Of a stretch of DNA of 64,000 nt, positions 1 to 64,000 are shown one piece after another (positions within the stretch are counted from its first letter, which is position 1; each line of letters begins with the position of its first letter). The position numbers were made by a program, and so were the translations under genes. The notes under the pieces were generated by a model, which saw only the letters and a program-made list of their open reading frames with translations, was not told the DNA's origin and made no database searches. The DNA comes from Lachnospiraceae bacterium Zagget2. GTDB taxonomy: Bacteria > Bacillota > Clostridia > Lachnospirales > Lachnospiraceae. The stretch covers positions 30,880-94,879 of the forward strand of contig MSHD01000033.1 in assembly GCA_001941045.1 (NCBI GenBank). Reading direction: 5' to 3'.

Positions 1-2
1 CG

Positions 3-1244
3 GACCGTCTGAAAAAGACCAAGAGTGGTATCAAGCAGCTCATCATTCCCGGCATGCTCTTTGAAAATATGGGGATTATTTACCTCGGTCCGGTAGACGG
101 ACACGATATCGGCCGGATGTGCGATGTGTTCCGGCAGGCAAAGCGTTTTCAGGGGCCGGTGCTGATCCACGTTCTGACAAAGAAGGGCAAGGGCTACGAG
201 CCGGCGGAGCGCCATCCGGCGAGATTTCACGGGACGGCGCCCTTCGTGATCGAGACGGGCCTGCCCGCGCAGAAACAGAAAAAGGCGAATTACCAGGATG
301 TGTTCTCGACCTGCATGGTGAAGCTCGGAAAGCGAAATGAGAAGGTTGTGGCGATCACGGCGGCCATGCCGGACGGCACAGGTCTGAAACGCTTCAAAAA
401 TCTTTACCCGGAGCGTTTCTTTGATGTCGGTATCGCGGAGGAGCATGCGGTTACTTTCGCGGCGGGACTTGCGGCGGGAGGTATGCGGCCGGTCTTTGCG
501 GTCTATTCTTCCTTCCTGCAGAGGGCTTATGACCAGGTGCTGCACGATGTCTGTATTCAGAATCTGCCGGTTGTGTTCGCGATCGACCGCGCGGGCCTTG
601 TCGGCAGCGACGGCGAGACGCATCAGGGGATTTTTGATCTCTCCTATCTGTCCAGCATTCCGAATATGCATATCATGGCGCCGAAAAACAAGTGGGAGCT
701 GTCCGATATGCTGAAATTCGCGGTGGAGTTTGACGGGCCGATCGCCCTGCGCTACCCGAGGGGCGAGGCCTGGGACGGCCTGAAGGATTTTCGGAAACCG
801 GTTGCATACGGAAAGGGTGAGGTCCTTTACGAGGAGGAAGATATTGCGCTCCTTGCAGTGGGCAGTATGGTAAAGACAGCAGTGGAAGTACGGCATCTTC
901 TGAAAGAGACCGGTTACAGCTGCACGCTCGTGAACGCGCGCTTCGTGAAGCCGATCGACACGGAGGTTCTGAAAATGCTGTCAGAGGATCATAAGCTGTT
1001 TGTGACGCTGGAGGAAAATGTCTTAAGCGGCGGTTATGGAGAAAAAGTGCGCGATTACGTGCAGGAGCGGCTTCCGGGTGTAGAGGTGCTGAACATTGCG
1101 CTGCCGGACGCCTATGTCGAGCACGGCAGTGTGGAACTTCTGTACGAGGACGCAGGAATCGACGCACAGTCGGTGTATAAACGTGTGGTGGAGCGTTATA
1201 TTGCCTGTCTGGCGCGCCGGGATGTGCCGAAGGGAGGCGCATGA
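3..1244 (+). CDS. dxs: 1-deoxy-D-xylulose-5-phosphate synthase, 5'-truncated by window edge
   Basis: Frame is open from nt 3 (DRLKKTKSGIKQLIIPGMLFENMG...); transketolase-like motifs (YLGPVDGHD, DVGIAEEHAVTFAAGLA, HQGIFDLSYL). Confidence 0.95.
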   Translation, partial: DRLKKTKSGIKQLIIPGMLFENMGIIYLGPVDGHDIGRMCDVFRQAKRFQGPVLIHVLTKKGKGYEPAERHPARFHGTAPFVIETGLPAQKQKKANYQDVFSTCMVKLGKRNEKVVAITAAMPDGTGLKRFKNLYPERFFDVGIAEEHAVTFAAGLAAGGMRPVFAVYSSFLQRAYDQVLHDVCIQNLPVVFAIDRAGLVGSDGETHQGIFDLSYLSSIPNMHIMAPKNKWELSDMLKFAVEFDGPIALRYPRGEAWDGLKDFRKPVAYGKGEVLYEEEDIALLAVGSMVKTAVEVRHLLKETGYSCTLVNARFVKPIDTEVLKMLSEDHKLFVTLEENVLSGGYGEKVRDYVQERLPGVEVLNIALPDAYVEHGSVELLYEDAGIDAQSVYKRVVERYIACLARRDVPKGGA

Positions 1245-2053
1245 TGCCGAAGACGAGACTGGATGTACTGCTGGTGGAGAGAGGGCTCGCTGAATCGCGG
1301 GAGAAGGCGAAGGCCGTCATCATGTCCGGAAATGTATTTGTGGACGGACAGCGGGAAGATAAGGCGGGAGCCTCCTTTTCAGAGCAGGTAAAGATCGAAG
1401 TCAAGGGCTCTCCCCTGAAATATGTGAGCCGCGGCGGGCTGAAGCTGGAGAAGGCGCTGGCAAATTTTGCTCTGTCCGTGGAGGGAAAGATCTGTATGGA
1501 TGTCGGTTCGTCGACGGGCGGTTTTACCGACTGCATGCTGCAGAATGGCGCGGCGAAGGTCTGGGCGGTGGACGTCGGGACCGGACAGCTCGCCTGGAAA
1601 CTCAGACAGGATGCGCGCGTAGTCTGTATGGAGCGGACAAATATCCGTTATGTCACGCGCGAGGACATTCCGGAACCGATTGGCTTCGCTTCGATCGATG
1701 TAGCTTTCATTTCACTTAAAAAGGTACTTGGCCCTGTAAAGGCGCTGCTGGCGCCGGACGGACAGGTTGTCGCCCTGATCAAACCGCAGTTTGAGGCGGG
1801 GCGGGAGCAGGTCGGGAAAAAAGGCGTTGTGCGCGATCCGGCCGTACATCTGCAGGTCGTCCGCGGAATCATGGACTTTGCCGCGGAGACGGGTTTTCGG
1901 ATTCTGGCGCTGGATTTTTCACCGATTAAAGGACCGGAGGGAAATATAGAGTATCTGCTTCATCTGGAAAATCAGGAGGAGGACAGCGTCTGCGCATCCC
2001 TGTTTATCGACCCGTCGGAGGTCGTGGAGCTGGCGCATAAGACGCTCGACTGA
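1241..2053 (+). CDS. tlyA: TlyA family rRNA methyltransferase/hemolysin (S4 + FtsJ-like domain)
   Basis: RLDVLLVERGLAESREKAKAVIMSGNVFVDG S4 domain, DVGSSTGGFTDCMLQNGA SAM motif; follows dxs, precedes nadK. Confidence 0.92.
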   Translation: MMPKTRLDVLLVERGLAESREKAKAVIMSGNVFVDGQREDKAGASFSEQVKIEVKGSPLKYVSRGGLKLEKALANFALSVEGKICMDVGSSTGGFTDCMLQNGAAKVWAVDVGTGQLAWKLRQDARVVCMERTNIRYVTREDIPEPIGFASIDVAFISLKKVLGPVKALLAPDGQVVALIKPQFEAGREQVGKKGVVRDPAVHLQVVRGIMDFAAETGFRILALDFSPIKGPEGNIEYLLHLENQEEDSVCASLFIDPSEVVELAHKTLD

Positions 2054-2057
2054 TCTT

Positions 2058-2909
2058 ATGAAAACATTTTATATTATTGCGAACAGTGATAAGGAGGAAA
2101 GTCGGAAACTTTCCGGTGAGATTGCGGATTACCTGACCGCGCACGGTCAGCGCTGCCTGATCCGTACGAGAGGGGAATCCGGTGCAGCAAAGGATTACGA
2201 GCCGCCGATCGGCAGCGATGTGGATGGTATTCTTGTACTCGGCGGCGACGGTACGCTGCTGCGCGCCGCGAGGAATCTGTCCGATCGGAACATTCCGTTT
2301 CTCGGCGTCAACCTCGGACATCTCGGTTATCTGGCGGAGATAGAGCTGCACGGCCTCGGCGATGCGCTTGACAGGCTGATCGCGGGGGAGTACACGGTGG
2401 AAAACCGCATGATGCTCAGCGGAAATGTCTGTGTGAACGGAGAAATTACCGAGCGGGATATCGCGCTCAATGACATCGTGCTGAATCGCATGGGAACGCT
2501 GCGCGTGATTGATTACGAGGTCTATGTGAATGGTGAATATCTGAATTCTTTCACAGCGGACGGACTGATAGTCTCAACACCGACCGGTTCTACGGGCTAC
2601 AGTCTCTCCGCAGGCGGGCCGATCGTGTCTCCGACCGCTTCCATGCTGATCCTGACGCCGATCTGCCCGCATACCCTGAATTCGAGGAGCATCGTGTTTT
2701 CCGGCGAGGATCAGATCCGGATACAGATAGGAAAGGGACGACGCGGCGGCGATGATGAGGCTTTTGTGACTTTTGACGGAGATCACTATGTGCGGATGCG
2801 GACGGGGGACTATGTAGAGATCAGAAAGTCCCCGCGCATTACGAAAATCCTGAAAATCAGCCAGGTCAGCTTCCTGGAGGTGCTGCGCGACAAACTGAGC
2901 CGACAGTAA
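2058..2909 (+). CDS. nadK: NAD kinase
   Basis: GGDGTLLRAAR, NLGHLGYLAE, STPTGSTGYSLSAGGPIV. Confidence 0.95.
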   Translation: MKTFYIIANSDKEESRKLSGEIADYLTAHGQRCLIRTRGESGAAKDYEPPIGSDVDGILVLGGDGTLLRAARNLSDRNIPFLGVNLGHLGYLAEIELHGLGDALDRLIAGEYTVENRMMLSGNVCVNGEITERDIALNDIVLNRMGTLRVIDYEVYVNGEYLNSFTADGLIVSTPTGSTGYSLSAGGPIVSPTASMLILTPICPHTLNSRSIVFSGEDQIRIQIGKGRRGGDDEAFVTFDGDHYVRMRTGDYVEIRKSPRITKILKISQVSFLEVLRDKLSRQ

Positions 2910-2931
2910 TGCCGCAGATGGAGGAGAATTC

Positions 2932-3384
2932 ATGAGACAAAAACGTCATGAGAAGATCATTGAGCTGATCGGAAAATATGATATCGAGACACAGGAGGAA
3001 CTGGCAGATCGCCTGCGCGATGCCGGTTTCCCGGCGACGCAGGCGACGGTATCGCGCGATATTCGCAGCCTCAAGCTTTCCAAGGTACCGGATCAGAACG
3101 GCCGGCAGAAATATGCGGCGGTAAGCGGTTCTGAGCGGCATCTGGCAGAGAAGTATGTCGGCGTCCTTAAAGAAGCCTATGTGTCTGTTGATTATGCGGG
3201 AAACCTTCTCGTCATCAAGACGGTGTCCGGTATGGCGATGGCCGCCGCGACCGCGCTCGACAATCTCGGACTCGCTGAAGTCGTCGGCTGCATTGCGGGG
3301 GATGATACGATCTTCTGCGCTGTCCGTACGATGGAGGCCGCGCCGCTCTTGATGGAGGAACTGAGGAAAATCGTGGAGGAATGA
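2932..3384 (+). CDS. argR: Arginine repressor ArgR
   Basis: 150 aa, MRQKRHEKIIELIGKYDIETQEELADRLRDAGFPATQATVSRDIRSLKL; between nadK and recN. Confidence 0.93.
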   Translation: MRQKRHEKIIELIGKYDIETQEELADRLRDAGFPATQATVSRDIRSLKLSKVPDQNGRQKYAAVSGSERHLAEKYVGVLKEAYVSVDYAGNLLVIKTVSGMAMAAATALDNLGLAEVVGCIAGDDTIFCAVRTMEAAPLLMEELRKIVEE

Positions 3385-3387
3385 CCT

Positions 3388-5076
3388 ATGCTGCTTCAGC
3401 TTCATGTAAAGAACCTTGCCCTGATCCGGGAGGCCGAGATCGACTTTTCGGAGGGACTTAACATTCTGACCGGCGAGACCGGCGCAGGCAAATCGCTGCT
3501 GCTTGGCGGGATGACGATGGCGCTCGGCGGAAAAGTCTCGCGTCAGATGCTGCGCGAAGGAGCGGACTACGCACTCGCGGAGCTCATTTTTACCACAGAT
3601 CGGCCGGAGCTTCTGAAAAAGCTGGAGGAGCTCGACATTCCTGCAGAAGACGGGCAGGTCATTCTGTCGCGCAGGTTGTCCGGAAACCGCAGCGTCTGCC
3701 GCCTGAACGGGGAAACGGTAAGCGCTTCAACGCTTCGCGAAGTTTCTTCCCTTCTGATCGATATTCATGGCCAGCACGAGCATCAATCCCTGTTAAACAA
3801 GAAAAAACATCTCGAGATTCTTGATCTCTATGCCGGCGAGCGCCTCTCGCCCTGCCTGAAAACCCTGAAAGAGAGCTGGGACGAATGCCGTGCACTGAGA
3901 AAATCACTCGATGAGACCGGTCTTGATGAGGCGGAGCGTCTGCGTGAGCAGTCTCTGCTCACATATGAGATCCGGGAGATTGAGGAGGCTCACCTCACGG
4001 ACGGCGAGGACGAAATGCTCGAACAGACTTACCGGCGCATGGTGAACAGCCGTCGGATCATGGAATCGCTGGGAATCGTGAGGCAGCTCTGTGAGGAGGA
4101 TGAAGGCAGCGCTTCCGAATTGACCGGGCGGGCCTGTAAGGAGCTGAACACGGCTCTGCAATATGATGAGGAACTGGCTTCGCTCGCGGAGCAGCTGGGT
4201 GAAGTCGATGCGCTTCTGGCGGATTTTGGCCGGGAGCTTTCGCAGTACATGGAGTCGATGGAATTCTCCGAGCAGGATTTTCATGAGACAGAAGATCGCC
4301 TGAACCTGATCAACCACCTGAAGGCGAAATATGGCCGCACGGTAGCAGCTATCCTCGCGTCTGCGAAGGAGAAACAGGAACGTCTCGACTTTCTTCAGAA
4401 CATCGAACAGCGCAGGAGTGAGCTTGAGGAGAGCTATACGCAGGCGAAGAAGAAACTTGATGTCAATTGTAAGACAGTGCACGAAATCCGTACACAGGCA
4501 GCGCGGGAACTTTCCAGGCGGATGATCAAAGAGCTCAAAGAACTCAATTTTCTTGATGTAAGTTTTGAAATTGCAGTGAAGGAGACCGGCGAGCCTTCGG
4601 CCCTTGGCTGGGACGATGTGGAATTCCTGATTTCCACCAATCCGGGAGAGGAGCTGATGCCGCTTGCCCGGATCGCATCCGGCGGAGAGCTCTCACGCGT
4701 CATGCTTGCGATCAAGACCGTACTGGCTGACCAGGATGCGATCGACACCGTCGTCTTTGATGAGATTGACGCCGGAATCAGCGGCCGGACTGCCCAGAGG
4801 GTTTCTGAAAAGCTGGCGGCAATCGGTCGCAATCGCCAGGTCATCTGTATCACCCATCTGGCGCAGATCGCCGCGATGGCGGACAGCCATTATCTGATTG
4901 AAAAGAACGCGGAAGGCGGCGGTACCACGACGCATATCCGGCTTCTTGCGGGTGATGAAGTGACGGAGGAGCTCGCCCGCATTCTGGGAGGAGCCGAGAT
5001 CACCGACGCGGTGCGCGATAACGCCCGTGAGATGAAACTGCTGGCAGAGCAGTTCAAAGGAAAGACTTTCCAGTAA
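3388..5076 (+). CDS. recN: DNA repair protein RecN
   Basis: NILTGETGAGKSLLLGGM, IDIHGQHEHQSLL, IASGGELSRVMLAIK, VFDEIDAGISG. Confidence 0.96.
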   Translation: MLLQLHVKNLALIREAEIDFSEGLNILTGETGAGKSLLLGGMTMALGGKVSRQMLREGADYALAELIFTTDRPELLKKLEELDIPAEDGQVILSRRLSGNRSVCRLNGETVSASTLREVSSLLIDIHGQHEHQSLLNKKKHLEILDLYAGERLSPCLKTLKESWDECRALRKSLDETGLDEAERLREQSLLTYEIREIEEAHLTDGEDEMLEQTYRRMVNSRRIMESLGIVRQLCEEDEGSASELTGRACKELNTALQYDEELASLAEQLGEVDALLADFGRELSQYMESMEFSEQDFHETEDRLNLINHLKAKYGRTVAAILASAKEKQERLDFLQNIEQRRSELEESYTQAKKKLDVNCKTVHEIRTQAARELSRRMIKELKELNFLDVSFEIAVKETGEPSALGWDDVEFLISTNPGEELMPLARIASGGELSRVMLAIKTVLADQDAIDTVVFDEIDAGISGRTAQRVSEKLAAIGRNRQVICITHLAQIAAMADSHYLIEKNAEGGGTTTHIRLLAGDEVTEELARILGGAEITDAVRDNAREMKLLAEQFKGKTFQ

Positions 5077-5167
5077 CATTTCTGTCAAACATGCAGACAC
5101 TACCTGCAGATACGCCCGCGCGCACTTTTCGGCGCGGGCGTCCAGCAAGCGTGAAAGGTGTGGCTGC

Positions 5168-6283
5168 ATGAGACGTCGCAGAATCTATCGGATCAGCCTG
5201 ATTCTGGCTCTGATCCTTTCCATATTGACATTATGTGTATACAGCGCCTGGTATATGAAAACACAGGTACCCGATGTGATCCGCATCGGCTACGGCGATG
5301 AACAGATCCTGAACCTGGGTCTCAAAGAAGTGTCGGTGCAGGCCGTGGAGCGTGCGAGCGTGATACCGGGCGGCGTGCCGATTGGCGTTTATCTTGAGAC
5401 ACGCGGCGTCTATGTAGTCGGTACTTCGGAGGGAGCCTCGGCGGATGGACTTATGCGCGAACCGGCTTTGCAGATTGTAAAAGCCGGCGATTATATTCTG
5501 GCAGTTAACGGGAAGCCGGTGGAGGACAAGGACGAGCTGATCGCCTGTATTCAGGCAAATAAAACGGAAACAATGGTTCTGAAGCTGAATCGTGGCGGGG
5601 AGGAGCTTAAGGTGCGCTTAAACGCGGTGCAGACGGATGTGGGCGACTATAAGCTTGGCATCTGGGTGAAGGACGATATCCAGGGTATCGGCACGCTGAC
5701 TTACATGACATCAGACGGCTCTTTTGGTGCGCTTGGGCATGGTATCACGGATTCCGATACCGGTGAGCTGCTCGATGCCGCGGGCGGTTCTCTCTATGAT
5801 ACGACGATTCTTGATATTGTAAAGGGCGTTCGCGGCACGCCCGGCGAGCTGAGCGGCTCGATCACCTACTCGGAACGCCATGTTCGCGGGACGATTCTTC
5901 AGAATACACAGGCCGGTATCTTTGGGGAGGCCGACGGGATTCTGGCCGGGGAGCTTGGCAGCGAGACGGTCGAGGTTGCGTTCAGGCAGGAGGTCGAAAC
6001 CGGAACGGCAGTCCTTCGCAGCGCAGTCTCAGGCGAGCTGAAGGATTATGAGATCGAGATCACGGAGGTCCGGCTGAATGAGAGCGATGTAAACAAGGGC
6101 ATGGTGTTCCGTGTGACCGACCAGGAGCTTCTTGAACTGACCGGCGGTGTCATCCAGGGCATGTCCGGAAGTCCGATTCTGCAGAACGGGCGCCTTATCG
6201 GAGCCGTCACACACGTTTTCGTCAATGAACCTGCAAAGGGCTATGCGATCTTTGCGGAGACAATGGTGAGCGCGGCGGAATGA
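5168..6283 (+). CDS. spoIVB: SpoIVB peptidase (sporulation)
   Basis: N-terminal TM, PDZ-like segment, S55 motifs GALGHGITD and VIQGMSGSPILQNGRLIGAVTHV; downstream of recN. Confidence 0.93.
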   Translation: MRRRRIYRISLILALILSILTLCVYSAWYMKTQVPDVIRIGYGDEQILNLGLKEVSVQAVERASVIPGGVPIGVYLETRGVYVVGTSEGASADGLMREPALQIVKAGDYILAVNGKPVEDKDELIACIQANKTETMVLKLNRGGEELKVRLNAVQTDVGDYKLGIWVKDDIQGIGTLTYMTSDGSFGALGHGITDSDTGELLDAAGGSLYDTTILDIVKGVRGTPGELSGSITYSERHVRGTILQNTQAGIFGEADGILAGELGSETVEVAFRQEVETGTAVLRSAVSGELKDYEIEITEVRLNESDVNKGMVFRVTDQELLELTGGVIQGMSGSPILQNGRLIGAVTHVFVNEPAKGYAIFAETMVSAAE

Positions 6284-6287
6284 AACA

Positions 6288-6316
6288 TTGACAAATGACT
6301 CTCTATATGTTATAAA
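6288..6316 (+). promoter_or_regulatory. Sigma-A-type promoter TTGACA-N17-TATAAA
   Basis: TTGACA 6288-6293, TATAAA 6311-6316, 17-nt spacer, upstream of NlpC/P60 CDS. Confidence 0.75.
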
Positions 6317-6366
6317 ATTGTTTGGGAATTGTAACAAGTTTATAACAAATCTGCAGAGGTGTATTG

Positions 6367-7425
6367 ATGAGAGATCATTGGAATAGAATTATGGTGAAGG
6401 GAATGGCTGCGGTTCTCACGGGGACGATACTGATTGCAGCGCCGACACTGGACGCACAGGCCTCCGGTGCTCTGGGCAGCAGCACGACGATCGGCATCAC
6501 CGGACAGCTCGCCCAGGCGGAGAGCGTGGAGGCGGTTGAGAATGCGATAAGCGAAGCGTTTCTGACTTCGTTTGGACTGAACGGTTACAGCAATCTTGGG
6601 ATTGTTGTTGTATCGGAAGGAAAGGTGAATATCCGCGACAGTGCGTCGACGGACGGCAAGATCGTCGGCAAGATCGGAAATGAGGCCGGCTGTGATGTCA
6701 TTGCCACGAGCGAGGACGGTGAGTGGCTTCAGATAAAATCCGGGGAAGTAGAGGGTTACATCAAGGCTGAGTATGTACTGACCGGCAGCGAAGCGCTGGA
6801 CAAGGCATCCTCCCTTCTGAAGACGGTTGCGGAAGTGACGACAGATGGTCTGCGTGTTCGGACAGAGCCGGACATGGACAGTGCGATTCTCGATATCGTC
6901 GGCAGCGGTCAGAGCTTCGATGTGGTTGAGGAGCTCGATGAGTGGGTGAAGATTGACCTTGACGGTGAGGACGGATACATTTATAAGGAATATGTGGAGG
7001 TCGGCGCGAAGCTGGATGAGGCGCTGACGATTTCAGAGGTGCTTTATGGCGAGGGCGTGTCGGACGTTCGCGTGGCGATCGCCGACTTTGCAAAGCAGTA
7101 TATCGGCAACCGATATGTGTGGGGCGGCACGAGTCTGACCAAGGGTGCGGATTGCTCGGGCTTTGTGCTGGCTGTGTTCCGGAATTTCGGGATCAGTCTG
7201 CCGCACTCCTCCAGGGCGCAGGCGAACTGCGGCACGAAGATCAGCCTTTCCGATCTGAAGCCGGGTGATCTGGTATTCTATGGGAGTCGTTCCAGCATCA
7301 ACCATGTGGCGATCTACGCCGGTGGCGGCCAGGTCGTTCACGCCAGCAACGAGCGCGTCGGCATCACGATTTCGAGTCTTTATTACCGTACTCCGGTGAA
7401 GGCTGTCCGGATTATAAATGATTGA
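6367..7425 (+). CDS. Secreted SH3-domain NlpC/P60 peptidoglycan hydrolase
   Basis: Signal peptide; two SH3b repeats (VNIRDSASTDGKIVGKI, LRVRTEPDMDSAILDIV); ADCSGFVLAVF catalytic Cys motif. Confidence 0.9.
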   Translation: MRDHWNRIMVKGMAAVLTGTILIAAPTLDAQASGALGSSTTIGITGQLAQAESVEAVENAISEAFLTSFGLNGYSNLGIVVVSEGKVNIRDSASTDGKIVGKIGNEAGCDVIATSEDGEWLQIKSGEVEGYIKAEYVLTGSEALDKASSLLKTVAEVTTDGLRVRTEPDMDSAILDIVGSGQSFDVVEELDEWVKIDLDGEDGYIYKEYVEVGAKLDEALTISEVLYGEGVSDVRVAIADFAKQYIGNRYVWGGTSLTKGADCSGFVLAVFRNFGISLPHSSRAQANCGTKISLSDLKPGDLVFYGSRSSINHVAIYAGGGQVVHASNERVGITISSLYYRTPVKAVRIIND

Positions 7426-7450
7426 CAAAGCGGATTGTTTGTGCTAGAGT
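7422..7450 (+). promoter_or_regulatory. Sigma-A-type promoter TTGACA-N17-TAGAGT upstream of rpsO
   Basis: TTGACA 7422-7427; TAGAGT 7445-7450. Confidence 0.65.
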
Positions 7451-7542
7451 AGTGAAGCATGATTTCAGCCGTCATTCAGGGTCTGGAACACTCCGACCGT
7501 CCCTTAATGACAGGCGTTTAGAAGAACAGGAGGAAAAACACG

Positions 7543-7809
7543 ATGATTTCTAAGGAAAAGAAGCAGGCGATTATCGCCGAGTATGGTCGCAGCGAGGGAG
7601 ACACCGGTTCACCGGAGGTGCAGGTGGCACTTCTGACGGCGAGGATTCAGGAGCTCACTGAGCACCTGAAGGTGAATCACAAGGATCACCATTCCAGAAG
7701 AGGACTTCTGAAGATGGTCGGACAGAGACGCGCAATGCTGGCGTATCTGAAAGAGAAGGATATCGAGAGATATCGTGCACTGATCGCGAAATTAGGTTTG
7801 AGAAAGTAA
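7543..7809 (+). CDS. rpsO: 30S ribosomal protein S15
   Basis: 88 aa, [45 protein letters not shown]. Confidence 0.98.
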
Positions 7810-7817
7810 AAGGCCAT

Positions 7818-7846
7818 AGGGCGGAGAGCTTCTCCGCCCTGTTTTT
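7818..7846 (+). terminator. Rho-independent terminator after rpsO
   Basis: AGGGCGGAGA-GCT-TCTCCGCCCT followed by GTTTTT. Confidence 0.85.
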
Positions 7847-7860
7847 CGTAGCGTCTGTCG

Positions 7861-7942
7861 GCGGAAGATATTTTCCGAGACCACTGAAAAGCGCAGAACG
7901 CGGCGCCGTTCCGCGTTTTTCAGTAGTTTCGGTATCTTCCGC
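7861..7942 (+). promoter_or_regulatory. Long imperfect hairpin in pnp leader (putative RNase III/PNPase control element)
   Basis: GCGGAAGATA (7861-7870) pairs with TATCTTCCGC (7933-7942); inner arms CCGAGACCACTGAAAA / TTTTCAGTAGTTTCGG; apical ACGCGG/CCGCGT. Confidence 0.75.
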
Positions 7943-7978
7943 TAAAGATATATGATTTTCAGAAAGGAGATACGAAAC

Positions 7979-10069
7979 ATGTACAAAAGTTACACAATGG
8001 GACTGGGCGGAAGAACGCTCAGAGTGGATGTCGGACGCGTAGCCGCACAGGCGAACGGCGCGGCATTCATGCATTACGGTGAGACGGTAGTGCTGTCCAC
8101 TGCGACTGCGTCGGAGAAACCCCGCGACGGAATCGACTTCTTTCCGCTGAGCGTGGAGTATGAGGAGAAGATGTATGCGGTCGGCAAGATTCCGGGAGGA
8201 TTCAACAAGAGAGAGGGCAAGGCGTCCGAAAACGCAGTGCTGACGGATCGTGTCATCGACCGTCCGATGCGGCCGCTGTTCCCGAAGGATTATCGCAATG
8301 ATGTGACGCTGAACAACCTGGTTATGAGCGTAGACCCGGAGTGCCGCCCGGAGCTGGTGGCGATGCTTGGTTCCGCGATTGCGACCAGCATTTCCGATAT
8401 TCCCTTTGCAGGTCCCTGCGCGATGACGCAGATCGGCATGATCGACGGCGAGCTGATCGTGAACCCGTCTCAGGAGCAGTGGAAGAAGGGTGATCTGAGC
8501 CTGACCGTTGCCTCTACGAGAGAGAAGGTCATCATGATCGAGGCCGGCGCGAATGAGGTGCCGGAGGCGAAGATGATCGAGGCCATCTATAAGGCACATG
8601 AGATCAATCTGGAAATCATCCGCTTCATTGACCAGATCGTGGCCGAGGTGGGCAAGGAGAAGCATGCTTACACGAGCTATGCGGTACCGGAGGAGCTGTT
8701 TGCGGCGATGAAAGAGATTGTTCCGCCGCAGGAGATGGAAGAGGCAGTCTTCACGGATGACAAGCAGACCCGCGAGGCGAACGTGCGTGCTCTGACAGAG
8801 AGACTCGAACAAGCTTTTGCGGATAAAGAAGAGTGGCTCGCGGTATTGGGCGAGGCGGTCTATCAGTATGAGAAAAAGACGGTTCGCAAGATGATCCTGA
8901 AGGATCACAAGCGTCCGGACGGCCGCGAGATCACGCAGATCCGCCCGCTTTCCGCGGAAGTAGATATCATCCCGAGAGTCCATGGCTCTTCGATGTTCAC
9001 GCGCGGACAGACCCAGATCTGCGATGTGTGTACGCTGGCCCCGCTGTCTGAGGCGCAGAGACTTGACGGTCTCGATGAAAATGAGACCGGCAAGAGATAT
9101 ATGCATCACTACAATTTCCCGAGTTATTCGGTTGGCGAGACGAAGCCGTCCAGAGGACCGGGACGCCGTGAGATCGGTCACGGTGCGCTGGCAGAGAAGG
9201 CTCTGGTTCCGGTGCTGCCGAGCGAGGAGGAATTCCCCTACGCGATTCGCTGCGTGTCCGAGACCTTTGAGTCCAATGGCTCCACGTCGATGGCTTCGAC
9301 CTGTGCGTCCTGCATGTCCCTGATGGCGGCGGGCGTTCCGATCAAGAGGATGGTGGCAGGTATCTCCTGCGGCCTTGTGACCGGCGATACGGATGACGAT
9401 TTCGTGCTGCTGACCGATATTCAGGGTCTCGAGGACTTCTTCGGCGATATGGACTTCAAGGTGACTGGTACAACCGAGGGCATCACGGCGATCCAGATGG
9501 ATATCAAGATCCATGGACTGACAAGGCCGATGGTTGAGGGTGCGATCGAGAGATGCCGTCAGGCGAGACTTTTCATCATGGATACCTGCATGAAGCCGGC
9601 GATCGCTGAGCCGCGCAAGACGGTCAGCCAGTATGCGCCGAAGATCATTCAGATGTCGATCGATCCGCAGAAGATCGGCGATGTGGTCGGTCAGAGAGGC
9701 AAGACGATCAATACGATCATCGAGCAGACCGGCGTGAAGATCGACATCGAGGATGACGGTTCCGTTTCGATCTGCGGTACGGACCAGGCGATGATGGACA
9801 AGGCCAAAGAACTGATCACGATCATTGTGACCGACTTCGAGGAAGGGCAGGTCTTCACCGGCAAGGTTGTCAGCATCAAGGAGTTCGGCGCGTTCCTCGA
9901 GTTCGCCCCGGGCAAGGAAGGCATGGTTCACATCTCGAAGATCGCGAAGGAGCGTATCAATCGCGTCGAGGATGTGCTGACGCTGGGCGACGTCGTCAAG
10001 GTCGTCTGCCTCGGCAAGGACAAGATGGGCCGCGTGAGCTTCTCTATCAAGGACTGCAAGGAAAAATAA
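7979..10069 (+). CDS. pnp: Polyribonucleotide nucleotidyltransferase (PNPase)
   Basis: MYKSYTMGLGGRTLRVDVGRVAAQANGA...; FTRGQTQ, KH motif VVGQRGKTINTIIEQTGVKIDIED, C-terminal S1 domain. Confidence 0.97.
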   Translation: MYKSYTMGLGGRTLRVDVGRVAAQANGAAFMHYGETVVLSTATASEKPRDGIDFFPLSVEYEEKMYAVGKIPGGFNKREGKASENAVLTDRVIDRPMRPLFPKDYRNDVTLNNLVMSVDPECRPELVAMLGSAIATSISDIPFAGPCAMTQIGMIDGELIVNPSQEQWKKGDLSLTVASTREKVIMIEAGANEVPEAKMIEAIYKAHEINLEIIRFIDQIVAEVGKEKHAYTSYAVPEELFAAMKEIVPPQEMEEAVFTDDKQTREANVRALTERLEQAFADKEEWLAVLGEAVYQYEKKTVRKMILKDHKRPDGREITQIRPLSAEVDIIPRVHGSSMFTRGQTQICDVCTLAPLSEAQRLDGLDENETGKRYMHHYNFPSYSVGETKPSRGPGRREIGHGALAEKALVPVLPSEEEFPYAIRCVSETFESNGSTSMASTCASCMSLMAAGVPIKRMVAGISCGLVTGDTDDDFVLLTDIQGLEDFFGDMDFKVTGTTEGITAIQMDIKIHGLTRPMVEGAIERCRQARLFIMDTCMKPAIAEPRKTVSQYAPKIIQMSIDPQKIGDVVGQRGKTINTIIEQTGVKIDIEDDGSVSICGTDQAMMDKAKELITIIVTDFEEGQVFTGKVVSIKEFGAFLEFAPGKEGMVHISKIAKERINRVEDVLTLGDVVKVVCLGKDKMGRVSFSIKDCKEK

Positions 10070-10087
10070 AGTTTCTTACGTTTACGG

Positions 10088-10124
10088 GCACAGCCGATGG
10101 AAAATAGATCGGCTGTGCTTTTTT
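10088..10124 (+). terminator. Rho-independent terminator after pnp
   Basis: GCACAGCCGAT ... ATCGGCTGTGC TTTTTT. Confidence 0.85.
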
Positions 10125-10189
10125 GTCCTTGCGTTTCTGATTTTCCCATGGCATAATATAGCGTAGCAGAACAGAAAGAAGGTGAGGTT

Positions 10190-11312
10190 ATGGTAGAACT
10201 GGATCAGTTTAAATATACACTGAACAGCTACGCAAAACCGATGACAGAACTGAGGGATTCACTTTGACCTCGCGTCAAAGGAGCTCAGAATCGAGGAACT
10301 GGAAAGAGAGATGGAAGCTCCCGGCTACTGGGACCGGGCAGAACAGTCACAGGAGGGCATGAAAGAGCTGAACCGTCTCAAGTCAGAAAAAGAAAAATTT
10401 GAGAGTCTTCAGAGCCAGTACGAAGACATCGAGACCCTGATCGAGATGGGCTATGAGGAGGACGATGAGTCTCTGATCCCGGAGATACAGGAGAATCTGG
10501 AGCAGTTCACGGAGCAGTTCGAGTCCATGCGGATCAGGACCCTGCTGTCCGGTGAGTATGACGCCTGCAATGCGATCCTGAAGCTGAACGCGGGCGCGGG
10601 CGGCACGGAGAGCTGTGACTGGGCCGGGATGCTGTACCGGATGTACACGCGCTGGGCCGAGCGAAAAGGATTTTCCGTAGAAGTGCTGGACTATCTCGAC
10701 GGCGATGAGGCAGGAATCAAGTCTGTGACCTTCCAGGTGAATGGCGAGAATGCCTACGGCTATCTGAAGTCCGAGAAAGGGGTACACCGGCTGGTGCGTA
10801 TTTCCCCGTTCAATGCACAGGGCAAGCGACAGACGTCCTTCGTGTCACTGGATGTGATGCCGGATATTGAGGGAGAGATTGATGTTGAGATCAATCCGGA
10901 TGATCTGAAGATCGACACCTATCGATCGAGCGGCGCAGGCGGACAGCACATTAATAAGACTTCGTCGGCGATCCGCATCACGCATCTGCCGACAGGCATT
11001 GTGGTGCAGTGTCAGAATGAGCGTTCGCAGTTCCAGAACAAGGACAAGGCGATGCAGATGCTGAAGGCAAAGCTCTATATTCTGGAGCAGCAGAAGCAGG
11101 CGGAGAAGCTTTCGGGTATTCAGGGAGAACTCAGCGATATCGCCTGGGGCAATCAGATCCGCTCTTATGTCATGCAGCCCTACACGCTGGTCAAAGATCA
11201 CCGGACCGGCGAGGAATTCAGCAATGTGAATGCAGTTATGGACGGCAAGATTGACACATTTATCAATGCGTATCTGAAATGGATCAGTTTGAGTCCGGAA
11301 GAACAAAAATAG
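10190..11312 (+). CDS. prfB: Peptide chain release factor 2, programmed +1 frameshift: join(10190..10264,10266..11312)
   Basis: MVELDQFKYTLNSYAKPMTELRDSL then CTT TGA C at 10262-10268 (UGA is codon 26); +1 frame continues DLASKELRIEELEREMEAPGYW...; GGQHINKTSSAIRITH. Confidence 0.95.
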
Positions 11313-11323
11313 GAGGAAGACCG

Positions 11324-12508
11324 ATGATAAAAATTGCAATCATGGGATATGGAACGGTTGGCTCGGGCGTCTATGAGGTTATCACGACGAACCAGGCGGT
11401 TGTCGACAAAAACGTCGGCGAGGAGCTGCGCATCAAGTATGTGCTGGATCTCAGAGAGTTTCCGGGAGATCCGGTTATGGACGTGCTGACGCATGATTTT
11501 GAGGAGATCCTGAACGACGATGAGGTGAAGGTTGTGGCCGAGGTCATGGGAGGCCTGCGTCCCGCCTACGATTTCACGAAGCGGCTGCTCATGGCGGGCA
11601 AGAGCGTCTGCACCTCGAATAAGGAGCTGGTCGCGGAACACGGCGCGGAGCTGATCGAAGTAGCGCGCGCACATGGGGCAAATTATCTCTTTGAGGCGAG
11701 CGTCGGCGGCGGTATTCCGATCATCCGGCCTTTGAATACTTCTCTTACGGCGGATGTGATCCTTGAGATTTCCGGCATTCTGAACGGGACGACGAACTAC
11801 ATGCTGACAAAGATGTCGCAGGAGGGTCTTGATTATGACGACGTGCTGAAGGAAGCGCAGGCGAAGGGTTATGCCGAGCTTCACCCCGAGGCTGACGTGG
11901 AAGGATTTGATGCCTGCCGCAAGATTGCGATCCTGACCTCTCTGGCCAGCGGACAGCAGGTAGATTATAAGGATATTTATACCGAAGGCATTACGAAGGT
12001 GACGGTGGAAGATTTCACCTACGCGAAGAAGATGGGCCGCGCAATCAAGCTGCTCGGTGTCAGCAAAAAGGTCGGCGACACTTACTGCGCGATGGTGAGC
12101 CCGGTCATGATCGACAGTTCGAACCCGCTTTATATGGTGAACGATGTGTTCAACGCGATCTTTGTGAAGGGGAATATGCTTGGCGATTCGATGTTCTATG
12201 GCAGCGGAGCGGGCAAGCTCCCGACTGCGAGCGCGGTGGCGGGCGATATTGTGGATGCGGCGAGAAATCTTGGCGCTGTGACGCCGGTTTCCTGGTCGCA
12301 GGAAAAGCTTGCTCTTGCACCGGTCAGCGAGATGAAGCATCGCTTCTTCCTGCGTGTAAAGGGCGCCGTGTCGGTTCTGGGAATGGAGAAGATTGACGCC
12401 GGGATCGAGGGCGAGGTCGGTATTCTGACGCCGTCTATGACGGAAGCAGAGTATCAGGAGCTGGCGAAGGGCCTGGATGTTATCAGTATGATCCGGGTCG
12501 AGGAATAA
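11324..12508 (+). CDS. hom: Homoserine dehydrogenase
   Basis: MIKIAIMGYGTVGSGVYEVI, ASVGGGIPIIRPLN, ILNGTTNYMLTKM, EGFDACRKIAIL. Confidence 0.95.
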   Translation: MIKIAIMGYGTVGSGVYEVITTNQAVVDKNVGEELRIKYVLDLREFPGDPVMDVLTHDFEEILNDDEVKVVAEVMGGLRPAYDFTKRLLMAGKSVCTSNKELVAEHGAELIEVARAHGANYLFEASVGGGIPIIRPLNTSLTADVILEISGILNGTTNYMLTKMSQEGLDYDDVLKEAQAKGYAELHPEADVEGFDACRKIAILTSLASGQQVDYKDIYTEGITKVTVEDFTYAKKMGRAIKLLGVSKKVGDTYCAMVSPVMIDSSNPLYMVNDVFNAIFVKGNMLGDSMFYGSGAGKLPTASAVAGDIVDAARNLGAVTPVSWSQEKLALAPVSEMKHRFFLRVKGAVSVLGMEKIDAGIEGEVGILTPSMTEAEYQELAKGLDVISMIRVEE

Positions 12509-12520
12509 AGGAGGAGACAC

Positions 12521-13126
12521 ATGGATATTGTATGCCTGGATATGGAAGGCGTGCTGGTGCCGGAGATCTGGATTGCCTTCTCCGAGGCCAGTGGAATACC
12601 GGAGCTGAAGCGGACGACCCGTGACGAGCCGGACTACGACAAGCTGATGAAGTGGCGGCTCGGCATTCTGAAGGAACACGGGCTGGGCCTGAAGGAGATT
12701 CAGGAGACGATTGCAAAGATCGATCCGCTCCCGGGTGCGAAGGAATTTCTGGACGAGCTGCGCACGCTGACACAGGTGATCATCATCAGCGACACCTTCA
12801 CGCAGTTCGCGAAGCCTCTTATGAAGAAGCTCGACTGGCCGACGCTTTTCTGCAACACCCTTGAGGTCGCGCCGGACGGCGAGATCACGGGTTTCCGGAT
12901 GCGCACTGAGCAGTCCAAGCTCTCCACGGTAAAGGCGCTGCAGTCTGTCGGTTTCGAGACGATCGCAGCAGGGGACAGCTATAATGATCTCGGAATGATC
13001 AGGGCGAGCCGTGCGGGTTTCCTGTTCCGCAGTACGGAGCAGATACAGAAGGACAACCCGGATATCCCGGCCTTTGAGACATTTGAAGACTTTCTGGCGG
13101 CCATCAAGGGCGCACTGAGGGAATAA
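12521..13126 (+). CDS. thrH: ThrH-type phosphoserine phosphatase/homoserine phosphotransferase
   Basis: HAD fold: MDIVCLDMEGVLVPEIW, IIISDTFTQFAKPLM, AAGDSYNDLGMI; directly downstream of hom. Confidence 0.9.
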   Translation: MDIVCLDMEGVLVPEIWIAFSEASGIPELKRTTRDEPDYDKLMKWRLGILKEHGLGLKEIQETIAKIDPLPGAKEFLDELRTLTQVIIISDTFTQFAKPLMKKLDWPTLFCNTLEVAPDGEITGFRMRTEQSKLSTVKALQSVGFETIAAGDSYNDLGMIRASRAGFLFRSTEQIQKDNPDIPAFETFEDFLAAIKGALRE

Positions 13127-13131
13127 GGAGG

Positions 13132-13162
13132 AAGGCGCTGTAGACTTGCAGCGCCTTATTTT
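13132..13162 (+). terminator. Terminator after thrH
   Basis: AAGGCGCTG ... CAGCGCCTT ATTTT. Confidence 0.7.
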
Positions 13163-13180
13163 CTGCCAAAGGGGGATGCT

Positions 13181-16100
13181 ATGTCGCTGCATCTGATCCT
13201 CGGCAACGCCGGGGCGGGGAAATCCCATTATCTGTTTGAAAAAATTATAAAAGAATCGATTGCGCGGCCCGACAGGCAGTATCTGATTCTCGTGCCGGAG
13301 CAGTTTACGATGCAGACCCAGAAGGATCTCGTCATGATGCATCCCAATCATGGGATCATGAATATCGACGTGCTCAGCTTCGAGCGGCTGGCGCATCGTG
13401 TTTTTGAGGAAGTGGGCGGCGAGCACCGGCGGATTCTCGAGGACAGCGGAAAAAATCTGATTTTGCGCCGGCTGGCAGAGGAGAAGAGCGGCGAACTGCA
13501 TTTCCTCAGTGGAAATTTAAAAAAGCTGGGCTTTATTTCAGAGGTGAAGTCGCTGCTGTCCGAATTTGTCCAGTATCGGATCGGGCCGGAAGAGCTTGAC
13601 GGCATAATCGCCCAGAATCAGGACAATCCGCAGCTCTGCTTTAAGCTCGCAGACATGAAGGTGATCTGCGAAGCTTTCCAGGCTTACCTCAGGGACGCCT
13701 ATCTGACGGCAGAGCAGCTTCTTGAGGCGCTTGCGCAGGTCATCGACAGGTCCGCCTCGGTGAGGGGCAGTGTGATTGCGCTCGATGGCTACAATGGTTT
13801 CACGCCGATTCAGATGGAGCTGATCGGGCGTCTGCTGGAGCTCTCGGAAGATGTGTATGCGACCTTCACAATTGACAGCCATGAGGATGCTTTCGCGCCG
13901 GAGGCGGAGCACGCGCTGTTTTATAAGGTGAAAAAGACAATCCATGACATTGGTGAGACGGCGAAAAAGGCGCATGTTCGCGTGGAGGAGCCTGTCCTGC
14001 TCGGACGGGAACAGGTGTGGCGATATCAGGACGCGCCAGCGCTTGGCTTTCTGGAATCCCATATTTTCCGGCATGAGAATCGTTATTATGCGGAGCAGAC
14101 CGATGAGATCACACTCTTTGCGGCGCGCTCCCCGCAGGAAGAGACGGAGCATATCGGCCTGGAAATTCTGAAACTGGTGCGTGACAGGGGATATCGCTAT
14201 CGTGACATTGCGATTGTCACGGGAGATCTGGAGACATACGGCACGCTTTTTACGAGGATTTTTGCCACGCTGGATATTCCGGGCTTCATCGATCAGAAGC
14301 GGGATGTCCTGAAGAATCCCTTTGTGGAGGCTCTGCGCGCGCTGCTGGGCGCGCTGCGGGAGGATTTTTCCTACGAGGCGATGTTTCGCTTCCTGCGCAG
14401 CGGAATGGCGCCGGTCGTAGCTTCGGAAGTCGATCTGCTGGAGAACTATGTACTGGCGCGTGGAATCAGAGGTCTGTCCGGCTGGACGAAGAACTGGCGC
14501 TACCCGCTGAAAAACATGTCGGAGGAGGAGCTTGCAGCACTGAATACGCTGCGTGAAAAGGCGGTGGAAGGGCTGGCTTTGCTCTCGGAGCAGATGAAAA
14601 AGAAAGGGGCCGACGCGGAGACGATGACATGGGCGCTGTACTCTTATCTGCTCGGGCTTGGGGTTCAGCAGCGTCTGAAAGAGTATGAAAATCGTTTTGA
14701 GGCGGAGGGAGAGCATGACCTTGCCCGTGAATATGCACAGATCTATGGCATGGTCATGGGTTTGTTTGATAAGTTCGTGATGCTGCTTGGCGATTGCCAG
14801 GTGACGTTGGATGAATATGCGGAGCTTCTTGACGCCGGACTTGCTGAGATGAAGCTTGGCCTTATCCCGGCGGGGACAGATCAGGTCGTTGTCGGAGATA
14901 TGGAACGGAGCCGTCTTAAGGGCGTGAAGGTTCTCTTTTTTGCAGGAGTGAATGAGGGCAGTGTGCCGCGAAAGAAGGGGGATGGAGGCCTGCTCTCTCA
15001 GATGGACCGGGAGCGACTTTGCGAGCAGGGCGTGGAACTTGCGCCAACGGCGCGGCAGGAGACCTGCATTCAGAAGTTTTATATGTATCTCACGCTCACG
15101 AAGCCGTCCCGGCAGCTCTGCCTTTCCTGGAGCCTTGCGGATGCGGATGGAAACGCGCTTCGCCCCTCGTACCTGATTGCATCGGTGCAGGAATTATTTC
15201 CGGAAGTTCCCGTGCGTACGGAGGCGGATCAGAGTCTTATCGGACAGCTGGCTGCTCCGGAGGGTTCGCTGCGTCTGCTTGCGGAGGCGCTGCATGCGGA
15301 AAAAAAGAGAGAGGCCACGGCCGGGCAGCGGGCACTGGTCGGCTGGTTTGCCGGGCAGGAAGCATGGAGAAAGAAACTCGATGAGCTTCTGGACGCGGTC
15401 TTTTATACGCGCAGGGAAGAACCGATAGGACGGGCCACGGCAAAGGTACTCTATGGCAGGCTGCTGGGCGGCAGTGTGACGCGTCTGGAACGTTTTGCAG
15501 CCTGCGCTTACGCACATTTCCTGCAGTATGGTCTGCGTCTTGCGGAACGTGAGATCTGCGGACTGAAGGCAGTGGACATGGGAAATGTGTTCCATGACGC
15601 GCTGAAATATTTTTCAGAAGCGGTGGAGGCGGGCGGATATGGCTGGTTCCATGTGCCGGATGAGAAGCGGGAAGAATGGATGGCGCAGGCGCTCGGCAAA
15701 GCGGTTCAGGAATATACGGAAAAAACGCTTCTTGCAGATGAGCGCGATGCGTATACGCTGCGGAGGATGGAGCGCGTCGCGCAGCGCACAGCCTGGGCGG
15801 TGCTGGAACAGCTGAAACGTGGGGAATTCCTGCCGGAGGAGACGGAGGTCTCGTTCCGAAATCTGGAGCAGCTGCCGAGTGTATCCGTACTGCTCTCTGA
15901 GAATGCGCGAATGCGCCTGCAGGGCAGGATCGACCGGCTTGATGTCTGCCGGCGGGACGGAGAGGTGTTCGTGCGCGTGATCGATTACAAGAGCGGAGGG
16001 ACGCGCTTTGATCTGACGAGCGTTTACTATGGGCTGCAGCTGCAGCTTGCGGTCTATCTGAACGCCGCGATGGAGCTGGAAAGCAGGAGCGGCGGAAAGG

Positions 16101-16576
16101 TGCGCCCTGCCGGAATGTTCTATTATCACATTGAGGATCCGCTGCTTGACTATCTGGATGAGGAAGATCCGGCCAGACGACTTCTGAAGGAGCTTGCGTG
16201 GAATGGGATTGTGAACAGTGATCAGAATGTTGTGCTTCTTCAGGACCGCGGGGTTCAGACAGGTTCGGATGTTCTGCCGGTGAAATTTAAGAAAGACGGC
16301 GGCTATACTGCTGCCTCGAGCGTTGCGGACGAGGAACAGCTGCTCGCCCTGTCACGCCATGTAAGCGGAAAGCTGAAGGATTATGGGGAGCGGATCCTGC
16401 GCGGTGAGGTGAGCCTTGCGCCGTATGAGCTGCGGCAGGAAAGCGCCTGCCAGTTTTGCGATTATCACAGCATATGCGGTTTTGACCAGCGGCTGCCCGG
16501 TCTGAAGAAGCGCAGGCTTGAACCTCTTGAGCCGGATGAAATATGGAAGAAGATCCGCGCGGAGGAGAAGTCCTGA
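13181..16576 (+). CDS. addB: ATP-dependent helicase/deoxyribonuclease subunit B
   Basis: 1131 aa; MSLHLILGNAGAGKSHYLFEKI, C-terminal RecB-like nuclease VIDYKSGGTRFDL and Cys cluster ESACQFCDYHSICGFD. Confidence 0.93.
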   Translation: MSLHLILGNAGAGKSHYLFEKIIKESIARPDRQYLILVPEQFTMQTQKDLVMMHPNHGIMNIDVLSFERLAHRVFEEVGGEHRRILEDSGKNLILRRLAEEKSGELHFLSGNLKKLGFISEVKSLLSEFVQYRIGPEELDGIIAQNQDNPQLCFKLADMKVICEAFQAYLRDAYLTAEQLLEALAQVIDRSASVRGSVIALDGYNGFTPIQMELIGRLLELSEDVYATFTIDSHEDAFAPEAEHALFYKVKKTIHDIGETAKKAHVRVEEPVLLGREQVWRYQDAPALGFLESHIFRHENRYYAEQTDEITLFAARSPQEETEHIGLEILKLVRDRGYRYRDIAIVTGDLETYGTLFTRIFATLDIPGFIDQKRDVLKNPFVEALRALLGALREDFSYEAMFRFLRSGMAPVVASEVDLLENYVLARGIRGLSGWTKNWRYPLKNMSEEELAALNTLREKAVEGLALLSEQMKKKGADAETMTWALYSYLLGLGVQQRLKEYENRFEAEGEHDLAREYAQIYGMVMGLFDKFVMLLGDCQVTLDEYAELLDAGLAEMKLGLIPAGTDQVVVGDMERSRLKGVKVLFFAGVNEGSVPRKKGDGGLLSQMDRERLCEQGVELAPTARQETCIQKFYMYLTLTKPSRQLCLSWSLADADGNALRPSYLIASVQELFPEVPVRTEADQSLIGQLAAPEGSLRLLAEALHAEKKREATAGQRALVGWFAGQEAWRKKLDELLDAVFYTRREEPIGRATAKVLYGRLLGGSVTRLERFAACAYAHFLQYGLRLAEREICGLKAVDMGNVFHDALKYFSEAVEAGGYGWFHVPDEKREEWMAQALGKAVQEYTEKTLLADERDAYTLRRMERVAQRTAWAVLEQLKRGEFLPEETEVSFRNLEQLPSVSVLLSENARMRLQGRIDRLDVCRRDGEVFVRVIDYKSGGTRFDLTSVYYGLQLQLAVYLNAAMELESRSGGKVRPAGMFYYHIEDPLLDYLDEEDPARRLLKELAWNGIVNSDQNVVLLQDRGVQTGSDVLPVKFKKDGGYTAASSVADEEQLLALSRHVSGKLKDYGERILRGEVSLAPYELRQESACQFCDYHSICGFDQRLPGLKKRRLEPLEPDEIWKKIRAEEKS

Positions 16577-16640
16577 GCTCGACGCGAAGTTAGCTGCTTT
16601 CTTAAGCTGCCGTTTCCGGCAGCTTTTTTTCAAAAAAGAA

Positions 16641-16669
16641 AAACCAAATGGGAATTCGATACGTCTGAC
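16641..16669 (+). promoter_or_regulatory. ECF-like island promoter P1: AAACC-N16-CGTCTGAC
   Basis: AAACC 16641-16645; CGTC at 16662; upstream of CDS 16702. Confidence 0.75.
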
Positions 16670-16701
16670 TAATATAAACAAGAAAAGGAGATGTATTTGG
16701 A

Positions 16702-17592
16702 ATGAAAAAAAGACTGGTAGTATTGTTATTGGCATGTGTGACTGTGCTTGCGGCAATGGGGTGCGGAAGTTCTACAAAGACAGAGGATGCGGGCGTCTAT
16801 GAGACGGAGACGATGGATTCCGATTACGATGCGGCGGAGCCGGACGAAGCTGTAGCGAATGAAGTCGCGGCGGATGAGGCTGCGTCTGAGGAAGAACAGC
16901 CGGATTTCAGTTCTTATGAAGAGCTGTTCGCGTCTTTGACTCAGACAGGTGAGGATAAAAACCGCGAGTACATGTGGAAACTGCTGGCGACTGAGGAATA
17001 CTGTGAATTTGCTGCAGCTGTGAAGAGTTCTGGGGAACCTTACATCTACTATCTGGATAATGGAAAGGGTTTGGGTTTCTATCCGGGGACGACGGAGCAG
17101 TATGGAGATTGTCTGTTGTATTATGGAGATTATGTGGACGGGAAAAGACAGGGAGAAGGGATCTGGGTCGGCGCCTGTGACAGTAATAATCACGCCTGTT
17201 ATTATTGCGAAGGAGAATGGGCGAACGATATGCCGAACGGGCAGCAGTATGAGCAGAGAGACCACGCGCGAAACCTTGATATGAAGTATGAGTTTGAGTA
17301 CAGCCATATCAATGGTTCGATTGTATATGAAGGAACGGTCAAAGACGGGCTGTGGGATGGCGAGGTAATCTATACGAAGCTTCAGGACAGCGGAGATCAT
17401 TACGACTGTACCATATCCTTTACGGAGGGGAAATGGAACATTGTGGAGGAAATCTATAATGAGGAAAATGAAATCAGCAGCTACGATGTCACATGCGGCA
17501 AAGGAGTTCTGAAAAATAGCATGGGAGTCCATATAAAGGAATCTCAGCTGAATGATCTGAACGGAATAGAGGGTTTCTGCCCTGCCGTGTAA
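16702..17592 (+). CDS. Lipoprotein with MORN-like repeats
   Basis: Lipobox LAAMGC; YYGDYVDGKRQGEGIW, YEGTVKDGLWDGEV. Confidence 0.7.
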   Translation: MKKRLVVLLLACVTVLAAMGCGSSTKTEDAGVYETETMDSDYDAAEPDEAVANEVAADEAASEEEQPDFSSYEELFASLTQTGEDKNREYMWKLLATEEYCEFAAAVKSSGEPYIYYLDNGKGLGFYPGTTEQYGDCLLYYGDYVDGKRQGEGIWVGACDSNNHACYYCEGEWANDMPNGQQYEQRDHARNLDMKYEFEYSHINGSIVYEGTVKDGLWDGEVIYTKLQDSGDHYDCTISFTEGKWNIVEEIYNEENEISSYDVTCGKGVLKNSMGVHIKESQLNDLNGIEGFCPAV

Positions 17593-17697
17593 TTTCCAGA
17601 CAGGTACGCAGGCCGGAGCGATCCACTTCTTGAAGCTGATCGAAAATGAGCTTGTCTTCAACGAAGAAATAGAAAATCAGGAGGGTATGGAACAGTT

Positions 17698-18717
17698 ATG
17701 AAACGTGATTATTGTGGAAGGAAATCAGGAAACGGAAGAAGGACTCTGTTGATCAAAGTGGCCGCGGCAGCGGCTGTGGTACTGGTGCTCGGAGGGTTTG
17801 TCACAGTGCTCGGAAGCCGGAACAGTACGGGTGTGGAAAAGACGGCGGAGCAGACGGAGGGCATTACGGCGGCTGAGGCGACAGCCGAAGAAACTGTGGA
17901 AGAAGTTACTGAAGGGCCGGTGAAGGAGCCCTGGGAAGATTATGAGGAGGATATTCAGGAGATTATTCGTTGCTGTGAGGCCGGAGAATATGATGAGGCG
18001 CGGGATGTTCTGCGCGGAATCCGCGTTTATGAATGGCTGGAGGAGCAGGACGGACCGATCATCATCGAGGCTGAGAATGGAAAAGTTCTGGGATTTTACC
18101 AGCTGGAAAATGGCGACAAAATAAAATATATGGTCTACTATGGAGATTACGCTGACGGAGAAAGGCAGGGCGAGGGAGCCTGGTTTTCTCAGGGTAATAC
18201 CTATACCGGATTCGGAGAGTGGGAGTCCGGTGTGCCAAACGGAGCGTGGGAGGCGGCTACGAGCTATGCAATCCAAACCTATGGCTCAGTTGATGTCGGT
18301 CCGGTACATATGAGTGGTACGGTGCATGACGGTCTGTGGGACGGAGAAGTCACGATCCGCATTGAAAAACGCTTCGACAGTGCTTATAACGAGGACGATA
18401 CGTTCGCGGGCTCTTTTACGGATGGGAAATGGGATGTGATTTATGTGATGGAGGCGGATGACAAGGCCGAACTCAGTTTTTCCTACAGAGGGATGGGCGA
18501 GGGAACGTATGAGGGAATGACGGAGTATGTCGTGGCGGAGGATCCGTACAGCCCGAATATTTCAGGATCCCTCAAAACTACCTATACGGTCCTGGATCCG
18601 GAAGAGTGCTGCAGCGTCGTTGGATTTGGAGCGGAAGAGTGGCTGCCGTATCCGATTGTGCGCGATGTACCGGTGGAGGGAGGAGCAGGCCTGGAAGATG
18701 CTGTAATCATCGGCTAG
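17698..18717 (+). CDS. Membrane-anchored MORN-like protein, paralogue of upstream gene
   Basis: N-terminal TM; VYYGDYADGERQGEGAWF, MSGTVHDGLWDGEV. Confidence 0.7.
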   Translation: MKRDYCGRKSGNGRRTLLIKVAAAAAVVLVLGGFVTVLGSRNSTGVEKTAEQTEGITAAEATAEETVEEVTEGPVKEPWEDYEEDIQEIIRCCEAGEYDEARDVLRGIRVYEWLEEQDGPIIIEAENGKVLGFYQLENGDKIKYMVYYGDYADGERQGEGAWFSQGNTYTGFGEWESGVPNGAWEAATSYAIQTYGSVDVGPVHMSGTVHDGLWDGEVTIRIEKRFDSAYNEDDTFAGSFTDGKWDVIYVMEADDKAELSFSYRGMGEGTYEGMTEYVVAEDPYSPNISGSLKTTYTVLDPEECCSVVGFGAEEWLPYPIVRDVPVEGGAGLEDAVIIG

Positions 18718-18766
18718 GATATCAGGCCTAAAGCTGCCGTTTCCGGAAGCTTTTTTCAAAAAAGAA

Positions 18767-18795
18767 AAACCAAAAGACGTTTTTCCCCGTCTTAT
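18767..18795 (+). promoter_or_regulatory. ECF-like island promoter P2: AAACC-N16-CGTCTTAT
   Basis: AAACC 18767-18771; CGTC 18788-18791. Confidence 0.8.
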
Positions 18796-18813
18796 TGATG
18801 AGAGGAGGGGAAT

Positions 18814-19167
18814 ATGGAAGGAGAGTACAGTAGACGTCTGGCAATGGCATACGCGGTCTTATCGGTGTGCCACATGTATGTTCCAAGCATTTGCTGCGAG
18901 AGCTACAAAGTGGAAAAAACCCTGGAGAAATATTATAATGAACTGTCGGATGACGAAGGAGATGAAATGAGCTGGCATGTGATCCAGGCTCTGACCCGCT
19001 GCGGACGCCATTATATCTATTCGCTGAATGAGCTGGATCTGACCCTGCACGTCCGGCGTTTGCAGGAGAAGCTGATCATTATCATCGAGTCGGACGAGAC
19101 GCCGTATCTGATCGCGCAGATCAGCGAGAAGAGCTCCGTGAGCTTTGAGCCGTCTCGAAACGCGTGA
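18814..19167 (+). CDS. Small hypothetical protein (117 aa)
   Basis: ORF with RBS-like GAGGAGGGG upstream and promoter P2. Confidence 0.55.
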   Translation: MEGEYSRRLAMAYAVLSVCHMYVPSICCESYKVEKTLEKYYNELSDDEGDEMSWHVIQALTRCGRHYIYSLNELDLTLHVRRLQEKLIIIIESDETPYLIAQISEKSSVSFEPSRNA

Positions 19168-19256
19168 AAAAATGCGGACAAAAACAGATTCTTGCGGACA
19201 GAATAACTGCATGATAAAATAGCCGACAGGAACGGCATATTTTTGGGAGGGAAAAA

Positions 19257-20024
19257 ATGTTATACTATTATTCCGACATCGGGCCAAAGCGGAGTCAGAA
19301 TCAGGATAATTTTTATGTGGACGGGGTAATTAATGAAAGGCAGCTGCCGTCCACGGAGGGAGAGATAAAGGGAAAGCCTGGCACGCAGGAGCCGAAGCTC
19401 TACGCCATCTTTGACGGGATGGGCGGGGAAACCGCCGGAGAAAAAGCTTCCTTGTGCGCCGCGCTGCTGGCGGAACGGATCTGCGGGGAGCTGCGACCTG
19501 CATTTACGAAGAGCGAGCTCCGGGGCAGCCTGGCGGCTTATTATCAGGCCTTTCTCAAGGCGGTGGAGGACTTCGCGGACGGCTACTTCGAGGTGTGCGG
19601 TACGACCTGCGCCGCAGCGTTGATTGATCAGAATCGCATGATTCCCTTCTGGATGGGGGACAGCCGCGTGTACCTGCTTCGGGACGGGGAACTGCGCCTG
19701 CTCACAAAGGATCACTCCATGGCGCAGACCAAGATCGACTGCGGCCTGCTGACGGAGGAGGAAGCGCGCCGTTCACGGAGCTGGCATGTCCTTCTGAGTT
19801 ATATGGGGGACGAGGATGCGGAGTTTTCCATCGGGGAGGAGACAGAGCTACGGCCGGGTGATCGCATTTTCCTGTGCTCGGATGGAATCACGGACGCATG
19901 TAGGGATGAGGAGCTGCGGGAACTGCTCGGGGGAAGTGTCGATGACGCGCTGTGCGTGCTGAAGCAGATCGCCGAGATGAGGGCGGACGACAACAGCACG
20001 TTCATACTGCTGGATATAGAATAA
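19257..20024 (+). CDS. PP2C-family Ser/Thr phosphatase
   Basis: SDIGPKRSQNQDNFYVD, AIFDGMGGETAGEKAS, FWMGDSRVYLLRDGEL, FLCSDGITDACRDEEL, DDNSTFILL. Confidence 0.92.
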   Translation: MLYYYSDIGPKRSQNQDNFYVDGVINERQLPSTEGEIKGKPGTQEPKLYAIFDGMGGETAGEKASLCAALLAERICGELRPAFTKSELRGSLAAYYQAFLKAVEDFADGYFEVCGTTCAAALIDQNRMIPFWMGDSRVYLLRDGELRLLTKDHSMAQTKIDCGLLTEEEARRSRSWHVLLSYMGDEDAEFSIGEETELRPGDRIFLCSDGITDACRDEELRELLGGSVDDALCVLKQIAEMRADDNSTFILLDIE

Positions 20025-20054
20025 AAAACAAAAAGAGCAGGAGAGGAAGGGGAC

Positions 20055-22712
20055 ATGGCACAAGTCAGGATTGGGGAACAGAAGATAAACAAAGGAGAAT
20101 TCTATTTTGTATCGGAGGCTTTGGGGGATGAACGTCTCGTAGCCCCATTCTTCGAGATGGAGGAAGCCTACTGGATCAATACGGAGGATTTCTATCAGAA
20201 GATGCGCCGCGCGCTTGAACTCGTGGCTCATGTGGAGGATATCCGGCTCTGGCCGGAGGACGGGGCGTATTCCAGCGAAGGCAGACTTAAGAAAATGGGG
20301 GAGAGGCTAAAGAAGGAAGCAGAGGGAAACGCATATCTGGAAGGAATATCCGGTACGCAGAAGCTGTTCTTTCTGTCCCGCTGCTGCAGCGAGGATTCTG
20401 ATGTCTTTTTCTTCCGAGCTGCGGTCAACGCTTTTGTGGGGGATAAGTATGTGAGCATCTGGACAGACCAGATGACAGGTGAGGTGCTGGCGCGGGAGCA
20501 GAGAAGGTGCGCATGGAAGCTGCGAAGACTGATTCTCGACCTCTATAACGTAACGAGTCGTCGGGGAGCGCATGTGGAGATCGGCGCTTCGGAAGACGGT
20601 CCGGACGCTCAGAGTGAAAATCAGGGCGTCCGGCGTCTGCGGGATCCGGAAGTCTGCCTGAAGGCATTTTATTATCTTATGCGTGGCTATTGTGAAAAAT
20701 ATTATCCGGACGCGTTCTCTTATAAGGATGTCCACCTGAACGACCTGATGCATCTGCCGATACGGGATTATCTTCCGGTAAACAAAGCGACGAGGAAAGA
20801 GCTCGGTTTGAAGCCGGTCACAGGAAAACGCTATTATGTCCGTGAGGATCGGGGGCAGGTCCGCTACTATCTTCTCTTTGAGGTGGAGGCTGGAAGGGCA
20901 GAGAACAGGGAGGTGGACATTCTCCGGAAGCTGTGGGAGGAGGACAATGACAGAACGCCGGACGCTATTATAAAATTCAGGGAGGAAATTCACTTAAATA
21001 ATGGCAGCAGCCATCTGGTATTCTCCCTGCCGTCCGCAGCGCTGGCGCTGAGCAGAAAGTTTCTGGCGGGGCGCAGCGTGACGGAAAAGGAGAAGCTTTT
21101 TGAGGATGCGCTGGACGCGGTGTCCTTCCTGCATAACAGCGAGCCGCCGCTGTATCATCGCGACATCTGGCCGGGAGCCTTTCTTGTGTGCCGGGTCAAA
21201 AACCGTTACAAGCTGTTCCTGGAGCACTTCGACTGCGTGAAGGACACGACGGCCGGCTACACAGAGTATGCAAAGGTTCGGAAGAATGAGGAGAAGACAG
21301 AGCGCGGACCGTATATCGCTCCGGAACGTCTGGGCTCGCAGGACAGCCCTGAGCATCCGGAAGCGTGGGAGAAGGCCGATCTCTATTCGCTGGGAAAGCT
21401 GGGGCTGTACATCCTGACAGGCGGGACGGATCTGAAGGATCTGGATCTCTATGAACAGGAAGCGCCCGGCTGCGTTGCCCGGATCCGCACCCTCTGTTCC
21501 GAAAATCCGGAGGATCGGGGAAGCCTGTCAGAAGAGGGGTCAGCAGAGAGTTTTGACCCGGGAGAGATGGACGAGGAGCAGAGAAATCAGTTTCTGCTGC
21601 AGCTTAACAGGATGCACAGACCTTTCCAGGGATACGAATTCCTGGAGCAGGACGGGGTGGTCAGGGAGCTGGGACGCGGCGGCTTTGGCTATGTCTATGA
21701 GGGAAGAGGCCGCGGAAATATCTTCTCCAACATATGCGCGGTTAAGGTCATCGGCTTCCGGGAATTTCCCGATGCCGGGGATGTGGAGGCGTTGGACCGG
21801 GAGATTCGCCTGCAGAGCACGCTGGCCTCCTCCTGCCGCAGAAATATTGTAGAAATTCTGGACGCGGCGGTACTGTATGTCTGCTTTGACCGCGATGGCA
21901 GGATCCGGCAGGTATCTGACAGGGAGAGGAAGGGCTGGCGCGTTTTCCAGTTTATCATGATGGAGAAGCTTCAGCCGGTGTTCGAGAAGGACAGAGGAGG
22001 AGCGCGGCTGACCGTGGACGCCCTGCGGTACTATGATGAGGAGAGTTTCCTCAAGTTCGCCCTGGACGTCGGGAACGCCGTGGAGACGGCGCACAGCCAT
22101 GTGGAGCTGTCGTCCCGGGAGGGACAGCCGGTGCTGCACAGGGACATCAAGCTGGAGAATGTATTCTACTCGGAAGGATACGACTTTTATAAGCTCGGCG
22201 ATTTTGGGCTGGCTCGGGTGTTGGAGGGCGGCTGCGCCAGCAGCAACGTGGGTACGGACGGTTATCGTGCGCCGGAGGTGGATTCGAACAGGGAGTATGA
22301 CCAGCGGGCGGATATCTATTCTTTTGGCATCCTGCTGTACCTGCTGCTCAACGATCTGAAATTCCCGGGGTCCGAAAGCTACAGGCCGAGATTTGGGGTG
22401 CAGTATCAGCCCGGGCATCCGTTGCCGGCTCCGGCTCATGGCTCCGCCAGACTGCAGCGGATCGTGTGCAAGGCCTGCAGCTTTGAGGAGGAGGAGCGCT
22501 ACGCCACCATCGGGGAGATGCTGGAGGAGCTGCGCAGGGCAGGAAAAAAGGAAAAGACAACACGGAAGAGAGTAGAGACAGAGCGGGAACAGGAGGCAGA
22601 GAATGCGTTGGATGCAGGCGCGCCGGAGCTGAGAATGCCCATGAGGCTGCGCGCCTCTGACGGCGTACGATCGTCAGAAGAAGGAACAGGGGGACAACAG
22701 TATGCACAGTGA
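20055..22712 (+). CDS. Dual kinase protein: N-terminal degenerate kinase domain + C-terminal canonical Ser/Thr kinase
   Basis: N-terminal half HRDIWPGAFLV, LEHFDCVKD (degenerate), APERL; C-terminal half LGRGGFGYVYEG, CAVKVIG, HRDIKLENVFY, GDFGLARVL, APEVD. Confidence 0.85.
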   Translation: MAQVRIGEQKINKGEFYFVSEALGDERLVAPFFEMEEAYWINTEDFYQKMRRALELVAHVEDIRLWPEDGAYSSEGRLKKMGERLKKEAEGNAYLEGISGTQKLFFLSRCCSEDSDVFFFRAAVNAFVGDKYVSIWTDQMTGEVLAREQRRCAWKLRRLILDLYNVTSRRGAHVEIGASEDGPDAQSENQGVRRLRDPEVCLKAFYYLMRGYCEKYYPDAFSYKDVHLNDLMHLPIRDYLPVNKATRKELGLKPVTGKRYYVREDRGQVRYYLLFEVEAGRAENREVDILRKLWEEDNDRTPDAIIKFREEIHLNNGSSHLVFSLPSAALALSRKFLAGRSVTEKEKLFEDALDAVSFLHNSEPPLYHRDIWPGAFLVCRVKNRYKLFLEHFDCVKDTTAGYTEYAKVRKNEEKTERGPYIAPERLGSQDSPEHPEAWEKADLYSLGKLGLYILTGGTDLKDLDLYEQEAPGCVARIRTLCSENPEDRGSLSEEGSAESFDPGEMDEEQRNQFLLQLNRMHRPFQGYEFLEQDGVVRELGRGGFGYVYEGRGRGNIFSNICAVKVIGFREFPDAGDVEALDREIRLQSTLASSCRRNIVEILDAAVLYVCFDRDGRIRQVSDRERKGWRVFQFIMMEKLQPVFEKDRGGARLTVDALRYYDEESFLKFALDVGNAVETAHSHVELSSREGQPVLHRDIKLENVFYSEGYDFYKLGDFGLARVLEGGCASSNVGTDGYRAPEVDSNREYDQRADIYSFGILLYLLLNDLKFPGSESYRPRFGVQYQPGHPLPAPAHGSARLQRIVCKACSFEEEERYATIGEMLEELRRAGKKEKTTRKRVETEREQEAENALDAGAPELRMPMRLRASDGVRSSEEGTGGQQYAQ

Positions 22713-23961
22713 AATTGAAAAACAGGAAAGGGACACGATCCTGCGCTGGCTTGGCGAGCAGGAGACCTTCTTCCCCGAATACCGGCCGGTATGGGAGGAG
22801 GACGGATACCGCGAGCTCTACCGGGACGATTACGGGATCGTCTATGATCTGCAGTACCGGGACGGCAGGACAGGCTGCGACTGTGTGCTCCGTGTAACTG
22901 GCTTTCGGGATTATTTGTTTTCTTTTAAGATGAGCAGGCTGGAAGAAGAGATGGAGAAGCGAAAGGAATGGACGGCACTTCATCCGGGCGAGGCCGTGGC
23001 AGTGAGGGAGACGGCAAGTCTGCCATATAAGGATGGAGAACGAATGATCTGCTTTCAGTTAACCGAAAGGCAGCAGCCTGTGCTCAGATGGAACGGGGAT
23101 ACGCCGTGGCTGACGGTGGACAGGCTGCGCCATTTTGACGAGGATGAATTCCTGCGCTTCGCGATTGATATTGGCAGCGCCGCTCTGGACTGGCCGGAGT
23201 CAATCTACAGTCACAATGAACTGTGCCTGGAAAATACATTTTATGACAGGGTTCATCACCGATACCTGATCGGAAATTTTGGCGATGCGCATGAGTCCGA
23301 TTGGGAAAAGGAGAAGAAGTTCCGGGAGATAGAGGACAGAGCAGACGAATTTCTGGGTCTGTATGGAGGGGGTGGCGAGCATTATTACTTCGCAGTCATG
23401 CTGTACCAGCTGCTGAATGACCTGAAACTTCCTGGTCTGGAAGAGGGCTGGATCGACCTGTCGCAGCCGCCCGCTCACGGAGGGAAGAGACTGCAGGAGA
23501 TTGTGCTGAAAGCCTGCCAATATACGAGAAGTTCCCGCCCGACCATAGGGGAAGTGCTGATTGAGCTGAAAAGCTGGAAGGAGGAGCGGGAGCGGCTGAA
23601 GGAGAAACGGACGGATACCTTCGGGCGCGCGCAGCTTTTGTATCGGCAGCAGGATTATGAGAACGCCGCGCTTCTCTGGTTCCTCTATGCGGAGGAAGGG
23701 GACGCGGAAGCACAGGGCCTGATGGGCTGGCTGTACGCCAATGGCCTGGGCGTGGAGGAGAACGCGGCGAGTGCGTTCCGGTGGTATCAGAAAGCAGCTG
23801 CGCAGAGCGATATGGACGCGGCTTTCAATCTGGGCGTGCTGTACGAGACGGGACGCGGCGTGGAGAGGGATTACAGCCTTGCCGTGAACTGGTACTCTGC
23901 CGCAGCGGCGCTCGGAGATTCGCAGGCGGAGGCGCGTGCCCGCGTATTGTCGACAATATGA
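22702..23961 (+). CDS. Pseudokinase with C-terminal Sel1 repeats
   Basis: HNELCLENTFY replaces HRDIKLEN; GNFGDAHE replaces GDFGLA; degenerate Gly loop YRDDYGIVYD; AQGLMGWLYANGLGVEENAASAFRWYQKAAAQ Sel1. Confidence 0.8.
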   Translation: MHSEIEKQERDTILRWLGEQETFFPEYRPVWEEDGYRELYRDDYGIVYDLQYRDGRTGCDCVLRVTGFRDYLFSFKMSRLEEEMEKRKEWTALHPGEAVAVRETASLPYKDGERMICFQLTERQQPVLRWNGDTPWLTVDRLRHFDEDEFLRFAIDIGSAALDWPESIYSHNELCLENTFYDRVHHRYLIGNFGDAHESDWEKEKKFREIEDRADEFLGLYGGGGEHYYFAVMLYQLLNDLKLPGLEEGWIDLSQPPAHGGKRLQEIVLKACQYTRSSRPTIGEVLIELKSWKEERERLKEKRTDTFGRAQLLYRQQDYENAALLWFLYAEEGDAEAQGLMGWLYANGLGVEENAASAFRWYQKAAAQSDMDAAFNLGVLYETGRGVERDYSLAVNWYSAAAALGDSQAEARARVLSTI

Positions 23962-23988
23962 TAATTTGCAGAGGAGAGAGGGCGTTTT

Positions 23989-25710
23989 ATGCGTGAAGAG
24001 CTGAGCAAAAGCAGCAGAGATCAGATTCTGCGCAGACTGAATGAGGAGAGATTGCCATTCCCGCGCTTTGCGTTTGCGAGGGAAGAAGAGGGTACCGGTA
24101 TGCGTGAGCTAGGGAGGGGAAGCTTCGGCATCACCTATGTGGGAGAGGGCAGAGATTCCCTCTCAGGCCTCACGCGCGCGGTCAAGGTACTCGGATTTCA
24201 GCAGGAAATAGACCCTGCCGAGATTCCGAAGATCAAAAGAGAGATCGAGCTACAGATAAGGCTTTTCTCCCGCTGTGGGCGCTATATTGTCAATATATTT
24301 GACGCGGGAAGTCTGTATGTCAGGCTGGATGAGGATGGTTCGCTGCTCAAGATTGTCGATCCGGCCGGGGCTGACATCGAATAGAAAGAGGACTATCGCT
24401 ATCTTCAGTTCATCAGCATGGAAAAGCTTGAGCCGGTGCTCCGGGGACACAGCCAGGACCCGCAGCTGACGATCGACGCGCTGCGAAGCAGTGACGAGGA
24501 CGAGGTGATAAAATTTGCGCTGCACATCGGGAGCGCACTGGAGGCGGCGCATCAGGAGAACATTCTGCACAGGGATATCAAGCTGGAAAATATTTTTTAT
24601 TCGGAGAGTACGGACAGCTATAAGCTGGGAGACTTCGGCCTGGCGAAGCTGGCCGAGGGAGGGACGACCAAGAGCAGGGTGGGAACCGGACCCTATCAGG
24701 CGCCTGAGGTGGATAATGTACATCGGTATGATCAGAGGGCGGATATCTACTCCTTCGGAATTACCCTCTACCGCCTGCTCAACGAGCTGAACTTTCCGGG
24801 TTCCGGACCGCTGAAATTCAGCAGAGAGGTCAAGCACAACCGGGACAGTCCGCTCCCGGAGCCGGCGCATGGATCCGACAGACTGAAACGGATCGTGTGC
24901 AGAGCCTGCAGCTTCCGACCGGAGGAACGTTACCAGACGATGACGGAGTTGCTGGACGCGCTTCGGACAGTGGACGCCACGTCGCGGCCGGAGCCGGAGG
25001 AGATCCTGATCAGTCGCTATGAGGCGTCGGAAAAGAAAGCGGAGCCGGAGGAGACGCTGAGCGTCGGAACAGGGGGCGCGGAGGAGGAAGGAAGAGAGCA
25101 GGAGCTTCTTAAGCATCTGCAAACATACGAGCAGTAGGCAGGACGCTGGAAGGAGGAAAGAAAGGAGCAGGAGGAAGCGCGGCGCCAGGAAGAGGAACGA
25201 GAGAGGAAAGAGAAAGAAGCGCGCCAGGAAGAGAGGAGAAAGCAGGAGGAGGAAGCGCGGCGCTTGAGAGAGGAGAAAAGAGAGCGGGAGGAAGAAGTGC
25301 GCCGGAAGGAGTGGAGAAAGCTGAAGGAAGAGGAGTTCTACAAAGAGAGAAGAGAGCAGCGGAAGGGTCGGCGCATCTGCGGCGCGTTGATGTTTGCGGC
25401 AGCGCTGATCGAGCTTTTCCTTCTGGTCGGTCATGAGACGCTGGGGATTTCCGGGCCTCTGGTGGGCGAGAATCTGTACTGGCTTGTCCTTCTGATCGGC
25501 TATGCCGGCCTGGTCCTGTATGTGAAGGACTTCAAAGCCACAGCGCTCAATGCGCATCTTGTAGTAAGCGTTCCCTTTGTGATGATTGTTTTGGGAATTA
25601 TTTTGTCTGTAAACAGTATCGTTAAGATTGTGGACGTGCCGGATATCCTGACGCAGCTGCATTTCGCGCGTACCGGACTGGTCAGTCTGCTGATTTTCTT
25701 TATCTGTTAG
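23989..25710 (+). pseudogene. Ser/Thr kinase with charged coiled-coil linker and C-terminal TM segments, interrupted by two in-frame TAG codons (24382-24384, 25135-25137)
   Basis: Segments 23989-24384, 24385-25137 and 25138-25710 are in one frame; LGRGSFGITYVGEGR, HRDIKLENIFY, GDFGLAKLAEGG; no frameshift over about 574 codons. Confidence 0.75.
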
Positions 25711-25733
25711 ATGCAAAAAGGAGGAAAAACAGG

Positions 25734-26471
25734 ATGGATCGAGAGAAAAAAGAGCAACTGATGGATGCGTTTCGCCGCTTTCAGATGGGCGAGAACGAGG
25801 CCTTTAACGAGGTGTACAGCCTGACGCAGAAGCTTGTACGCTACGTCGCCTGGTCTGTCTGCCATGATTGGGAACTGGCGGAGGACGCGCTGCAGGAGAC
25901 GTATATTTCCATCATACAGTATAAGGACAGGCTGGAAAATCTGGAGGCGATCGAGGGCTGGATCGGAAGAATCGCGGGCAATAAGGTGCGGGATATGTGG
26001 AGAAAAAATGCAAAGACGACGCTGCTCTCTGAGGAGGAGCAGTTCCTGTTCGACGAGCAGGAGGAGCCGGATGTGCTGAAGCTGCCGTGGGAGGCCGCGG
26101 ACAGCAGGGAGACGCAGCGGCTGATCCGCGACATCCTGGATCGGCTCCCCGAGGAGCAACGGCTCGTGCTGACGGAGTGCGAGTACAATGGCCTGAAGGT
26201 GCGCGAGGTGGCGGAATACTATGGCGTCCCGGAGGGAACGGTGAAGACCTGGCGCAGGAAAGCGAAGGCCGCGGTGAAGGCGGAGGTGGAGCGCCTGTAC
26301 CGGGAAGAGGATACGAGGCTCTACACGGTGCTCGAGGATATGGCGATCTACTGGGCGATCCATTTTGCAGTTCTGGAGACGGAGGAGAGAGAGATGCCGG
26401 CGAAGGTCGCGCAGTGCCTTGCATCTCTGGAGAGGGAAAAGACGCCGGAGCGGGAGCGTCTGCTGCACTGA
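25734..26471 (+). CDS. ECF-type RNA polymerase sigma factor with C-terminal extension
   Basis: Region 2 (AFNEVYSLTQKLVRYVAWSVCHDWELAEDALQETYISIIQY, WIGRIAGNKVRDMWRK), region 4 (LDRLPEEQRLVLTECEYNGLKVREVAEYYGVPEGTVKTWRRKAKAAVK). Confidence 0.9.
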   Translation: MDREKKEQLMDAFRRFQMGENEAFNEVYSLTQKLVRYVAWSVCHDWELAEDALQETYISIIQYKDRLENLEAIEGWIGRIAGNKVRDMWRKNAKTTLLSEEEQFLFDEQEEPDVLKLPWEAADSRETQRLIRDILDRLPEEQRLVLTECEYNGLKVREVAEYYGVPEGTVKTWRRKAKAAVKAEVERLYREEDTRLYTVLEDMAIYWAIHFAVLETEEREMPAKVAQCLASLEREKTPERERLLH

Positions 26472-26496
26472 CAGGAAGGCTCAGGAGGGAAAAAGC

Positions 26497-29400
26497 GTGG
26501 AACAGTCAAGGCTTGCGAAAAAAATGGAGAGCTACGCGCAGCTTTATGTGCGAAGCGACCGGGGAGGGGCGCTTCCGACGCCCCTGTCGGAGGGCTATAT
26601 TCTGTATGTGATCATGCGCTTCGCAGATCCGGAACCGCTGAAGGAGGATCTGGCTGTCTGCGGGGCGGAGGAACTCGACGGACTTCGCAGACGGCTCGCG
26701 GAAGACAGACCCTTTACCGTGACGAGACTCGAATTTCGGGAAATGCTGAATAAAGCGCCCGCCCCGGGCAGGGAGGACGACGAGCGCTACAGGCGCGTGA
26801 TCGTGAGGATGGCGCAGAAAAAGGCTGTGGAGCGGGGGCAGGAGAAGGTCACCATCGACTGTTATCTTGACGCGATCCTGGGAAATCCGGACGCGCTGGT
26901 GCGGAGGATTCTGCGCCGCTCTGTGCCGACTCCCGTTCCCGCGCCTGCGTCTGTACCGCTCCCCGATATGGGATGCATGAAAGCGTTTTTTTCCTTTTCC
27001 GGCGAAAAGCAGAGGCTCCGGAAAAGCCTGCGCGGACGGATCATCGGGCAGGACGAGGCCGTGGACGCTTTTGCCGATGGAATCCTCGCCTCCCGGATGT
27101 TTCAGGAGGAGGGAAATGTGAGGCCGAAGGGGCTTTTCGTTTTCGCTGGCCCTCCCGGCGTGGGGAAGACTCTGCTGGCTGTGGAGGGCGCGCGGGAACT
27201 CGGCATACCGGTCCGGCGTTTTGACATGAGCGAGTACGCCCACAGCGAGTCCTATGTGGGGCTGACTGGGAGCGATAAGGTGTGGAAGGGTGCGGAGAGA
27301 GGCAGCCTGACCTCCTTCGTGGAGGACTGCGCCGAACAGAAGAAGGAGTGCTTTCTGATTTTTGATGAGATTGAGAAGGCGCACCCGAACACGATCCATT
27401 TGTTCCTGCAGATTCTCGACGCGGGGCGGCTGACGGACGCTTTCACGAAGCGGACCGTCTCCTTTGGCAATTCCTTTATTGTGTTTACGACGAATGCGGG
27501 CAGGAGCCTGTATGAGGAGGGAAAGCAGCCGGCGAAGAACCTGGCGAAATCCGTGATCATGGACGCGCTGCGAAACGATATCAATCCCGCGACGGGCGAA
27601 GCCTTTTTCCCGGAAGCGATCTGCTCCCGGCTCGGCACAGGCTGTGTCGCGATGTTCCGGCATTTGTCGGTCTACGATCTTGTCTGCATCGAGGTCGCGG
27701 AGATGAATCGCTACGCGCGGATGTTTCAGCGCAGCTATGGGCCGGAGGTCGTTGTAGACGAGCAGATTCCCTTCCTGCTTCTCTTGCGCCTCGGCGGGGA
27801 GTGCGACGCGAGGACCTTTCGTGCGGAGGGAGAGCGCTTCATCAAAAACGAACTTTTCGCGCTGGCAGAGACAGCCAGCGAGTCGAAGGTCGTGTGCTCC
27901 CTGAAAAAGAATAACCGGATCCATTTCAAGGTACACGAAAACAGCCGCCGGGAGCTCGCGCGCCTGCTCAGCGGCACGCAGGAAAAGGAGAGCATCCTGC
28001 TGGTTTCCGAGAACAGCGGGAACCTGGAGGAATGCGGGAAGCTGCTGGAGGGCGGCGCGTACAATATCGTCCCCGCCGACAGCTACCGCAGAGCTGCGGA
28101 AATCATAAGGGAGGGGGAGATCTGCCCGGCCGTGCTGCTCGTGGATCTGCCCGACGAGGAGATCCTGGAGGGGACGAGGCGTTTTGTCGACCGTTCGCCG
28201 CTTCGCGCAAGCTTTTATGATTCCTTCCTCCATTTTCTGGAAAACGCGGCTGCGGAGCTGCCCGGGACGTCGATCTATGTCCTGATGTTTGAGGGCTGCT
28301 ATGACCCCGCTGACCTGGAGCGGGAGCTCTCCTGCCGGGGTGTGGCGGGTCTGATCGACGTGCGGAACCGAAGACAGATCGCGGCGGAGATCTACGGCTG
28401 TATCGAGAGAAACCGCATGGGCCAGATCGCGCACCGCTTTGCCCGGGAGAAGAAGGGGTTGTCCTTTACGACCTCACCGAACGATGAGAACGGGGAGCTG
28501 GCGATCCGCCTGCGCGGCTTTCGGGTGGAGACGCTGGTGTCGGGGAGTGACAGCGACGCGCTGCTCTCTGACGAGCGGATGCCCTCGGTTACCTTCGACG
28601 ACTACATCGGTGGTGAAACGGTTAAAAATGAAGTGAGGGCCTTTGTCAGCTACCTTAAAAACCCGGGGAAATACAGGAACAGGGGTGATGCGCAGCCTCG
28701 TGGGATCCTGCTGTATGGCCCGCCCGGTAAGGGCAAGACCTTTTTCGCGAAGGCGTTGGCGCATGAGGCCGACGTGCCTTTTTTCCCGGCCAATGGCAGC
28801 AGCTTTATCGATCAGTACGCAGGAAGCGACCCGAAGGCGATCCGCGAGCTCTTCCACAAGGCCCGCAAGTATGCGCCGTCCATCATTTTCATCGATGAGA
28901 TCGACGCGATCGCGGGGAGGAGGACCGGCGAGTACCGGGCGGCGGAGGAGACGTTGAATATGCTCCTGTCAGAGCTGGACGGCTTTGACGCGGACGGCGG
29001 CAGGCCGGTCTTCTTCGTCGCCGCGACGAACTATGGGATAGACCAGAATTCCGCAACGGCGCTGGATCCGGCGCTGGTCCGGAGGTTTACAAAGACGATC
29101 TATGTGGGCGAGCCGTCCTGGGAGGAGCGTCGGGAATTTATCAGAAGGAGCGTCGAAAAATATCCGGGTGCTTTGAACGCTGCGGAGCTGGACGGACTGG
29201 CGGCCAGAAGTGCCGGACTGAACTACAGTGGCCTTAAGAATATCGTGGAGGCTGCTGCGCGCGAAGCGCAGAACCGCGAGGCTGCGGTCACGGCGAAGCT
29301 GCTGGATGACGCGTTAGAAACCTGGCTCTTCGGGGAGAAGAAGGTCTGGGACGCGGTGGCTATGGAGCGCAGCGCCTGGCACGAGGCCGGCCATGCCTTA

Positions 29401-29883
29401 ATCTACCGGAACGCGGGCCGTACGCCGGAGTATATCACGATCGAGGCGCGGGGTAATTACGGCGGCTATGTCATGTCAGCGGAGCCTGATGAGGGAACGG
29501 TGACGAGGGAGGCGCTTCGCACGCAGATCCGGGCCAGCCTGGCCGGCAGGGCGGCGGAGCTGCTCCGCTATGGGAAGGAGGCGGGGCTCTCCGTTGGTCC
29601 GGCCGAGGACTTCCGGCAGGCGGGAGCTCTGATCAGTGCCTATGTCTGCGAATACGGGATGGACGAGCGGCTGGGTCTGATCTATGTGCCGGATTTGCAG
29701 CATCCGCCGGAGGAGGTCCGGAAGCGGATCAACGAGCTGATGAATGAATTTCTGGAGGAGACGATTCATGAGCTCGAGGGCGTGAAGGACGCGCTGCAGC
29801 GGCTCGCCGATGCGCTGCTTCGGAAAAACAGGATGAATGCCCGCGAGATCGAGGAGGTTCTGGGGGAAGCGAAGCATGTATGA
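26497..29883 (+). CDS. Fusion ATPase-protease: ClpA/B-type AAA+ - receiver-like linker - FtsH-type AAA+ - M41 metalloprotease
   Basis: GTG start at 26497 with RBS AGGAGGGA; Walker A GPPGVGKT and GPPGKGKT; Walker B LIFDEIEKAHP and IIFIDEIDAIAG; HEAGH zinc site; PAEDFRQAG third-ligand region. Confidence 0.88.
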   Translation: MEQSRLAKKMESYAQLYVRSDRGGALPTPLSEGYILYVIMRFADPEPLKEDLAVCGAEELDGLRRRLAEDRPFTVTRLEFREMLNKAPAPGREDDERYRRVIVRMAQKKAVERGQEKVTIDCYLDAILGNPDALVRRILRRSVPTPVPAPASVPLPDMGCMKAFFSFSGEKQRLRKSLRGRIIGQDEAVDAFADGILASRMFQEEGNVRPKGLFVFAGPPGVGKTLLAVEGARELGIPVRRFDMSEYAHSESYVGLTGSDKVWKGAERGSLTSFVEDCAEQKKECFLIFDEIEKAHPNTIHLFLQILDAGRLTDAFTKRTVSFGNSFIVFTTNAGRSLYEEGKQPAKNLAKSVIMDALRNDINPATGEAFFPEAICSRLGTGCVAMFRHLSVYDLVCIEVAEMNRYARMFQRSYGPEVVVDEQIPFLLLLRLGGECDARTFRAEGERFIKNELFALAETASESKVVCSLKKNNRIHFKVHENSRRELARLLSGTQEKESILLVSENSGNLEECGKLLEGGAYNIVPADSYRRAAEIIREGEICPAVLLVDLPDEEILEGTRRFVDRSPLRASFYDSFLHFLENAAAELPGTSIYVLMFEGCYDPADLERELSCRGVAGLIDVRNRRQIAAEIYGCIERNRMGQIAHRFAREKKGLSFTTSPNDENGELAIRLRGFRVETLVSGSDSDALLSDERMPSVTFDDYIGGETVKNEVRAFVSYLKNPGKYRNRGDAQPRGILLYGPPGKGKTFFAKALAHEADVPFFPANGSSFIDQYAGSDPKAIRELFHKARKYAPSIIFIDEIDAIAGRRTGEYRAAEETLNMLLSELDGFDADGGRPVFFVAATNYGIDQNSATALDPALVRRFTKTIYVGEPSWEERREFIRRSVEKYPGALNAAELDGLAARSAGLNYSGLKNIVEAAAREAQNREAAVTAKLLDDALETWLFGEKKVWDAVAMERSAWHEAGHALIYRNAGRTPEYITIEARGNYGGYVMSAEPDEGTVTREALRTQIRASLAGRAAELLRYGKEAGLSVGPAEDFRQAGALISAYVCEYGMDERLGLIYVPDLQHPPEEVRKRINELMNEFLEETIHELEGVKDALQRLADALLRKNRMNAREIEEVLGEAKHV

Positions 29884-31312
29884 GCTGAGCAGGGAGGAAG
29901 AGATCAATCTGCTGATGGAGCTGAACCGGCGCAGGCTGCCTTTCCGGCAATACGAGTTCTGTGCGATCAACGGGGAACCGGAGCTGGGGACCGGGGGATC
30001 GGGCGTGGTCTTTGCCCTCAGAAGCAGGAAACGCCGCCATCGGGAACACTTTGCGGTCAAGGTGATCGGTCTTAGGGGAAATATTTACCGGAAGGACGCC
30101 GAACGGCTGGCGGAGGAGATCCGGCTGCAGCGCGAGGTACAGGCGGGCTGCCCGTATGGCGTCGTGGAGATCCTGGAAGAGAAGTCCCTCTATGTGCGCT
30201 TTGACGAAAACGCAGGGATCCTGGACGTCGCCGCGGAGGAGCCACCAGAGAATCTGCGGGACTATCGCCTGCTGCTGTTCATCCGGATGGAACTGCTGGC
30301 TCCGCTGCTTACCTGGGATCAGAACCGGTGCCCCCGGGTCGCGATGACCGGTGAGTGGATGGATTCCGGGGAGGAAGAGCCAGATTTCCGGTCCGACGGG
30401 GAGGAAGCAGTGCTTAATTTCGCGCTGGATATCGGGGAGGCGATCCTGGTGGCTCATGAGCACAGGCCGCCGATCCTGCACCGGGATATCAAGCTGGAGA
30501 ACACCTTCTATTATCCGGAGACAAATCACCATATGGGGCGCAGCGGCTTTAAGCTCGGAGATTTCGGCCTGGCCCGGATCACGGAGGGCGGAGGCGCCAG
30601 CACCAGAGGCGTGGGGACGACGGGTAATATCGCGCCGGAGGCGGAGGGCCGGGGCCGGGACGGAGATAAATATGATGAGCGGGCGGATATCTATTCCTTC
30701 GGGATCATGCTGTATCTGCTCCTGAATGATCTGAACTATCCGGGCTCCGACCGCTATCGCTGTAATTGGGAGCTGCAGTATCTGCATCCGGAAAGCCCGT
30801 TTCCGGAGCCCATTCACGGCTCGCCAGAGCTGCGAGGGATCGTACTGCGTGCATGCAGCTATCGCCCCGAGGATCGCTATCAGAGTATGGCGGAACTGCT
30901 GCATGAGGTCGGGCAGCTGAAGGAATACAGATATCCGGGATCCTGCATGCGTCCGGAAGTGGAATCGTTTCAGACGAAGGGGCAGGAATGGGTATATCTT
31001 TATTACCGTGGCGACTCTTGGTGGGAACTGGCAGGGAATCTGGAATACTGGGCGGCCAGATTTTACCAGAGAGGAGAATATCGAAGCGCGCTTGTGCTGA
31101 CTCGGTATCTTGCAGGGAGTGACAATCCCTATGGACAGAGGATGCTGGGGGTACTCTATATGTATGGCGCAGGTGTGGAAGCGGATCTCGAGGAGGCGTT
31201 CTCCTGGCTTGCGAAGGCTGCAGCGCAGGGAGACGACATGTCCGCAAAATTGCTGGAAGGGCTGCACGTGGAACGATCGGATATACAGGAGGGAGACATA
31301 AGAGATGCCTGA
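29876..31312 (+). CDS. Ser/Thr kinase with C-terminal Sel1-like repeats
   Basis: ELGTGGSGVVFALRS, FAVKVIG, HRDIKLENTFY, GDFGLARITEGG, ...NPYGQRMLGVLYMYGAGVEADLEEAFSWLAKAAAQ. Confidence 0.85.
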   Translation: MYELSREEEINLLMELNRRRLPFRQYEFCAINGEPELGTGGSGVVFALRSRKRRHREHFAVKVIGLRGNIYRKDAERLAEEIRLQREVQAGCPYGVVEILEEKSLYVRFDENAGILDVAAEEPPENLRDYRLLLFIRMELLAPLLTWDQNRCPRVAMTGEWMDSGEEEPDFRSDGEEAVLNFALDIGEAILVAHEHRPPILHRDIKLENTFYYPETNHHMGRSGFKLGDFGLARITEGGGASTRGVGTTGNIAPEAEGRGRDGDKYDERADIYSFGIMLYLLLNDLNYPGSDRYRCNWELQYLHPESPFPEPIHGSPELRGIVLRACSYRPEDRYQSMAELLHEVGQLKEYRYPGSCMRPEVESFQTKGQEWVYLYYRGDSWWELAGNLEYWAARFYQRGEYRSALVLTRYLAGSDNPYGQRMLGVLYMYGAGVEADLEEAFSWLAKAAAQGDDMSAKLLEGLHVERSDIQEGDIRDA

Positions 31313-32879
31313 GATGAGAAAGGAGAGCCGCGACCGCTTCCTGCGGGAGCTTAACGAGCGCAGGATCCCCTTTGAACGTTATGAATTTGTTCAGGATGAA
31401 ATGGGCATGAAGGAACTGGGAGGAGGCAGCTTCGGCATCGTCTATGAGGGGAGAGGGCGCGAATGGCTTGCCGGAAATGACTGCGCGATCAAGGTGCTTG
31501 GATTTCGGGAGACGGTTTACCCGGATCAGATCGGGCAGATTGAGAAAGAAATTCGCCTGCAGAACGAGCTGTACGGGAGCTGCCCGGGCGGCGTCGTCCG
31601 GATCGAGGACGCGAAATTCCTCTACGTGCGCTTTGGTGAGGAGGGCGAGCTGCTGGAGGTGGCCGGGGACAGGCCGGAGGAAAAAGGGGAGGAGTATCAG
31701 ATATTCGTCTTCGTCGTGATGGAAAAGCTCCGTCCGCTGCTTGGCGGCGCCAGGAGCGGACGGCCATATCTGACGAATGAAGCGCTGGCCGCCTGCGAGG
31801 AGAGCGAGCTTCTGAAGTTCGCGCTGGAGATCGGAGATGTGCTCCGGACGGCGCATGAGCACAAGCCGCCGATCCTGCACCGCGACATCAAGCTGGAAAA
31901 TATTTTTTACTCCGAGGTCTATCAGGTCTATAAGCTCGGTGATTTCGGGATAGCCCGGGCGGCGGAGGGCGGAAACGCCAGCACCCGGGGAGCGGGGACC
32001 TGGGGGAATATCGCGCCCGAGGCGGAGGACTGGGGAATCGGGGGCTCCGGCTACGACCAGCGCGCGGATATCTACTCTTTCGGCATTATGCTGTATCTGC
32101 TCCTGAACGATCTGAACTATCCGGGCTCCGATGAATACCGCTGTGAACGCCACGTCCAGTACAACCAGGATGCGCAGCCACTCCCCGAGCCCGCGCACGG
32201 CTCGGAGGAGCTGAGAAGAATCGCGCTGAAAGCCTGCAGCTACTGGCCGGAGGACCGCTATCAGTCGGCGGCAGAGCTGCTGAAGGACCTGCGCGCCGCG
32301 CAGGAGTGGGCAACGTTTCCGCAGGAGCCTGCCGCTCCCGCATGGCCGGAGGAAGAGGAAGGGATCGTAGTGAGCCGCTATGGAGAGCCGGAGCCGACTG
32401 AGGAAGCAGAGGAATTTCCTGCGTCGGTACAGTCGGAGGAAGCGTCCGGGGAGCGGGGAGAGCGGCAGGACGGCTCACCGCGTGCGTTTCCCTTTGACAC
32501 TGCGCGGATGGAGCCGATCTGGAGCTGGATACCGGCGGGCTTCCTGCTCTGCGTGATCGGCTCGGGCATGTCCTTCTCCATCGATCGCTTTACGCCGAAC
32601 CTGCAGATCGCGCTGGGAGTCGCGCTGGGATACACCGGCATGAGCCTGATCGTCGAGGCGGTCGCGTCCTGGACCTTCCGTCTGCTTTTTAACGCGGCCC
32701 GATTCTGCGTGGTCGTCTGCGGCCCGGCCTGCATGCTTCTGCTTGGCTGGCTGTCTATCTGGTATCAGTGGACGATGATAAGGGGAAGCGTTCTGGAATA
32801 TAGCGGAATCGTGAGTTTTCTGCTCGTCGGTCTCGTGAACCTGGTATTCCGGCCCGGCAGGAAAGCGAAAAAAGGATAG
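31305..32879 (+). CDS. Ser/Thr kinase with C-terminal TM domain
   Basis: LGGGSFGIVYEGRG, CAIKVLGF, HRDIKLENIFY, GDFGIARAAEGG; hydrophobic C-terminal segments. Confidence 0.87.
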   Translation: MPEMRKESRDRFLRELNERRIPFERYEFVQDEMGMKELGGGSFGIVYEGRGREWLAGNDCAIKVLGFRETVYPDQIGQIEKEIRLQNELYGSCPGGVVRIEDAKFLYVRFGEEGELLEVAGDRPEEKGEEYQIFVFVVMEKLRPLLGGARSGRPYLTNEALAACEESELLKFALEIGDVLRTAHEHKPPILHRDIKLENIFYSEVYQVYKLGDFGIARAAEGGNASTRGAGTWGNIAPEAEDWGIGGSGYDQRADIYSFGIMLYLLLNDLNYPGSDEYRCERHVQYNQDAQPLPEPAHGSEELRRIALKACSYWPEDRYQSAAELLKDLRAAQEWATFPQEPAAPAWPEEEEGIVVSRYGEPEPTEEAEEFPASVQSEEASGERGERQDGSPRAFPFDTARMEPIWSWIPAGFLLCVIGSGMSFSIDRFTPNLQIALGVALGYTGMSLIVEAVASWTFRLLFNAARFCVVVCGPACMLLLGWLSIWYQWTMIRGSVLEYSGIVSFLLVGLVNLVFRPGRKAKKG

Positions 32880-32900
32880 AAAGTATAAAAAAGGTGTAAA

Positions 32901-32928
32901 AAGACGGTCGCGAAGACCGTCTTTTTAT
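32901..32928 (+). terminator. Terminator after the kinase operon
   Basis: AAGACGGTC-GCGAA-GACCGTCTT TTTAT. Confidence 0.85.
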
Positions 32929-32958
32929 ATGTGTCAGAAATCTTTTCAAACTGCTGTA

Positions 32959-32987
32959 AAACCAATTGGAAATCTCCTGCGTCTTAT
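32959..32987 (+). promoter_or_regulatory. ECF-like island promoter P3: AAACC-N16-CGTCTTAT
   Basis: AAACC 32959-32963; CGTC 32980-32983. Confidence 0.8.
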
Positions 32988-33007
32988 ATACAGAAAGGGA
33001 GATGAAT

Positions 33008-33226
33008 TTACAGGACCTGGTCGTCCTCGGAGGGCTGATAGCGGACGATATCCTCCACATTACAGTCCAGAATGCGGCATAGATCATTCAGCGTTTTGGT
33101 GGAGATGTCCTGGTTGTGCTTCAGCCTGTGCAGGGTGCTGAAAGAGATGTGATGTGTATTCGTCAATGTGTACCAGTTCTCGCCGGATTTTTTAAGCGTT
33201 TCCCAGAAAGGAGTGTAATCTATCAT
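33008..33226 (-). CDS. XRE-family HTH regulator (72 aa)
   Basis: HHISFSTLHRLKHNQDISTKTLNDLCRILDCNVEDIVRYQP. Confidence 0.75.
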   Translation of the reverse strand: MIDYTPFWETLKKSGENWYTLTNTHHISFSTLHRLKHNQDISTKTLNDLCRILDCNVEDIVRYQPSEDDQVL

Positions 33227-33281
33227 GTCCCACCGCCATATTTAGGATGATTTTATGGTAAATAAGAAATTTTAACTTGTA

Positions 33282-33303
33282 TATATTCGTAAAAACGAAT
33301 ATA
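33282..33303. promoter_or_regulatory. Inverted repeat TATATTCGT-AAAA-ACGAATATA, candidate operator
   Basis: Perfect 9-bp arms between divergent XRE gene and GrpE-like gene. Confidence 0.6.
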
Positions 33304-33346
33304 CTGGAAAGGTATGGACAGAGAATTTTGTCAAAAGGAGAGGAAA

Positions 33347-33982
33347 ATGGAAGAAATAAAACGGGAAGATCCGGAGATCGAAGAGACAGATGCAAAAGAG
33401 CTGCCAGATGAGGAGGAGATTGCAGAGCAGCCGGATGGCGAAGAGATCCAGGAGGCAGAGACGGGGGAAAAGGAAGATGTATACCGGATTTTACTGGAAA
33501 AGATGGACGAGCTCCAGAACCTGTTCGAGCAGCGGCTCCGTACAGATGAATATAAGAATCGGCTGTTTGATCAGCTATATGGGGATCTGAAGGAATACCA
33601 GAATGATGTGGTCGCATCGGTCACGACGCCGATGCTGATGGAGATCATCTCGATTCTGGACAGAATGAAAAAGCAGAGCCCTTCGCCGGATCCGGACGAT
33701 TATCCGGGAGCATACGCAGCGCTGCTCCGAAACTGGAACAATGCGGTGGAGGATCTGGAAGATCTGTTATATGCGCAGGATACGGAGCCCTACTCGGTGG
33801 AGGGAGACGTGCCGGACACGAAGCGGCAGAAGATCGTGAAGACGGTCGCTACATCGGACCGGAGCCTGGATAACCAGATCGCGCAGCATCTGTCCGGCGG
33901 CTATGTCAAGAATAACAGGATCATAAAATTTGAGCGCGTCTCAATTTATAAATATCAGGAGGAAAAAAATGCAGAAGAATAA
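33347..33982 (+). CDS. GrpE-like nucleotide exchange factor
   Basis: Acidic N-terminus, coiled-coil YRILLEKMDELQNLFEQRL, C-terminal GGYVKNNRIIKFERVSIYKYQ; directly before Hsp70 gene. Confidence 0.6.
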   Translation: MEEIKREDPEIEETDAKELPDEEEIAEQPDGEEIQEAETGEKEDVYRILLEKMDELQNLFEQRLRTDEYKNRLFDQLYGDLKEYQNDVVASVTTPMLMEIISILDRMKKQSPSPDPDDYPGAYAALLRNWNNAVEDLEDLLYAQDTEPYSVEGDVPDTKRQKIVKTVATSDRSLDNQIAQHLSGGYVKNNRIIKFERVSIYKYQEEKNAEE

Positions 33983-35672
33983 AGTATTCGGAATCGATCT
34001 GGGGACGACCTATTCGTGTGTGGCTTATGTGGACGATTTTGACAAGGCGTCCGCCATCAAGAACAGCGAGGATGAGACGACGACGCCGTCCGTTATCTAT
34101 TTTGAGAATGAGGACAGTCAGATCGTCGGCAAAGAGGCGAAGAATTACGCGGTCATGGAACCGGAAAATACGGTTTCTTTCATCAAGCGCGAGATGGGCA
34201 AGGATTATCGCAGAAAGATATACGGCGTGGAGTATACGCCGCAGGAGCTCTCTGCGAAGATTCTGACGAAGCTCGTGAAGGACGCCAACGCCTCGCTGCG
34301 GGAGCAGGGTGTGCTCAAGCCGGAGGAGCCGGATATCAAAAAGGCCGTCATTACCTGTCCGGCTTACTTCGGACTGGCAGAGAAGGACGCGACGCGCGCG
34401 GCGGGGGAGATTGCCGGGCTGGAGGTGCTTGACATCATCAACGAGCCGACCGCCGCAGCCATCCATTATGGAGTGCTGAACGGGCAGGAAAATAAAAAGG
34501 TCATGGTCTACGACCTGGGCGGCGGTACCTTCGATGTGACGATCATTGAGATACAGGGAGGCAACGCGATCAGCGTCGTCTGTACGGGTGGCGACCCGGA
34601 GCTGGGCGGAAAAGACTGGGATACCGCGCTGGTGGAGTACCTGAAGGAACGCTGGAAGACCGAGATGAATACTTCCGAGGACATCACGGACGATCTGGAG
34701 ACGCTGAGCAGCATGATGGATTCAGCGGAAAATGCGAAGAAATCGCTGTCCACGAAGGAGCAGACGCCCATACTCGTGAATTATGAGGGAGAACGCATGA
34801 AGCTGAAGCTGACGCGCGACGAGTACGACGACATCACGCGCAGCCTGTTACAGAAGACGATCGACCTGACAAATCGCTGCCTGGAGGCCGCCGCGCAGAA
34901 GCGGGATAATCCGGTGCAGCTCGAGGACATCGACGAAATCCTGCTGGTGGGAGGATCCTCCCGGATGCCGCAGGTGCAGAAGATCATGGAGGAAGTGTAT
35001 CAGAAGCCGGTGTCGTTGTTTGACCCGAATGAGGCGGTGGCGAAGGGAGCGGCGATCTACGCGCAGAAGACTGATCTGATCAATGTCATCACCGAGGAGC
35101 TTGCCCGCAAGACAAACAGGAAGGTGGAGGACGTCAAGGCGCAGATCGACCAGGGCGCGGACGTGAGCCTCATGGCTGAAGAGGCGTCGGTTTCGCTGTC
35201 GAGCATGGGCGAGACGGGAAGACTGACGACGATGCGGATCAATAACGTGTCCAGCCGGACCTACGGGATCAAAGTGTGGGATCCGCACAGGGAGAAAGAA
35301 TTCATTAGCAATTTCATTTTCCAGAACGATCCGCTGCCCCGTAAAGAGACAAAAACCTTTTACACAACTGCTCCAAATCAAAATCAGGTCGACCTGGAGC
35401 TCTATGAATCGACGGGACACGACGAGGAGATACGCAATCTGGAGAACGCGACGCAGATCACCGTGTTCGCCATGAAGTTTGTAAAGCGGGTGCCCATGAG
35501 TACGGAGGTGGTGATCACGCTGCGGCTGGAAAACTCTGGTCTGATCTATGTGGACGCGGAGGAGATGAAATTTCATTCAAAGCTGAACGCGACCTACGAT
35601 GTGAAGAACGCACTCTCTGAGGAGGAGATGGACGAGGCGAAGGACAGGGCGCGCAGAGCCACCATAGATTAA
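33969..35672 (+). CDS. Hsp70 family protein (DnaK paralogue)
   Basis: FGIDLGTTYSCVAYVDD, TCPAYFGLAEKDATRAAGEIAGLEVLDIINEPTAAAIHYG, VYDLGGGTFDVTIIEI, LVGGSSRMPQVQ. Confidence 0.93.
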   Translation: MQKNKVFGIDLGTTYSCVAYVDDFDKASAIKNSEDETTTPSVIYFENEDSQIVGKEAKNYAVMEPENTVSFIKREMGKDYRRKIYGVEYTPQELSAKILTKLVKDANASLREQGVLKPEEPDIKKAVITCPAYFGLAEKDATRAAGEIAGLEVLDIINEPTAAAIHYGVLNGQENKKVMVYDLGGGTFDVTIIEIQGGNAISVVCTGGDPELGGKDWDTALVEYLKERWKTEMNTSEDITDDLETLSSMMDSAENAKKSLSTKEQTPILVNYEGERMKLKLTRDEYDDITRSLLQKTIDLTNRCLEAAAQKRDNPVQLEDIDEILLVGGSSRMPQVQKIMEEVYQKPVSLFDPNEAVAKGAAIYAQKTDLINVITEELARKTNRKVEDVKAQIDQGADVSLMAEEASVSLSSMGETGRLTTMRINNVSSRTYGIKVWDPHREKEFISNFIFQNDPLPRKETKTFYTTAPNQNQVDLELYESTGHDEEIRNLENATQITVFAMKFVKRVPMSTEVVITLRLENSGLIYVDAEEMKFHSKLNATYDVKNALSEEEMDEAKDRARRATID

Positions 35673-35693
35673 AACAGAAGAGGGAGATAGATA

Positions 35694-37688
35694 ATGAGGG
35701 ATTTGGCGATAGAAGATATTGTCGAAGTGTGCCAGAGTCTGGGCATGAAAAGAGCATACTACAAGGAGATGGATCCGGCGAAGCTGGACAGGAAGATCAG
35801 TCAGCTGGAGAAGAAATACGCGGTGAATCCGCCATCTCCCGCAGAGCTCTCGCGCCTGGAATCCATGAAGGCAGTCCGACGTGTCCTGGGCGAAGGCGGG
35901 CTGGAGGAGGCGGTCGGCAGAGAGGAGCTGGACCGCTTCCGAAACGAGCTGATCCAGCAGTATACGATCCTGAAATGCAGCGAGGCGAATGCGGGGCGGC
36001 CGGATGCGGAGCTGCTGGACCAGCTGGACGACCGGTTTTTCAATATCTTTTCGCCGGAAGAAATCCGAAAATCCGTCGGGGCGGCCGGCGGGAATGCCGG
36101 TGCGGGAAAGGATACCCTGTTTCCGGAGGAGTTTCTGAGGCTGATACAGGACAGGCTCCTAGGAAGGCAGAATTATCAGAATTACCTGCTGCTGCAGCAG
36201 AAGATCCGGGTCCCCGGCTTTTACTGGGAGGGAAATAATTTTCAGACTCTGAAAAGAGAGATCGCCCGCGTGGCGAAGGACAATGTCATGCAGCGTAGCA
36301 ACGGGACTCCGAATGCCGTTGAAGATGTGACGTCCGCGCTGGACAGGGAGCTGCTGCCGTATCTGGAAAGCGGGAAGATGCGGGACGCCGGGATGCGAAG
36401 GGCGGGGCTGGCCGTGCTGCAATACCCGCTGCTCATCGAAAAGCTGCTGGCCGGCCGGTCCGTCACGAGCAGCCTGAATCTGAGCGATCCCAAAATGCGG
36501 ACCTTCGTGCTGGATCCGCTCAGAGAGGAGCTGCGGCTTTCTGCAGCCGTATTTGACCGGGTAATGGAGATGATCGCGCAGCCTCTGAACATCATCCTCC
36601 CGAGAGCGAAGGAAGCGGAGCCGGAAAGAGAAAGTCATAGCCGGAAAAAGGAAACGCGCAGCGAGCAGCCTGAGAGAACAGAAAAATCACGTTCGGAAAG
36701 GCAGAATAGACAGGAAGAACGGCGGCAGGAGTGGAAACGGAGGAGACAGGAAAGAAGAGAGGAGAGAGCGTCGCGGGGCTGGCTGTACAACCTTTTGTAC
36801 TTCTTCAGCAAGGTGGTTATTGCATTCGTACTCTTCGTTGCTATCTTCGTATGGGTAGCGGATTTTGTTGACCGGCAGACAAGCTATCAGTCTCTGGTCA
36901 AGGATGTGAGCGGAGAAGTGCTGGCGGAAGCGGTACATACGGTGGATGGGGAGGAATATGAGTTCCCGTATTCCGCGGACTATATTCAGGATATTGTGAC
37001 CGGCGAGAGCGAAGGCAGCGCTGCGAAGACGCGTGTGACGCCGGTGACGTATCGCCTGGACGATGGCCACGTCTGCATAGAGGTGGAGGAAAATCTGTGC
37101 GTGGATTCCGATGGCGTCTACGCGGAATATGTCAGCTGGAACATCCTGAGCATAGACGCGGAGGGTCTTGCCGCAATCCCACATGCCGTGGACAACATAT
37201 GGTATGAGGCGCAGGCCGGGTTCGAGGAGGATACATCAGAGATTGAACTGGGAGAATCCGAGATCGGAGAGAAGAAAAGTGTCACCTCCGTGACGTATCG
37301 GCAGACGACGGAGGATTTCAACGTGGTCGTGCAGGAGGAGCTGATACTGGACGCGTCCGGCTTCCGCGCGGAGCGCGTGAACACGCAGATCGAGGGGATC
37401 AACATCATCGGAAGCTGGATATCGAGCTTCAACCGCACTGGCGAGGTCTATGGAAACTATTGGGACGTTACTTCCTATAATGAAGAGACGGGCGCCTGTG
37501 ATGTGGTGGAACTATATAGACACTCAGATGGACATATTGGCGGTTCCCGCTATGGCGAACTGGATAAGGATACAGGAGTATTCGAGGTCGATTCGGTGGT
37601 CTTTACCTACAATCCGGCGTACCGCACCTTCACATATGAGAAAAATAGAGAAGGCTGGTATCTGGAGCGGCAGGAGCTGATCGAGTAG
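35694..37688 (+). CDS. Large hypothetical membrane protein, single TM with extracytoplasmic C-terminal domain
   Basis: 664 aa; charged KKETRSEQPERTEKSRSERQ...RRQERREERAS then hydrophobic FFSKVVIAFVLFVAIFVWVADFV. Confidence 0.6.
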   Translation: MRDLAIEDIVEVCQSLGMKRAYYKEMDPAKLDRKISQLEKKYAVNPPSPAELSRLESMKAVRRVLGEGGLEEAVGREELDRFRNELIQQYTILKCSEANAGRPDAELLDQLDDRFFNIFSPEEIRKSVGAAGGNAGAGKDTLFPEEFLRLIQDRLLGRQNYQNYLLLQQKIRVPGFYWEGNNFQTLKREIARVAKDNVMQRSNGTPNAVEDVTSALDRELLPYLESGKMRDAGMRRAGLAVLQYPLLIEKLLAGRSVTSSLNLSDPKMRTFVLDPLREELRLSAAVFDRVMEMIAQPLNIILPRAKEAEPERESHSRKKETRSEQPERTEKSRSERQNRQEERRQEWKRRRQERREERASRGWLYNLLYFFSKVVIAFVLFVAIFVWVADFVDRQTSYQSLVKDVSGEVLAEAVHTVDGEEYEFPYSADYIQDIVTGESEGSAAKTRVTPVTYRLDDGHVCIEVEENLCVDSDGVYAEYVSWNILSIDAEGLAAIPHAVDNIWYEAQAGFEEDTSEIELGESEIGEKKSVTSVTYRQTTEDFNVVVQEELILDASGFRAERVNTQIEGINIIGSWISSFNRTGEVYGNYWDVTSYNEETGACDVVELYRHSDGHIGGSRYGELDKDTGVFEVDSVVFTYNPAYRTFTYEKNREGWYLERQELIE

Positions 37689-37709
37689 CGGCGAGGAGGA
37701 AGAAAACAA

Positions 37710-38591
37710 ATGGCGGGTGATTATATGCGCTGGCGTCTGGAGGAGATTGAGGCCGGTCTGGAGAAACGGACGGAAAAGTCGGGGCCGGGGCTGGTCGTGT
37801 GGACGCCCCTGGCGCTGCTGTGTTCGATCGGACTTCTGCTTGCGATGTGTATAGCAATATTCGGCACGCTGGTGGTGCTCAGACAGAGTATTATGGGAGC
37901 GGAGGGCGGACATATCGTGATCTCTGTATGCGCGATGGCTGCGGCGTTTGTGTTTTTCGCGCTGGCGCTGACGCTGACGCGTGACACGGTGCAGGAGGTA
38001 AAGATTCACCGGCAGCTGTCCGGATACCGCAGGACGCTGAAAGAGCTTCGGGAAAACGAGGGGGAAGAGCTTGCCGCCATGAGAGCGGCGAGTGACATGG
38101 AGCAGGGGCTGGCCGAGATCGACCGGAAACGGACGCGTCTCGCCCGGTTAAAAGACCGGCTGTATATGCCGGGCGCGCTCCTGTACGCTGCTGTCATGTC
38201 CTCTTCCTATTTACTGGAGAATCTGACGGAACGGGAGGACGATCTGAGCGTACTGATGCTCTCGTTCGGCCAGTCCAAAGGCAAAATCTGGGTTATGCAC
38301 ATCCTGCTTTTTATCCTTGCCCTTGTGATCCAATATCGGATCGCGTCGACCGCGCGGGATCTGACGGGCGATAAAGTGAGAAACCGGACGCTGATCGGGA
38401 TATTGCCTGGTTCGTTTTTCTACGGATGCGTAGTCGGTATTGCGGCTGGCGCATTAAACGGCACTTTTCAGCACGACTGGCTGGGCGTAGCGTTCCTGTA
38501 TCTCGCAATCCTGGCAGCGGGAGCTTTCTTTGTGTACTTGCCGCTCATTGCAGACTATGTCCGGTTTGTGATAAGCAGATCCCTGGGTTAG
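37710..38591 (+). CDS. Hypothetical multi-TM protein
   Basis: Several hydrophobic segments around a central coiled-coil. Confidence 0.6.
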   Translation: MAGDYMRWRLEEIEAGLEKRTEKSGPGLVVWTPLALLCSIGLLLAMCIAIFGTLVVLRQSIMGAEGGHIVISVCAMAAAFVFFALALTLTRDTVQEVKIHRQLSGYRRTLKELRENEGEELAAMRAASDMEQGLAEIDRKRTRLARLKDRLYMPGALLYAAVMSSSYLLENLTEREDDLSVLMLSFGQSKGKIWVMHILLFILALVIQYRIASTARDLTGDKVRNRTLIGILPGSFFYGCVVGIAAGALNGTFQHDWLGVAFLYLAILAAGAFFVYLPLIADYVRFVISRSLG

Positions 38592-38627
38592 CGACGCGCG
38601 GTCAGAATAAAAAAATTTGAATTTCGG

Positions 38628-38656
38628 AAACCAAAGGACGCTTTCCCGCGTCTTAT
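38628..38656 (+). promoter_or_regulatory. ECF-like island promoter P4: AAACC-N16-CGTCTTAT
   Basis: AAACC 38628-38632; CGTC 38649-38652. Confidence 0.8.
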
Positions 38657-38721
38657 TTACAGAGGATGAAAAATACATCCCACAAACAACAGACAAAACG
38701 AGAGAGAAAGGATGGACGAAG

Positions 38722-39663
38722 ATGGGTATTTTTTCTAAAAAGACTGCGGTGTGCAGACAGTGCGGCAGGGAGTACCAGAAGGGATTTTTTGACTCGGATC
38801 TCTGCCCGGAGTGCGAGAAGGAGCAGGAGCAGAACCGGAACGAAATCGAACGGCTGAAGGAGGAAGTTCCCGGCTATGTGGCATACCGAAAGGCCGCGTA
38901 CCTGCCGGAGCTGACATTCAGCGAGCTGCAGGACGTGGTGATTCACCGCGACGGGATCCTGGAGAAGTACAGACGGCTGAATGACGGAATCGACAGGGAG
39001 GCGCTCGAGTATGCGGGCGATAATTTCCGGAAGCTGTCAGAGGAAGAGATTCTGAATGTGATTTTAATGACAGATGAGCGTCTTCTGGATGATTATACAG
39101 GAGCTTCTTTTAATGACTATTTTTTCATTCCCAACGGCTTTGATCAGCTCATTGTCGACGCGCAGGATGTGTTTGCGGTCGGATATACGACCTACAAGGG
39201 AGAGAGCATAAACGGAAGTGAGATCATTCTCTGCGCGGTCTTCACCAACGATCCCTATATTCCGGCATTTCCGGTCGTTTTCACCGGGAAAAAGAAATTT
39301 ATGGAAATTGGAAAAAGCGCGGCGGGACGCCAGGCGGCGGAGGAGCTCTTTGAGTCGAATTGTCCCAATCTGACCTATCCGGTCTGTGATCTGAAAGAGC
39401 TGAAGAATCAGATCGGAGCTGAGAACGAGATCAGGGGAAATATCGACCGGAAGACCATGTTGAAAATGATCTCAGACGCACAGTCCTGTATTACTATTTT
39501 TAATCTGAAGCGGATGGATTCCGTGATACCGGAATCGTCGGAGCTGTGGATTGAAGAGTACGGATATATGGGAGAGGCGTATTTTCATGATGCGCTTCAT
39601 CTGGACCGGAGGGCGAACCAGAATTTCTGGGATAAAAAGACGAGAATGTATCTGGTTGAGTAA
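38722..39663 (+). CDS. Zinc-ribbon hypothetical protein
   Basis: MGIFSKKTAVCRQCGREYQKGFFDSDLCPECEKEQ; two CxxC pairs. Confidence 0.65.
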   Translation: MGIFSKKTAVCRQCGREYQKGFFDSDLCPECEKEQEQNRNEIERLKEEVPGYVAYRKAAYLPELTFSELQDVVIHRDGILEKYRRLNDGIDREALEYAGDNFRKLSEEEILNVILMTDERLLDDYTGASFNDYFFIPNGFDQLIVDAQDVFAVGYTTYKGESINGSEIILCAVFTNDPYIPAFPVVFTGKKKFMEIGKSAAGRQAAEELFESNCPNLTYPVCDLKELKNQIGAENEIRGNIDRKTMLKMISDAQSCITIFNLKRMDSVIPESSELWIEEYGYMGEAYFHDALHLDRRANQNFWDKKTRMYLVE

Positions 39664-39667
39664 AAGA

Positions 39668-39696
39668 AAACCGGACAGGCGGCAGCCGCGTCTTAT
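39668..39696 (+). promoter_or_regulatory. ECF-like island promoter P5: AAACC-N16-CGTCTTAT
   Basis: AAACC 39668-39672; CGTC 39689-39692. Confidence 0.8.
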
Positions 39697-39752
39697 TAAC
39701 AGAAGGGATGAAGGATATCCCAAAAACACAATACATTTGGAGGGAGAGCAGA

Positions 39753-40277
39753 ATGAACAGATGGAAAGAATTTGGAGTATCGGATAACCCGTTGGAAAAC
39801 CTGGAGGAGCGGCTGCTGATCAAGCTTCTGGCGAAGGATATGCCGGACGCCGACAGGAGTGAAATCTTCCGGGGAAAGTACAAGAGATTCCTGATCGGCG
39901 GCGCGGTATCGCTGGTGCTGGGTGAGCTCCTGACCATTCTGAGCCTTGTTATGAATAAACCGATGAATCAGATCGGCAGGGGAGTGCCGTTCATAATCTA
40001 TGCGCTGATCGCGCTGGTCGCTTACCTGGAAGTGATCGCCTGGGCCTTTGAATGGGTACGGCCGATTGCGAATTTTTCCACAGCTCTGTCCAAAGTGGGC
40101 GGTCTTTTGTTCGAGAAGCTGACAGGAGGCGAATGGATCCTTGATGCGATGGTTCTTTTTGTAAAGCTGTTGTTTCACTGCTTAGTCTTGTGCGCTCTGG
40201 CAATGCTTACCTGGCGGGTGTTCCCGCTGCCGTTCATTGCAGGTTTCCTCTTTTACAGGAAAATGATGGCGGGATAA
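39753..40277 (+). CDS. Membrane protein, paralogue A of a duplicated pair
   Basis: MNRWKEFGVSDNPLENLEERLLIKLLAKDMPDADRSEIFRGKYKRFLIGG. Confidence 0.65.
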   Translation: MNRWKEFGVSDNPLENLEERLLIKLLAKDMPDADRSEIFRGKYKRFLIGGAVSLVLGELLTILSLVMNKPMNQIGRGVPFIIYALIALVAYLEVIAWAFEWVRPIANFSTALSKVGGLLFEKLTGGEWILDAMVLFVKLLFHCLVLCALAMLTWRVFPLPFIAGFLFYRKMMAG

Positions 40278-40304
40278 GCGGAAACCATATACGACTGACA
40301 CAAG

Positions 40305-40335
40305 AAAAGGACGGTTTGGCAAGCCGTCCTTTTTT
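40305..40335 (+). terminator. Terminator
   Basis: AAAAGGACGG ... CCGTCCTTTTTT. Confidence 0.8.
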
Positions 40336-40363
40336 GTGTGCCGTCATCTCGCAGGCTGGCAGT

Positions 40364-41173
40364 TTAGTTCAGAATGTGATACTCCCGATAGAGTTTCTGG
40401 CGCGTAGCCTGATTGTCGATTGCGTGGCGCAGATCCTCCAGGCGCTCATCCGTCAGAAGAAAATTCGTCAGCCGCGCAAAACGATCTTCCCCTTTTCCTT
40501 CCCCTCGTTCCATAGCCTCCTGTCTCATATCATCCAGTGCTTTACACATGTTGAATGTCTCCTTTCTTTCATCTTCCTGTTGTTCTTCTATGTATTGTTC
40601 CAGTTTTTCATCGCGGAGCAGGATGGCCATCATCTTGCCGGTTTCCTGATCCAGCTCGCGATATGCCGGATTCTCCTGCACTTCCTGGTAAATCGCTTCA
40701 CGGTTCTGATCCTTTTGCAGAAGCCGGAGAGCGTATTTGAGCTGGCTCCGGCAGCTCTCAATGTGTTCGAGTTCGTACATATTGATCAGATTCAGCCGAT
40801 CGTTTTTTGTAAATTTACTGCTGTATTCATCCCAGTTTTGGTAATCGGCCTTCTCATGCTCTGCCGAGATTCTCCTTACTTGCTCCCGATAACGCGCGGC
40901 CTCAAACTCCATGTTCCTCACAGGCATATCATAGCTGATCTTTGATTCATTTTCCAGGCAGTAGATGCAGAAGGAATAGCCGTCTGCATAGCGCTTGCTC
41001 ACGTCAGCCCGCCGCTCACGAAGGGCATTTCTTTCATCTTTTGCGTAGAGTACGGTGATGTCATCCTCCAGGTCCTGAGGATGATGGGCTGCCTTATGGC
41101 ATCCGCTACGTTCCGCCATATAAAATTGTTGTCTCTGAAAATATGGCGATACGCCTCGATATGCCTCAAGCAC
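40364..41173 (-). pseudogene. Degenerate Rpn-family (PD-(D/E)XK transposase/nuclease-like) protein
   Basis: DDITVLYAKDE, SKISYDMPVRNMEFEAARYREQV and C-terminal family features; N-terminus and central segment appear deleted. Confidence 0.55.
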
Positions 41174-41270
41174 ACGACCTTCAGATTTATGTGTTTTATA
41201 CTACAGCAGACAGTACGATTTGTCAATGGGGAATTTGCCGTGTGGAGAAAAGATTTTTTGCAGGACAGGA

Positions 41271-41299
41271 AAACCAAAAGGGCGGCAGCCGCGTCTAAT
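41271..41299 (+). promoter_or_regulatory. ECF-like island promoter P6: AAACC-N16-CGTCTAAT
   Basis: AAACC 41271-41275; CGTC 41292-41295. Confidence 0.8.
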
Positions 41300-41351
41300 T
41301 AACAGGAAGGATGAAGGAAACATCCAAAAAGAGCATAAGGAGGAAAGTAAA

Positions 41352-41876
41352 ATGAGTAATTGGAAAGAGTTTGGAATCACGGATAACCCAATGGAGAACT
41401 TCGAGGAGCGCGTGCTGGACAGGCTCCTGGCGAAGGATGAGTCGGACGCTGACCGGAGTGAGATCTTCCGGAGAAAATATAAGAGATTCCTGATCGGCGG
41501 CCTGGCGTCGTTGGTGCTGGGCGCAGTCCTGATCATTCCGGGCCTTGTGATGAACAAGCCGTTGGAGCAGATCGGCGTGGGATTGCCGTTCATGATTTAC
41601 AGGCTGATCGCACTTGCTGCTTACCTGGAGGTCATGGCGCTGATTTTCGAGTGGACGAGACCGATCGCAAATTTCTACACCATCCTGATGAAGGTTTTTG
41701 GCATCCTGTTTGCGTTCCTGCCATGGGGTGATGTGATCTATCTGGGCATCCTGCTTCTGACAAAGGGACTGCTGCATGCTTTCCTTCTGTACTGGATTGC
41801 ACAGGCCTGCTGGTGGGTGTTTCCGCTGCCGTTCGTCGTGGGGTTCTTCTTCTACAGGAAGATGATGAGGGGATGA
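41352..41876 (+). CDS. Membrane protein, paralogue B of a duplicated pair
   Basis: MSNWKEFGITDNPMENFEERVLDRLLAKDESDADRSEIFRRKYKRFLIGG; near-identical N-terminus to 39753 CDS. Confidence 0.65.
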   Translation: MSNWKEFGITDNPMENFEERVLDRLLAKDESDADRSEIFRRKYKRFLIGGLASLVLGAVLIIPGLVMNKPLEQIGVGLPFMIYRLIALAAYLEVMALIFEWTRPIANFYTILMKVFGILFAFLPWGDVIYLGILLLTKGLLHAFLLYWIAQACWWVFPLPFVVGFFFYRKMMRG

Positions 41877-41919
41877 AATATATCCCCTCGATAACAGGAA
41901 GGAAGAACGGGGTGGCAAG

Positions 41920-42429
41920 GTGATGAATTTATATTTGACAAATGTATGGAAAGAAGGGAAATGTTATCAGGCGTATTACCGGTTGAACAGTGGGCTGGAT
42001 GTGCGGGCAGTGCGTTGCCCGCACTGTGGAAGGCAGCGAGGTGTGTTTTCCCTTTGTCTGAAGCAGGAGCTCCAGAAGCTGGAGGAGACGGAGGAAAGGC
42101 AGGAGCCGATCTGCTATGTCAGTGGAAAAATTCTGAAAATTGAGGATGATGAGTTCTTTTCTTATATAATAGACGGTTCCGGCGCGCTGCTTCGAGTCTA
42201 TGTGCCGGAGGAGCGCGAGGCGAAGAGCCGGATCTATCTTAGAAGCGGGTATCAGATCAGTATTGCAGGTTCTCTTCAGGAGGAGCACATGCAAAAGGCG
42301 GTTCGCTGTGAGGGCTGCGGCTGCGAGATTCCCTATGAAGTGCGGGCATATCATTTGCTGGAGCACAGCAGCAGACTGGGCAATGACTGGAAAAAATCAG
42401 ATTTTTTTGAAAAAGGTACAACCAAATAG
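41920..42429 (+). CDS. Hypothetical protein with two Cys-pair motifs
   Basis: VRCPHCGRQRG and VRCEGCGCEIPYE; possible OB-like middle segment. Confidence 0.5.
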   Translation: MMNLYLTNVWKEGKCYQAYYRLNSGLDVRAVRCPHCGRQRGVFSLCLKQELQKLEETEERQEPICYVSGKILKIEDDEFFSYIIDGSGALLRVYVPEEREAKSRIYLRSGYQISIAGSLQEEHMQKAVRCEGCGCEIPYEVRAYHLLEHSSRLGNDWKKSDFFEKGTTK

Positions 42430-42447
42430 AATTTCCGGTCGTCTAAT
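42419..42447 (+). promoter_or_regulatory. ECF-like island promoter P7: CAACC-N16-CGTCTAAT
   Basis: CAACC 42419-42423; CGTC 42440-42443. Confidence 0.75.
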
Positions 42448-42495
42448 AAATAGATGAGAGATGAAGATAAACCCACTCACAAGGAGGAAACGAAC

Positions 42496-42876
42496 ATGAA
42501 AGAGATCAGAAGAACTGCCGCAAACAAAAAACAGATGGTGATGGCCTACATCGCCTACATGATGGGAGGAAGTCTCTTCCACCGCTGCCGCTGCGCGAGC
42601 AGTCAGATGGAGACGCGGCTCCTTCTCTCCTACAGGGAGATGAAAGAGGAGAAGGTGCTCGCGGCAGAAGAGCGCGTCCTGCGTGAGCTGGACAAAAAGG
42701 GGCAGCGCTTCCTTGGCAGTTTGGCTGACCTGGACTGCCTGGTCCACATCTGCCAGGAGGAAGACCAGATCGTCCTCGTCTTTGAGACGGGCGGTTTCGA
42801 TGGCCTGCTGGCGGAGGTCAGCGAGTGGGGAGGTGTCCGCTTCACCCCGTTGTATGAGTGCGAGAGGGCCGCGTAA
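42496..42876 (+). CDS. Hypothetical protein
   Basis: ORF with AAGGAGGAAAC RBS and promoter P7 upstream. Confidence 0.55.
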   Translation: MKEIRRTAANKKQMVMAYIAYMMGGSLFHRCRCASSQMETRLLLSYREMKEEKVLAAEERVLRELDKKGQRFLGSLADLDCLVHICQEEDQIVLVFETGGFDGLLAEVSEWGGVRFTPLYECERAA

Positions 42877-42975
42877 GCGGCTCTCATGCGGCCTTTGCCG
42901 GTGTGACATAAGCGCTTTTAAAGCCTGCTGTTCTGAATGCATGCGAATATACAAAGAAAAGGGAGGAAAGAAAAA

Positions 42976-43554
42976 ATGGGAAGACAGCCCTGTATTATCC
43001 GGGAAACCTGTGGGGGAAATTACGCGTACCAGCTGGAGGACGATATGCTGCTGCACCGCGAGGTCGAGTGTGTCGGGGAGATCACTGCGGAGTCGGTCAA
43101 TTCCCTGATTTCGCAGCTGCGCTATCTCGCGCGGCGGGACGCCGGAGCCGAGATCACGATGTACATCAACAGTCCGGGTGGCGAGGTTTCGAGCGGACTG
43201 GCGCTCTACGACGTCATGAAGGCGGTGCGCTGTCCGATTCGGACGGTCTGCGTCGGCATGGCGGCGAGTATGGGCGCGGTGCTGCTCTCTGCCGGGGACC
43301 GCCGCGAGATCCTGAAGCACGCCCGGGTCATGATCCATGACCCGCTGATGCGCGGGGTGGGAGGCAGCGCGCTCCATGTGCGGAGCCTCAGCGAAGACCT
43401 GATGCGGACACGGGAAATCCTCTGCGAAATTCTTGCGGAGCATACGGGGAAATCGATCGAGGAGATCTATGAAAAGACCTGCAACGATACCTATTTCTAT
43501 GCAGAGGAGGCGGTGGCCTACGGGCTGGTGGACCGCGTGATCGAGGAATTGTGA
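42976..43554 (+). CDS. ClpP-family serine protease (accessory paralogue)
   Basis: YINSPGGEVSSGLALYDVM, GMAASMGAVLLSAG (Ser), ARVMIHDPL (His), CNDTYFYAEEAVAYGLVD (Asp). Confidence 0.9.
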   Translation: MGRQPCIIRETCGGNYAYQLEDDMLLHREVECVGEITAESVNSLISQLRYLARRDAGAEITMYINSPGGEVSSGLALYDVMKAVRCPIRTVCVGMAASMGAVLLSAGDRREILKHARVMIHDPLMRGVGGSALHVRSLSEDLMRTREILCEILAEHTGKSIEEIYEKTCNDTYFYAEEAVAYGLVDRVIEEL

Positions 43555-43582
43555 AACCGTCGGGAAATCTGCTGCGTCTGAT
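43554..43582 (+). promoter_or_regulatory. ECF-like island promoter P8: AAACC-N16-CGTCTGAT
   Basis: AAACC 43554-43558 overlaps clpP stop codon; CGTC 43575-43578. Confidence 0.8.
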
Positions 43583-43619
43583 CTACAGAAGCTGATACAA
43601 GATAAGGGAGGGCAAAAGA

Positions 43620-44870
43620 ATGATACCGAGAAAAAATCTGATCCTTGCGGATAACCAGTACTACAGCCTGGACTGCTATAAGACCCGGTTGAACAACAAC
43701 GTGCTTGTGGTGGGCGCGTCCGGCAGCGGCAAGACGCGCAGTATTGTCGAGCCGAATCTCCGGCAGGCCTGCGGGAGCTACATCATCTCCGACCCGAAGG
43801 GGAACCTCTGCCGGAAGTACCGGGATTATCTGGAGAAAAGGGGATATGTGGTGAAAATGGTGGATTTCACGCATCCACAGCGTTCGGAGGGCTACAATTT
43901 CTTTCGCTACATTCGTTCAACACAGGACATCGTGAAGGCCGCCCATATGCTGATGTACGATGAGAGGTCGAGAAACGCAAGGGATCCCTTCTGGGATCAG
44001 GCCGCCGAGCTGTTGCTAAGTTCGCTGATCGCCTATCTCTATCTCTTTCGCCCTGTCAGAGAACAGAACCTGCGAAATGTGATGAAGCTGCTGGACGTAG
44101 CGGGCGTTGCGGAGTGCAATGTGGACGCAAAGACAATCATGGATCGGCTGATGGATGATGTACGGGAGAACTACCCGGGAAATTTCGCCTGCCGCCAGTA
44201 CGACAAGGTGAGGCAGTCAGCGGGAAGGACTATGCGCTCCATCCTGATCTCCGTCTCAGCGAAGATCGGCGGCTACGATTTTCCGGAGATGGAGCACATG
44301 ATGGGCGGGGAAAGCCTGGACTTTACGGAGATCGGCAGGAGAAAGACGGCGGTATTCGTGGTGGTCAGCGATACGGATCGTTCCCTGGACGGGCTTGCGG
44401 ATCTCTTCTTCACCCAGGCGATGAATGAGCTGTGCTCCTATGCGGACGACCACTGCTCAGACAGCCGCCTCCCGGTGGATGTGCGCTTCATCATGGACGA
44501 TTTTGCGACGAACTGCCGCATTGGCGAGTTCCCCCGCATGATCTCGTCCATCCGCTCGAGGGGAATCTCGACGATGCTGATGATCCAGTCGGAAGCGCAG
44601 CTGGCGGCGTCCTACGGTGAGGATGGCAGGACGATCATGGGGAACTGCGACACCTACGTCTACCTGGGCGGAAACGATGTGGATACGGCGCAGGCGGTGG
44701 CGCGCCGCTGCGATCTGCCGGTGAAGCGGATTCTGAATATGCCGGTCGGCACGAACTGGATCTTCCGCCGGGGTCAGGAGCCGATTAACGGGAAGAATTT
44801 CCCGCTGGAAAAGATGGAGAAGGAGATGAAGGAAGAGGGATATAGACAATCTAATCTGGGAAGAGCATGA
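43620..44870 (+). CDS. VirD4/TraG-like coupling-protein ATPase
   Basis: NNNVLVVGASGSGKTRSIVEPNL, YIISDPKGNL, FIMDDFATNCRIGEFPRMISSIRSRGISTMLMIQSEAQL. Confidence 0.88.
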   Translation: MIPRKNLILADNQYYSLDCYKTRLNNNVLVVGASGSGKTRSIVEPNLRQACGSYIISDPKGNLCRKYRDYLEKRGYVVKMVDFTHPQRSEGYNFFRYIRSTQDIVKAAHMLMYDERSRNARDPFWDQAAELLLSSLIAYLYLFRPVREQNLRNVMKLLDVAGVAECNVDAKTIMDRLMDDVRENYPGNFACRQYDKVRQSAGRTMRSILISVSAKIGGYDFPEMEHMMGGESLDFTEIGRRKTAVFVVVSDTDRSLDGLADLFFTQAMNELCSYADDHCSDSRLPVDVRFIMDDFATNCRIGEFPRMISSIRSRGISTMLMIQSEAQLAASYGEDGRTIMGNCDTYVYLGGNDVDTAQAVARRCDLPVKRILNMPVGTNWIFRRGQEPINGKNFPLEKMEKEMKEEGYRQSNLGRA

Positions 44871-44891
44871 GTATTACAGGCCAAGGATCGA

Positions 44892-44917
44892 GCGGGGCGT
44901 AAACAGCCCCGCTTTTT
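44892..44917 (+). terminator. Terminator at right end of island
   Basis: GCGGGGC ... GCCCCGC TTTTT. Confidence 0.8.
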
Positions 44918-45039
44918 CAGCTTTTCATAGTGTGGCAAAAGATGTATAATGAAAACCAGATTTCCAGCAGCCGACACATTTTTGGGGAGGCCGAGGTGGA
45001 GGGCAGATCGTCAACGGATTTTCGGATGGAGGAGAAAGC

Positions 45040-48000
45040 ATGAGCGTGGTATGGACTGAGGATCAGCGAAGGGTCATCGATACGAGAAATTCGAATATTC
45101 TGGTCTCAGCTGCCGCCGGTTCGGGTAAAACGGCGGTGCTTGTCGAGCGGATTCTTGCGCTGATCACCGACCCGGAACATCCGGTGGATGTGGATCGCCT
45201 GTTGATTACAACCTTCACTAACGCGGCGGCGGGTGAGATGCGGGAGCGTATCGGAAAGCGTATCGGGGAACTGCTGAAGGACGATCCCTCGAACTCCTGG
45301 CTGCAACGGCAGGAAACGCTTGTGCACCGTGCGCAGATCACGACGATTCATGGCTTCTGCCTGTATGTGATCCGGAATTATTTTCACACGATCGATCTTA
45401 ATCCGAATTTCCGCATTGCGGATGAAGGCGAGATCAGGCTGATCAAGCAGGATGTCGCGCAGGAGGTTGTGAACGGGGCGCATCGCGCCGGAGAAGAGGC
45501 CTTTCTGCGTTTCGCGGACAGCTACGGAAGCGGAAACCGGGGCGGCGGTCTGGAGGAGATGATTCTTCAGCTTTATGAGTATGCGGTCGCGAGTCCCCAG
45601 CCGCTTCGCTGGCTTGAACACTGTGCGGACGCCTATGAGATGCCGGAAGGAGGAGGCTGGGACGCCTTCGCAGGCGCGCCGGAGGTGCTGCAGGAGCTGC
45701 ATACGTCGGCTGCGGATGCCGCAGGCTGCATCAGAGAAGCAGAGGAACTCACGCGTCTGCCGGGAGGCCCTGTGGCCTATCAGGAAGCGTTGGCGGATGA
45801 TGAGCGTCTGCTCCGGAATCTGCAGGACTGTACCACGGTGGAAGAATTTCGTGATCTGCTTTCGGACGTGTCTTATATGAAGCTGCCGAGTCGGCGTGCA
45901 AAGGTGATGGCAGGCGCGGATGAGGAGCTTTGCGAGCGCGTTATGGAGCTGCGCAGCGATATGAAGGATGCGCTGAAGTCTCTGAAAAAGCAATATTTTT
46001 CGGTGCCGGATGATGTCCAGTTCGTGCAGCTTCGGAAGACGCAGGAGCAGGTGCGGACACTCGCAGCGCTGACAAAGGAATTTATGACGCGGTTCGACGA
46101 GCAGAAGCGGAAGAAAAATATCCTGGATTTTTCCGATCAGGAGCACCTGGCTCTGCGTATTCTGACACGCGAAGTTGATGGGAAGCTGGTTCCGTCGCAG
46201 ACGGCGGATCTGTTCGCGGATTATTTTGAAGAGATCATGGTGGACGAGTATCAGGATTCCAATCTCGTGCAGGAGGCGATCCTCGAGAGCATCAGCAGGA
46301 ACCGCCATGGGCGGGATAACCGCTTTATGGTCGGCGATGTGAAGCAGAGTATCTATCGCTTCCGGCAGGCGGAGCCGGGACTTTTCCTTGAAAAATACAG
46401 AAATTACGGTGGGAATGAGGGAGGCGTGCGCATCGACCTGCACCAGAATTTCCGCAGTCGAAGCGAGGTACTCACCCCTGTCAACGAGGTGTTCCGGCGT
46501 ATTATGCGTCCGGAACTCGGCGGCATCGACTATGATGATGCGGCAGCGCTGCGGGCGGGAGCGCTCTATCCGGAGTCCGCCGCGGCGGAGGCAGAGCTCT
46601 GCGTCCTTACGAAGGAGGACTGGGAGACGTGGGAGAAGGAGTGTCGCTGGACAAAGCCGGAGGCGGAGGCTCATCTGGTAGCGTCGCGTATCCGAAAGCT
46701 GCTCGCGGACGCGCAGGTGATGGAGAAGGAAGAGATGCGCGCAGTGCGTCCCGGCGATATTGTCATCCTGCTGCGTACAATGTCCGGCTGGAGCGAGACC
46801 TTTGTCCGGGTGCTGCAGGAGGAAGGGATCCCGGCCAGGGCGCAGTCGCGCGAGGGATATTTCGGGACAATGGAGGTCGAGACGCTGTTATCTTATTTAA
46901 AGGTACTCGACAATCCGACGCAGGAGATTCCGCTTGCGGCTGCGCTGCACGGAATGCTTGGCGGCTTTTCCTCGGAGGAGCTGGCGAAGATACGTGCAGC
47001 GAGTCAGGAGGGAAGTTTTCACCGGGCCTGTGTTGCCTATACAGAAGAAATGGAAGATTCGCTTTCCGGCCGCCTGCGTGCTTTTTTCGCAGAGCTTCAG
47101 AAGAACCGGGAGCGGGCGGCCTACATGCCGGTGCATGAGCTTCTGTGGAGCATTGTAGCGGAACACGATTACCTGAACCGTATCCGGGCCCTGCCCGGCG
47201 GAGAGCAGCGCCTTGCCAATGTACAGATGCTGCTTGCGAAGGCGCAGGATTACGAGAAAATCAGTTATCACGGACTGTTTCATTTTGTTCGTTATATAGA
47301 ACGAATGCAGAAATATCAGATGGATCTCGGGGAGGCGGCATTGCCGGGACAGGGCGGCGACGCGGTGCAGATCATGAGTATCCACCATAGCAAGGGGCTG
47401 GAATTTCCGATTGTGTTCGTGTCAGGTATGGGAAAATCCTTTAACCGGCAGGAAAGCCGTGATAAACTGGTGATGCACAGCCGCTGGGGCGCTGGACTTG
47501 ACTATATAGACGCGGAGCGCAGACTGCGCCGGCCCACCCTGCTGAAACAGCTGATCCGGAGGCAGAACCGGCTGGACTCTCTGGGGGAGGAATTGCGTAT
47601 CCTCTATGTGGCGATGACGCGTGCGAAGGAAAAACTGATTCTGACCGGCATGGCGGAAGAAAAGCTGCTGGAGACAGAGCGGCGCGGAGAGCGCCTGTCG
47701 TTTTCCCGGATCGCGGGTGCAGGCTGCTGTCTTGCGTGGATTCTTCCGGCGCTCAATCCGGCAGACAGCGCGCTCGCAGTACGCCGGATTTCGATGGAGT
47801 CCCTTATCCGTGAAGCGGTTGCGGGGCAGGTGTCAGCGGAACTTTCGAGAGAAGAAATGGAGGCGCAGCTTCTGCAGAAAGAAGCCGATCCGGCGCTTGC
47901 GCAGGAGGTAGATGCGCGTCTCTCCTGGGAATATTCCTGGAAGAACCGAACTGCCGCGAAGCAGAAATACAGCGTCACAGAACTCAAAAAGCTCCGGATG

Positions 48001-48591
48001 CGCGAGGAGTCGGATGCGGAGGAGGAGCTTTATCCGGAGTCCGATGTGATTCCGCTGATTCCGCAGTTTGTCGAGCAGGCGGAAGGAAAGACCGGCGCGG
48101 CGAGGGGGACGGTTTATCACACAGTCATGGAGTGGCTGGATTTCAGCAGAATCTCTGATATGCGCGCAGAGCTTCGGCGGCTTGTGGACGCCGGAAAACT
48201 TGCGGAGGAGGATGCACGTGTGGTAAGATGGAGCGAATTTCGCGCGCTGAAGGAAAGCGGTCTTTCCGTGCGAATGCAGCGCGCCGGTGAGCGCGGAGAG
48301 CTGTTCCGTGAGCAGCCCTTCGTCATCGGACTGCCGGGCGATCAGGTAGATGGTTCGGATCCGGAGGAGACCGTGCTGATTCAGGGCATCATTGATGCTT
48401 TCTTTTACGAGGATAATGGCATTGTCCTCGTGGATTATAAGACCGATCACGTACGCACAGGGCGCGAGCTTTCTGACAAGTATCGCGTGCAGCTGGACTA
48501 TTACGCGCAGGCGCTGCATATGCTCACCGGAAAGCAGGTAAGAGAGCGGCTGATCTATTCGTTTACACTGGGCGAAGTGATCCCGGTATAA
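45040..48591 (+). CDS. addA: ATP-dependent helicase/nuclease subunit A
   Basis: 1183 aa UvrD-like: NILVSAAAGSGKTAVLVERI, IMVDEYQDSNLVQE, VGDVKQSIYRFRQAEPGLF, MSIHHSKGLEFPIVF, LVDYKTDHV. Confidence 0.96.
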   Translation: MSVVWTEDQRRVIDTRNSNILVSAAAGSGKTAVLVERILALITDPEHPVDVDRLLITTFTNAAAGEMRERIGKRIGELLKDDPSNSWLQRQETLVHRAQITTIHGFCLYVIRNYFHTIDLNPNFRIADEGEIRLIKQDVAQEVVNGAHRAGEEAFLRFADSYGSGNRGGGLEEMILQLYEYAVASPQPLRWLEHCADAYEMPEGGGWDAFAGAPEVLQELHTSAADAAGCIREAEELTRLPGGPVAYQEALADDERLLRNLQDCTTVEEFRDLLSDVSYMKLPSRRAKVMAGADEELCERVMELRSDMKDALKSLKKQYFSVPDDVQFVQLRKTQEQVRTLAALTKEFMTRFDEQKRKKNILDFSDQEHLALRILTREVDGKLVPSQTADLFADYFEEIMVDEYQDSNLVQEAILESISRNRHGRDNRFMVGDVKQSIYRFRQAEPGLFLEKYRNYGGNEGGVRIDLHQNFRSRSEVLTPVNEVFRRIMRPELGGIDYDDAAALRAGALYPESAAAEAELCVLTKEDWETWEKECRWTKPEAEAHLVASRIRKLLADAQVMEKEEMRAVRPGDIVILLRTMSGWSETFVRVLQEEGIPARAQSREGYFGTMEVETLLSYLKVLDNPTQEIPLAAALHGMLGGFSSEELAKIRAASQEGSFHRACVAYTEEMEDSLSGRLRAFFAELQKNRERAAYMPVHELLWSIVAEHDYLNRIRALPGGEQRLANVQMLLAKAQDYEKISYHGLFHFVRYIERMQKYQMDLGEAALPGQGGDAVQIMSIHHSKGLEFPIVFVSGMGKSFNRQESRDKLVMHSRWGAGLDYIDAERRLRRPTLLKQLIRRQNRLDSLGEELRILYVAMTRAKEKLILTGMAEEKLLETERRGERLSFSRIAGAGCCLAWILPALNPADSALAVRRISMESLIREAVAGQVSAELSREEMEAQLLQKEADPALAQEVDARLSWEYSWKNRTAAKQKYSVTELKKLRMREESDAEEELYPESDVIPLIPQFVEQAEGKTGAARGTVYHTVMEWLDFSRISDMRAELRRLVDAGKLAEEDARVVRWSEFRALKESGLSVRMQRAGERGELFREQPFVIGLPGDQVDGSDPEETVLIQGIIDAFFYEDNGIVLVDYKTDHVRTGRELSDKYRVQLDYYAQALHMLTGKQVRERLIYSFTLGEVIPV

Positions 48592-48610
48592 CTGGAAGGA
48601 GAAGAAAGTC

Positions 48611-49378
48611 ATGAAAAAAAAGAGTCTGCGGATCAGAAATCTGCTTATCGGAGAGGGCAGGCCGAAGATCTGTGTGCCGATTGTCGGATATACGGAGTCG
48701 GAGATCCTCACGCAGGCGGAGGCTCTGAAGGGTTCGCCTGCTGATCTTGTGGAATGGCGTGCGGACTGGTTTGAAAATTTGAATGAGCCGGATGCGGTGA
48801 CAGGAATGCTGGAAAGTCTCTGGAAAGAGCTGGGCGGTCTGCCGCTTCTCTTTACGATTCGGACGGCAGCGGAGGGCGGCGAAGCGGATATTTCCTGGCA
48901 GGAATATCGGGCGCTGAATCTTGCGGCGGCCGGGAGCGGTTTTGCAGACCTTATTGATGTAGAAATGTTTGCGCAGGCGATTCCTGCGACCACGAAACTG
49001 GTGGAGGAACTGAAAGCCTGTGGTGTTCTGGTCATCGGATCCAGTCATGATTTTCAGAAGACGCCCCCGGTCCGTGTGATGGTGGAACACCTGTGCGTCA
49101 TGCAGCAGTCGGGAGCCAGCATCTGCAAGCTGGCGGTGACGCCGCAGACAAAGGACGATGTAGTCGCGCTGTTGAACGCCACATGGGAGATGAACAGCCG
49201 CTATGCAGATCGTCCTCTGATCACGATGTCGATGGGAAAGCTGGGGCTTATAAGCCGACTGAGCGGAGAGCTGTTCGGTTCGGCAGTGACCTTTGGCTGC
49301 ATTGGTCAGGCGTCTGCTCCGGGCCAGATCGAGGCAGGGCGTCTTGCAGAATATCTGGAAGAATTGTCGGAGGAGTGA
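48611..49378 (+). CDS. aroD: 3-dehydroquinate dehydratase type I
   Basis: ADLVEWRADWFE, IDVEMF, VIGSSHDFQKTP, KLAVTPQ, ITMSMGKLGLISRLSGELFGSAVTFG. Confidence 0.93.
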   Translation: MKKKSLRIRNLLIGEGRPKICVPIVGYTESEILTQAEALKGSPADLVEWRADWFENLNEPDAVTGMLESLWKELGGLPLLFTIRTAAEGGEADISWQEYRALNLAAAGSGFADLIDVEMFAQAIPATTKLVEELKACGVLVIGSSHDFQKTPPVRVMVEHLCVMQQSGASICKLAVTPQTKDDVVALLNATWEMNSRYADRPLITMSMGKLGLISRLSGELFGSAVTFGCIGQASAPGQIEAGRLAEYLEELSEE

Positions 49379-49385
49379 CGCGTTC

Positions 49386-50021
49386 ATGCTTGCAAAGGAA
49401 CTGCCTTATTTTCAGATAGGAACCTCATATGGCGGATGTCAGGACTGGTTTACCGATCCGATGATGAGGCTCGGCGGCTGTGCGGCGGCAGCGGCCTGCG
49501 ACAGCTGCATCTATTTTGACCTGCACAGACCTGATCTGGCGGTTCCGGGAATCCCGTTTTCCCTGTGTCGGAAAGAAGGCCTGAGTCGTCAGAGCTATAT
49601 TGCTTTTGCCATGGTGATGAAGCCTTACCTGCGGCCCCGCATGGGCGGTGTCGCACGCCTGGAAATCTATCTGGAAGGGATGAGCGCATATCTGCACGAG
49701 CGGGGCATCCGCACGCTCGCCATGGAGGGGCTGCCGGGAGAGACGGACCTTCCGACGGCGAGGGAGAAGCTGCGCACGCAGATCGACGGTGGCTTTCCGG
49801 TGCCCTGCCTGTTGTTGATGCATCATGATCCGGCCTTTAAGGATTATGAGTGGCACTGGTTTCTACTGATCGGTTATCGGATGAAGGAGGGGCGCCTTCA
49901 GGTGAAGGCGGTCACTTACAGCGAGGCAAAATGGCTTGACTTCGATGGACTCTGGAACACGGGCAGGAGCCGCAAGGGCGGACTGATTCTCTATCGTGAG
50001 GAAGCGGGCGGACAAAAATGA
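49386..50021 (+). CDS. Hypothetical protein, possible papain/C39-like fold
   Basis: Cys in GGCAAAAACDSC and His in YEWHWFLLIGYR resemble C39-like catalytic spacing. Confidence 0.5.
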   Translation: MLAKELPYFQIGTSYGGCQDWFTDPMMRLGGCAAAAACDSCIYFDLHRPDLAVPGIPFSLCRKEGLSRQSYIAFAMVMKPYLRPRMGGVARLEIYLEGMSAYLHERGIRTLAMEGLPGETDLPTAREKLRTQIDGGFPVPCLLLMHHDPAFKDYEWHWFLLIGYRMKEGRLQVKAVTYSEAKWLDFDGLWNTGRSRKGGLILYREEAGGQK

Positions 50022-51379
50022 AGCAGGTAGATTTTGAGAGTGGAAAAATAGCAAAAAATATTGCGCAGACGGCCTTCCCGATGCTGGTGGCGCAGATTCT
50101 GAATCTGCTCTACAGTATCGTGGACCGGATTTACATCGGACGAATTCCGGGGGAGGGAACCGAAGCGCTCGGTGCGGTCGGACTGTGCTTTCCGGTCATT
50201 CTCATTATCACGGCATTCACCAATATGTACGGGATGGGCGGTTCCCCGCTCTTTGCCATGGAGATCGGGAGAGGGAACAGGGAAAAAGCCGGACGCATTA
50301 TGAATACCGCGTTTCGCCTGCTCTGCGTGACAGCAATTGTAATTTTTCTGACAGGCGAAGCGGGCGCGAAGCCTTTGCTGACACTTTTTGGAGCTTCCGA
50401 CAGCGCAATGCGGTATGCGGTCGTCTATCTGCGTATCTATCTTCTGGGAACTCTGTTTTCCATGCTGGCGACCGGTATGAACCCTTACATCAACGCGCAG
50501 GGCTTTCCGGGTCTTGGCATGTGCTCGGTTGTCATCGGCGCCGGGGCAAATCTGATTCTTGATCCGGTGTTTATCTTCGCACTGGGAATGGGCGTGAGAG
50601 GTGCCGCGGTCGCCACTGTGATTTCGCAGGGACTGTCGGCGCTATTTGTGCTGCGCTGCCTGCGCGGCAGTCGTCTGGAGTACCAGATTACGCTGGAAAA
50701 ACAGCGGAGGGTGCGGGATTATTTTCCCTATGCCGGAGATATTATAAGCCTTGGCACGGCGCCTTTTGTCATGCAGTGCACGAATTCTCTGGTGCAGATC
50801 ATCTGCAATCGCATGCTGATGCAGTTTGGCGGAGAGATCTATGTCTCTATTATGACGATTATTTCCTCAGTGCGGCAGATACTGGACACGCCGGTAATGG
50901 CGGTGACGGAGGGAGCATCTCCGATTATCAGTTATAACTACGGAGCCGGACGTCCCGGAAATGTGCGCAGTGCCATCAAAATTATGACAATGGTGGGCGT
51001 AGCGTATACACTGATCGTATGGCTGCTGATCCGATGGAAACCTGTTATGTTTATCTCCATTTTCAGCACGGATGAGACGCTCCTTGCCGATGCTGTTCCG
51101 GCGTTGCACCTGTATTTTTATGCTTTTATTGGACAGGCCTTCCAGTACAGCGGCCAGACGGTCTTCAAGGCTCTGAATAAGAAGAAGCAGGCGATTTTCT
51201 TCAGCCTCTTCCGGAAGGTTGTCATGGTCGTTCCGCTGACGCTGCTGCTCCCGCACCTGTGGGGACTGGGAACAGATGGTGTATTCATGGCCGAACCGAT
51301 ATCGAATGTGATCGGCGGCGGAGCCTGTTTTCTCACGATGCTCCTGACCATCTGGCCGGAGCTTAAGAAAATGGAGTGA
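50018..51379 (+). CDS. MATE family efflux transporter
   Basis: 12-TM-like; VDRIYIGRI, GMGGSPLFAMEIGRGN, GMNPYINAQGFPG. Confidence 0.92.
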   Translation: MKQVDFESGKIAKNIAQTAFPMLVAQILNLLYSIVDRIYIGRIPGEGTEALGAVGLCFPVILIITAFTNMYGMGGSPLFAMEIGRGNREKAGRIMNTAFRLLCVTAIVIFLTGEAGAKPLLTLFGASDSAMRYAVVYLRIYLLGTLFSMLATGMNPYINAQGFPGLGMCSVVIGAGANLILDPVFIFALGMGVRGAAVATVISQGLSALFVLRCLRGSRLEYQITLEKQRRVRDYFPYAGDIISLGTAPFVMQCTNSLVQIICNRMLMQFGGEIYVSIMTIISSVRQILDTPVMAVTEGASPIISYNYGAGRPGNVRSAIKIMTMVGVAYTLIVWLLIRWKPVMFISIFSTDETLLADAVPALHLYFYAFIGQAFQYSGQTVFKALNKKKQAIFFSLFRKVVMVVPLTLLLPHLWGLGTDGVFMAEPISNVIGGGACFLTMLLTIWPELKKME

Positions 51380-51386
51380 CGGCGGC

Positions 51387-51971
51387 TTAGCTGCCGGTCA
51401 TGTACTGCCGCCCCTCGTGGTCCATCTCATAATTCTCCGTGTAGATCAGCTCCGAGATCGGCACGAGCTCATAGCCCTTCTCCCGAAGCCCCTCGATAAC
51501 CCGAGGCAAGGCATCCTTCGTGTAGGTTGCGCCGTTGTGCATGAGGATAATCGAGCCGTTCCCGAGCTGCTCGTTGTCCAGCACGCGCGAGACGATCGCG
51601 TCCGCTCCGTAGTCCTTCCAGTCCAGACTGTCCACATCCCACTGAATCGCGTGATATCCGAGCCCGTTCGCAGCTTCAATTAGCGTATCGTTATAATCTC
51701 CGTAGGGCGGCCGAAACAGCGTCATATCGAGGCCGGTCAGCTCTTTTACCTTGTCGTGGACGCTCTGAATCTCCTCTTTGCATTCACTGGTGCTTAAGGT
51801 TGACATCTGCTTGTGGTTCTCGCTGTGGTTACCGAGGTCATGCCCCGCGGCGGCGATGGCTTTAACATCGTCCGGGTAGGACGCGACCCAGCCGCCGGTC
51901 ATGAAAAAGGTGGCTTTTACATCGTACTCGTCGAGGATGGAGAGGAGGGTGGCGGTGTCCTCATTCCCCCA
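51387..51971 (-). pseudogene. pdaB: C-terminal portion of split pdaB-like polysaccharide deacetylase
   Basis: WGNEDTATLLSILDEYDVKATFFMTGGWV, HDLGNHSENHKQM, LFRPPYGDYNDTL; lacks signal/TM and NodB start, which are found at 58984-59200. Confidence 0.88.
51962..51971. repeat. Direct repeat CATTCCCCCA, left element end
   Basis: Identical to 58984-58993. Confidence 0.85.
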
Positions 51972-52017
51972 GGGGAATGTCACATTGCGGGGAAATACCT
52001 TAATACCTTAATTGCTT

Positions 52018-52035
52018 GCAAATGCTTGCATTTGC
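52018..52035. promoter_or_regulatory. Inverted repeat GCAAATGC-TT-GCATTTGC overlapping TTGCAT-N17-TATAAT promoter of TA operon
   Basis: Perfect 8-bp arms; -10 TATAAT at 52049-52054. Confidence 0.7.
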
Positions 52036-52083
52036 CTGCGGAACCGGATATAATAAATAAAAACAAAGTAAGGAGTGATCCAC

Positions 52084-52389
52084 ATGGCAAACACAACAGC
52101 CGTTTACGCAAGGATTGATACTGACCTGAAAGAGAATGCAGAAGGCATCCTCTCTCAGCTTGGCATTTCACCGTCTGGTGCAATACAGATGCTCTACAGC
52201 CAAATCGTACTCAGAGGCGGAATGCCGTTTGATTTGCGGCTGCCGCCCAAAAAGCCTGTCGCTGCCGGGGCACTTACAAAGGAAGAACTGGATGCTGAGC
52301 TTGCGAAAGGGATGGAATCCCTTAAGTCTGGCAAAACCTACACCGCCGATGAAGTAGACGCGGAGCTTCACAAGAGGTACGGCATATGA
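52084..52389 (+). CDS. RelB/DinJ family antitoxin
   Basis: ANTTAVYARIDTDLKENAEGILSQLGISPSGAIQMLYSQIVLRGGMPFDLRLP. Confidence 0.9.
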   Translation: MANTTAVYARIDTDLKENAEGILSQLGISPSGAIQMLYSQIVLRGGMPFDLRLPPKKPVAAGALTKEELDAELAKGMESLKSGKTYTADEVDAELHKRYGI

Positions 52390-52718
52390 GCGAACAGTAC
52401 AAGGTCGTTTATTCCCCAGCGGCATTAGATGACCTTGACGCCATTTACAGCTATATCGCCTTTGACCTCCAAGTCCCGCAGACCGCTTTGAACCAGACAA
52501 ACCGCATTCGGAAAGAAATCCGTTCATTGGGTATCTTCCCTGAAAGGTATGCAAAAGTTGACTGGGAACCGTGGGCTTCAGTCGGGATGCATCGCGTAGC
52601 CGTTGATAACTATGTTGTTTATTATCTAACGGATGTGGGCGCAATGACTGTCACCATTGTCCGTATTTTCTACGGCGGCAGAGATGTTGAAAGTATCATC
52701 AATTCCGAAATAGACTAA
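52386..52718 (+). CDS. RelE/ParE family toxin
   Basis: YKVVYSPAALDDLDAIYSYIAFDL...; ATGA overlap with antitoxin. Confidence 0.9.
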   Translation: MSEQYKVVYSPAALDDLDAIYSYIAFDLQVPQTALNQTNRIRKEIRSLGIFPERYAKVDWEPWASVGMHRVAVDNYVVYYLTDVGAMTVTIVRIFYGGRDVESIINSEID

Positions 52719-52851
52719 CGAAGAGAGCAACGCAAACTGCTCTTTTTCGTTAGAATCTGTCCATCTGCTCCTGGGGTAGCCACCGCAGGATAGAGAATAT
52801 CTGACTGCTATAAAAATTGAGAAATAATTGTGATATGTTTCAGTTGTAAAT

Positions 52852-52893
52852 AGCCGGGAAAACCGGGAAAATTCCCGGAAATCCCGGCTTTTT
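52852..52893. terminator. Hairpin terminator between convergent toxin and radical SAM genes
   Basis: AGCCGGGA ... TCCCGGCT TTTTA. Confidence 0.75.
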
Positions 52894-52894
52894 A

Positions 52895-53848
52895 TTATAA
52901 CTCAAAAGAAAAATTTTCATTCTGGCTAATCGTGCAGTCAAATTTTCCCTGCCAGGTATCGCGGGCTTTCAGGCTGTGATGGATATAATTCAGAACGTAT
53001 TTTTTGTGAAGGCTCCACTCCGGCGCTACCAGAATCGGCCGCGGTCCGTCTCCGGTCAGGCGGTGGATGACGATTCGCGGCGGCAGGAGTTCGATACAGC
53101 GAATGAGGATGTCCGTGTACTTCTCCATGCTCAGAACCTGAAACAGATGTTTTTGATAGTTCCTATAGAGATCTGTTCCTTTCAGAACATGAAGCAACTG
53201 AAATTTTATACCGGAGATGGGCATCTGCACGATGTACCGGACTGTAGCCAGCATGTCGTCAGCTGATTCACCGGGCAGTCCCAGAATCACATGGACGATG
53301 ACTTCGATTCCACGCGCAGTCAGTGCAGCTACCGCCTGATCAAAGACGGACAGGGGATATCCACGCCGGATGTATTCTGCCGTCTGCGGATGAATGGTCT
53401 GCAGGCCAAGCTCTATCCAGACAGGTTTGACGGCATTCAGCTCTTCGAGTAAATCCAGAACTTCGCGCGAGAGACAGTCAGGGCGCGTGGCAATGGAGAG
53501 GATAGCGATGTCTGGACGGCTGATAGCTTCCTCATAGACGGAGCGCAGATATTCTACCGGAGCATAGGTTCCCGTATAGGCCTGAAAATAGGCGATGAAT
53601 AAGCTGCCGGTCTGTTTTTCAGATAGTTTCGTTTTTGCCTGTTCAATCTGTTCCGTGATCGTGAGCTTCCGATCTGCGGCGAAATCTCCGGAACCGCCTG
53701 CGCTGCAAAAAATACAGCCCCGCGTATCCAGCGTTCCATCGCGGTTCGGACAGGTAAAGCCGCCATCGAGCGCAAGCTTATAAAGCTTCTGCCCATATTG
53801 GGATTTCATTTCATAATCGAGTGAATGATAGCGCTTATCAAGCCACAT
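52895..53848 (-). CDS. TIGR01212/YhcC-like radical SAM protein
   Basis: KLALDGGFTCPNRDGTLDTRGCIFCSAGGSGDFA, LSIATRPDCL. Confidence 0.88.
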   Translation of the reverse strand: MWLDKRYHSLDYEMKSQYGQKLYKLALDGGFTCPNRDGTLDTRGCIFCSAGGSGDFAADRKLTITEQIEQAKTKLSEKQTGSLFIAYFQAYTGTYAPVEYLRSVYEEAISRPDIAILSIATRPDCLSREVLDLLEELNAVKPVWIELGLQTIHPQTAEYIRRGYPLSVFDQAVAALTARGIEVIVHVILGLPGESADDMLATVRYIVQMPISGIKFQLLHVLKGTDLYRNYQKHLFQVLSMEKYTDILIRCIELLPPRIVIHRLTGDGPRPILVAPEWSLHKKYVLNYIHHSLKARDTWQGKFDCTISQNENFSFEL

Positions 53849-54084
53849 GGGAATCGTCCTTTCCGGGCTATTCTAGCATACCGCGCGGAATGCCGCAAAG
53901 TGAAATCACAGCAAAGGATTCCTTATCTATCCGGAGCTGCCGCCCGAATCGTTTACCATCAAAATAGTGATATTTCTGCAAGCGTCAAGCACCTTTTTAC
54001 ATTGTTTGATTTTAAGAGAGTGTTAATTTGGCAGGATATAGATATAAAAAAGCCCTTCTCCATCACATTTAATGAGAAGAAAGG

Positions 54085-54300
54085 CTAGAAGATTCTTTTA
54101 TTATCAGATATGCCCAGAATGTAATCTGATGAGACATTATATAGTTTGCAAAGCATGATCAGATGACGAATGGGCAGTTCATTAGCGCCGCGTTCATAGC
54201 GGGCATACATAGTTTGGGATGTGCCTAGATAGTCGGCAACCTGCTGCTGGGTCATATCATGATCTTCCCGTAAGTCACGTATTCGTTTGACGTAGGACAT
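54085..54300 (-). CDS. XRE-family HTH regulator
   Basis: RIRDLREDHDMTQQQVADYLGTSQTMYARYERGANELPIRHLIMLCKLYNVSSDYILG. Confidence 0.93.
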   Translation of the reverse strand: MSYVKRIRDLREDHDMTQQQVADYLGTSQTMYARYERGANELPIRHLIMLCKLYNVSSDYILGISDNKRIF

Positions 54301-54348
54301 TTAGAGGAACTCCTTTTTCATCATGCTATCACATGATTAAAGTTTGCT

Positions 54349-54364
54349 ATTTACTTTAGTAAAT
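54349..54364. promoter_or_regulatory. Candidate XRE operator ATTTACT-TT-AGTAAAT
   Basis: Perfect 7-bp arms between divergent XRE and YARHG-domain genes. Confidence 0.6.
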
Positions 54365-54407
54365 ATTTGTACTAAAATTAGGAAAAACAAAAAGGAGAGG
54401 AAAATTT

Positions 54408-55988
54408 ATGTTTGATTTTACGTTGGTTCTGCTCTGGGTTGCATATACGATCATGTGTTTTGTGATCTATCATAAGATTTTCAGAGTGTATTATTTCGGA
54501 AGTGTGGCAAAGGGTATTATGTCAGAGATTATCAGCTGTGTGATTGTCTCTACATTTCTGACAGCGCTGACCTTATGGTTTTGGTTTGTTGCGGTAATCA
54601 TACTGGTGATTGCAATATTCGTGATAAGAGGAAAGCTGGAAGACCCCGCGGCAAAAAATCTCGCGACCATTCTGATGGCAGTGCTGATTGTTCTTGTAGT
54701 GATCAGTGGCAGGACAGTGAGAAAAAATGGAAGTTCCAGTGATGCAGACAGTATATCTGAGAACGGAATTTTCATGACCGAAGAAGAGCAGGAGGCCGCA
54801 GCAGTCGAGGAAGCAGAGGCAGAGGCGAGCGCACAGGAACAGGAAGATTATGTGGCGAATCATGTGATTACATGCGATGGGGAGACGCCAGTTGTATTCT
54901 TTGAGTCCAATCCGACCTTGAAACAGATCGAGGATGAGTTTGGGACGTTTGATGAAATACAGGTTGGCTCGACACCGGAATGCTATTATGATTATCAGGT
55001 ATACGTTGGTGATCTTCAGGGGCAATATGTGATCGAAACCGAGGCGAATGGTATTCTGATTGACGCATACTGGCAATGTGTTTCCGATGATATTGACCAG
55101 TGTACAGAGCTCATCAATAAATGGGTAGCGTACTATAACGGAAAATATGGCGAATATGTGAAATCTGAGTGGGAATCTTCTTCTATGACGAGCTATGACT
55201 GGTATATTTCTGTAGAGGAAGACGAGGACTCCTATGAAATTTATGCTGCATCTATAGGAATCGTGATGAATGGTTCCTCTATGACTCTTACAGTTTCTCA
55301 AGATAATACGGAAGATTTCTTTGAAGAAGCGGGATTTGAATATACTTTTGAAACCTACGCCAGAGATGATGGAACAGAATTGGTGGTTTTTCTGGATGAG
55401 ATGGAGTGCGAGGTAGAGTATTTACAGGAAGAATATCCCATATATTTTAAGTATATGAAATTCGCGGATTATGATACGATTTATTATGATTCGGGTAAAA
55501 TCTATGAGGACGCCTATGGAGTGGAGATATACTCGGACCTGTCATTGACGGTGGATATAAAAGACGGAGGAATGTCGATAGAAGTAACGCAAACTGGGAC
55601 GATTGACGGGCATTCTGATCTGGATTTCAGCGGTACTTATACGTTGGCCAGTTTTACCGACGAGGATGATGAATATGCTGATACCTACGATGAGTATGAA
55701 ACATATGAAAATGAATATATCCTGCCGAACAGTGATACAGAATATCTGGATATGGATGACTTGCAGGGCTTGACGGCAGACGACTGCAGGATTGCCAGAA
55801 ATGAAATTTACGCACGTTACGGACTGATGTTTGCAGATGAATCATTACAAGATCATTTTAATCAGTGCAGCTGGTATGAAGGGACAATTGAGCCAGGTAA
55901 TTTTGACAGCAGTATACTTAGTGACATTGAAGAGGCTAACCTTGACTTGATTGTAGAGTATGAAAAGGATATGGGTTACAGAGAATAA
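54408..55988 (+). CDS. Membrane protein with C-terminal YARHG domain
   Basis: N-terminal TM segments; LTADDCRIARNEIYARYGLMFADESLQDHFNQCSWYEGT. Confidence 0.8.
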   Translation: MFDFTLVLLWVAYTIMCFVIYHKIFRVYYFGSVAKGIMSEIISCVIVSTFLTALTLWFWFVAVIILVIAIFVIRGKLEDPAAKNLATILMAVLIVLVVISGRTVRKNGSSSDADSISENGIFMTEEEQEAAAVEEAEAEASAQEQEDYVANHVITCDGETPVVFFESNPTLKQIEDEFGTFDEIQVGSTPECYYDYQVYVGDLQGQYVIETEANGILIDAYWQCVSDDIDQCTELINKWVAYYNGKYGEYVKSEWESSSMTSYDWYISVEEDEDSYEIYAASIGIVMNGSSMTLTVSQDNTEDFFEEAGFEYTFETYARDDGTELVVFLDEMECEVEYLQEEYPIYFKYMKFADYDTIYYDSGKIYEDAYGVEIYSDLSLTVDIKDGGMSIEVTQTGTIDGHSDLDFSGTYTLASFTDEDDEYADTYDEYETYENEYILPNSDTEYLDMDDLQGLTADDCRIARNEIYARYGLMFADESLQDHFNQCSWYEGTIEPGNFDSSILSDIEEANLDLIVEYEKDMGYRE

Positions 55989-56009
55989 TTTCAGATGATA
56001 ATGGAGGAT

Positions 56010-56046
56010 ACCTCCGGCAGTGTAAATACTGCTGGAGGTATTTTTG
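56010..56046 (+). terminator. Terminator after YARHG gene
   Basis: TACCTCC..GCAGT ... ACTGC..GGAGGTA TTTTT. Confidence 0.8.
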
Positions 56047-56203
56047 GTTATGGCGAAAATCTGAATTATATTCCGGCAAACCGGAAGCTATGGATAATCC
56101 GTATGCTTGCCCTTTCATCCGCATAAAATGAAAAAAATGCGGATGGAGAAGAGGCGGCTTGAGAAAGAGCGGACACAAGCAAGAAGGAAAGGAGGGTCAG
56201 AAA

Positions 56204-56293
56204 GTGACAAAGTACATTGTAAACAGGCAGTTTTCGGGGGAGTGTCCGACTGCCAGGACCATTGAGAGAATCATTCGGAATCATATGAAATAA
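56204..56293 (+). CDS. Small ORF (29 aa) upstream of recombinase
   Basis: GTG start, RBS AAGGAGGG; (V)TKYIVNRQFSGECPTARTIERIIRNHMK. Confidence 0.5.
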   Translation: MTKYIVNRQFSGECPTARTIERIIRNHMK

Positions 56294-56353
56294 ACGAAAA
56301 TAACAGGGAAGCCGAAACCAAAGGTTTCCCTGTAACTGTCTGAGGAGGTATGT

Positions 56354-57952
56354 ATGCGTGAACTGACAGCAATCTACTGCCGCCTGTCCAAAGAGGACGG
56401 CGACAGGGAGGAGTCGAACAGCATCGAATCACAGCGGAGAATGCTGAAGGCATTTATCCAGGATTCCAGTGATCTGGAGTTTTACAGGGAGTATGTCGAT
56501 GATGGGTACACGGGGACAAATTATGACAGGCCGGGATTTCAGGAGATGTATGCGGACGCCAGGGAGAAATGCTTTTCCTGCATTGTCGTCAAAGATCTCA
56601 GCCGCCTGGGGCGTAATTATCTGGAGACCGGCAACTATATACAGCAGATATTCCCGCTGCTTGGGATTCGCTTCATCGCGGTGAATGACGGGGTGGACAC
56701 AGGGAAGCCGGAGCAGCAGGGATTTAACATGATGCTGCCGATCCGCAATATTTTTAATGAGAGCTACTCGCAGGACATTTCCCGCAAGGTACAGTCCAGT
56801 TTCAGGGCCATGCAGAAAGCGGGAGCCTTCTGCGGGGCCTACGCGAGCTACGGCTATCAGAAAAATCCGGCTGATCGGCATAAGCTGATCGTCGACCCTT
56901 ACGCGGCGGGGGTGGTGAGGAAAATCTATGAATGGTATCTCTCCGGGATGGGTCAGAGGAGTATCGCGGCCAGGCTGAACGAGAAGGGGGTTCTGTGCCC
57001 TTCCATCTATAAAAAGGAAAACGGGGAGAACTATCGGAACTGTAATCGTTTGGAATCGACCTCCTACTGGACTTACAGCACCGTACATCGGATTTTGAAA
57101 AATGAGATGTACAAGGGGGCTATGGTTCAGAACAAGACTGTTCGCCGGATGCGGGGAAAGGCGAAGATGCGTCCAAAGGGAGAGTGGATCATTGTCGAAA
57201 ATACGCACGAGGCGATTATAGAACCGGAAAAATGGGAGCGTGTGCAGGAGCTGCTGGAGCAGAGGACACGGGTAAACGATTTTAACCAGAATGTCAGCAT
57301 CTTTGCGGGCTTCCTGAAATGCGCGGACTGTGGACGGGCGATGGTGAAGCGCAGACGGCGCGGGAAATATGTTTACACCTGCGGCGCTTATTCCAGATCA
57401 GGGACGAAGCTGTGCTCTCATCATTCCATATCGCATGAGGTGCTGGAGAAGATCATTCTGGACGATCTGAATACTGTGATTGCCAGTGTGCGGGATATCA
57501 AAACACTGGTCGAGGCGCAGCGGGCGAAGGGAAGGACGAAGACAGACCTGGCATCGAAGGAGATCGAGCTGACGGAAGAAAGGTTGCAGAAGTCCGGGCG
57601 TCTGAAACGGGAGGCTTATCTCGATTACAAAGATGGCCTGTTGAGCAGGGACGAGTACCTGGAAATGCGGGAAGACCTTCTGAAACAGGAAGGCTTTCTG
57701 ACAGAAAAGCTTGAGAAGCTCAAAGCGACCGAGGAACAGGGAACGGAAGCGCTGCTGGATTCTCCGTGGATACAGACGCTTCTCGCCCGGCAGCAGGTTG
57801 ACAGCCTTGATCGGGAGACGATTGTGGATTTTGTGGAAAAAATTGAGGTGGGCGAGAAGGACGAAAACCACGAGCAGAAGATCACCATCCATTATCGTTT
57901 CTCCGATGAGCTGAAGGATTTATTTCAGATCGTCTACACGGATATTTCTTGA
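56354..57952 (+). CDS. Large serine recombinase (resolvase N-terminus, recombinase and zinc-ribbon domains)
   Basis: AIYCRLSKEDGDREESNSIESQRRML, VVKDLSRLGRNYLETGNYIQ, FLKCADCGRAMVKRRRRGKYVYTCGAYSRSGTKLCSHH. Confidence 0.96.
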   Translation: MRELTAIYCRLSKEDGDREESNSIESQRRMLKAFIQDSSDLEFYREYVDDGYTGTNYDRPGFQEMYADAREKCFSCIVVKDLSRLGRNYLETGNYIQQIFPLLGIRFIAVNDGVDTGKPEQQGFNMMLPIRNIFNESYSQDISRKVQSSFRAMQKAGAFCGAYASYGYQKNPADRHKLIVDPYAAGVVRKIYEWYLSGMGQRSIAARLNEKGVLCPSIYKKENGENYRNCNRLESTSYWTYSTVHRILKNEMYKGAMVQNKTVRRMRGKAKMRPKGEWIIVENTHEAIIEPEKWERVQELLEQRTRVNDFNQNVSIFAGFLKCADCGRAMVKRRRRGKYVYTCGAYSRSGTKLCSHHSISHEVLEKIILDDLNTVIASVRDIKTLVEAQRAKGRTKTDLASKEIELTEERLQKSGRLKREAYLDYKDGLLSRDEYLEMREDLLKQEGFLTEKLEKLKATEEQGTEALLDSPWIQTLLARQQVDSLDRETIVDFVEKIEVGEKDENHEQKITIHYRFSDELKDLFQIVYTDIS

Positions 57953-57958
57953 TAAAAG

Positions 57959-58006
57959 TGCTGATTTCCTCTATACTCTATGTAACAGGAGAAATCAGCA
58001 TTTTTT
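57959..58006 (+). terminator. Terminator after serine recombinase
   Basis: TGCTGATTTC ... GAAATCAGCA TTTTTT. Confidence 0.75.
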
Positions 58007-58016
58007 GGAGGATGAC

Positions 58017-58952
58017 ATGAATTATTTGAATTCAACAGAGCCGATGAAGCTTTTTGAAAAAGAGTGTAAGGGCAGGCTGTATGTCGATAAAAGTATGCTG
58101 ATAGAGAAAATTTCGGATAAAGTGGGGAGTGCAGGGCAGTATATCTGTATCACGCGTCCGAGACGTTTTGGAAAGACGATCAACGCCAACATGCTTGCAG
58201 CATATTTTACCAAAGGCTGTGACAGTACGGAGCTTTTCAATGGTCTGAAGATTCACGACTCTCCGGTGTATGGAGAAAAGCAGAACCAGTACAATGTCAT
58301 CCATATTGATTTCAGCGTACAGCCTGATTTTTGCGAGTGCTATCGGGATTATATTTCCAATATTATAGAAAACCTGAAAGAAGACTTGGCGGAAGCTTAC
58401 CCGTCTGTTGCGGGCAGAGACTACGCGCAGATCAGCCGGATGTTCCGTGATACGGGAGACACATTCATTTTCATACTTGATGAATGGGACTCCGTGTTTT
58501 ATGAGAAATTTATGGAGGAGGACGACCGGATTCAGTTTCTGAAATGGCTGAAAGGTCTTTTGAAGGACAAGCCCTATGTGGAACTCGCCTACATGACGGG
58601 AATACTGCCGATCGCGAAATATTCCAGTGGATCGGAATTGAATATGTTTGACGAATATAACTTCATGAATGACAATGTGTACGACCAATATTTTGGCTTC
58701 AACGAGGAAGAGGTTCACAGACTCTGTGAGAAGTATGGAAGCGTCTCTTTTACGGAATTGAAGGAGTGGTACGACGGCTATTATTTCTATAACGGGGACA
58801 GCCTGTTCAATCCGCGTTCCGTGAACAGGGCGCTGGATCGCGGCGTATGCCTGAATTACTGGACGGAGACAGGTCCGATGAATGAGATCGCGGACTGCAT
58901 TGAGAATAACCCTAGGACAAAGAAACACACCTGTAAGATCGAGACAGCCTGA
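58017..58952 (+). CDS. AAA-ATPase-like protein, apparently truncated at C-terminus
   Basis: YVDKSMLIEKISDKVGSAGQYICITRPRRFGKTINANMLAAYF; ends soon after LNYWTETGPMNEI. Confidence 0.8.
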   Translation: MNYLNSTEPMKLFEKECKGRLYVDKSMLIEKISDKVGSAGQYICITRPRRFGKTINANMLAAYFTKGCDSTELFNGLKIHDSPVYGEKQNQYNVIHIDFSVQPDFCECYRDYISNIIENLKEDLAEAYPSVAGRDYAQISRMFRDTGDTFIFILDEWDSVFYEKFMEEDDRIQFLKWLKGLLKDKPYVELAYMTGILPIAKYSSGSELNMFDEYNFMNDNVYDQYFGFNEEEVHRLCEKYGSVSFTELKEWYDGYYFYNGDSLFNPRSVNRALDRGVCLNYWTETGPMNEIADCIENNPRTKKHTCKIETA

Positions 58953-58971
58953 CACCAGGCTGTCATTTTTT
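58943..58971 (+). terminator. Terminator near right end of element
   Basis: GACAGCCTG ... CAGGCTGTC ATTTTTT. Confidence 0.8.
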
Positions 58972-58983
58972 CCCGCAATCATG

Positions 58984-58993
58984 CATTCCCCCA
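58984..58993. repeat. Direct repeat CATTCCCCCA, right element end
   Basis: Identical to 51962-51971. Confidence 0.85.
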
Positions 58994-59200
58994 CGCCGCA
59001 TCGAAACTCAGCGCGACCTGCGCTTTCTCTGTACTGACGCAGTAGATCGGAAGCTTGCGGCTCTGCACTTCGCTGAAGACCGGGCTGAGCTGTCCGCAGA
59101 CAACGAAGGCGCCGGCAGCGGCGATCAGGACGCAGAGCGCCGGGACGATGAGCTTCCTGCAGGAAAGTTTTTCCGGGGAAAGCTTTGTGGAAATTTTCAT
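58984..59200 (-). pseudogene. pdaB: N-terminal portion of split pdaB-like polysaccharide deacetylase
   Basis: MKISTKLS...TM...RKLPIYCVSTEKAQVALSFDAAWGN then frame stops (A*) in the element. Confidence 0.88.
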
Positions 59201-59328
59201 AGAGACTCCGGAAGTATTTCTTTAGGAAAGCTTATGAGTTTTCTGACAGAATCATTCTTGATAAAAAAGCAGATTTCCTCTATACTCTAATAGGCATAGA
59301 GAAGTTTATGACAGGAGGGCACGGGAGA

Positions 59329-60075
59329 ATGAGTGCATATCGCAAAGTGCTGGCGCTGGACAGTTCCGGCCTCGTAGCGAGCGCGGCGGTCGTGGAGCGT
59401 GATGAATCCGGCAGCACGCTGCTCGCGGAATATACGGTGAATTATAAGAAGACACATTCCCAGACGCTGCTTCCGATGCTGGATGAGATTGCGCGTATGA
59501 TCGAGCTCGATCTTCACTCGGTCGATGCGATCGCTGTGGCTGCGGGGCCGGGTTCCTTCACGGGTCTCAGGATCGGTTCGGCGACGGCGAAGGGACTGGG
59601 ACTGGCTCTGGACAAGCCGCTGGTCGCAGTGCCGACGGTGGACGCGCTTGCTTACAATCTGTTTGGTGCGGACGGCCTGATCTGCCCGTTGATGGACGCC
59701 AGGAGAAATCAGGTCTATACAGGAATCTACGAGTTCCGAGGAAGCAGCCTTGCAGCGCTTGAGCCGCAGATGGCGGTGGATATCACGGAGATTGCACAGC
59801 GCCTTCATGCGCGGGAGAGAAATGTGATTTTCCTTGGAGATGCAGTTCCTCTTCATCGGGAGACCTTGAAAGAACTCTTCGCTGATCGGGATATTCGTTT
59901 CGCGCCCGCGCATCTGAACCGGCAGAGAGCCGGGGCGGTCGGCGCGCTTGCACTGGAATACATAAAGGAAGGAAAATGGGAGAGCGCTGACGAGCATAAG
60001 CCGGAATATCTGCGCATGGCGCAGGCGGAACGCGTGCGGGCCCAGAAAATGAAGAGCGGAGAGCAGGCGACATGA
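59329..60075 (+). CDS. tsaB: tRNA threonylcarbamoyladenosine biosynthesis protein TsaB
   Basis: KVLALDSSGLVASAAVVE, HSQTLLPMLDEI, GPGSFTGLRIGSATAKGL. Confidence 0.94.
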   Translation: MSAYRKVLALDSSGLVASAAVVERDESGSTLLAEYTVNYKKTHSQTLLPMLDEIARMIELDLHSVDAIAVAAGPGSFTGLRIGSATAKGLGLALDKPLVAVPTVDALAYNLFGADGLICPLMDARRNQVYTGIYEFRGSSLAALEPQMAVDITEIAQRLHARERNVIFLGDAVPLHRETLKELFADRDIRFAPAHLNRQRAGAVGALALEYIKEGKWESADEHKPEYLRMAQAERVRAQKMKSGEQAT

Positions 60076-60509
60076 TCCGCCGGATGACCGAGGCGGATGT
60101 ATCTCGTGTGGCGGAGCTTGAGCAGAGTTGTTTTTCCACGCCCTGGTCGGAACAGAGCCTGAGGGAAAGCCTTGAAAAACCCGAGTACCTCTTTCTGGTC
60201 TGTGAAGAAGATGGTAAAGTCATCGGCTACGGAGGCCTGCTGCAGGTGGGTGATGAGGCGGATATCCTCGACATTGCGGTGGCGAAAGACTCACGCGGAC
60301 ACGGATACGGGACGGAGATCGTGCGGGCGCTCCTCGCGGAGGGCCGGACGCTGGGCATACGGGCCTTTACACTGGAGGTGCGTGTGAGCAACCGGGCGGC
60401 GGTTCACGTCTACGAGAAGCTGGGATTCGTGTGCGAGGGCCGGCGGAAGGATTTCTATGAGAAGCCGCGGGAGGATGCGGCCATCCTGTGGCTACGGATG
60501 GATGACTGA
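60072..60509 (+). CDS. rimI: Ribosomal protein alanine acetyltransferase (GNAT)
   Basis: MTEADVSRVAELEQSCFSTPWSEQSL, GHGYGTEIVRALL, VHVYEKLGF; between tsaB and tsaD. Confidence 0.9.
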   Translation: MIRRMTEADVSRVAELEQSCFSTPWSEQSLRESLEKPEYLFLVCEEDGKVIGYGGLLQVGDEADILDIAVAKDSRGHGYGTEIVRALLAEGRTLGIRAFTLEVRVSNRAAVHVYEKLGFVCEGRRKDFYEKPREDAAILWLRMDD

Positions 60510-60597
60510 CCACCAATTCCCTGTTTGCAATACGGCGCCGGTGCATTATACTGAGAATGCCGGGGCACAAGAGTACCGTAAAACAGGAGGAGAATTG

Positions 60598-60846
60598 ATG
60601 CGTCAATATACGAAGGAAAATAAAAAACTGTTAAACAAACTTGTCTGTAACCGCTGTGGACGGGAGCTGAAGCTGGAGCAGGGCGCTTCGCGTGAGGGCG
60701 TGTTCCACGGGGAGGTCCTCTGGGGATATTTCTCCGAAAAGGACGGCGAGCGCCATAGCTTTGATCTGTGCGAGGACTGCTACGGACAGATCACTGCGGG
60801 CTTCGCGATTCCAGTCCGAGTGGAGGACGAGTCAGAGCTTTTATAG
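60598..60846 (+). CDS. Small Cys-motif protein
   Basis: CNRCGRELK, GYFSEKDGERHSFDLCEDCYGQI. Confidence 0.65.
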   Translation: MRQYTKENKKLLNKLVCNRCGRELKLEQGASREGVFHGEVLWGYFSEKDGERHSFDLCEDCYGQITAGFAIPVRVEDESELL

Positions 60847-60855
60847 GAGAGATTT

Positions 60856-61779
60856 ATGCTGGATGTGTGTCTGCTGGGGAGCGGCGGCATGATGCCGCTT
60901 CCCTATCGTTTTCTGACTGCGCTGATGCTGCGCTACAATGGAAGCAGCCTGCTGATCGACTGCGGGGAGGGCACGCAGGTCACGATCAGGGAGAAGGGCT
61001 GGAGCTTCAAACCGATCGACGTGATCTGCTTTACCCATTATCACGGCGACCATATCAGCGGGCTGCCCGGCCTTTTGCTGTCGATGGGAAATGCGGAGCG
61101 GACGGAGCCGCTGACGCTGATCGGACCGAAGGGGCTGGAGCGGGTCGTGAGCGCGCTGCGGGTCATCGCGCCGGAGCTGCCGTTCCCAATTATTTATAAG
61201 GAAATAAACGGACAGCGGGAGGAGTTTTCCCTGAATGGCTACCGCCTCACTGCGTTCCGGGTAAATCACAATGTGCTGTGCTACGGCTATACGTTTGAAC
61301 TTGACCGGGCGGGAAAGTTTCAGCTCGATAAGGCGCTTGCGCTTGATATTCCCAAGCCGTACTGGGGCAGATTACAGAAGGGCGAGACGATTGAAGTGGA
61401 CGGGCAGACCTACGTGCCGCAGATGGTCATGGGTGCGCCGCGCAAGGGTCTGAAGCTGTGTTACTGTACGGACACGCGCCCGACGCAGTCGATCATCGAC
61501 CATGCAATGCACTCTGACCTTTTCATCTGCGAGGGCATGTACGGGGAGAAGGATAAGGAGGCGAAGGCTAGGGAACACCGGCACATGACCTTCTATGAAG
61601 CTGCAAATCTTGCGCGCAGCGCACAGGTAAAGGAGCTCTGGCTGACTCATTACAGCCCGTCCCTTAACTGGCCGGAGGCCTATATGGATGAGGTGCGTAA
61701 GATCTTCCCGGCGGCGTATGCCGGAAAGGACCGCAAGTCCGTAGAACTGTCGTTTGAAGAGGTGCCGGAAAATGAGTGA
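60856..61779 (+). CDS. rnz: Ribonuclease Z
   Basis: [52 protein letters not shown]. Confidence 0.93.
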
Positions 61780-62800
61780 AAAAAAAGATATTTTAATTCT
61801 GGCGATTGAAAGTTCCTGTGATGAGACCGCCGCCGCCGTCGTGAAAAACGGACGTGAGGTGTTGTCCAATGTAATCTCTTCGCAGATTGCGCTGCACACG
61901 CTGTACGGGGGCGTGGTGCCGGAGATTGCCTCGCGCAAACATATCGAGAAAATCAATTATGTGATCCGGGAGGCCTTAAGTCAGGCGGGTGTCGGTCTTG
62001 ATGACCTTGACGCGATCGGCGTGACCTACGGACCGGGGCTGGTCGGCGCGCTGCTGGTCGGCGTCGCGGAGGCGAAAGCGATCAGCTATGCCGCAGGGCT
62101 GCCGCTGGTCGGCGTACATCATATCGAAGGACATATTTCTGCAAATTACATAGAACATAAGGATCTGGAGCCGCCCTTCCTCTGCCTGGTGGTGTCCGGC
62201 GGACATACGCATCTCGTGATTGTAAAGGATTATGGAAAATATGAGATCCTCGGGCGCACGCGGGACGACGCAGCGGGGGAAGCCTTTGACAAGGTGGCGC
62301 GTGCGATTGGCCTGGGCTATCCGGGCGGACCGAAGATCGACCGGCTTGCGAAGGAGGGAAATCCGGATGCGATCCACTTCCCACGGGCGAAAGTCGGGGA
62401 TTCCGGCTATGATTTCAGCTTCAGCGGTGTGAAATCAGCAGTGCTGAACCATCTGAACGCCTGCAGGATGAAGGGCGAGCCGATCGTGGAGGCGGATATC
62501 GCTGCATCCTTCCAGAAGGCGGTCTGTGACGTGCTGGTCGAGCACACGCTTCATGCCGCAGAAGAATATAAGATTGATAAGGTCGCGATGGCGGGCGGCG
62601 TCGCATCAAATTCTGCGCTGCGCGCGGCTATGCAGGCCGCCTGCGATCGGAGAAAGCTTCCGCTCTATTGTCCGTCTCCGATTCTCTGTACGGACAACGC
62701 GGCGATGATCGGCGCGGCGGCTTACTATGAGTTTATGGCGGGAAATCGCGCAGGACTCGACCTGAACGCGGTCCCGAATCTGCCACTGGGAGAACGCTGA
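61772..62800 (+). CDS. tsaD: tRNA threonylcarbamoyltransferase TsaD
   Basis: [50 protein letters not shown]. Confidence 0.96.
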
Positions 62801-63519
62801 TGGAAAGAAAGAAGGGAACGGCGATTGTGCTTGCTTCCGGACAGGGGAAGCGGATGGGTACGAAGGTGCCAAAGCAGTTTCTGGAGATTCAGGGAAGACC
62901 GGTTCTGTGGTATTCGCTGGATGTATTTCAGCGTTCAGAGCTGATTCAGGAGATCATCCTGGTCACAGGGGCGGAGCAGGTCGAATTTTGCAGAGAACTT
63001 GCCAGGAACAATCATATCGACAAACTGTGCGCGGTTGTGACCGGGGGAAAGGAACGCTATCATTCGGTCTGGAACGGACTGCAGGCGATGAAGAGTGAGC
63101 AGGATCGCATTGTCTTCATCCATGATGGCGTCCGACCATTTATTGACGGAGAAATGCTCCGGCGCGCGTACGACGAGGCCTGCGTGAATGAGGCCTGTGA
63201 GGTGGGAATGCCGGTGAAGGATACGATTCGGATTCTGGACGAAGAGGGAAGGGTGTGCATGACGCCGAAGCGCAGCCGGGTCTGGCAGATTCAGACGCCG
63301 CAGGTCTTCACTTCCGAGCTGATCGTTCCGGCTTACCGGAAATTGATCGCGCAGGAGCAGGAGCTTCTGGCGCAGGGAGTGCAGATCACAGATGACGTGA
63401 TGGTTGTGGAGCAGATGTGCGGTCGCTCGGCAAGCATGGTAATGGGTTCCTATGAAAACATCAAAATCACGACACCGGAGGATTTGAAGATTGCGGAAAT
63501 ATTCGCAAAAAATGGTTGA
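62800..63519 (+). CDS. ispD: 2-C-methyl-D-erythritol 4-phosphate cytidylyltransferase
   Basis: IVLASGQGKRMGTKVPKQFLEI, VTGGKERYHSVWNGL, HDGVRPF, TPQVF. Confidence 0.95.
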   Translation: MERKKGTAIVLASGQGKRMGTKVPKQFLEIQGRPVLWYSLDVFQRSELIQEIILVTGAEQVEFCRELARNNHIDKLCAVVTGGKERYHSVWNGLQAMKSEQDRIVFIHDGVRPFIDGEMLRRAYDEACVNEACEVGMPVKDTIRILDEEGRVCMTPKRSRVWQIQTPQVFTSELIVPAYRKLIAQEQELLAQGVQITDDVMVVEQMCGRSASMVMGSYENIKITTPEDLKIAEIFAKNG

Positions 63520-63560
63520 CAAAAGGGAAACACGCTGGTAAAATCAACTTTGTCGCTTAT

Positions 63561-63646
63561 GGAGAGATATCGAAGTGGTCATAACGAGGCGGTCTTGAAA
63601 ACCGTTTGTCCGTAAGGGCGCGTGGGTTCGAATCCCACTCTCTCCG
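63561..63646 (+). tRNA. tRNA-Ser (UGA)
   Basis: GGAGAGA...TCTCTCC(G) acceptor; anticodon arm GGTCTTGAAAACC; long variable arm; GGTTCGAATCC T-arm. Confidence 0.95.
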
Positions 63647-63703
63647 TTACACACGGAAGAGTGTGTTCGAACAAAATATAGTCTGGTAAATAACAGGCAC
63701 TGT

Positions 63704-63792
63704 GGAGAAATACCCAAGCGGCTGAAGGGGCTCCCCTGGAAAGGGAGTAGGTCGTTAATAGCGGCGCGAGGGTTCAAATCCCTCTTTCTCCG
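63704..63792 (+). tRNA. tRNA-Ser (GGA)
   Basis: GGAGAAA...TTTCTCC(G) acceptor; anticodon arm CTCCCCTGGAAAGGGAG; long variable arm; GGTTCAAATCC. Confidence 0.95.
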
Positions 63793-63851
63793 CTCTTTTT
63801 TATCGCTGAAAACTGTCTTAAAAATTTTTAAAAAATTTGTAAAAAAAGAGG

Positions 63852-64000
63852 TTGACAGGACAAAAAAGATTTGGTAATATAATCGAGCTGGCCGCGAGAG
63901 CGGACAGCGGACGAACCTTGATAATTAAATAGTGCTTTGAAAAGATCTTCGAAGATTCTTTTGAAACAACCTAAGAAACAGTAACGGATAAGAACAGCCA
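63852..64000 (+). promoter_or_regulatory. Strong promoter and leader, probably for an rRNA operon beyond window
   Basis: TTGACA 63852-63857, TAATAT/TATAAT at 63875-63883, long untranslated leader (GAACCTTGATAATTAAATAGTG...). Confidence 0.6.

Follow-up and report, generated by a model that had tools for sequence, protein, structure and literature searches.

The kinase gene at positions 23989-25710 of the window, the 64,000-nucleotide stretch of Lachnospiraceae bacterium Zagget2 DNA that was analyzed, is most readily explained as a gene that was inactivated very recently and that belongs to a tandem family of eukaryote-like Ser/Thr kinases encoded on a lineage-specific insert, a reading given a probability of about three in four. 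Translation of the region gives 574 codons in which the only in-frame stops are codons 132, 383 and 574, the last being the terminator and a TAG as well, and bears out the original prediction of two internal TAG codons in a frame free of frameshifts, together with the predicted plan of a kinase domain, a charged region and transmembrane segments. The Pfam Pkinase profile (PF00069) matches residues 38-322 with an E-value of 1e-31, and this match extends across the first TAG, which separates the N-lobe of the kinase from the C-lobe. The frame contains the glycine-rich loop GRGSFG and the motifs AVK, HRDIKLEN, DFG and APE, so that the Hanks-type set (the Lys of AxK, HRD, DFG and APE) is complete when the frame is read across the first TAG, whereas without readthrough these motifs are divided between separate products. 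At the C-terminal end, hydrophobic segments follow the Lys/Glu/Arg-rich linker. The G+C content at the three codon positions is 0.60/0.41/0.60 upstream of the first TAG, 0.62/0.39/0.73 between the TAGs and 0.63/0.34/0.66 downstream of the second, and in all three segments the pattern matches that of intact neighboring genes; combined with the Pkinase match, this indicates real coding on either side of both TAGs, each of which occupies a variable position between structural elements.

Table 1. Coordinates of the interrupted kinase gene, its paralogues and the surrounding insert within the window
Start	End	Strand	Feature	Remarks
16577	45027	.	Segment of ~28.4 kb between addB and addA	Missing from the closest relative; holds the whole kinase cluster
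20055	22712	+	Paralogous kinase, intact, with the kinase domain at the C-terminus	50% identical to the 23989 product
22702	23961	+	Intact frame, Sel1 repeats behind a kinase-like domain	33% identical to the 23989 product
23989	25710	+	Ser/Thr protein kinase paralogue	Kinase domain followed by a K/E/R-rich linker and a transmembrane tail; two in-frame TAG codons
24382	24384	+	First TAG, codon 132	Variable loop directly 5' of the hinge strand LQFISMEKL
24418	25137	+	Possible restart ORF, 239 aa	C-lobe only; no Shine-Dalgarno sequence
25135	25137	+	Second TAG, codon 383	Lies past the kinase domain and ahead of the K/E/R-rich region
25264	25710	+	Possible TTG restart ORF, 148 aa	Transmembrane tail and the last part of the charged region
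29837	31312	+	Intact paralogous kinase with Sel1 repeats	45% identical to the 23989 product
31305	32879	+	Intact sister kinase with transmembrane tail	53% identical to the 23989 product; terminator TAG

Neither the four paralogues in the window nor any of 24 relatives among the matches listed contains an internal stop. One of these paralogues, the Sel1 protein encoded immediately upstream, lacks the Asp residues of the HRD and DFG motifs in its kinase-like domain and is a predicted pseudokinase member of the array. As to the comparison with sister strains proposed in the original prediction, no orthologue of the 23989 kinase was found in the 16 other genomes of the genus, and the more distant relatives carry no stop. 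Within the genus, a single genome (G010) has a match at an E-value of 1e-25 or better, with 36% identity. In a draw of 397 genomes of the family, 17, including the genome under study, have matches at 1e-30 or better, all of them without internal stops, and the best relative outside the genome itself is 43% identical; an order-level draw added one further relative, also uninterrupted. Searches of phage records and species-representative contigs returned weak matches to the kinase domain and no orthologue, and no match was obtained among plasmids and viral contigs. Thus, as is expected of a pseudogene, a stop that precedes the catalytic loop is present in a gene whose relatives and paralogues are uninterrupted.

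A new result of the analysis is that the kinase cluster appears, from comparison of genomes, to sit on a lineage-specific segment inserted between addB and addA. These genes are separated by 28.4 kb in the window (16576 to 45040) and directly joined in the closest genome (G001), as well as in G016 and G013; the flanks of the insert are 95-96% identical to G001 at the DNA level up to position 16578 and from position 45028. A short GGAGGAGAA(G/A) motif is present at both edges, and a near-identical terminator-like hairpin occurs twice at the left edge (16601-16648 and 18728-18774). At this junction addB has altered last codons of its own and addA a separate ribosome-binding site, features that a real insertion would be expected to show, and the separation is more probably genuine than a misassembly. 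Two other genomes (G011, contig C80, and G012, contig C47) contain a different insert of ~1.8 kb at the same junction, one edge of which resembles positions 44936-44993 of the window, and the junction is a possible insertion hotspot. Besides the kinases, the insert encodes a PP2C phosphatase, a sigma-70-family factor, GrpE- and Hsp70-like, Clp-protease-like and VirD4/TraG-like proteins, and at 26365-29883 a protein of 1172 amino acids that combines two AAA modules with an FtsH-type M41 peptidase domain at its C-terminus. This last protein is rare, with one other match at an E-value of 1e-120 or better (37% identity) in 391 genomes drawn from the class. No integrase was recognized among the insert proteins scanned. 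The segment is recently acquired and probably dispensable, and a fresh nonsense change in a lineage-specific, redundant paralogue on such an island is unsurprising.

In the proposed course of inactivation, release factor 1 (RF1) would terminate translation at codon 132 and leave a fragment of 131 residues comprising the ATP-binding N-lobe and no catalytic loop, and the locus would yield no active kinase. The three catalytically complete paralogues encoded alongside probably cover for the lost enzyme, so that its loss would be tolerated. The second nonsense change, at codon 383, may have occurred before or after the one at codon 132.

The substitution pattern of the frame is compatible with such a recent origin. 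Past the first TAG, none of the 40 columns conserved among relatives has changed in the C-lobe, and the sole change at the 46 relative-conserved columns of the frame is V49T; the conservation after the first TAG equals that of the intact paralogues. Relative-rate tests are mostly flat, with a faster query in two of eight comparisons, both involving the 31305 kinase. That no relaxation of constraint is visible fits a young lesion and would fit a still-translated gene equally. The original prediction had also attached weight to the two stops being of the same type. Both are indeed TAG, but enumeration of every single substitution in the sense codons of the frame shows that this counts for less than implied: depending on the transition bias, 3.0-4.4% of the substitutions create a stop, and TAG makes up 56-62% of these nonsense changes (~3.7% and 59%, respectively, at kappa 2), so that roughly a third of all pairs of nonsense changes would consist of two TAGs. 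If an indel-to-substitution ratio of 0.05-0.1 is assumed, a second nonsense change, and not a frameshift, would be the next disabling lesion after the first in ~30-50% of cases. Some 19 missense changes (0.70/0.037) are expected between the first and the second nonsense change, ~1.5 of them at the 46 conserved columns, where one is observed. Given the TAG-heavy nonsense spectrum, two TAGs without a frameshift are unremarkable for a young nonsense pseudogene, and the suggestion of two recent nonsense changes is supported by this spectrum, the intact remainder of the frame and the uninterrupted relatives and paralogues.

The main rival to a recent pseudogene, although an unlikely one, is an error of base calling or consensus, or a mixture of strains in the draft assembly, in which case the gene would be intact in the living population. 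The assembly is fragmented (66 contigs, with an estimated contamination of 3.35%), the remainder of the frame is well constrained, and in-frame stops are found even in the housekeeping gene addB in two of 17 genomes of the genus, which gives a base rate of broken frames for such draft assemblies. The addB breaks are a TGA in G010 (C12:85963-89346) and a break with TAA in G008 (C23:3074-6413). However, two separate substitution-type errors within one gene are atypical of short-read assemblies, in which errors are more often homopolymer indels or wrong joins.

The original prediction offered conditional amber readthrough as the alternative to nonsense mutation and suggested a check for a suppressor tRNA(CUA) or pyl genes; this check, run on the genome, found neither a CUA-anticodon tRNA among the detected tRNA genes nor PylS. 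A profile search identified a full-length RF1 above the curated cut-off, and the second match of this search, at ~10269-11276 within the window, presumably corresponds to the related RF2 gene. The PylS model reached no more than 23 bits, below its cut-off of 178, and weak background matches to this model are present in nearly all control genomes too. Among the 49 tRNA genes detected with RF00005, whose anticodons were read by ARAGORN, none has the anticodon CTA; Ile(GAT) and Ala(TGC) tRNAs were also not found, so the assembly lacks a few tRNA genes, which makes this negative less than absolute. At 16904-17142 of contig G000:C20, three extra tRNA genes with low scores (Glu, Tyr and Arg) form a cluster that is possibly of mobile-element origin. 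Of the three stop codons, TAG is the one used least in the window, ending five of the 42 other genes, including the sister kinase 31305, in addition to the interrupted gene itself. Behind four of these five terminal TAGs and that of the 23989 gene, the frame closes within 2-26 codons; the longer open frame past the terminal TAG of gene 37688 continues into the next gene, which is in the same frame. The RNA downstream of each internal TAG folds no better than shuffled sequences (z +1.09 and +0.95). The PylS score and the lack of a CTA anticodon among the detected tRNA genes speak against pyrrolysine decoding of the two TAGs, and the ordinary genes ending in TAG and the intact RF1 speak against a reassignment of TAG similar to code 15.

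Some ribosomes could still read both TAGs as sense codons by means of a near-cognate Gln or Tyr tRNA and produce a little full-length kinase. The location of both stops at variable inter-element positions and the full constraint on the downstream part of the kinase agree with this explanation, as do reports that in-frame stops are widespread in bacteria with dN/dS below 1 (PMC7918605), although most of these stops were found to be short-lived, at the level of polymorphism within populations (PMC7918605). It is nevertheless quite improbable, given the intact RF1, the failure to find a suppressor tRNA or PylS, the TAG terminators next door, the unremarkable folding 3' of each TAG and the fact that no relative shares a stop there, and two serial stops would multiply an already low efficiency. 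Regulated readthrough is unlikely, and there is very little chance that the pair of TAGs throttles translation, with low-level near-cognate readthrough supplying trace amounts of the full-length membrane kinase from this island-borne array and keeping a potentially toxic enzyme nearly silent. If readthrough were shown, the gene would represent a rare instance of a kinase throttled twice without a suppressor tRNA.

An ATG from which translation might restart, as the original prediction had noted, does exist at 24418, but a working C-lobe product is unsupported. This codon corresponds to M144, at the kinase hinge, and its product would lack the ATP-binding N-lobe; with neither this lobe nor a ribosome-binding site, the restart is not expected to give a working kinase. 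It is likewise highly doubtful that the locus is a split gene, in which stop-restart translation would generate three functional polypeptides, namely the N-lobe, the C-lobe from this ATG and a charged and transmembrane part from TTG 25264. The restart codons lie ~34 and 127 bases past the stops and the TTG is preceded by a purine-rich stretch, but this stretch, inside GAG/AAG repeats, is just the Glu/Lys/Arg codon repeat, the ATG at the hinge has no Shine-Dalgarno sequence, and no split arrangement was found among the relatives.

As it stands, the 23989 locus carries little weight: it is either an error or a young pseudogene, and it belongs to a redundant gene family. More useful is the recognition of the addB-addA junction as a variable insertion site in the genus, occupied here by a kinase/phosphatase/chaperone/protease cluster. 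A literature search on kinase/Sel1 clusters found nothing. The full kinase fold signature is shared by the 23989 frame with Hanks-type Ser/Thr kinases (PF00069; e.g., PknB/Stk1), from which the frame differs in being broken by two TAGs. The frame does not encode PknB itself: the best NCBIfam model, PknB_PASTA_kin, scores 127.8 bits where the cut-off is 450, and no PASTA domains are detected by Pfam. Among the phage-defence kinases in PADLOC, the kinase domain resembles MAD6 of the MADS system (E 5e-40) and PD-T4-6 (E 5e-34), the matches being confined to the generic kinase domain. A MADS system is not supported, with a score of 82.8 bits for the MAD6 NCBIfam model against a cut-off of 460 and no complete system recognized; the only sign of a MADS partner gene among the island proteins scanned was a weak match of the AAA protein to mad8. 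With pyrrolysine (amber) decoding the locus shares the presence of TAG in a reading frame that is open apart from it, but unlike in that system, the genome has RF1, PylS and tRNA-CUA were not found, and there is no unusual downstream structure. A parallel is provided by recent nonsense pseudogenes and transient in-frame stops, which are reported to be widespread in bacterial genes, mostly short-lived and over-represented in genes of the mobilome (PMC7918605). Although it differs in holding two stops, the 23989 gene fits this pattern in its lesions of the single-base type, its otherwise intact frame and its island context.

Follow-up and report, generated by a model that had tools for sequence, protein, structure and literature searches.

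A gene in Lachnospiraceae bacterium Zagget2 raises the question of whether a Clp-type motor, an FtsH-type motor and an M41 metalloprotease can serve together in one soluble polypeptide. We analyzed a 64,000-nucleotide stretch of contig MSHD01000033.1 (the window; Table 1). The initial annotation had read from its letters a 1128-aa protein lacking N-terminal transmembrane helices, with complete Walker A/B sets of a "ClpB-type" and an FtsH-type AAA+ module, a receiver-like central segment, and an HEAGH zinc site with a downstream acidic ligand. It had called this architecture unusual, leaving a well-described family of identical architecture or a frameshift or assembly artefact as other explanations. 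The length was exactly as annotated from GTG 26497, the likely start codon, with AGGAGG 8 nt before it, and the frame was uninterrupted from TTG 26365 to the stop at 29883. No transmembrane helix was found in the whole protein because hydropathy was too low everywhere (maximum 19-residue Kyte-Doolittle mean, 1.34). The same genome encodes three separate FtsH-like and two Clp-like proteins, so the fusion gene is an extra and not a housekeeping copy.

Table 1 Features of the fusion gene and the surrounding island in the window.
Feature	Position	Strand	Basis or remark
Inserted block between addB (13181–16576) and addA (45040–48591)	16577..45039	+	addB/addA order in congeners
PP2C-type phosphatase	19257..20024	+	
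Double Ser/Thr kinase	20055..22712	+	
Kinase-like protein with Sel1 repeats	22702..23961	+	kinase-like part by eye only
Sigma-70-family (ECF-like) factor	25734..26471	+	25 nt upstream of fusion gene
AGGAGG ribosome-binding site	26483..26488	+	8 nt spacer to GTG; sequence
Fusion gene, N-domain / Clp-D2 AAA+ / receiver-like / FtsH AAA+ / M41	26497..29883	+	1128 aa
N-domain, residues 1–172	26497..27012	+	low-confidence model, pLDDT mostly <60
Clp-D2-type AAA+ module, residues 172–485	27010..27951	+	Pfam, alignment, pLDDT mostly >85
Receiver-fold domain, residues 490–650	27964..28446	+	AF2, Foldseek; Asp550 kept, acidic pair lost
Beta hairpin joining receiver-like domain to second AAA+	28453..28533	+	AF2 strands 653–664, 667–679
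FtsH-type AAA+ module, residues 694–945	28576..29331	+	Pfam, alignment, Foldseek
M41 zinc protease, residues 957–1121	29365..29859	+	Pfam, alignment
Ser/Thr kinase with Sel1 repeat	29876..31312	+	ATG overlaps fusion stop (ATGTATGA)
Ser/Thr kinase with C-terminal hydrophobic segments	31305..32879	+	hydrophobic segments by eye
GrpE-like protein	33314..33982	+	
DnaK/Hsp70	33972..35672	+	
ClpP-family protease	42937..43554	+	1.8e-52

Pfam placed AAA_2 at residues 209–364 (8e-29), AAA at 737–871 (4e-48 for the whole protein) and Peptidase_M41 at 957–1121 (7e-21). The NCBIfam scores were 307.7 bits for FtsH (cut-off 600), 150 for ClpA and 123.6 for ClpB (cut-off 1232), all far under the curated cut-offs, and thus no curated family spans the whole architecture. 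A PDB profile search and Foldseek found no PDB chain matching the protein whole; the complete model gave only partial matches against the PDB and viral models, the top ones mostly FtsH-type. Such an architecture was also not found in the open-access literature searched.

Residue roles in both motors and the protease were assigned by aligning them to the known motifs of Clp and FtsH proteins; two complete Walker A/B sets of different clades were borne out. The Clp module has Walker A GPPGVGKT (218–225), Walker B at 286–291 (DEIEKAH), sensor-1 N333, the arginine finger R378, sensor-2 R439 of the D2 small domain, and a pore loop, KVWKG, where relatives carry Y, F or W at the aromatic position. 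The annotated Clp kinship could be refined: the first AAA+ is a Clp module of the D2 type, for which ClpA scored higher than ClpB (150 against 124 bits). The FtsH module has Walker A GPPGKGKT (741–748), Walker B at 798–801 (FIDEID), the pore-loop Tyr, and arginine fingers R862/R863 in RRF. The M41 site comprises HEAGH (962–966) and, as the third ligand, Asp1038.

The suspected receiver-like segment was seen in the AF2 model as five alternating strands and helices, (beta-alpha)5, at 498–650. Modelled alone, this domain had a pLDDT of 78 and matched receiver domains throughout the 50 PDB matches listed by Foldseek, among which the best E was 4e-6 and the TM on target reached 0.84; RssB (3eq2) was among its fold matches. 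Sequence did not prove a receiver: in the PDB profile search NtrC1 scored no better than E=0.7, and hhalign gave no significant similarity to true receivers; the fold is settled by structure only. The acceptor-position Asp is mostly kept in the family (Asp550 here; Glu in member L100), whereas neither the acidic pair nor the Lys remains, and we therefore call the domain a pseudo-receiver. Its phosphorylation is unlikely because the acidic pocket is absent.

A profile built on the family-specific linker (residues 345–690) matched 6/392 genomes of the order, 3/388 of the class, 3/398 of the phylum and 4/17 of the genus, with the window's own genome counted every time. One further member came from a full-length search of 249 genomes of the taxonomic family, and a public MAG gave L010. 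In all, about 1,450 genomes were searched and 13 besides the window's own carried the fusion, as did one MAG record; the carriers are spread over several Bacillota families. The L102 and L108 matches were truncated at contig ends. A tree, whose rooting is not fixed and in which several members are long-branched, set the FtsH modules from 13 members apart from 33 FtsH sequences by a 100/100 branch. All 12 members with an extracted FtsH module had a shortened SRH (RRF), and 75/76 FtsH sequences had R[PA]GRF, which identifies the RRF form as a private mark of the fusion family. For the closest long pair (L098/L099), dN/dS was 0.068 overall, 0.076 in the middle domain and 0.047 in M41. With few scattered matches, the 100/100 grouping and low dN/dS, the fusion gene belongs to one rare, patchily spread family under purifying selection; the architecture is thus rare, as annotated, and not unique, because relatives in other genomes share it. 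A phage or plasmid origin was rejected: tblastn against plasmids and phages gave no record covering 80% of the query, the matches listed being only ordinary Clp-like ones, and three scans of viral contigs found no close relative.

The N-domains vary and are swapped among members. A ClpC-like N-domain precedes the D2-type module in L010, L098, L099, L102 and L108 by profile (6emw ClpC, E=6e-6). The RNase H1 N-terminal, hybrid-binding domain stands in L105 and L119, and by sequence also in L117 and L121, and the N-domain is absent from L104 and L109. Searched alone, the window protein's N-domain, which is divergent and poorly modelled, did not match the ClpC N-domains (Clp_N repeats, PF02861) that the family profile had hit.

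Compared with known systems, the C-terminal 435 residues resemble FtsH (TIGR01241, PF01434), the best structural match, in joining AAA+ to M41 with HExxH...D. Unlike FtsH, the fusion protein has no N-terminal transmembrane helices, carries an extra Clp AAA+ and the receiver-like domain in front, has RRF instead of RPGRFD, scores half of the FtsH cut-off and lies outside the canonical FtsH group. It shares with ClpA/ClpC/ClpB (Hsp100) a D2-type AAA+ with pore loop, Arg finger and sensor 2, and in relatives the ClpC-N-like N-domain, but it has one Clp-type ring, neither D1 nor M-domain, and its protease in cis; no ClpP-binding [IVL]G[FL] loop was seen in the protein. ClpB (TIGR03346), by contrast, has two Clp AAA+ modules and a coiled-coil M-domain. 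Lon, one AAA+ ring with a Ser-Lys protease, is likewise a single-chain AAA+ protease, without kinship beyond AAA+. A review limits protease and motor in one chain to FtsH and Lon, with the protease elsewhere a separate subunit, including for two-module Clp unfoldases, and describes the FtsH-like family as membrane-anchored (PMC7226402). On both points the fusion family departs from this picture. Should it prove active, it would be an anchor-free FtsH-type protease of natural origin in which motors from two clades work one after the other, and would allow direct tests of unfolding and threading shared between two unlike AAA+ rings and of proteolysis redirected by a receiver-fold collar or swapped N-domains.

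We consider it reasonably probable that the protein is a two-ring AAA+ metalloprotease of the cytosol, under signal control, whose N-domain recruits the targets to be degraded, although its activity, substrate and role are what we infer. As its rare Bacillota relatives keep the catalytic residues, it is probably a real degradation machine. One chain would then carry what Clp systems split between proteins, and six chains would probably stack as N-domains, Clp-D2 ring, receiver-like collar, FtsH ring and M41 ring. The N-domain would recruit a substrate or an adaptor, the first ring would unfold the substrate, the collar may couple or gate both rings, and the second ring would thread the substrate into the protease ring for ATP-dependent cleavage.

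The gene's surroundings suggest how such a protease may be controlled. It lies in a 28-kb block that is an insertion, because addB and addA are adjacent or overlapping in five congeners (L130–L134); the GC content of the block is 0.553, the same as the left flank (0.556). The kinases and PP2C phosphatase encoded there may regulate the protease, whose task would be to remove chosen targets for regulatory purposes as part of an accessory island for stress or conflict. The first candidate substrate is the sigma factor encoded just upstream, because its gene adjoins the fusion gene. ClpC recognizes arginine-phosphorylated proteins (PMC5506225), and receiver proteins are known proteolysis adaptors, the response regulator RssB delivering a sigma factor to ClpXP (PMC7226468). 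By analogy with ClpC and RssB, phospho-signal control of the fusion protease is plausible. RssB and CpdR likewise place AAA+ proteolysis by ClpXP under a receiver fold, but the receiver-like domain here is built into the protease chain and has no acidic pocket. Beside relatives, L098 has FHA-kinase, PP2C and kinase-WD40 genes and L010 a kinase-WD40 gene; further signalling neighbours are TIR and KAP genes in L100/L112 and standalone receiver genes in L117, L119 and L121. The kinase island was absent in the stretch examined for L103, L104 and L109; as neighbours differ between members, kinase control may not hold for the whole family. Tentatively, the family may form a distinct AAA+ protease class, a self-contained cytosolic double-motor machine of Clp ring, receiver collar, FtsH ring and M41 chamber, whose N-terminal sensors can be exchanged and which serves Bacillota defence or conflict islands based on phospho-signalling as their executioner.

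It is rather doubtful that the protein is instead an anti-phage or conflict-island effector, in which kinases, phosphatase and swappable N-domains would detect infection, RNA:DNA hybrids being one possible cue read by the RNase H1-type domain, and trigger degradation of host or phage proteins. The exchange of N-domains between relatives, the sporadic distribution, the insertion between addB and addA, the TIR, TIR-WD40, KAP and (by eye) DUF4062-like neighbours in L100/L112 and an Mrr-type nuclease beside L101 are in its favour. However, similarity in PADLOC was mostly generic AAA+, best to IetA of IetAS (NF042959; 116.3 bits against a cut-off of 510), the viral contigs held no close relative, and the window island also encodes chaperones. 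No IetS-like subtilase was present among the neighbour genes scanned. FtsH ternary conflict systems (Kaur et al. 2020, PMC7159879), which have a dual FtsH AAA+, the first inactive, with MoxR and vWA partners, are similar accessory systems placing FtsH-type AAA+ with signalling or conflict genes. A system of that type was rejected, as neither a MoxR nor a vWA gene was found beside the fusion gene; an inactive first FtsH AAA+ is likewise absent from the protein.

The chaperones could point to a general quality-control disaggregase and protease working with the downstream DnaK/GrpE, as in ClpB-DnaK disaggregation followed by degradation; GrpE and DnaK lie in the same-strand gene run and a Clp-D2 AAA+ is on the entry side. 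We regard this as unlikely, since the protein lacks D1 and the middle domain with which ClpB carries out DnaK-dependent disaggregation, DnaK/GrpE were not recognized in the flanks of relatives, and other genes of this genome encode FtsH and Clp.

Catalytic positions were kept across nine aligned members, except the FtsH pore loop, whose aromatic is missing in L101 and L103. Of the 13 members examined at length, all have HExxH and 12 have both canonical Walker A motifs; the third-ligand Asp was retained across aligned members. The short member at L109 (9573–12458) has degenerate FtsH Walker A/B motifs (GSADAGKV, LIEKFD) and keeps HEAGH. Because of these losses in L101, L103 and L109, the second motor is not required in every member. 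The same losses would fit a proteolytically idle remodelling ATPase or scaffold in which the FtsH and M41 domains are kept structurally, but the retained HExxH and Asp and the M41 dN/dS make this very improbable. An assembly chimera or frameshift fusing clpB-like and ftsH-like genes has a negligible chance even though the 66-contig assembly of the source genome has an estimated contamination of 3.35%, as independent homologues in other genomes and MAG L010 share the architecture and purifying selection maintains the linker domain; this artefact was rejected.

Several further features of these loci were recorded alongside the proposed two-ring protease. In the window, a Ser/Thr kinase gene at 23989–25137 (+) is broken by one in-frame TAG (24382–24384), a nonsense mutation or sequencing error because sibling island kinases read through the position. 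At the island's right end (42937–44870), the ClpP-family gene is followed by one for a VirD4/TraG-like coupling protein that shares 32% identity with a protein encoded next to the L101 family member. The L101 region, with its conjugation coupling protein, carries the Mrr-type restriction endonuclease domain (6968–7960) two genes downstream of the member. A standalone receiver gene (L117, 17318–17740; L119, 19332–19796; L121, 17613–18116) adjoins, or is one gene from, RNase-H1-type members, with RNase H genes nearby; in L119 the two are separated by an RNase HII-like gene. Paired related proteins of about 155–175 aa adjoin the fusion gene in two distant members (L100, 12937–13956; L103, 1374–2315), and the one scanned had no Pfam match. 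The 1613-aa member in L105 (9127–13968) has two FtsH-type AAA+ modules and a Clp module, and thus three motors per chain.
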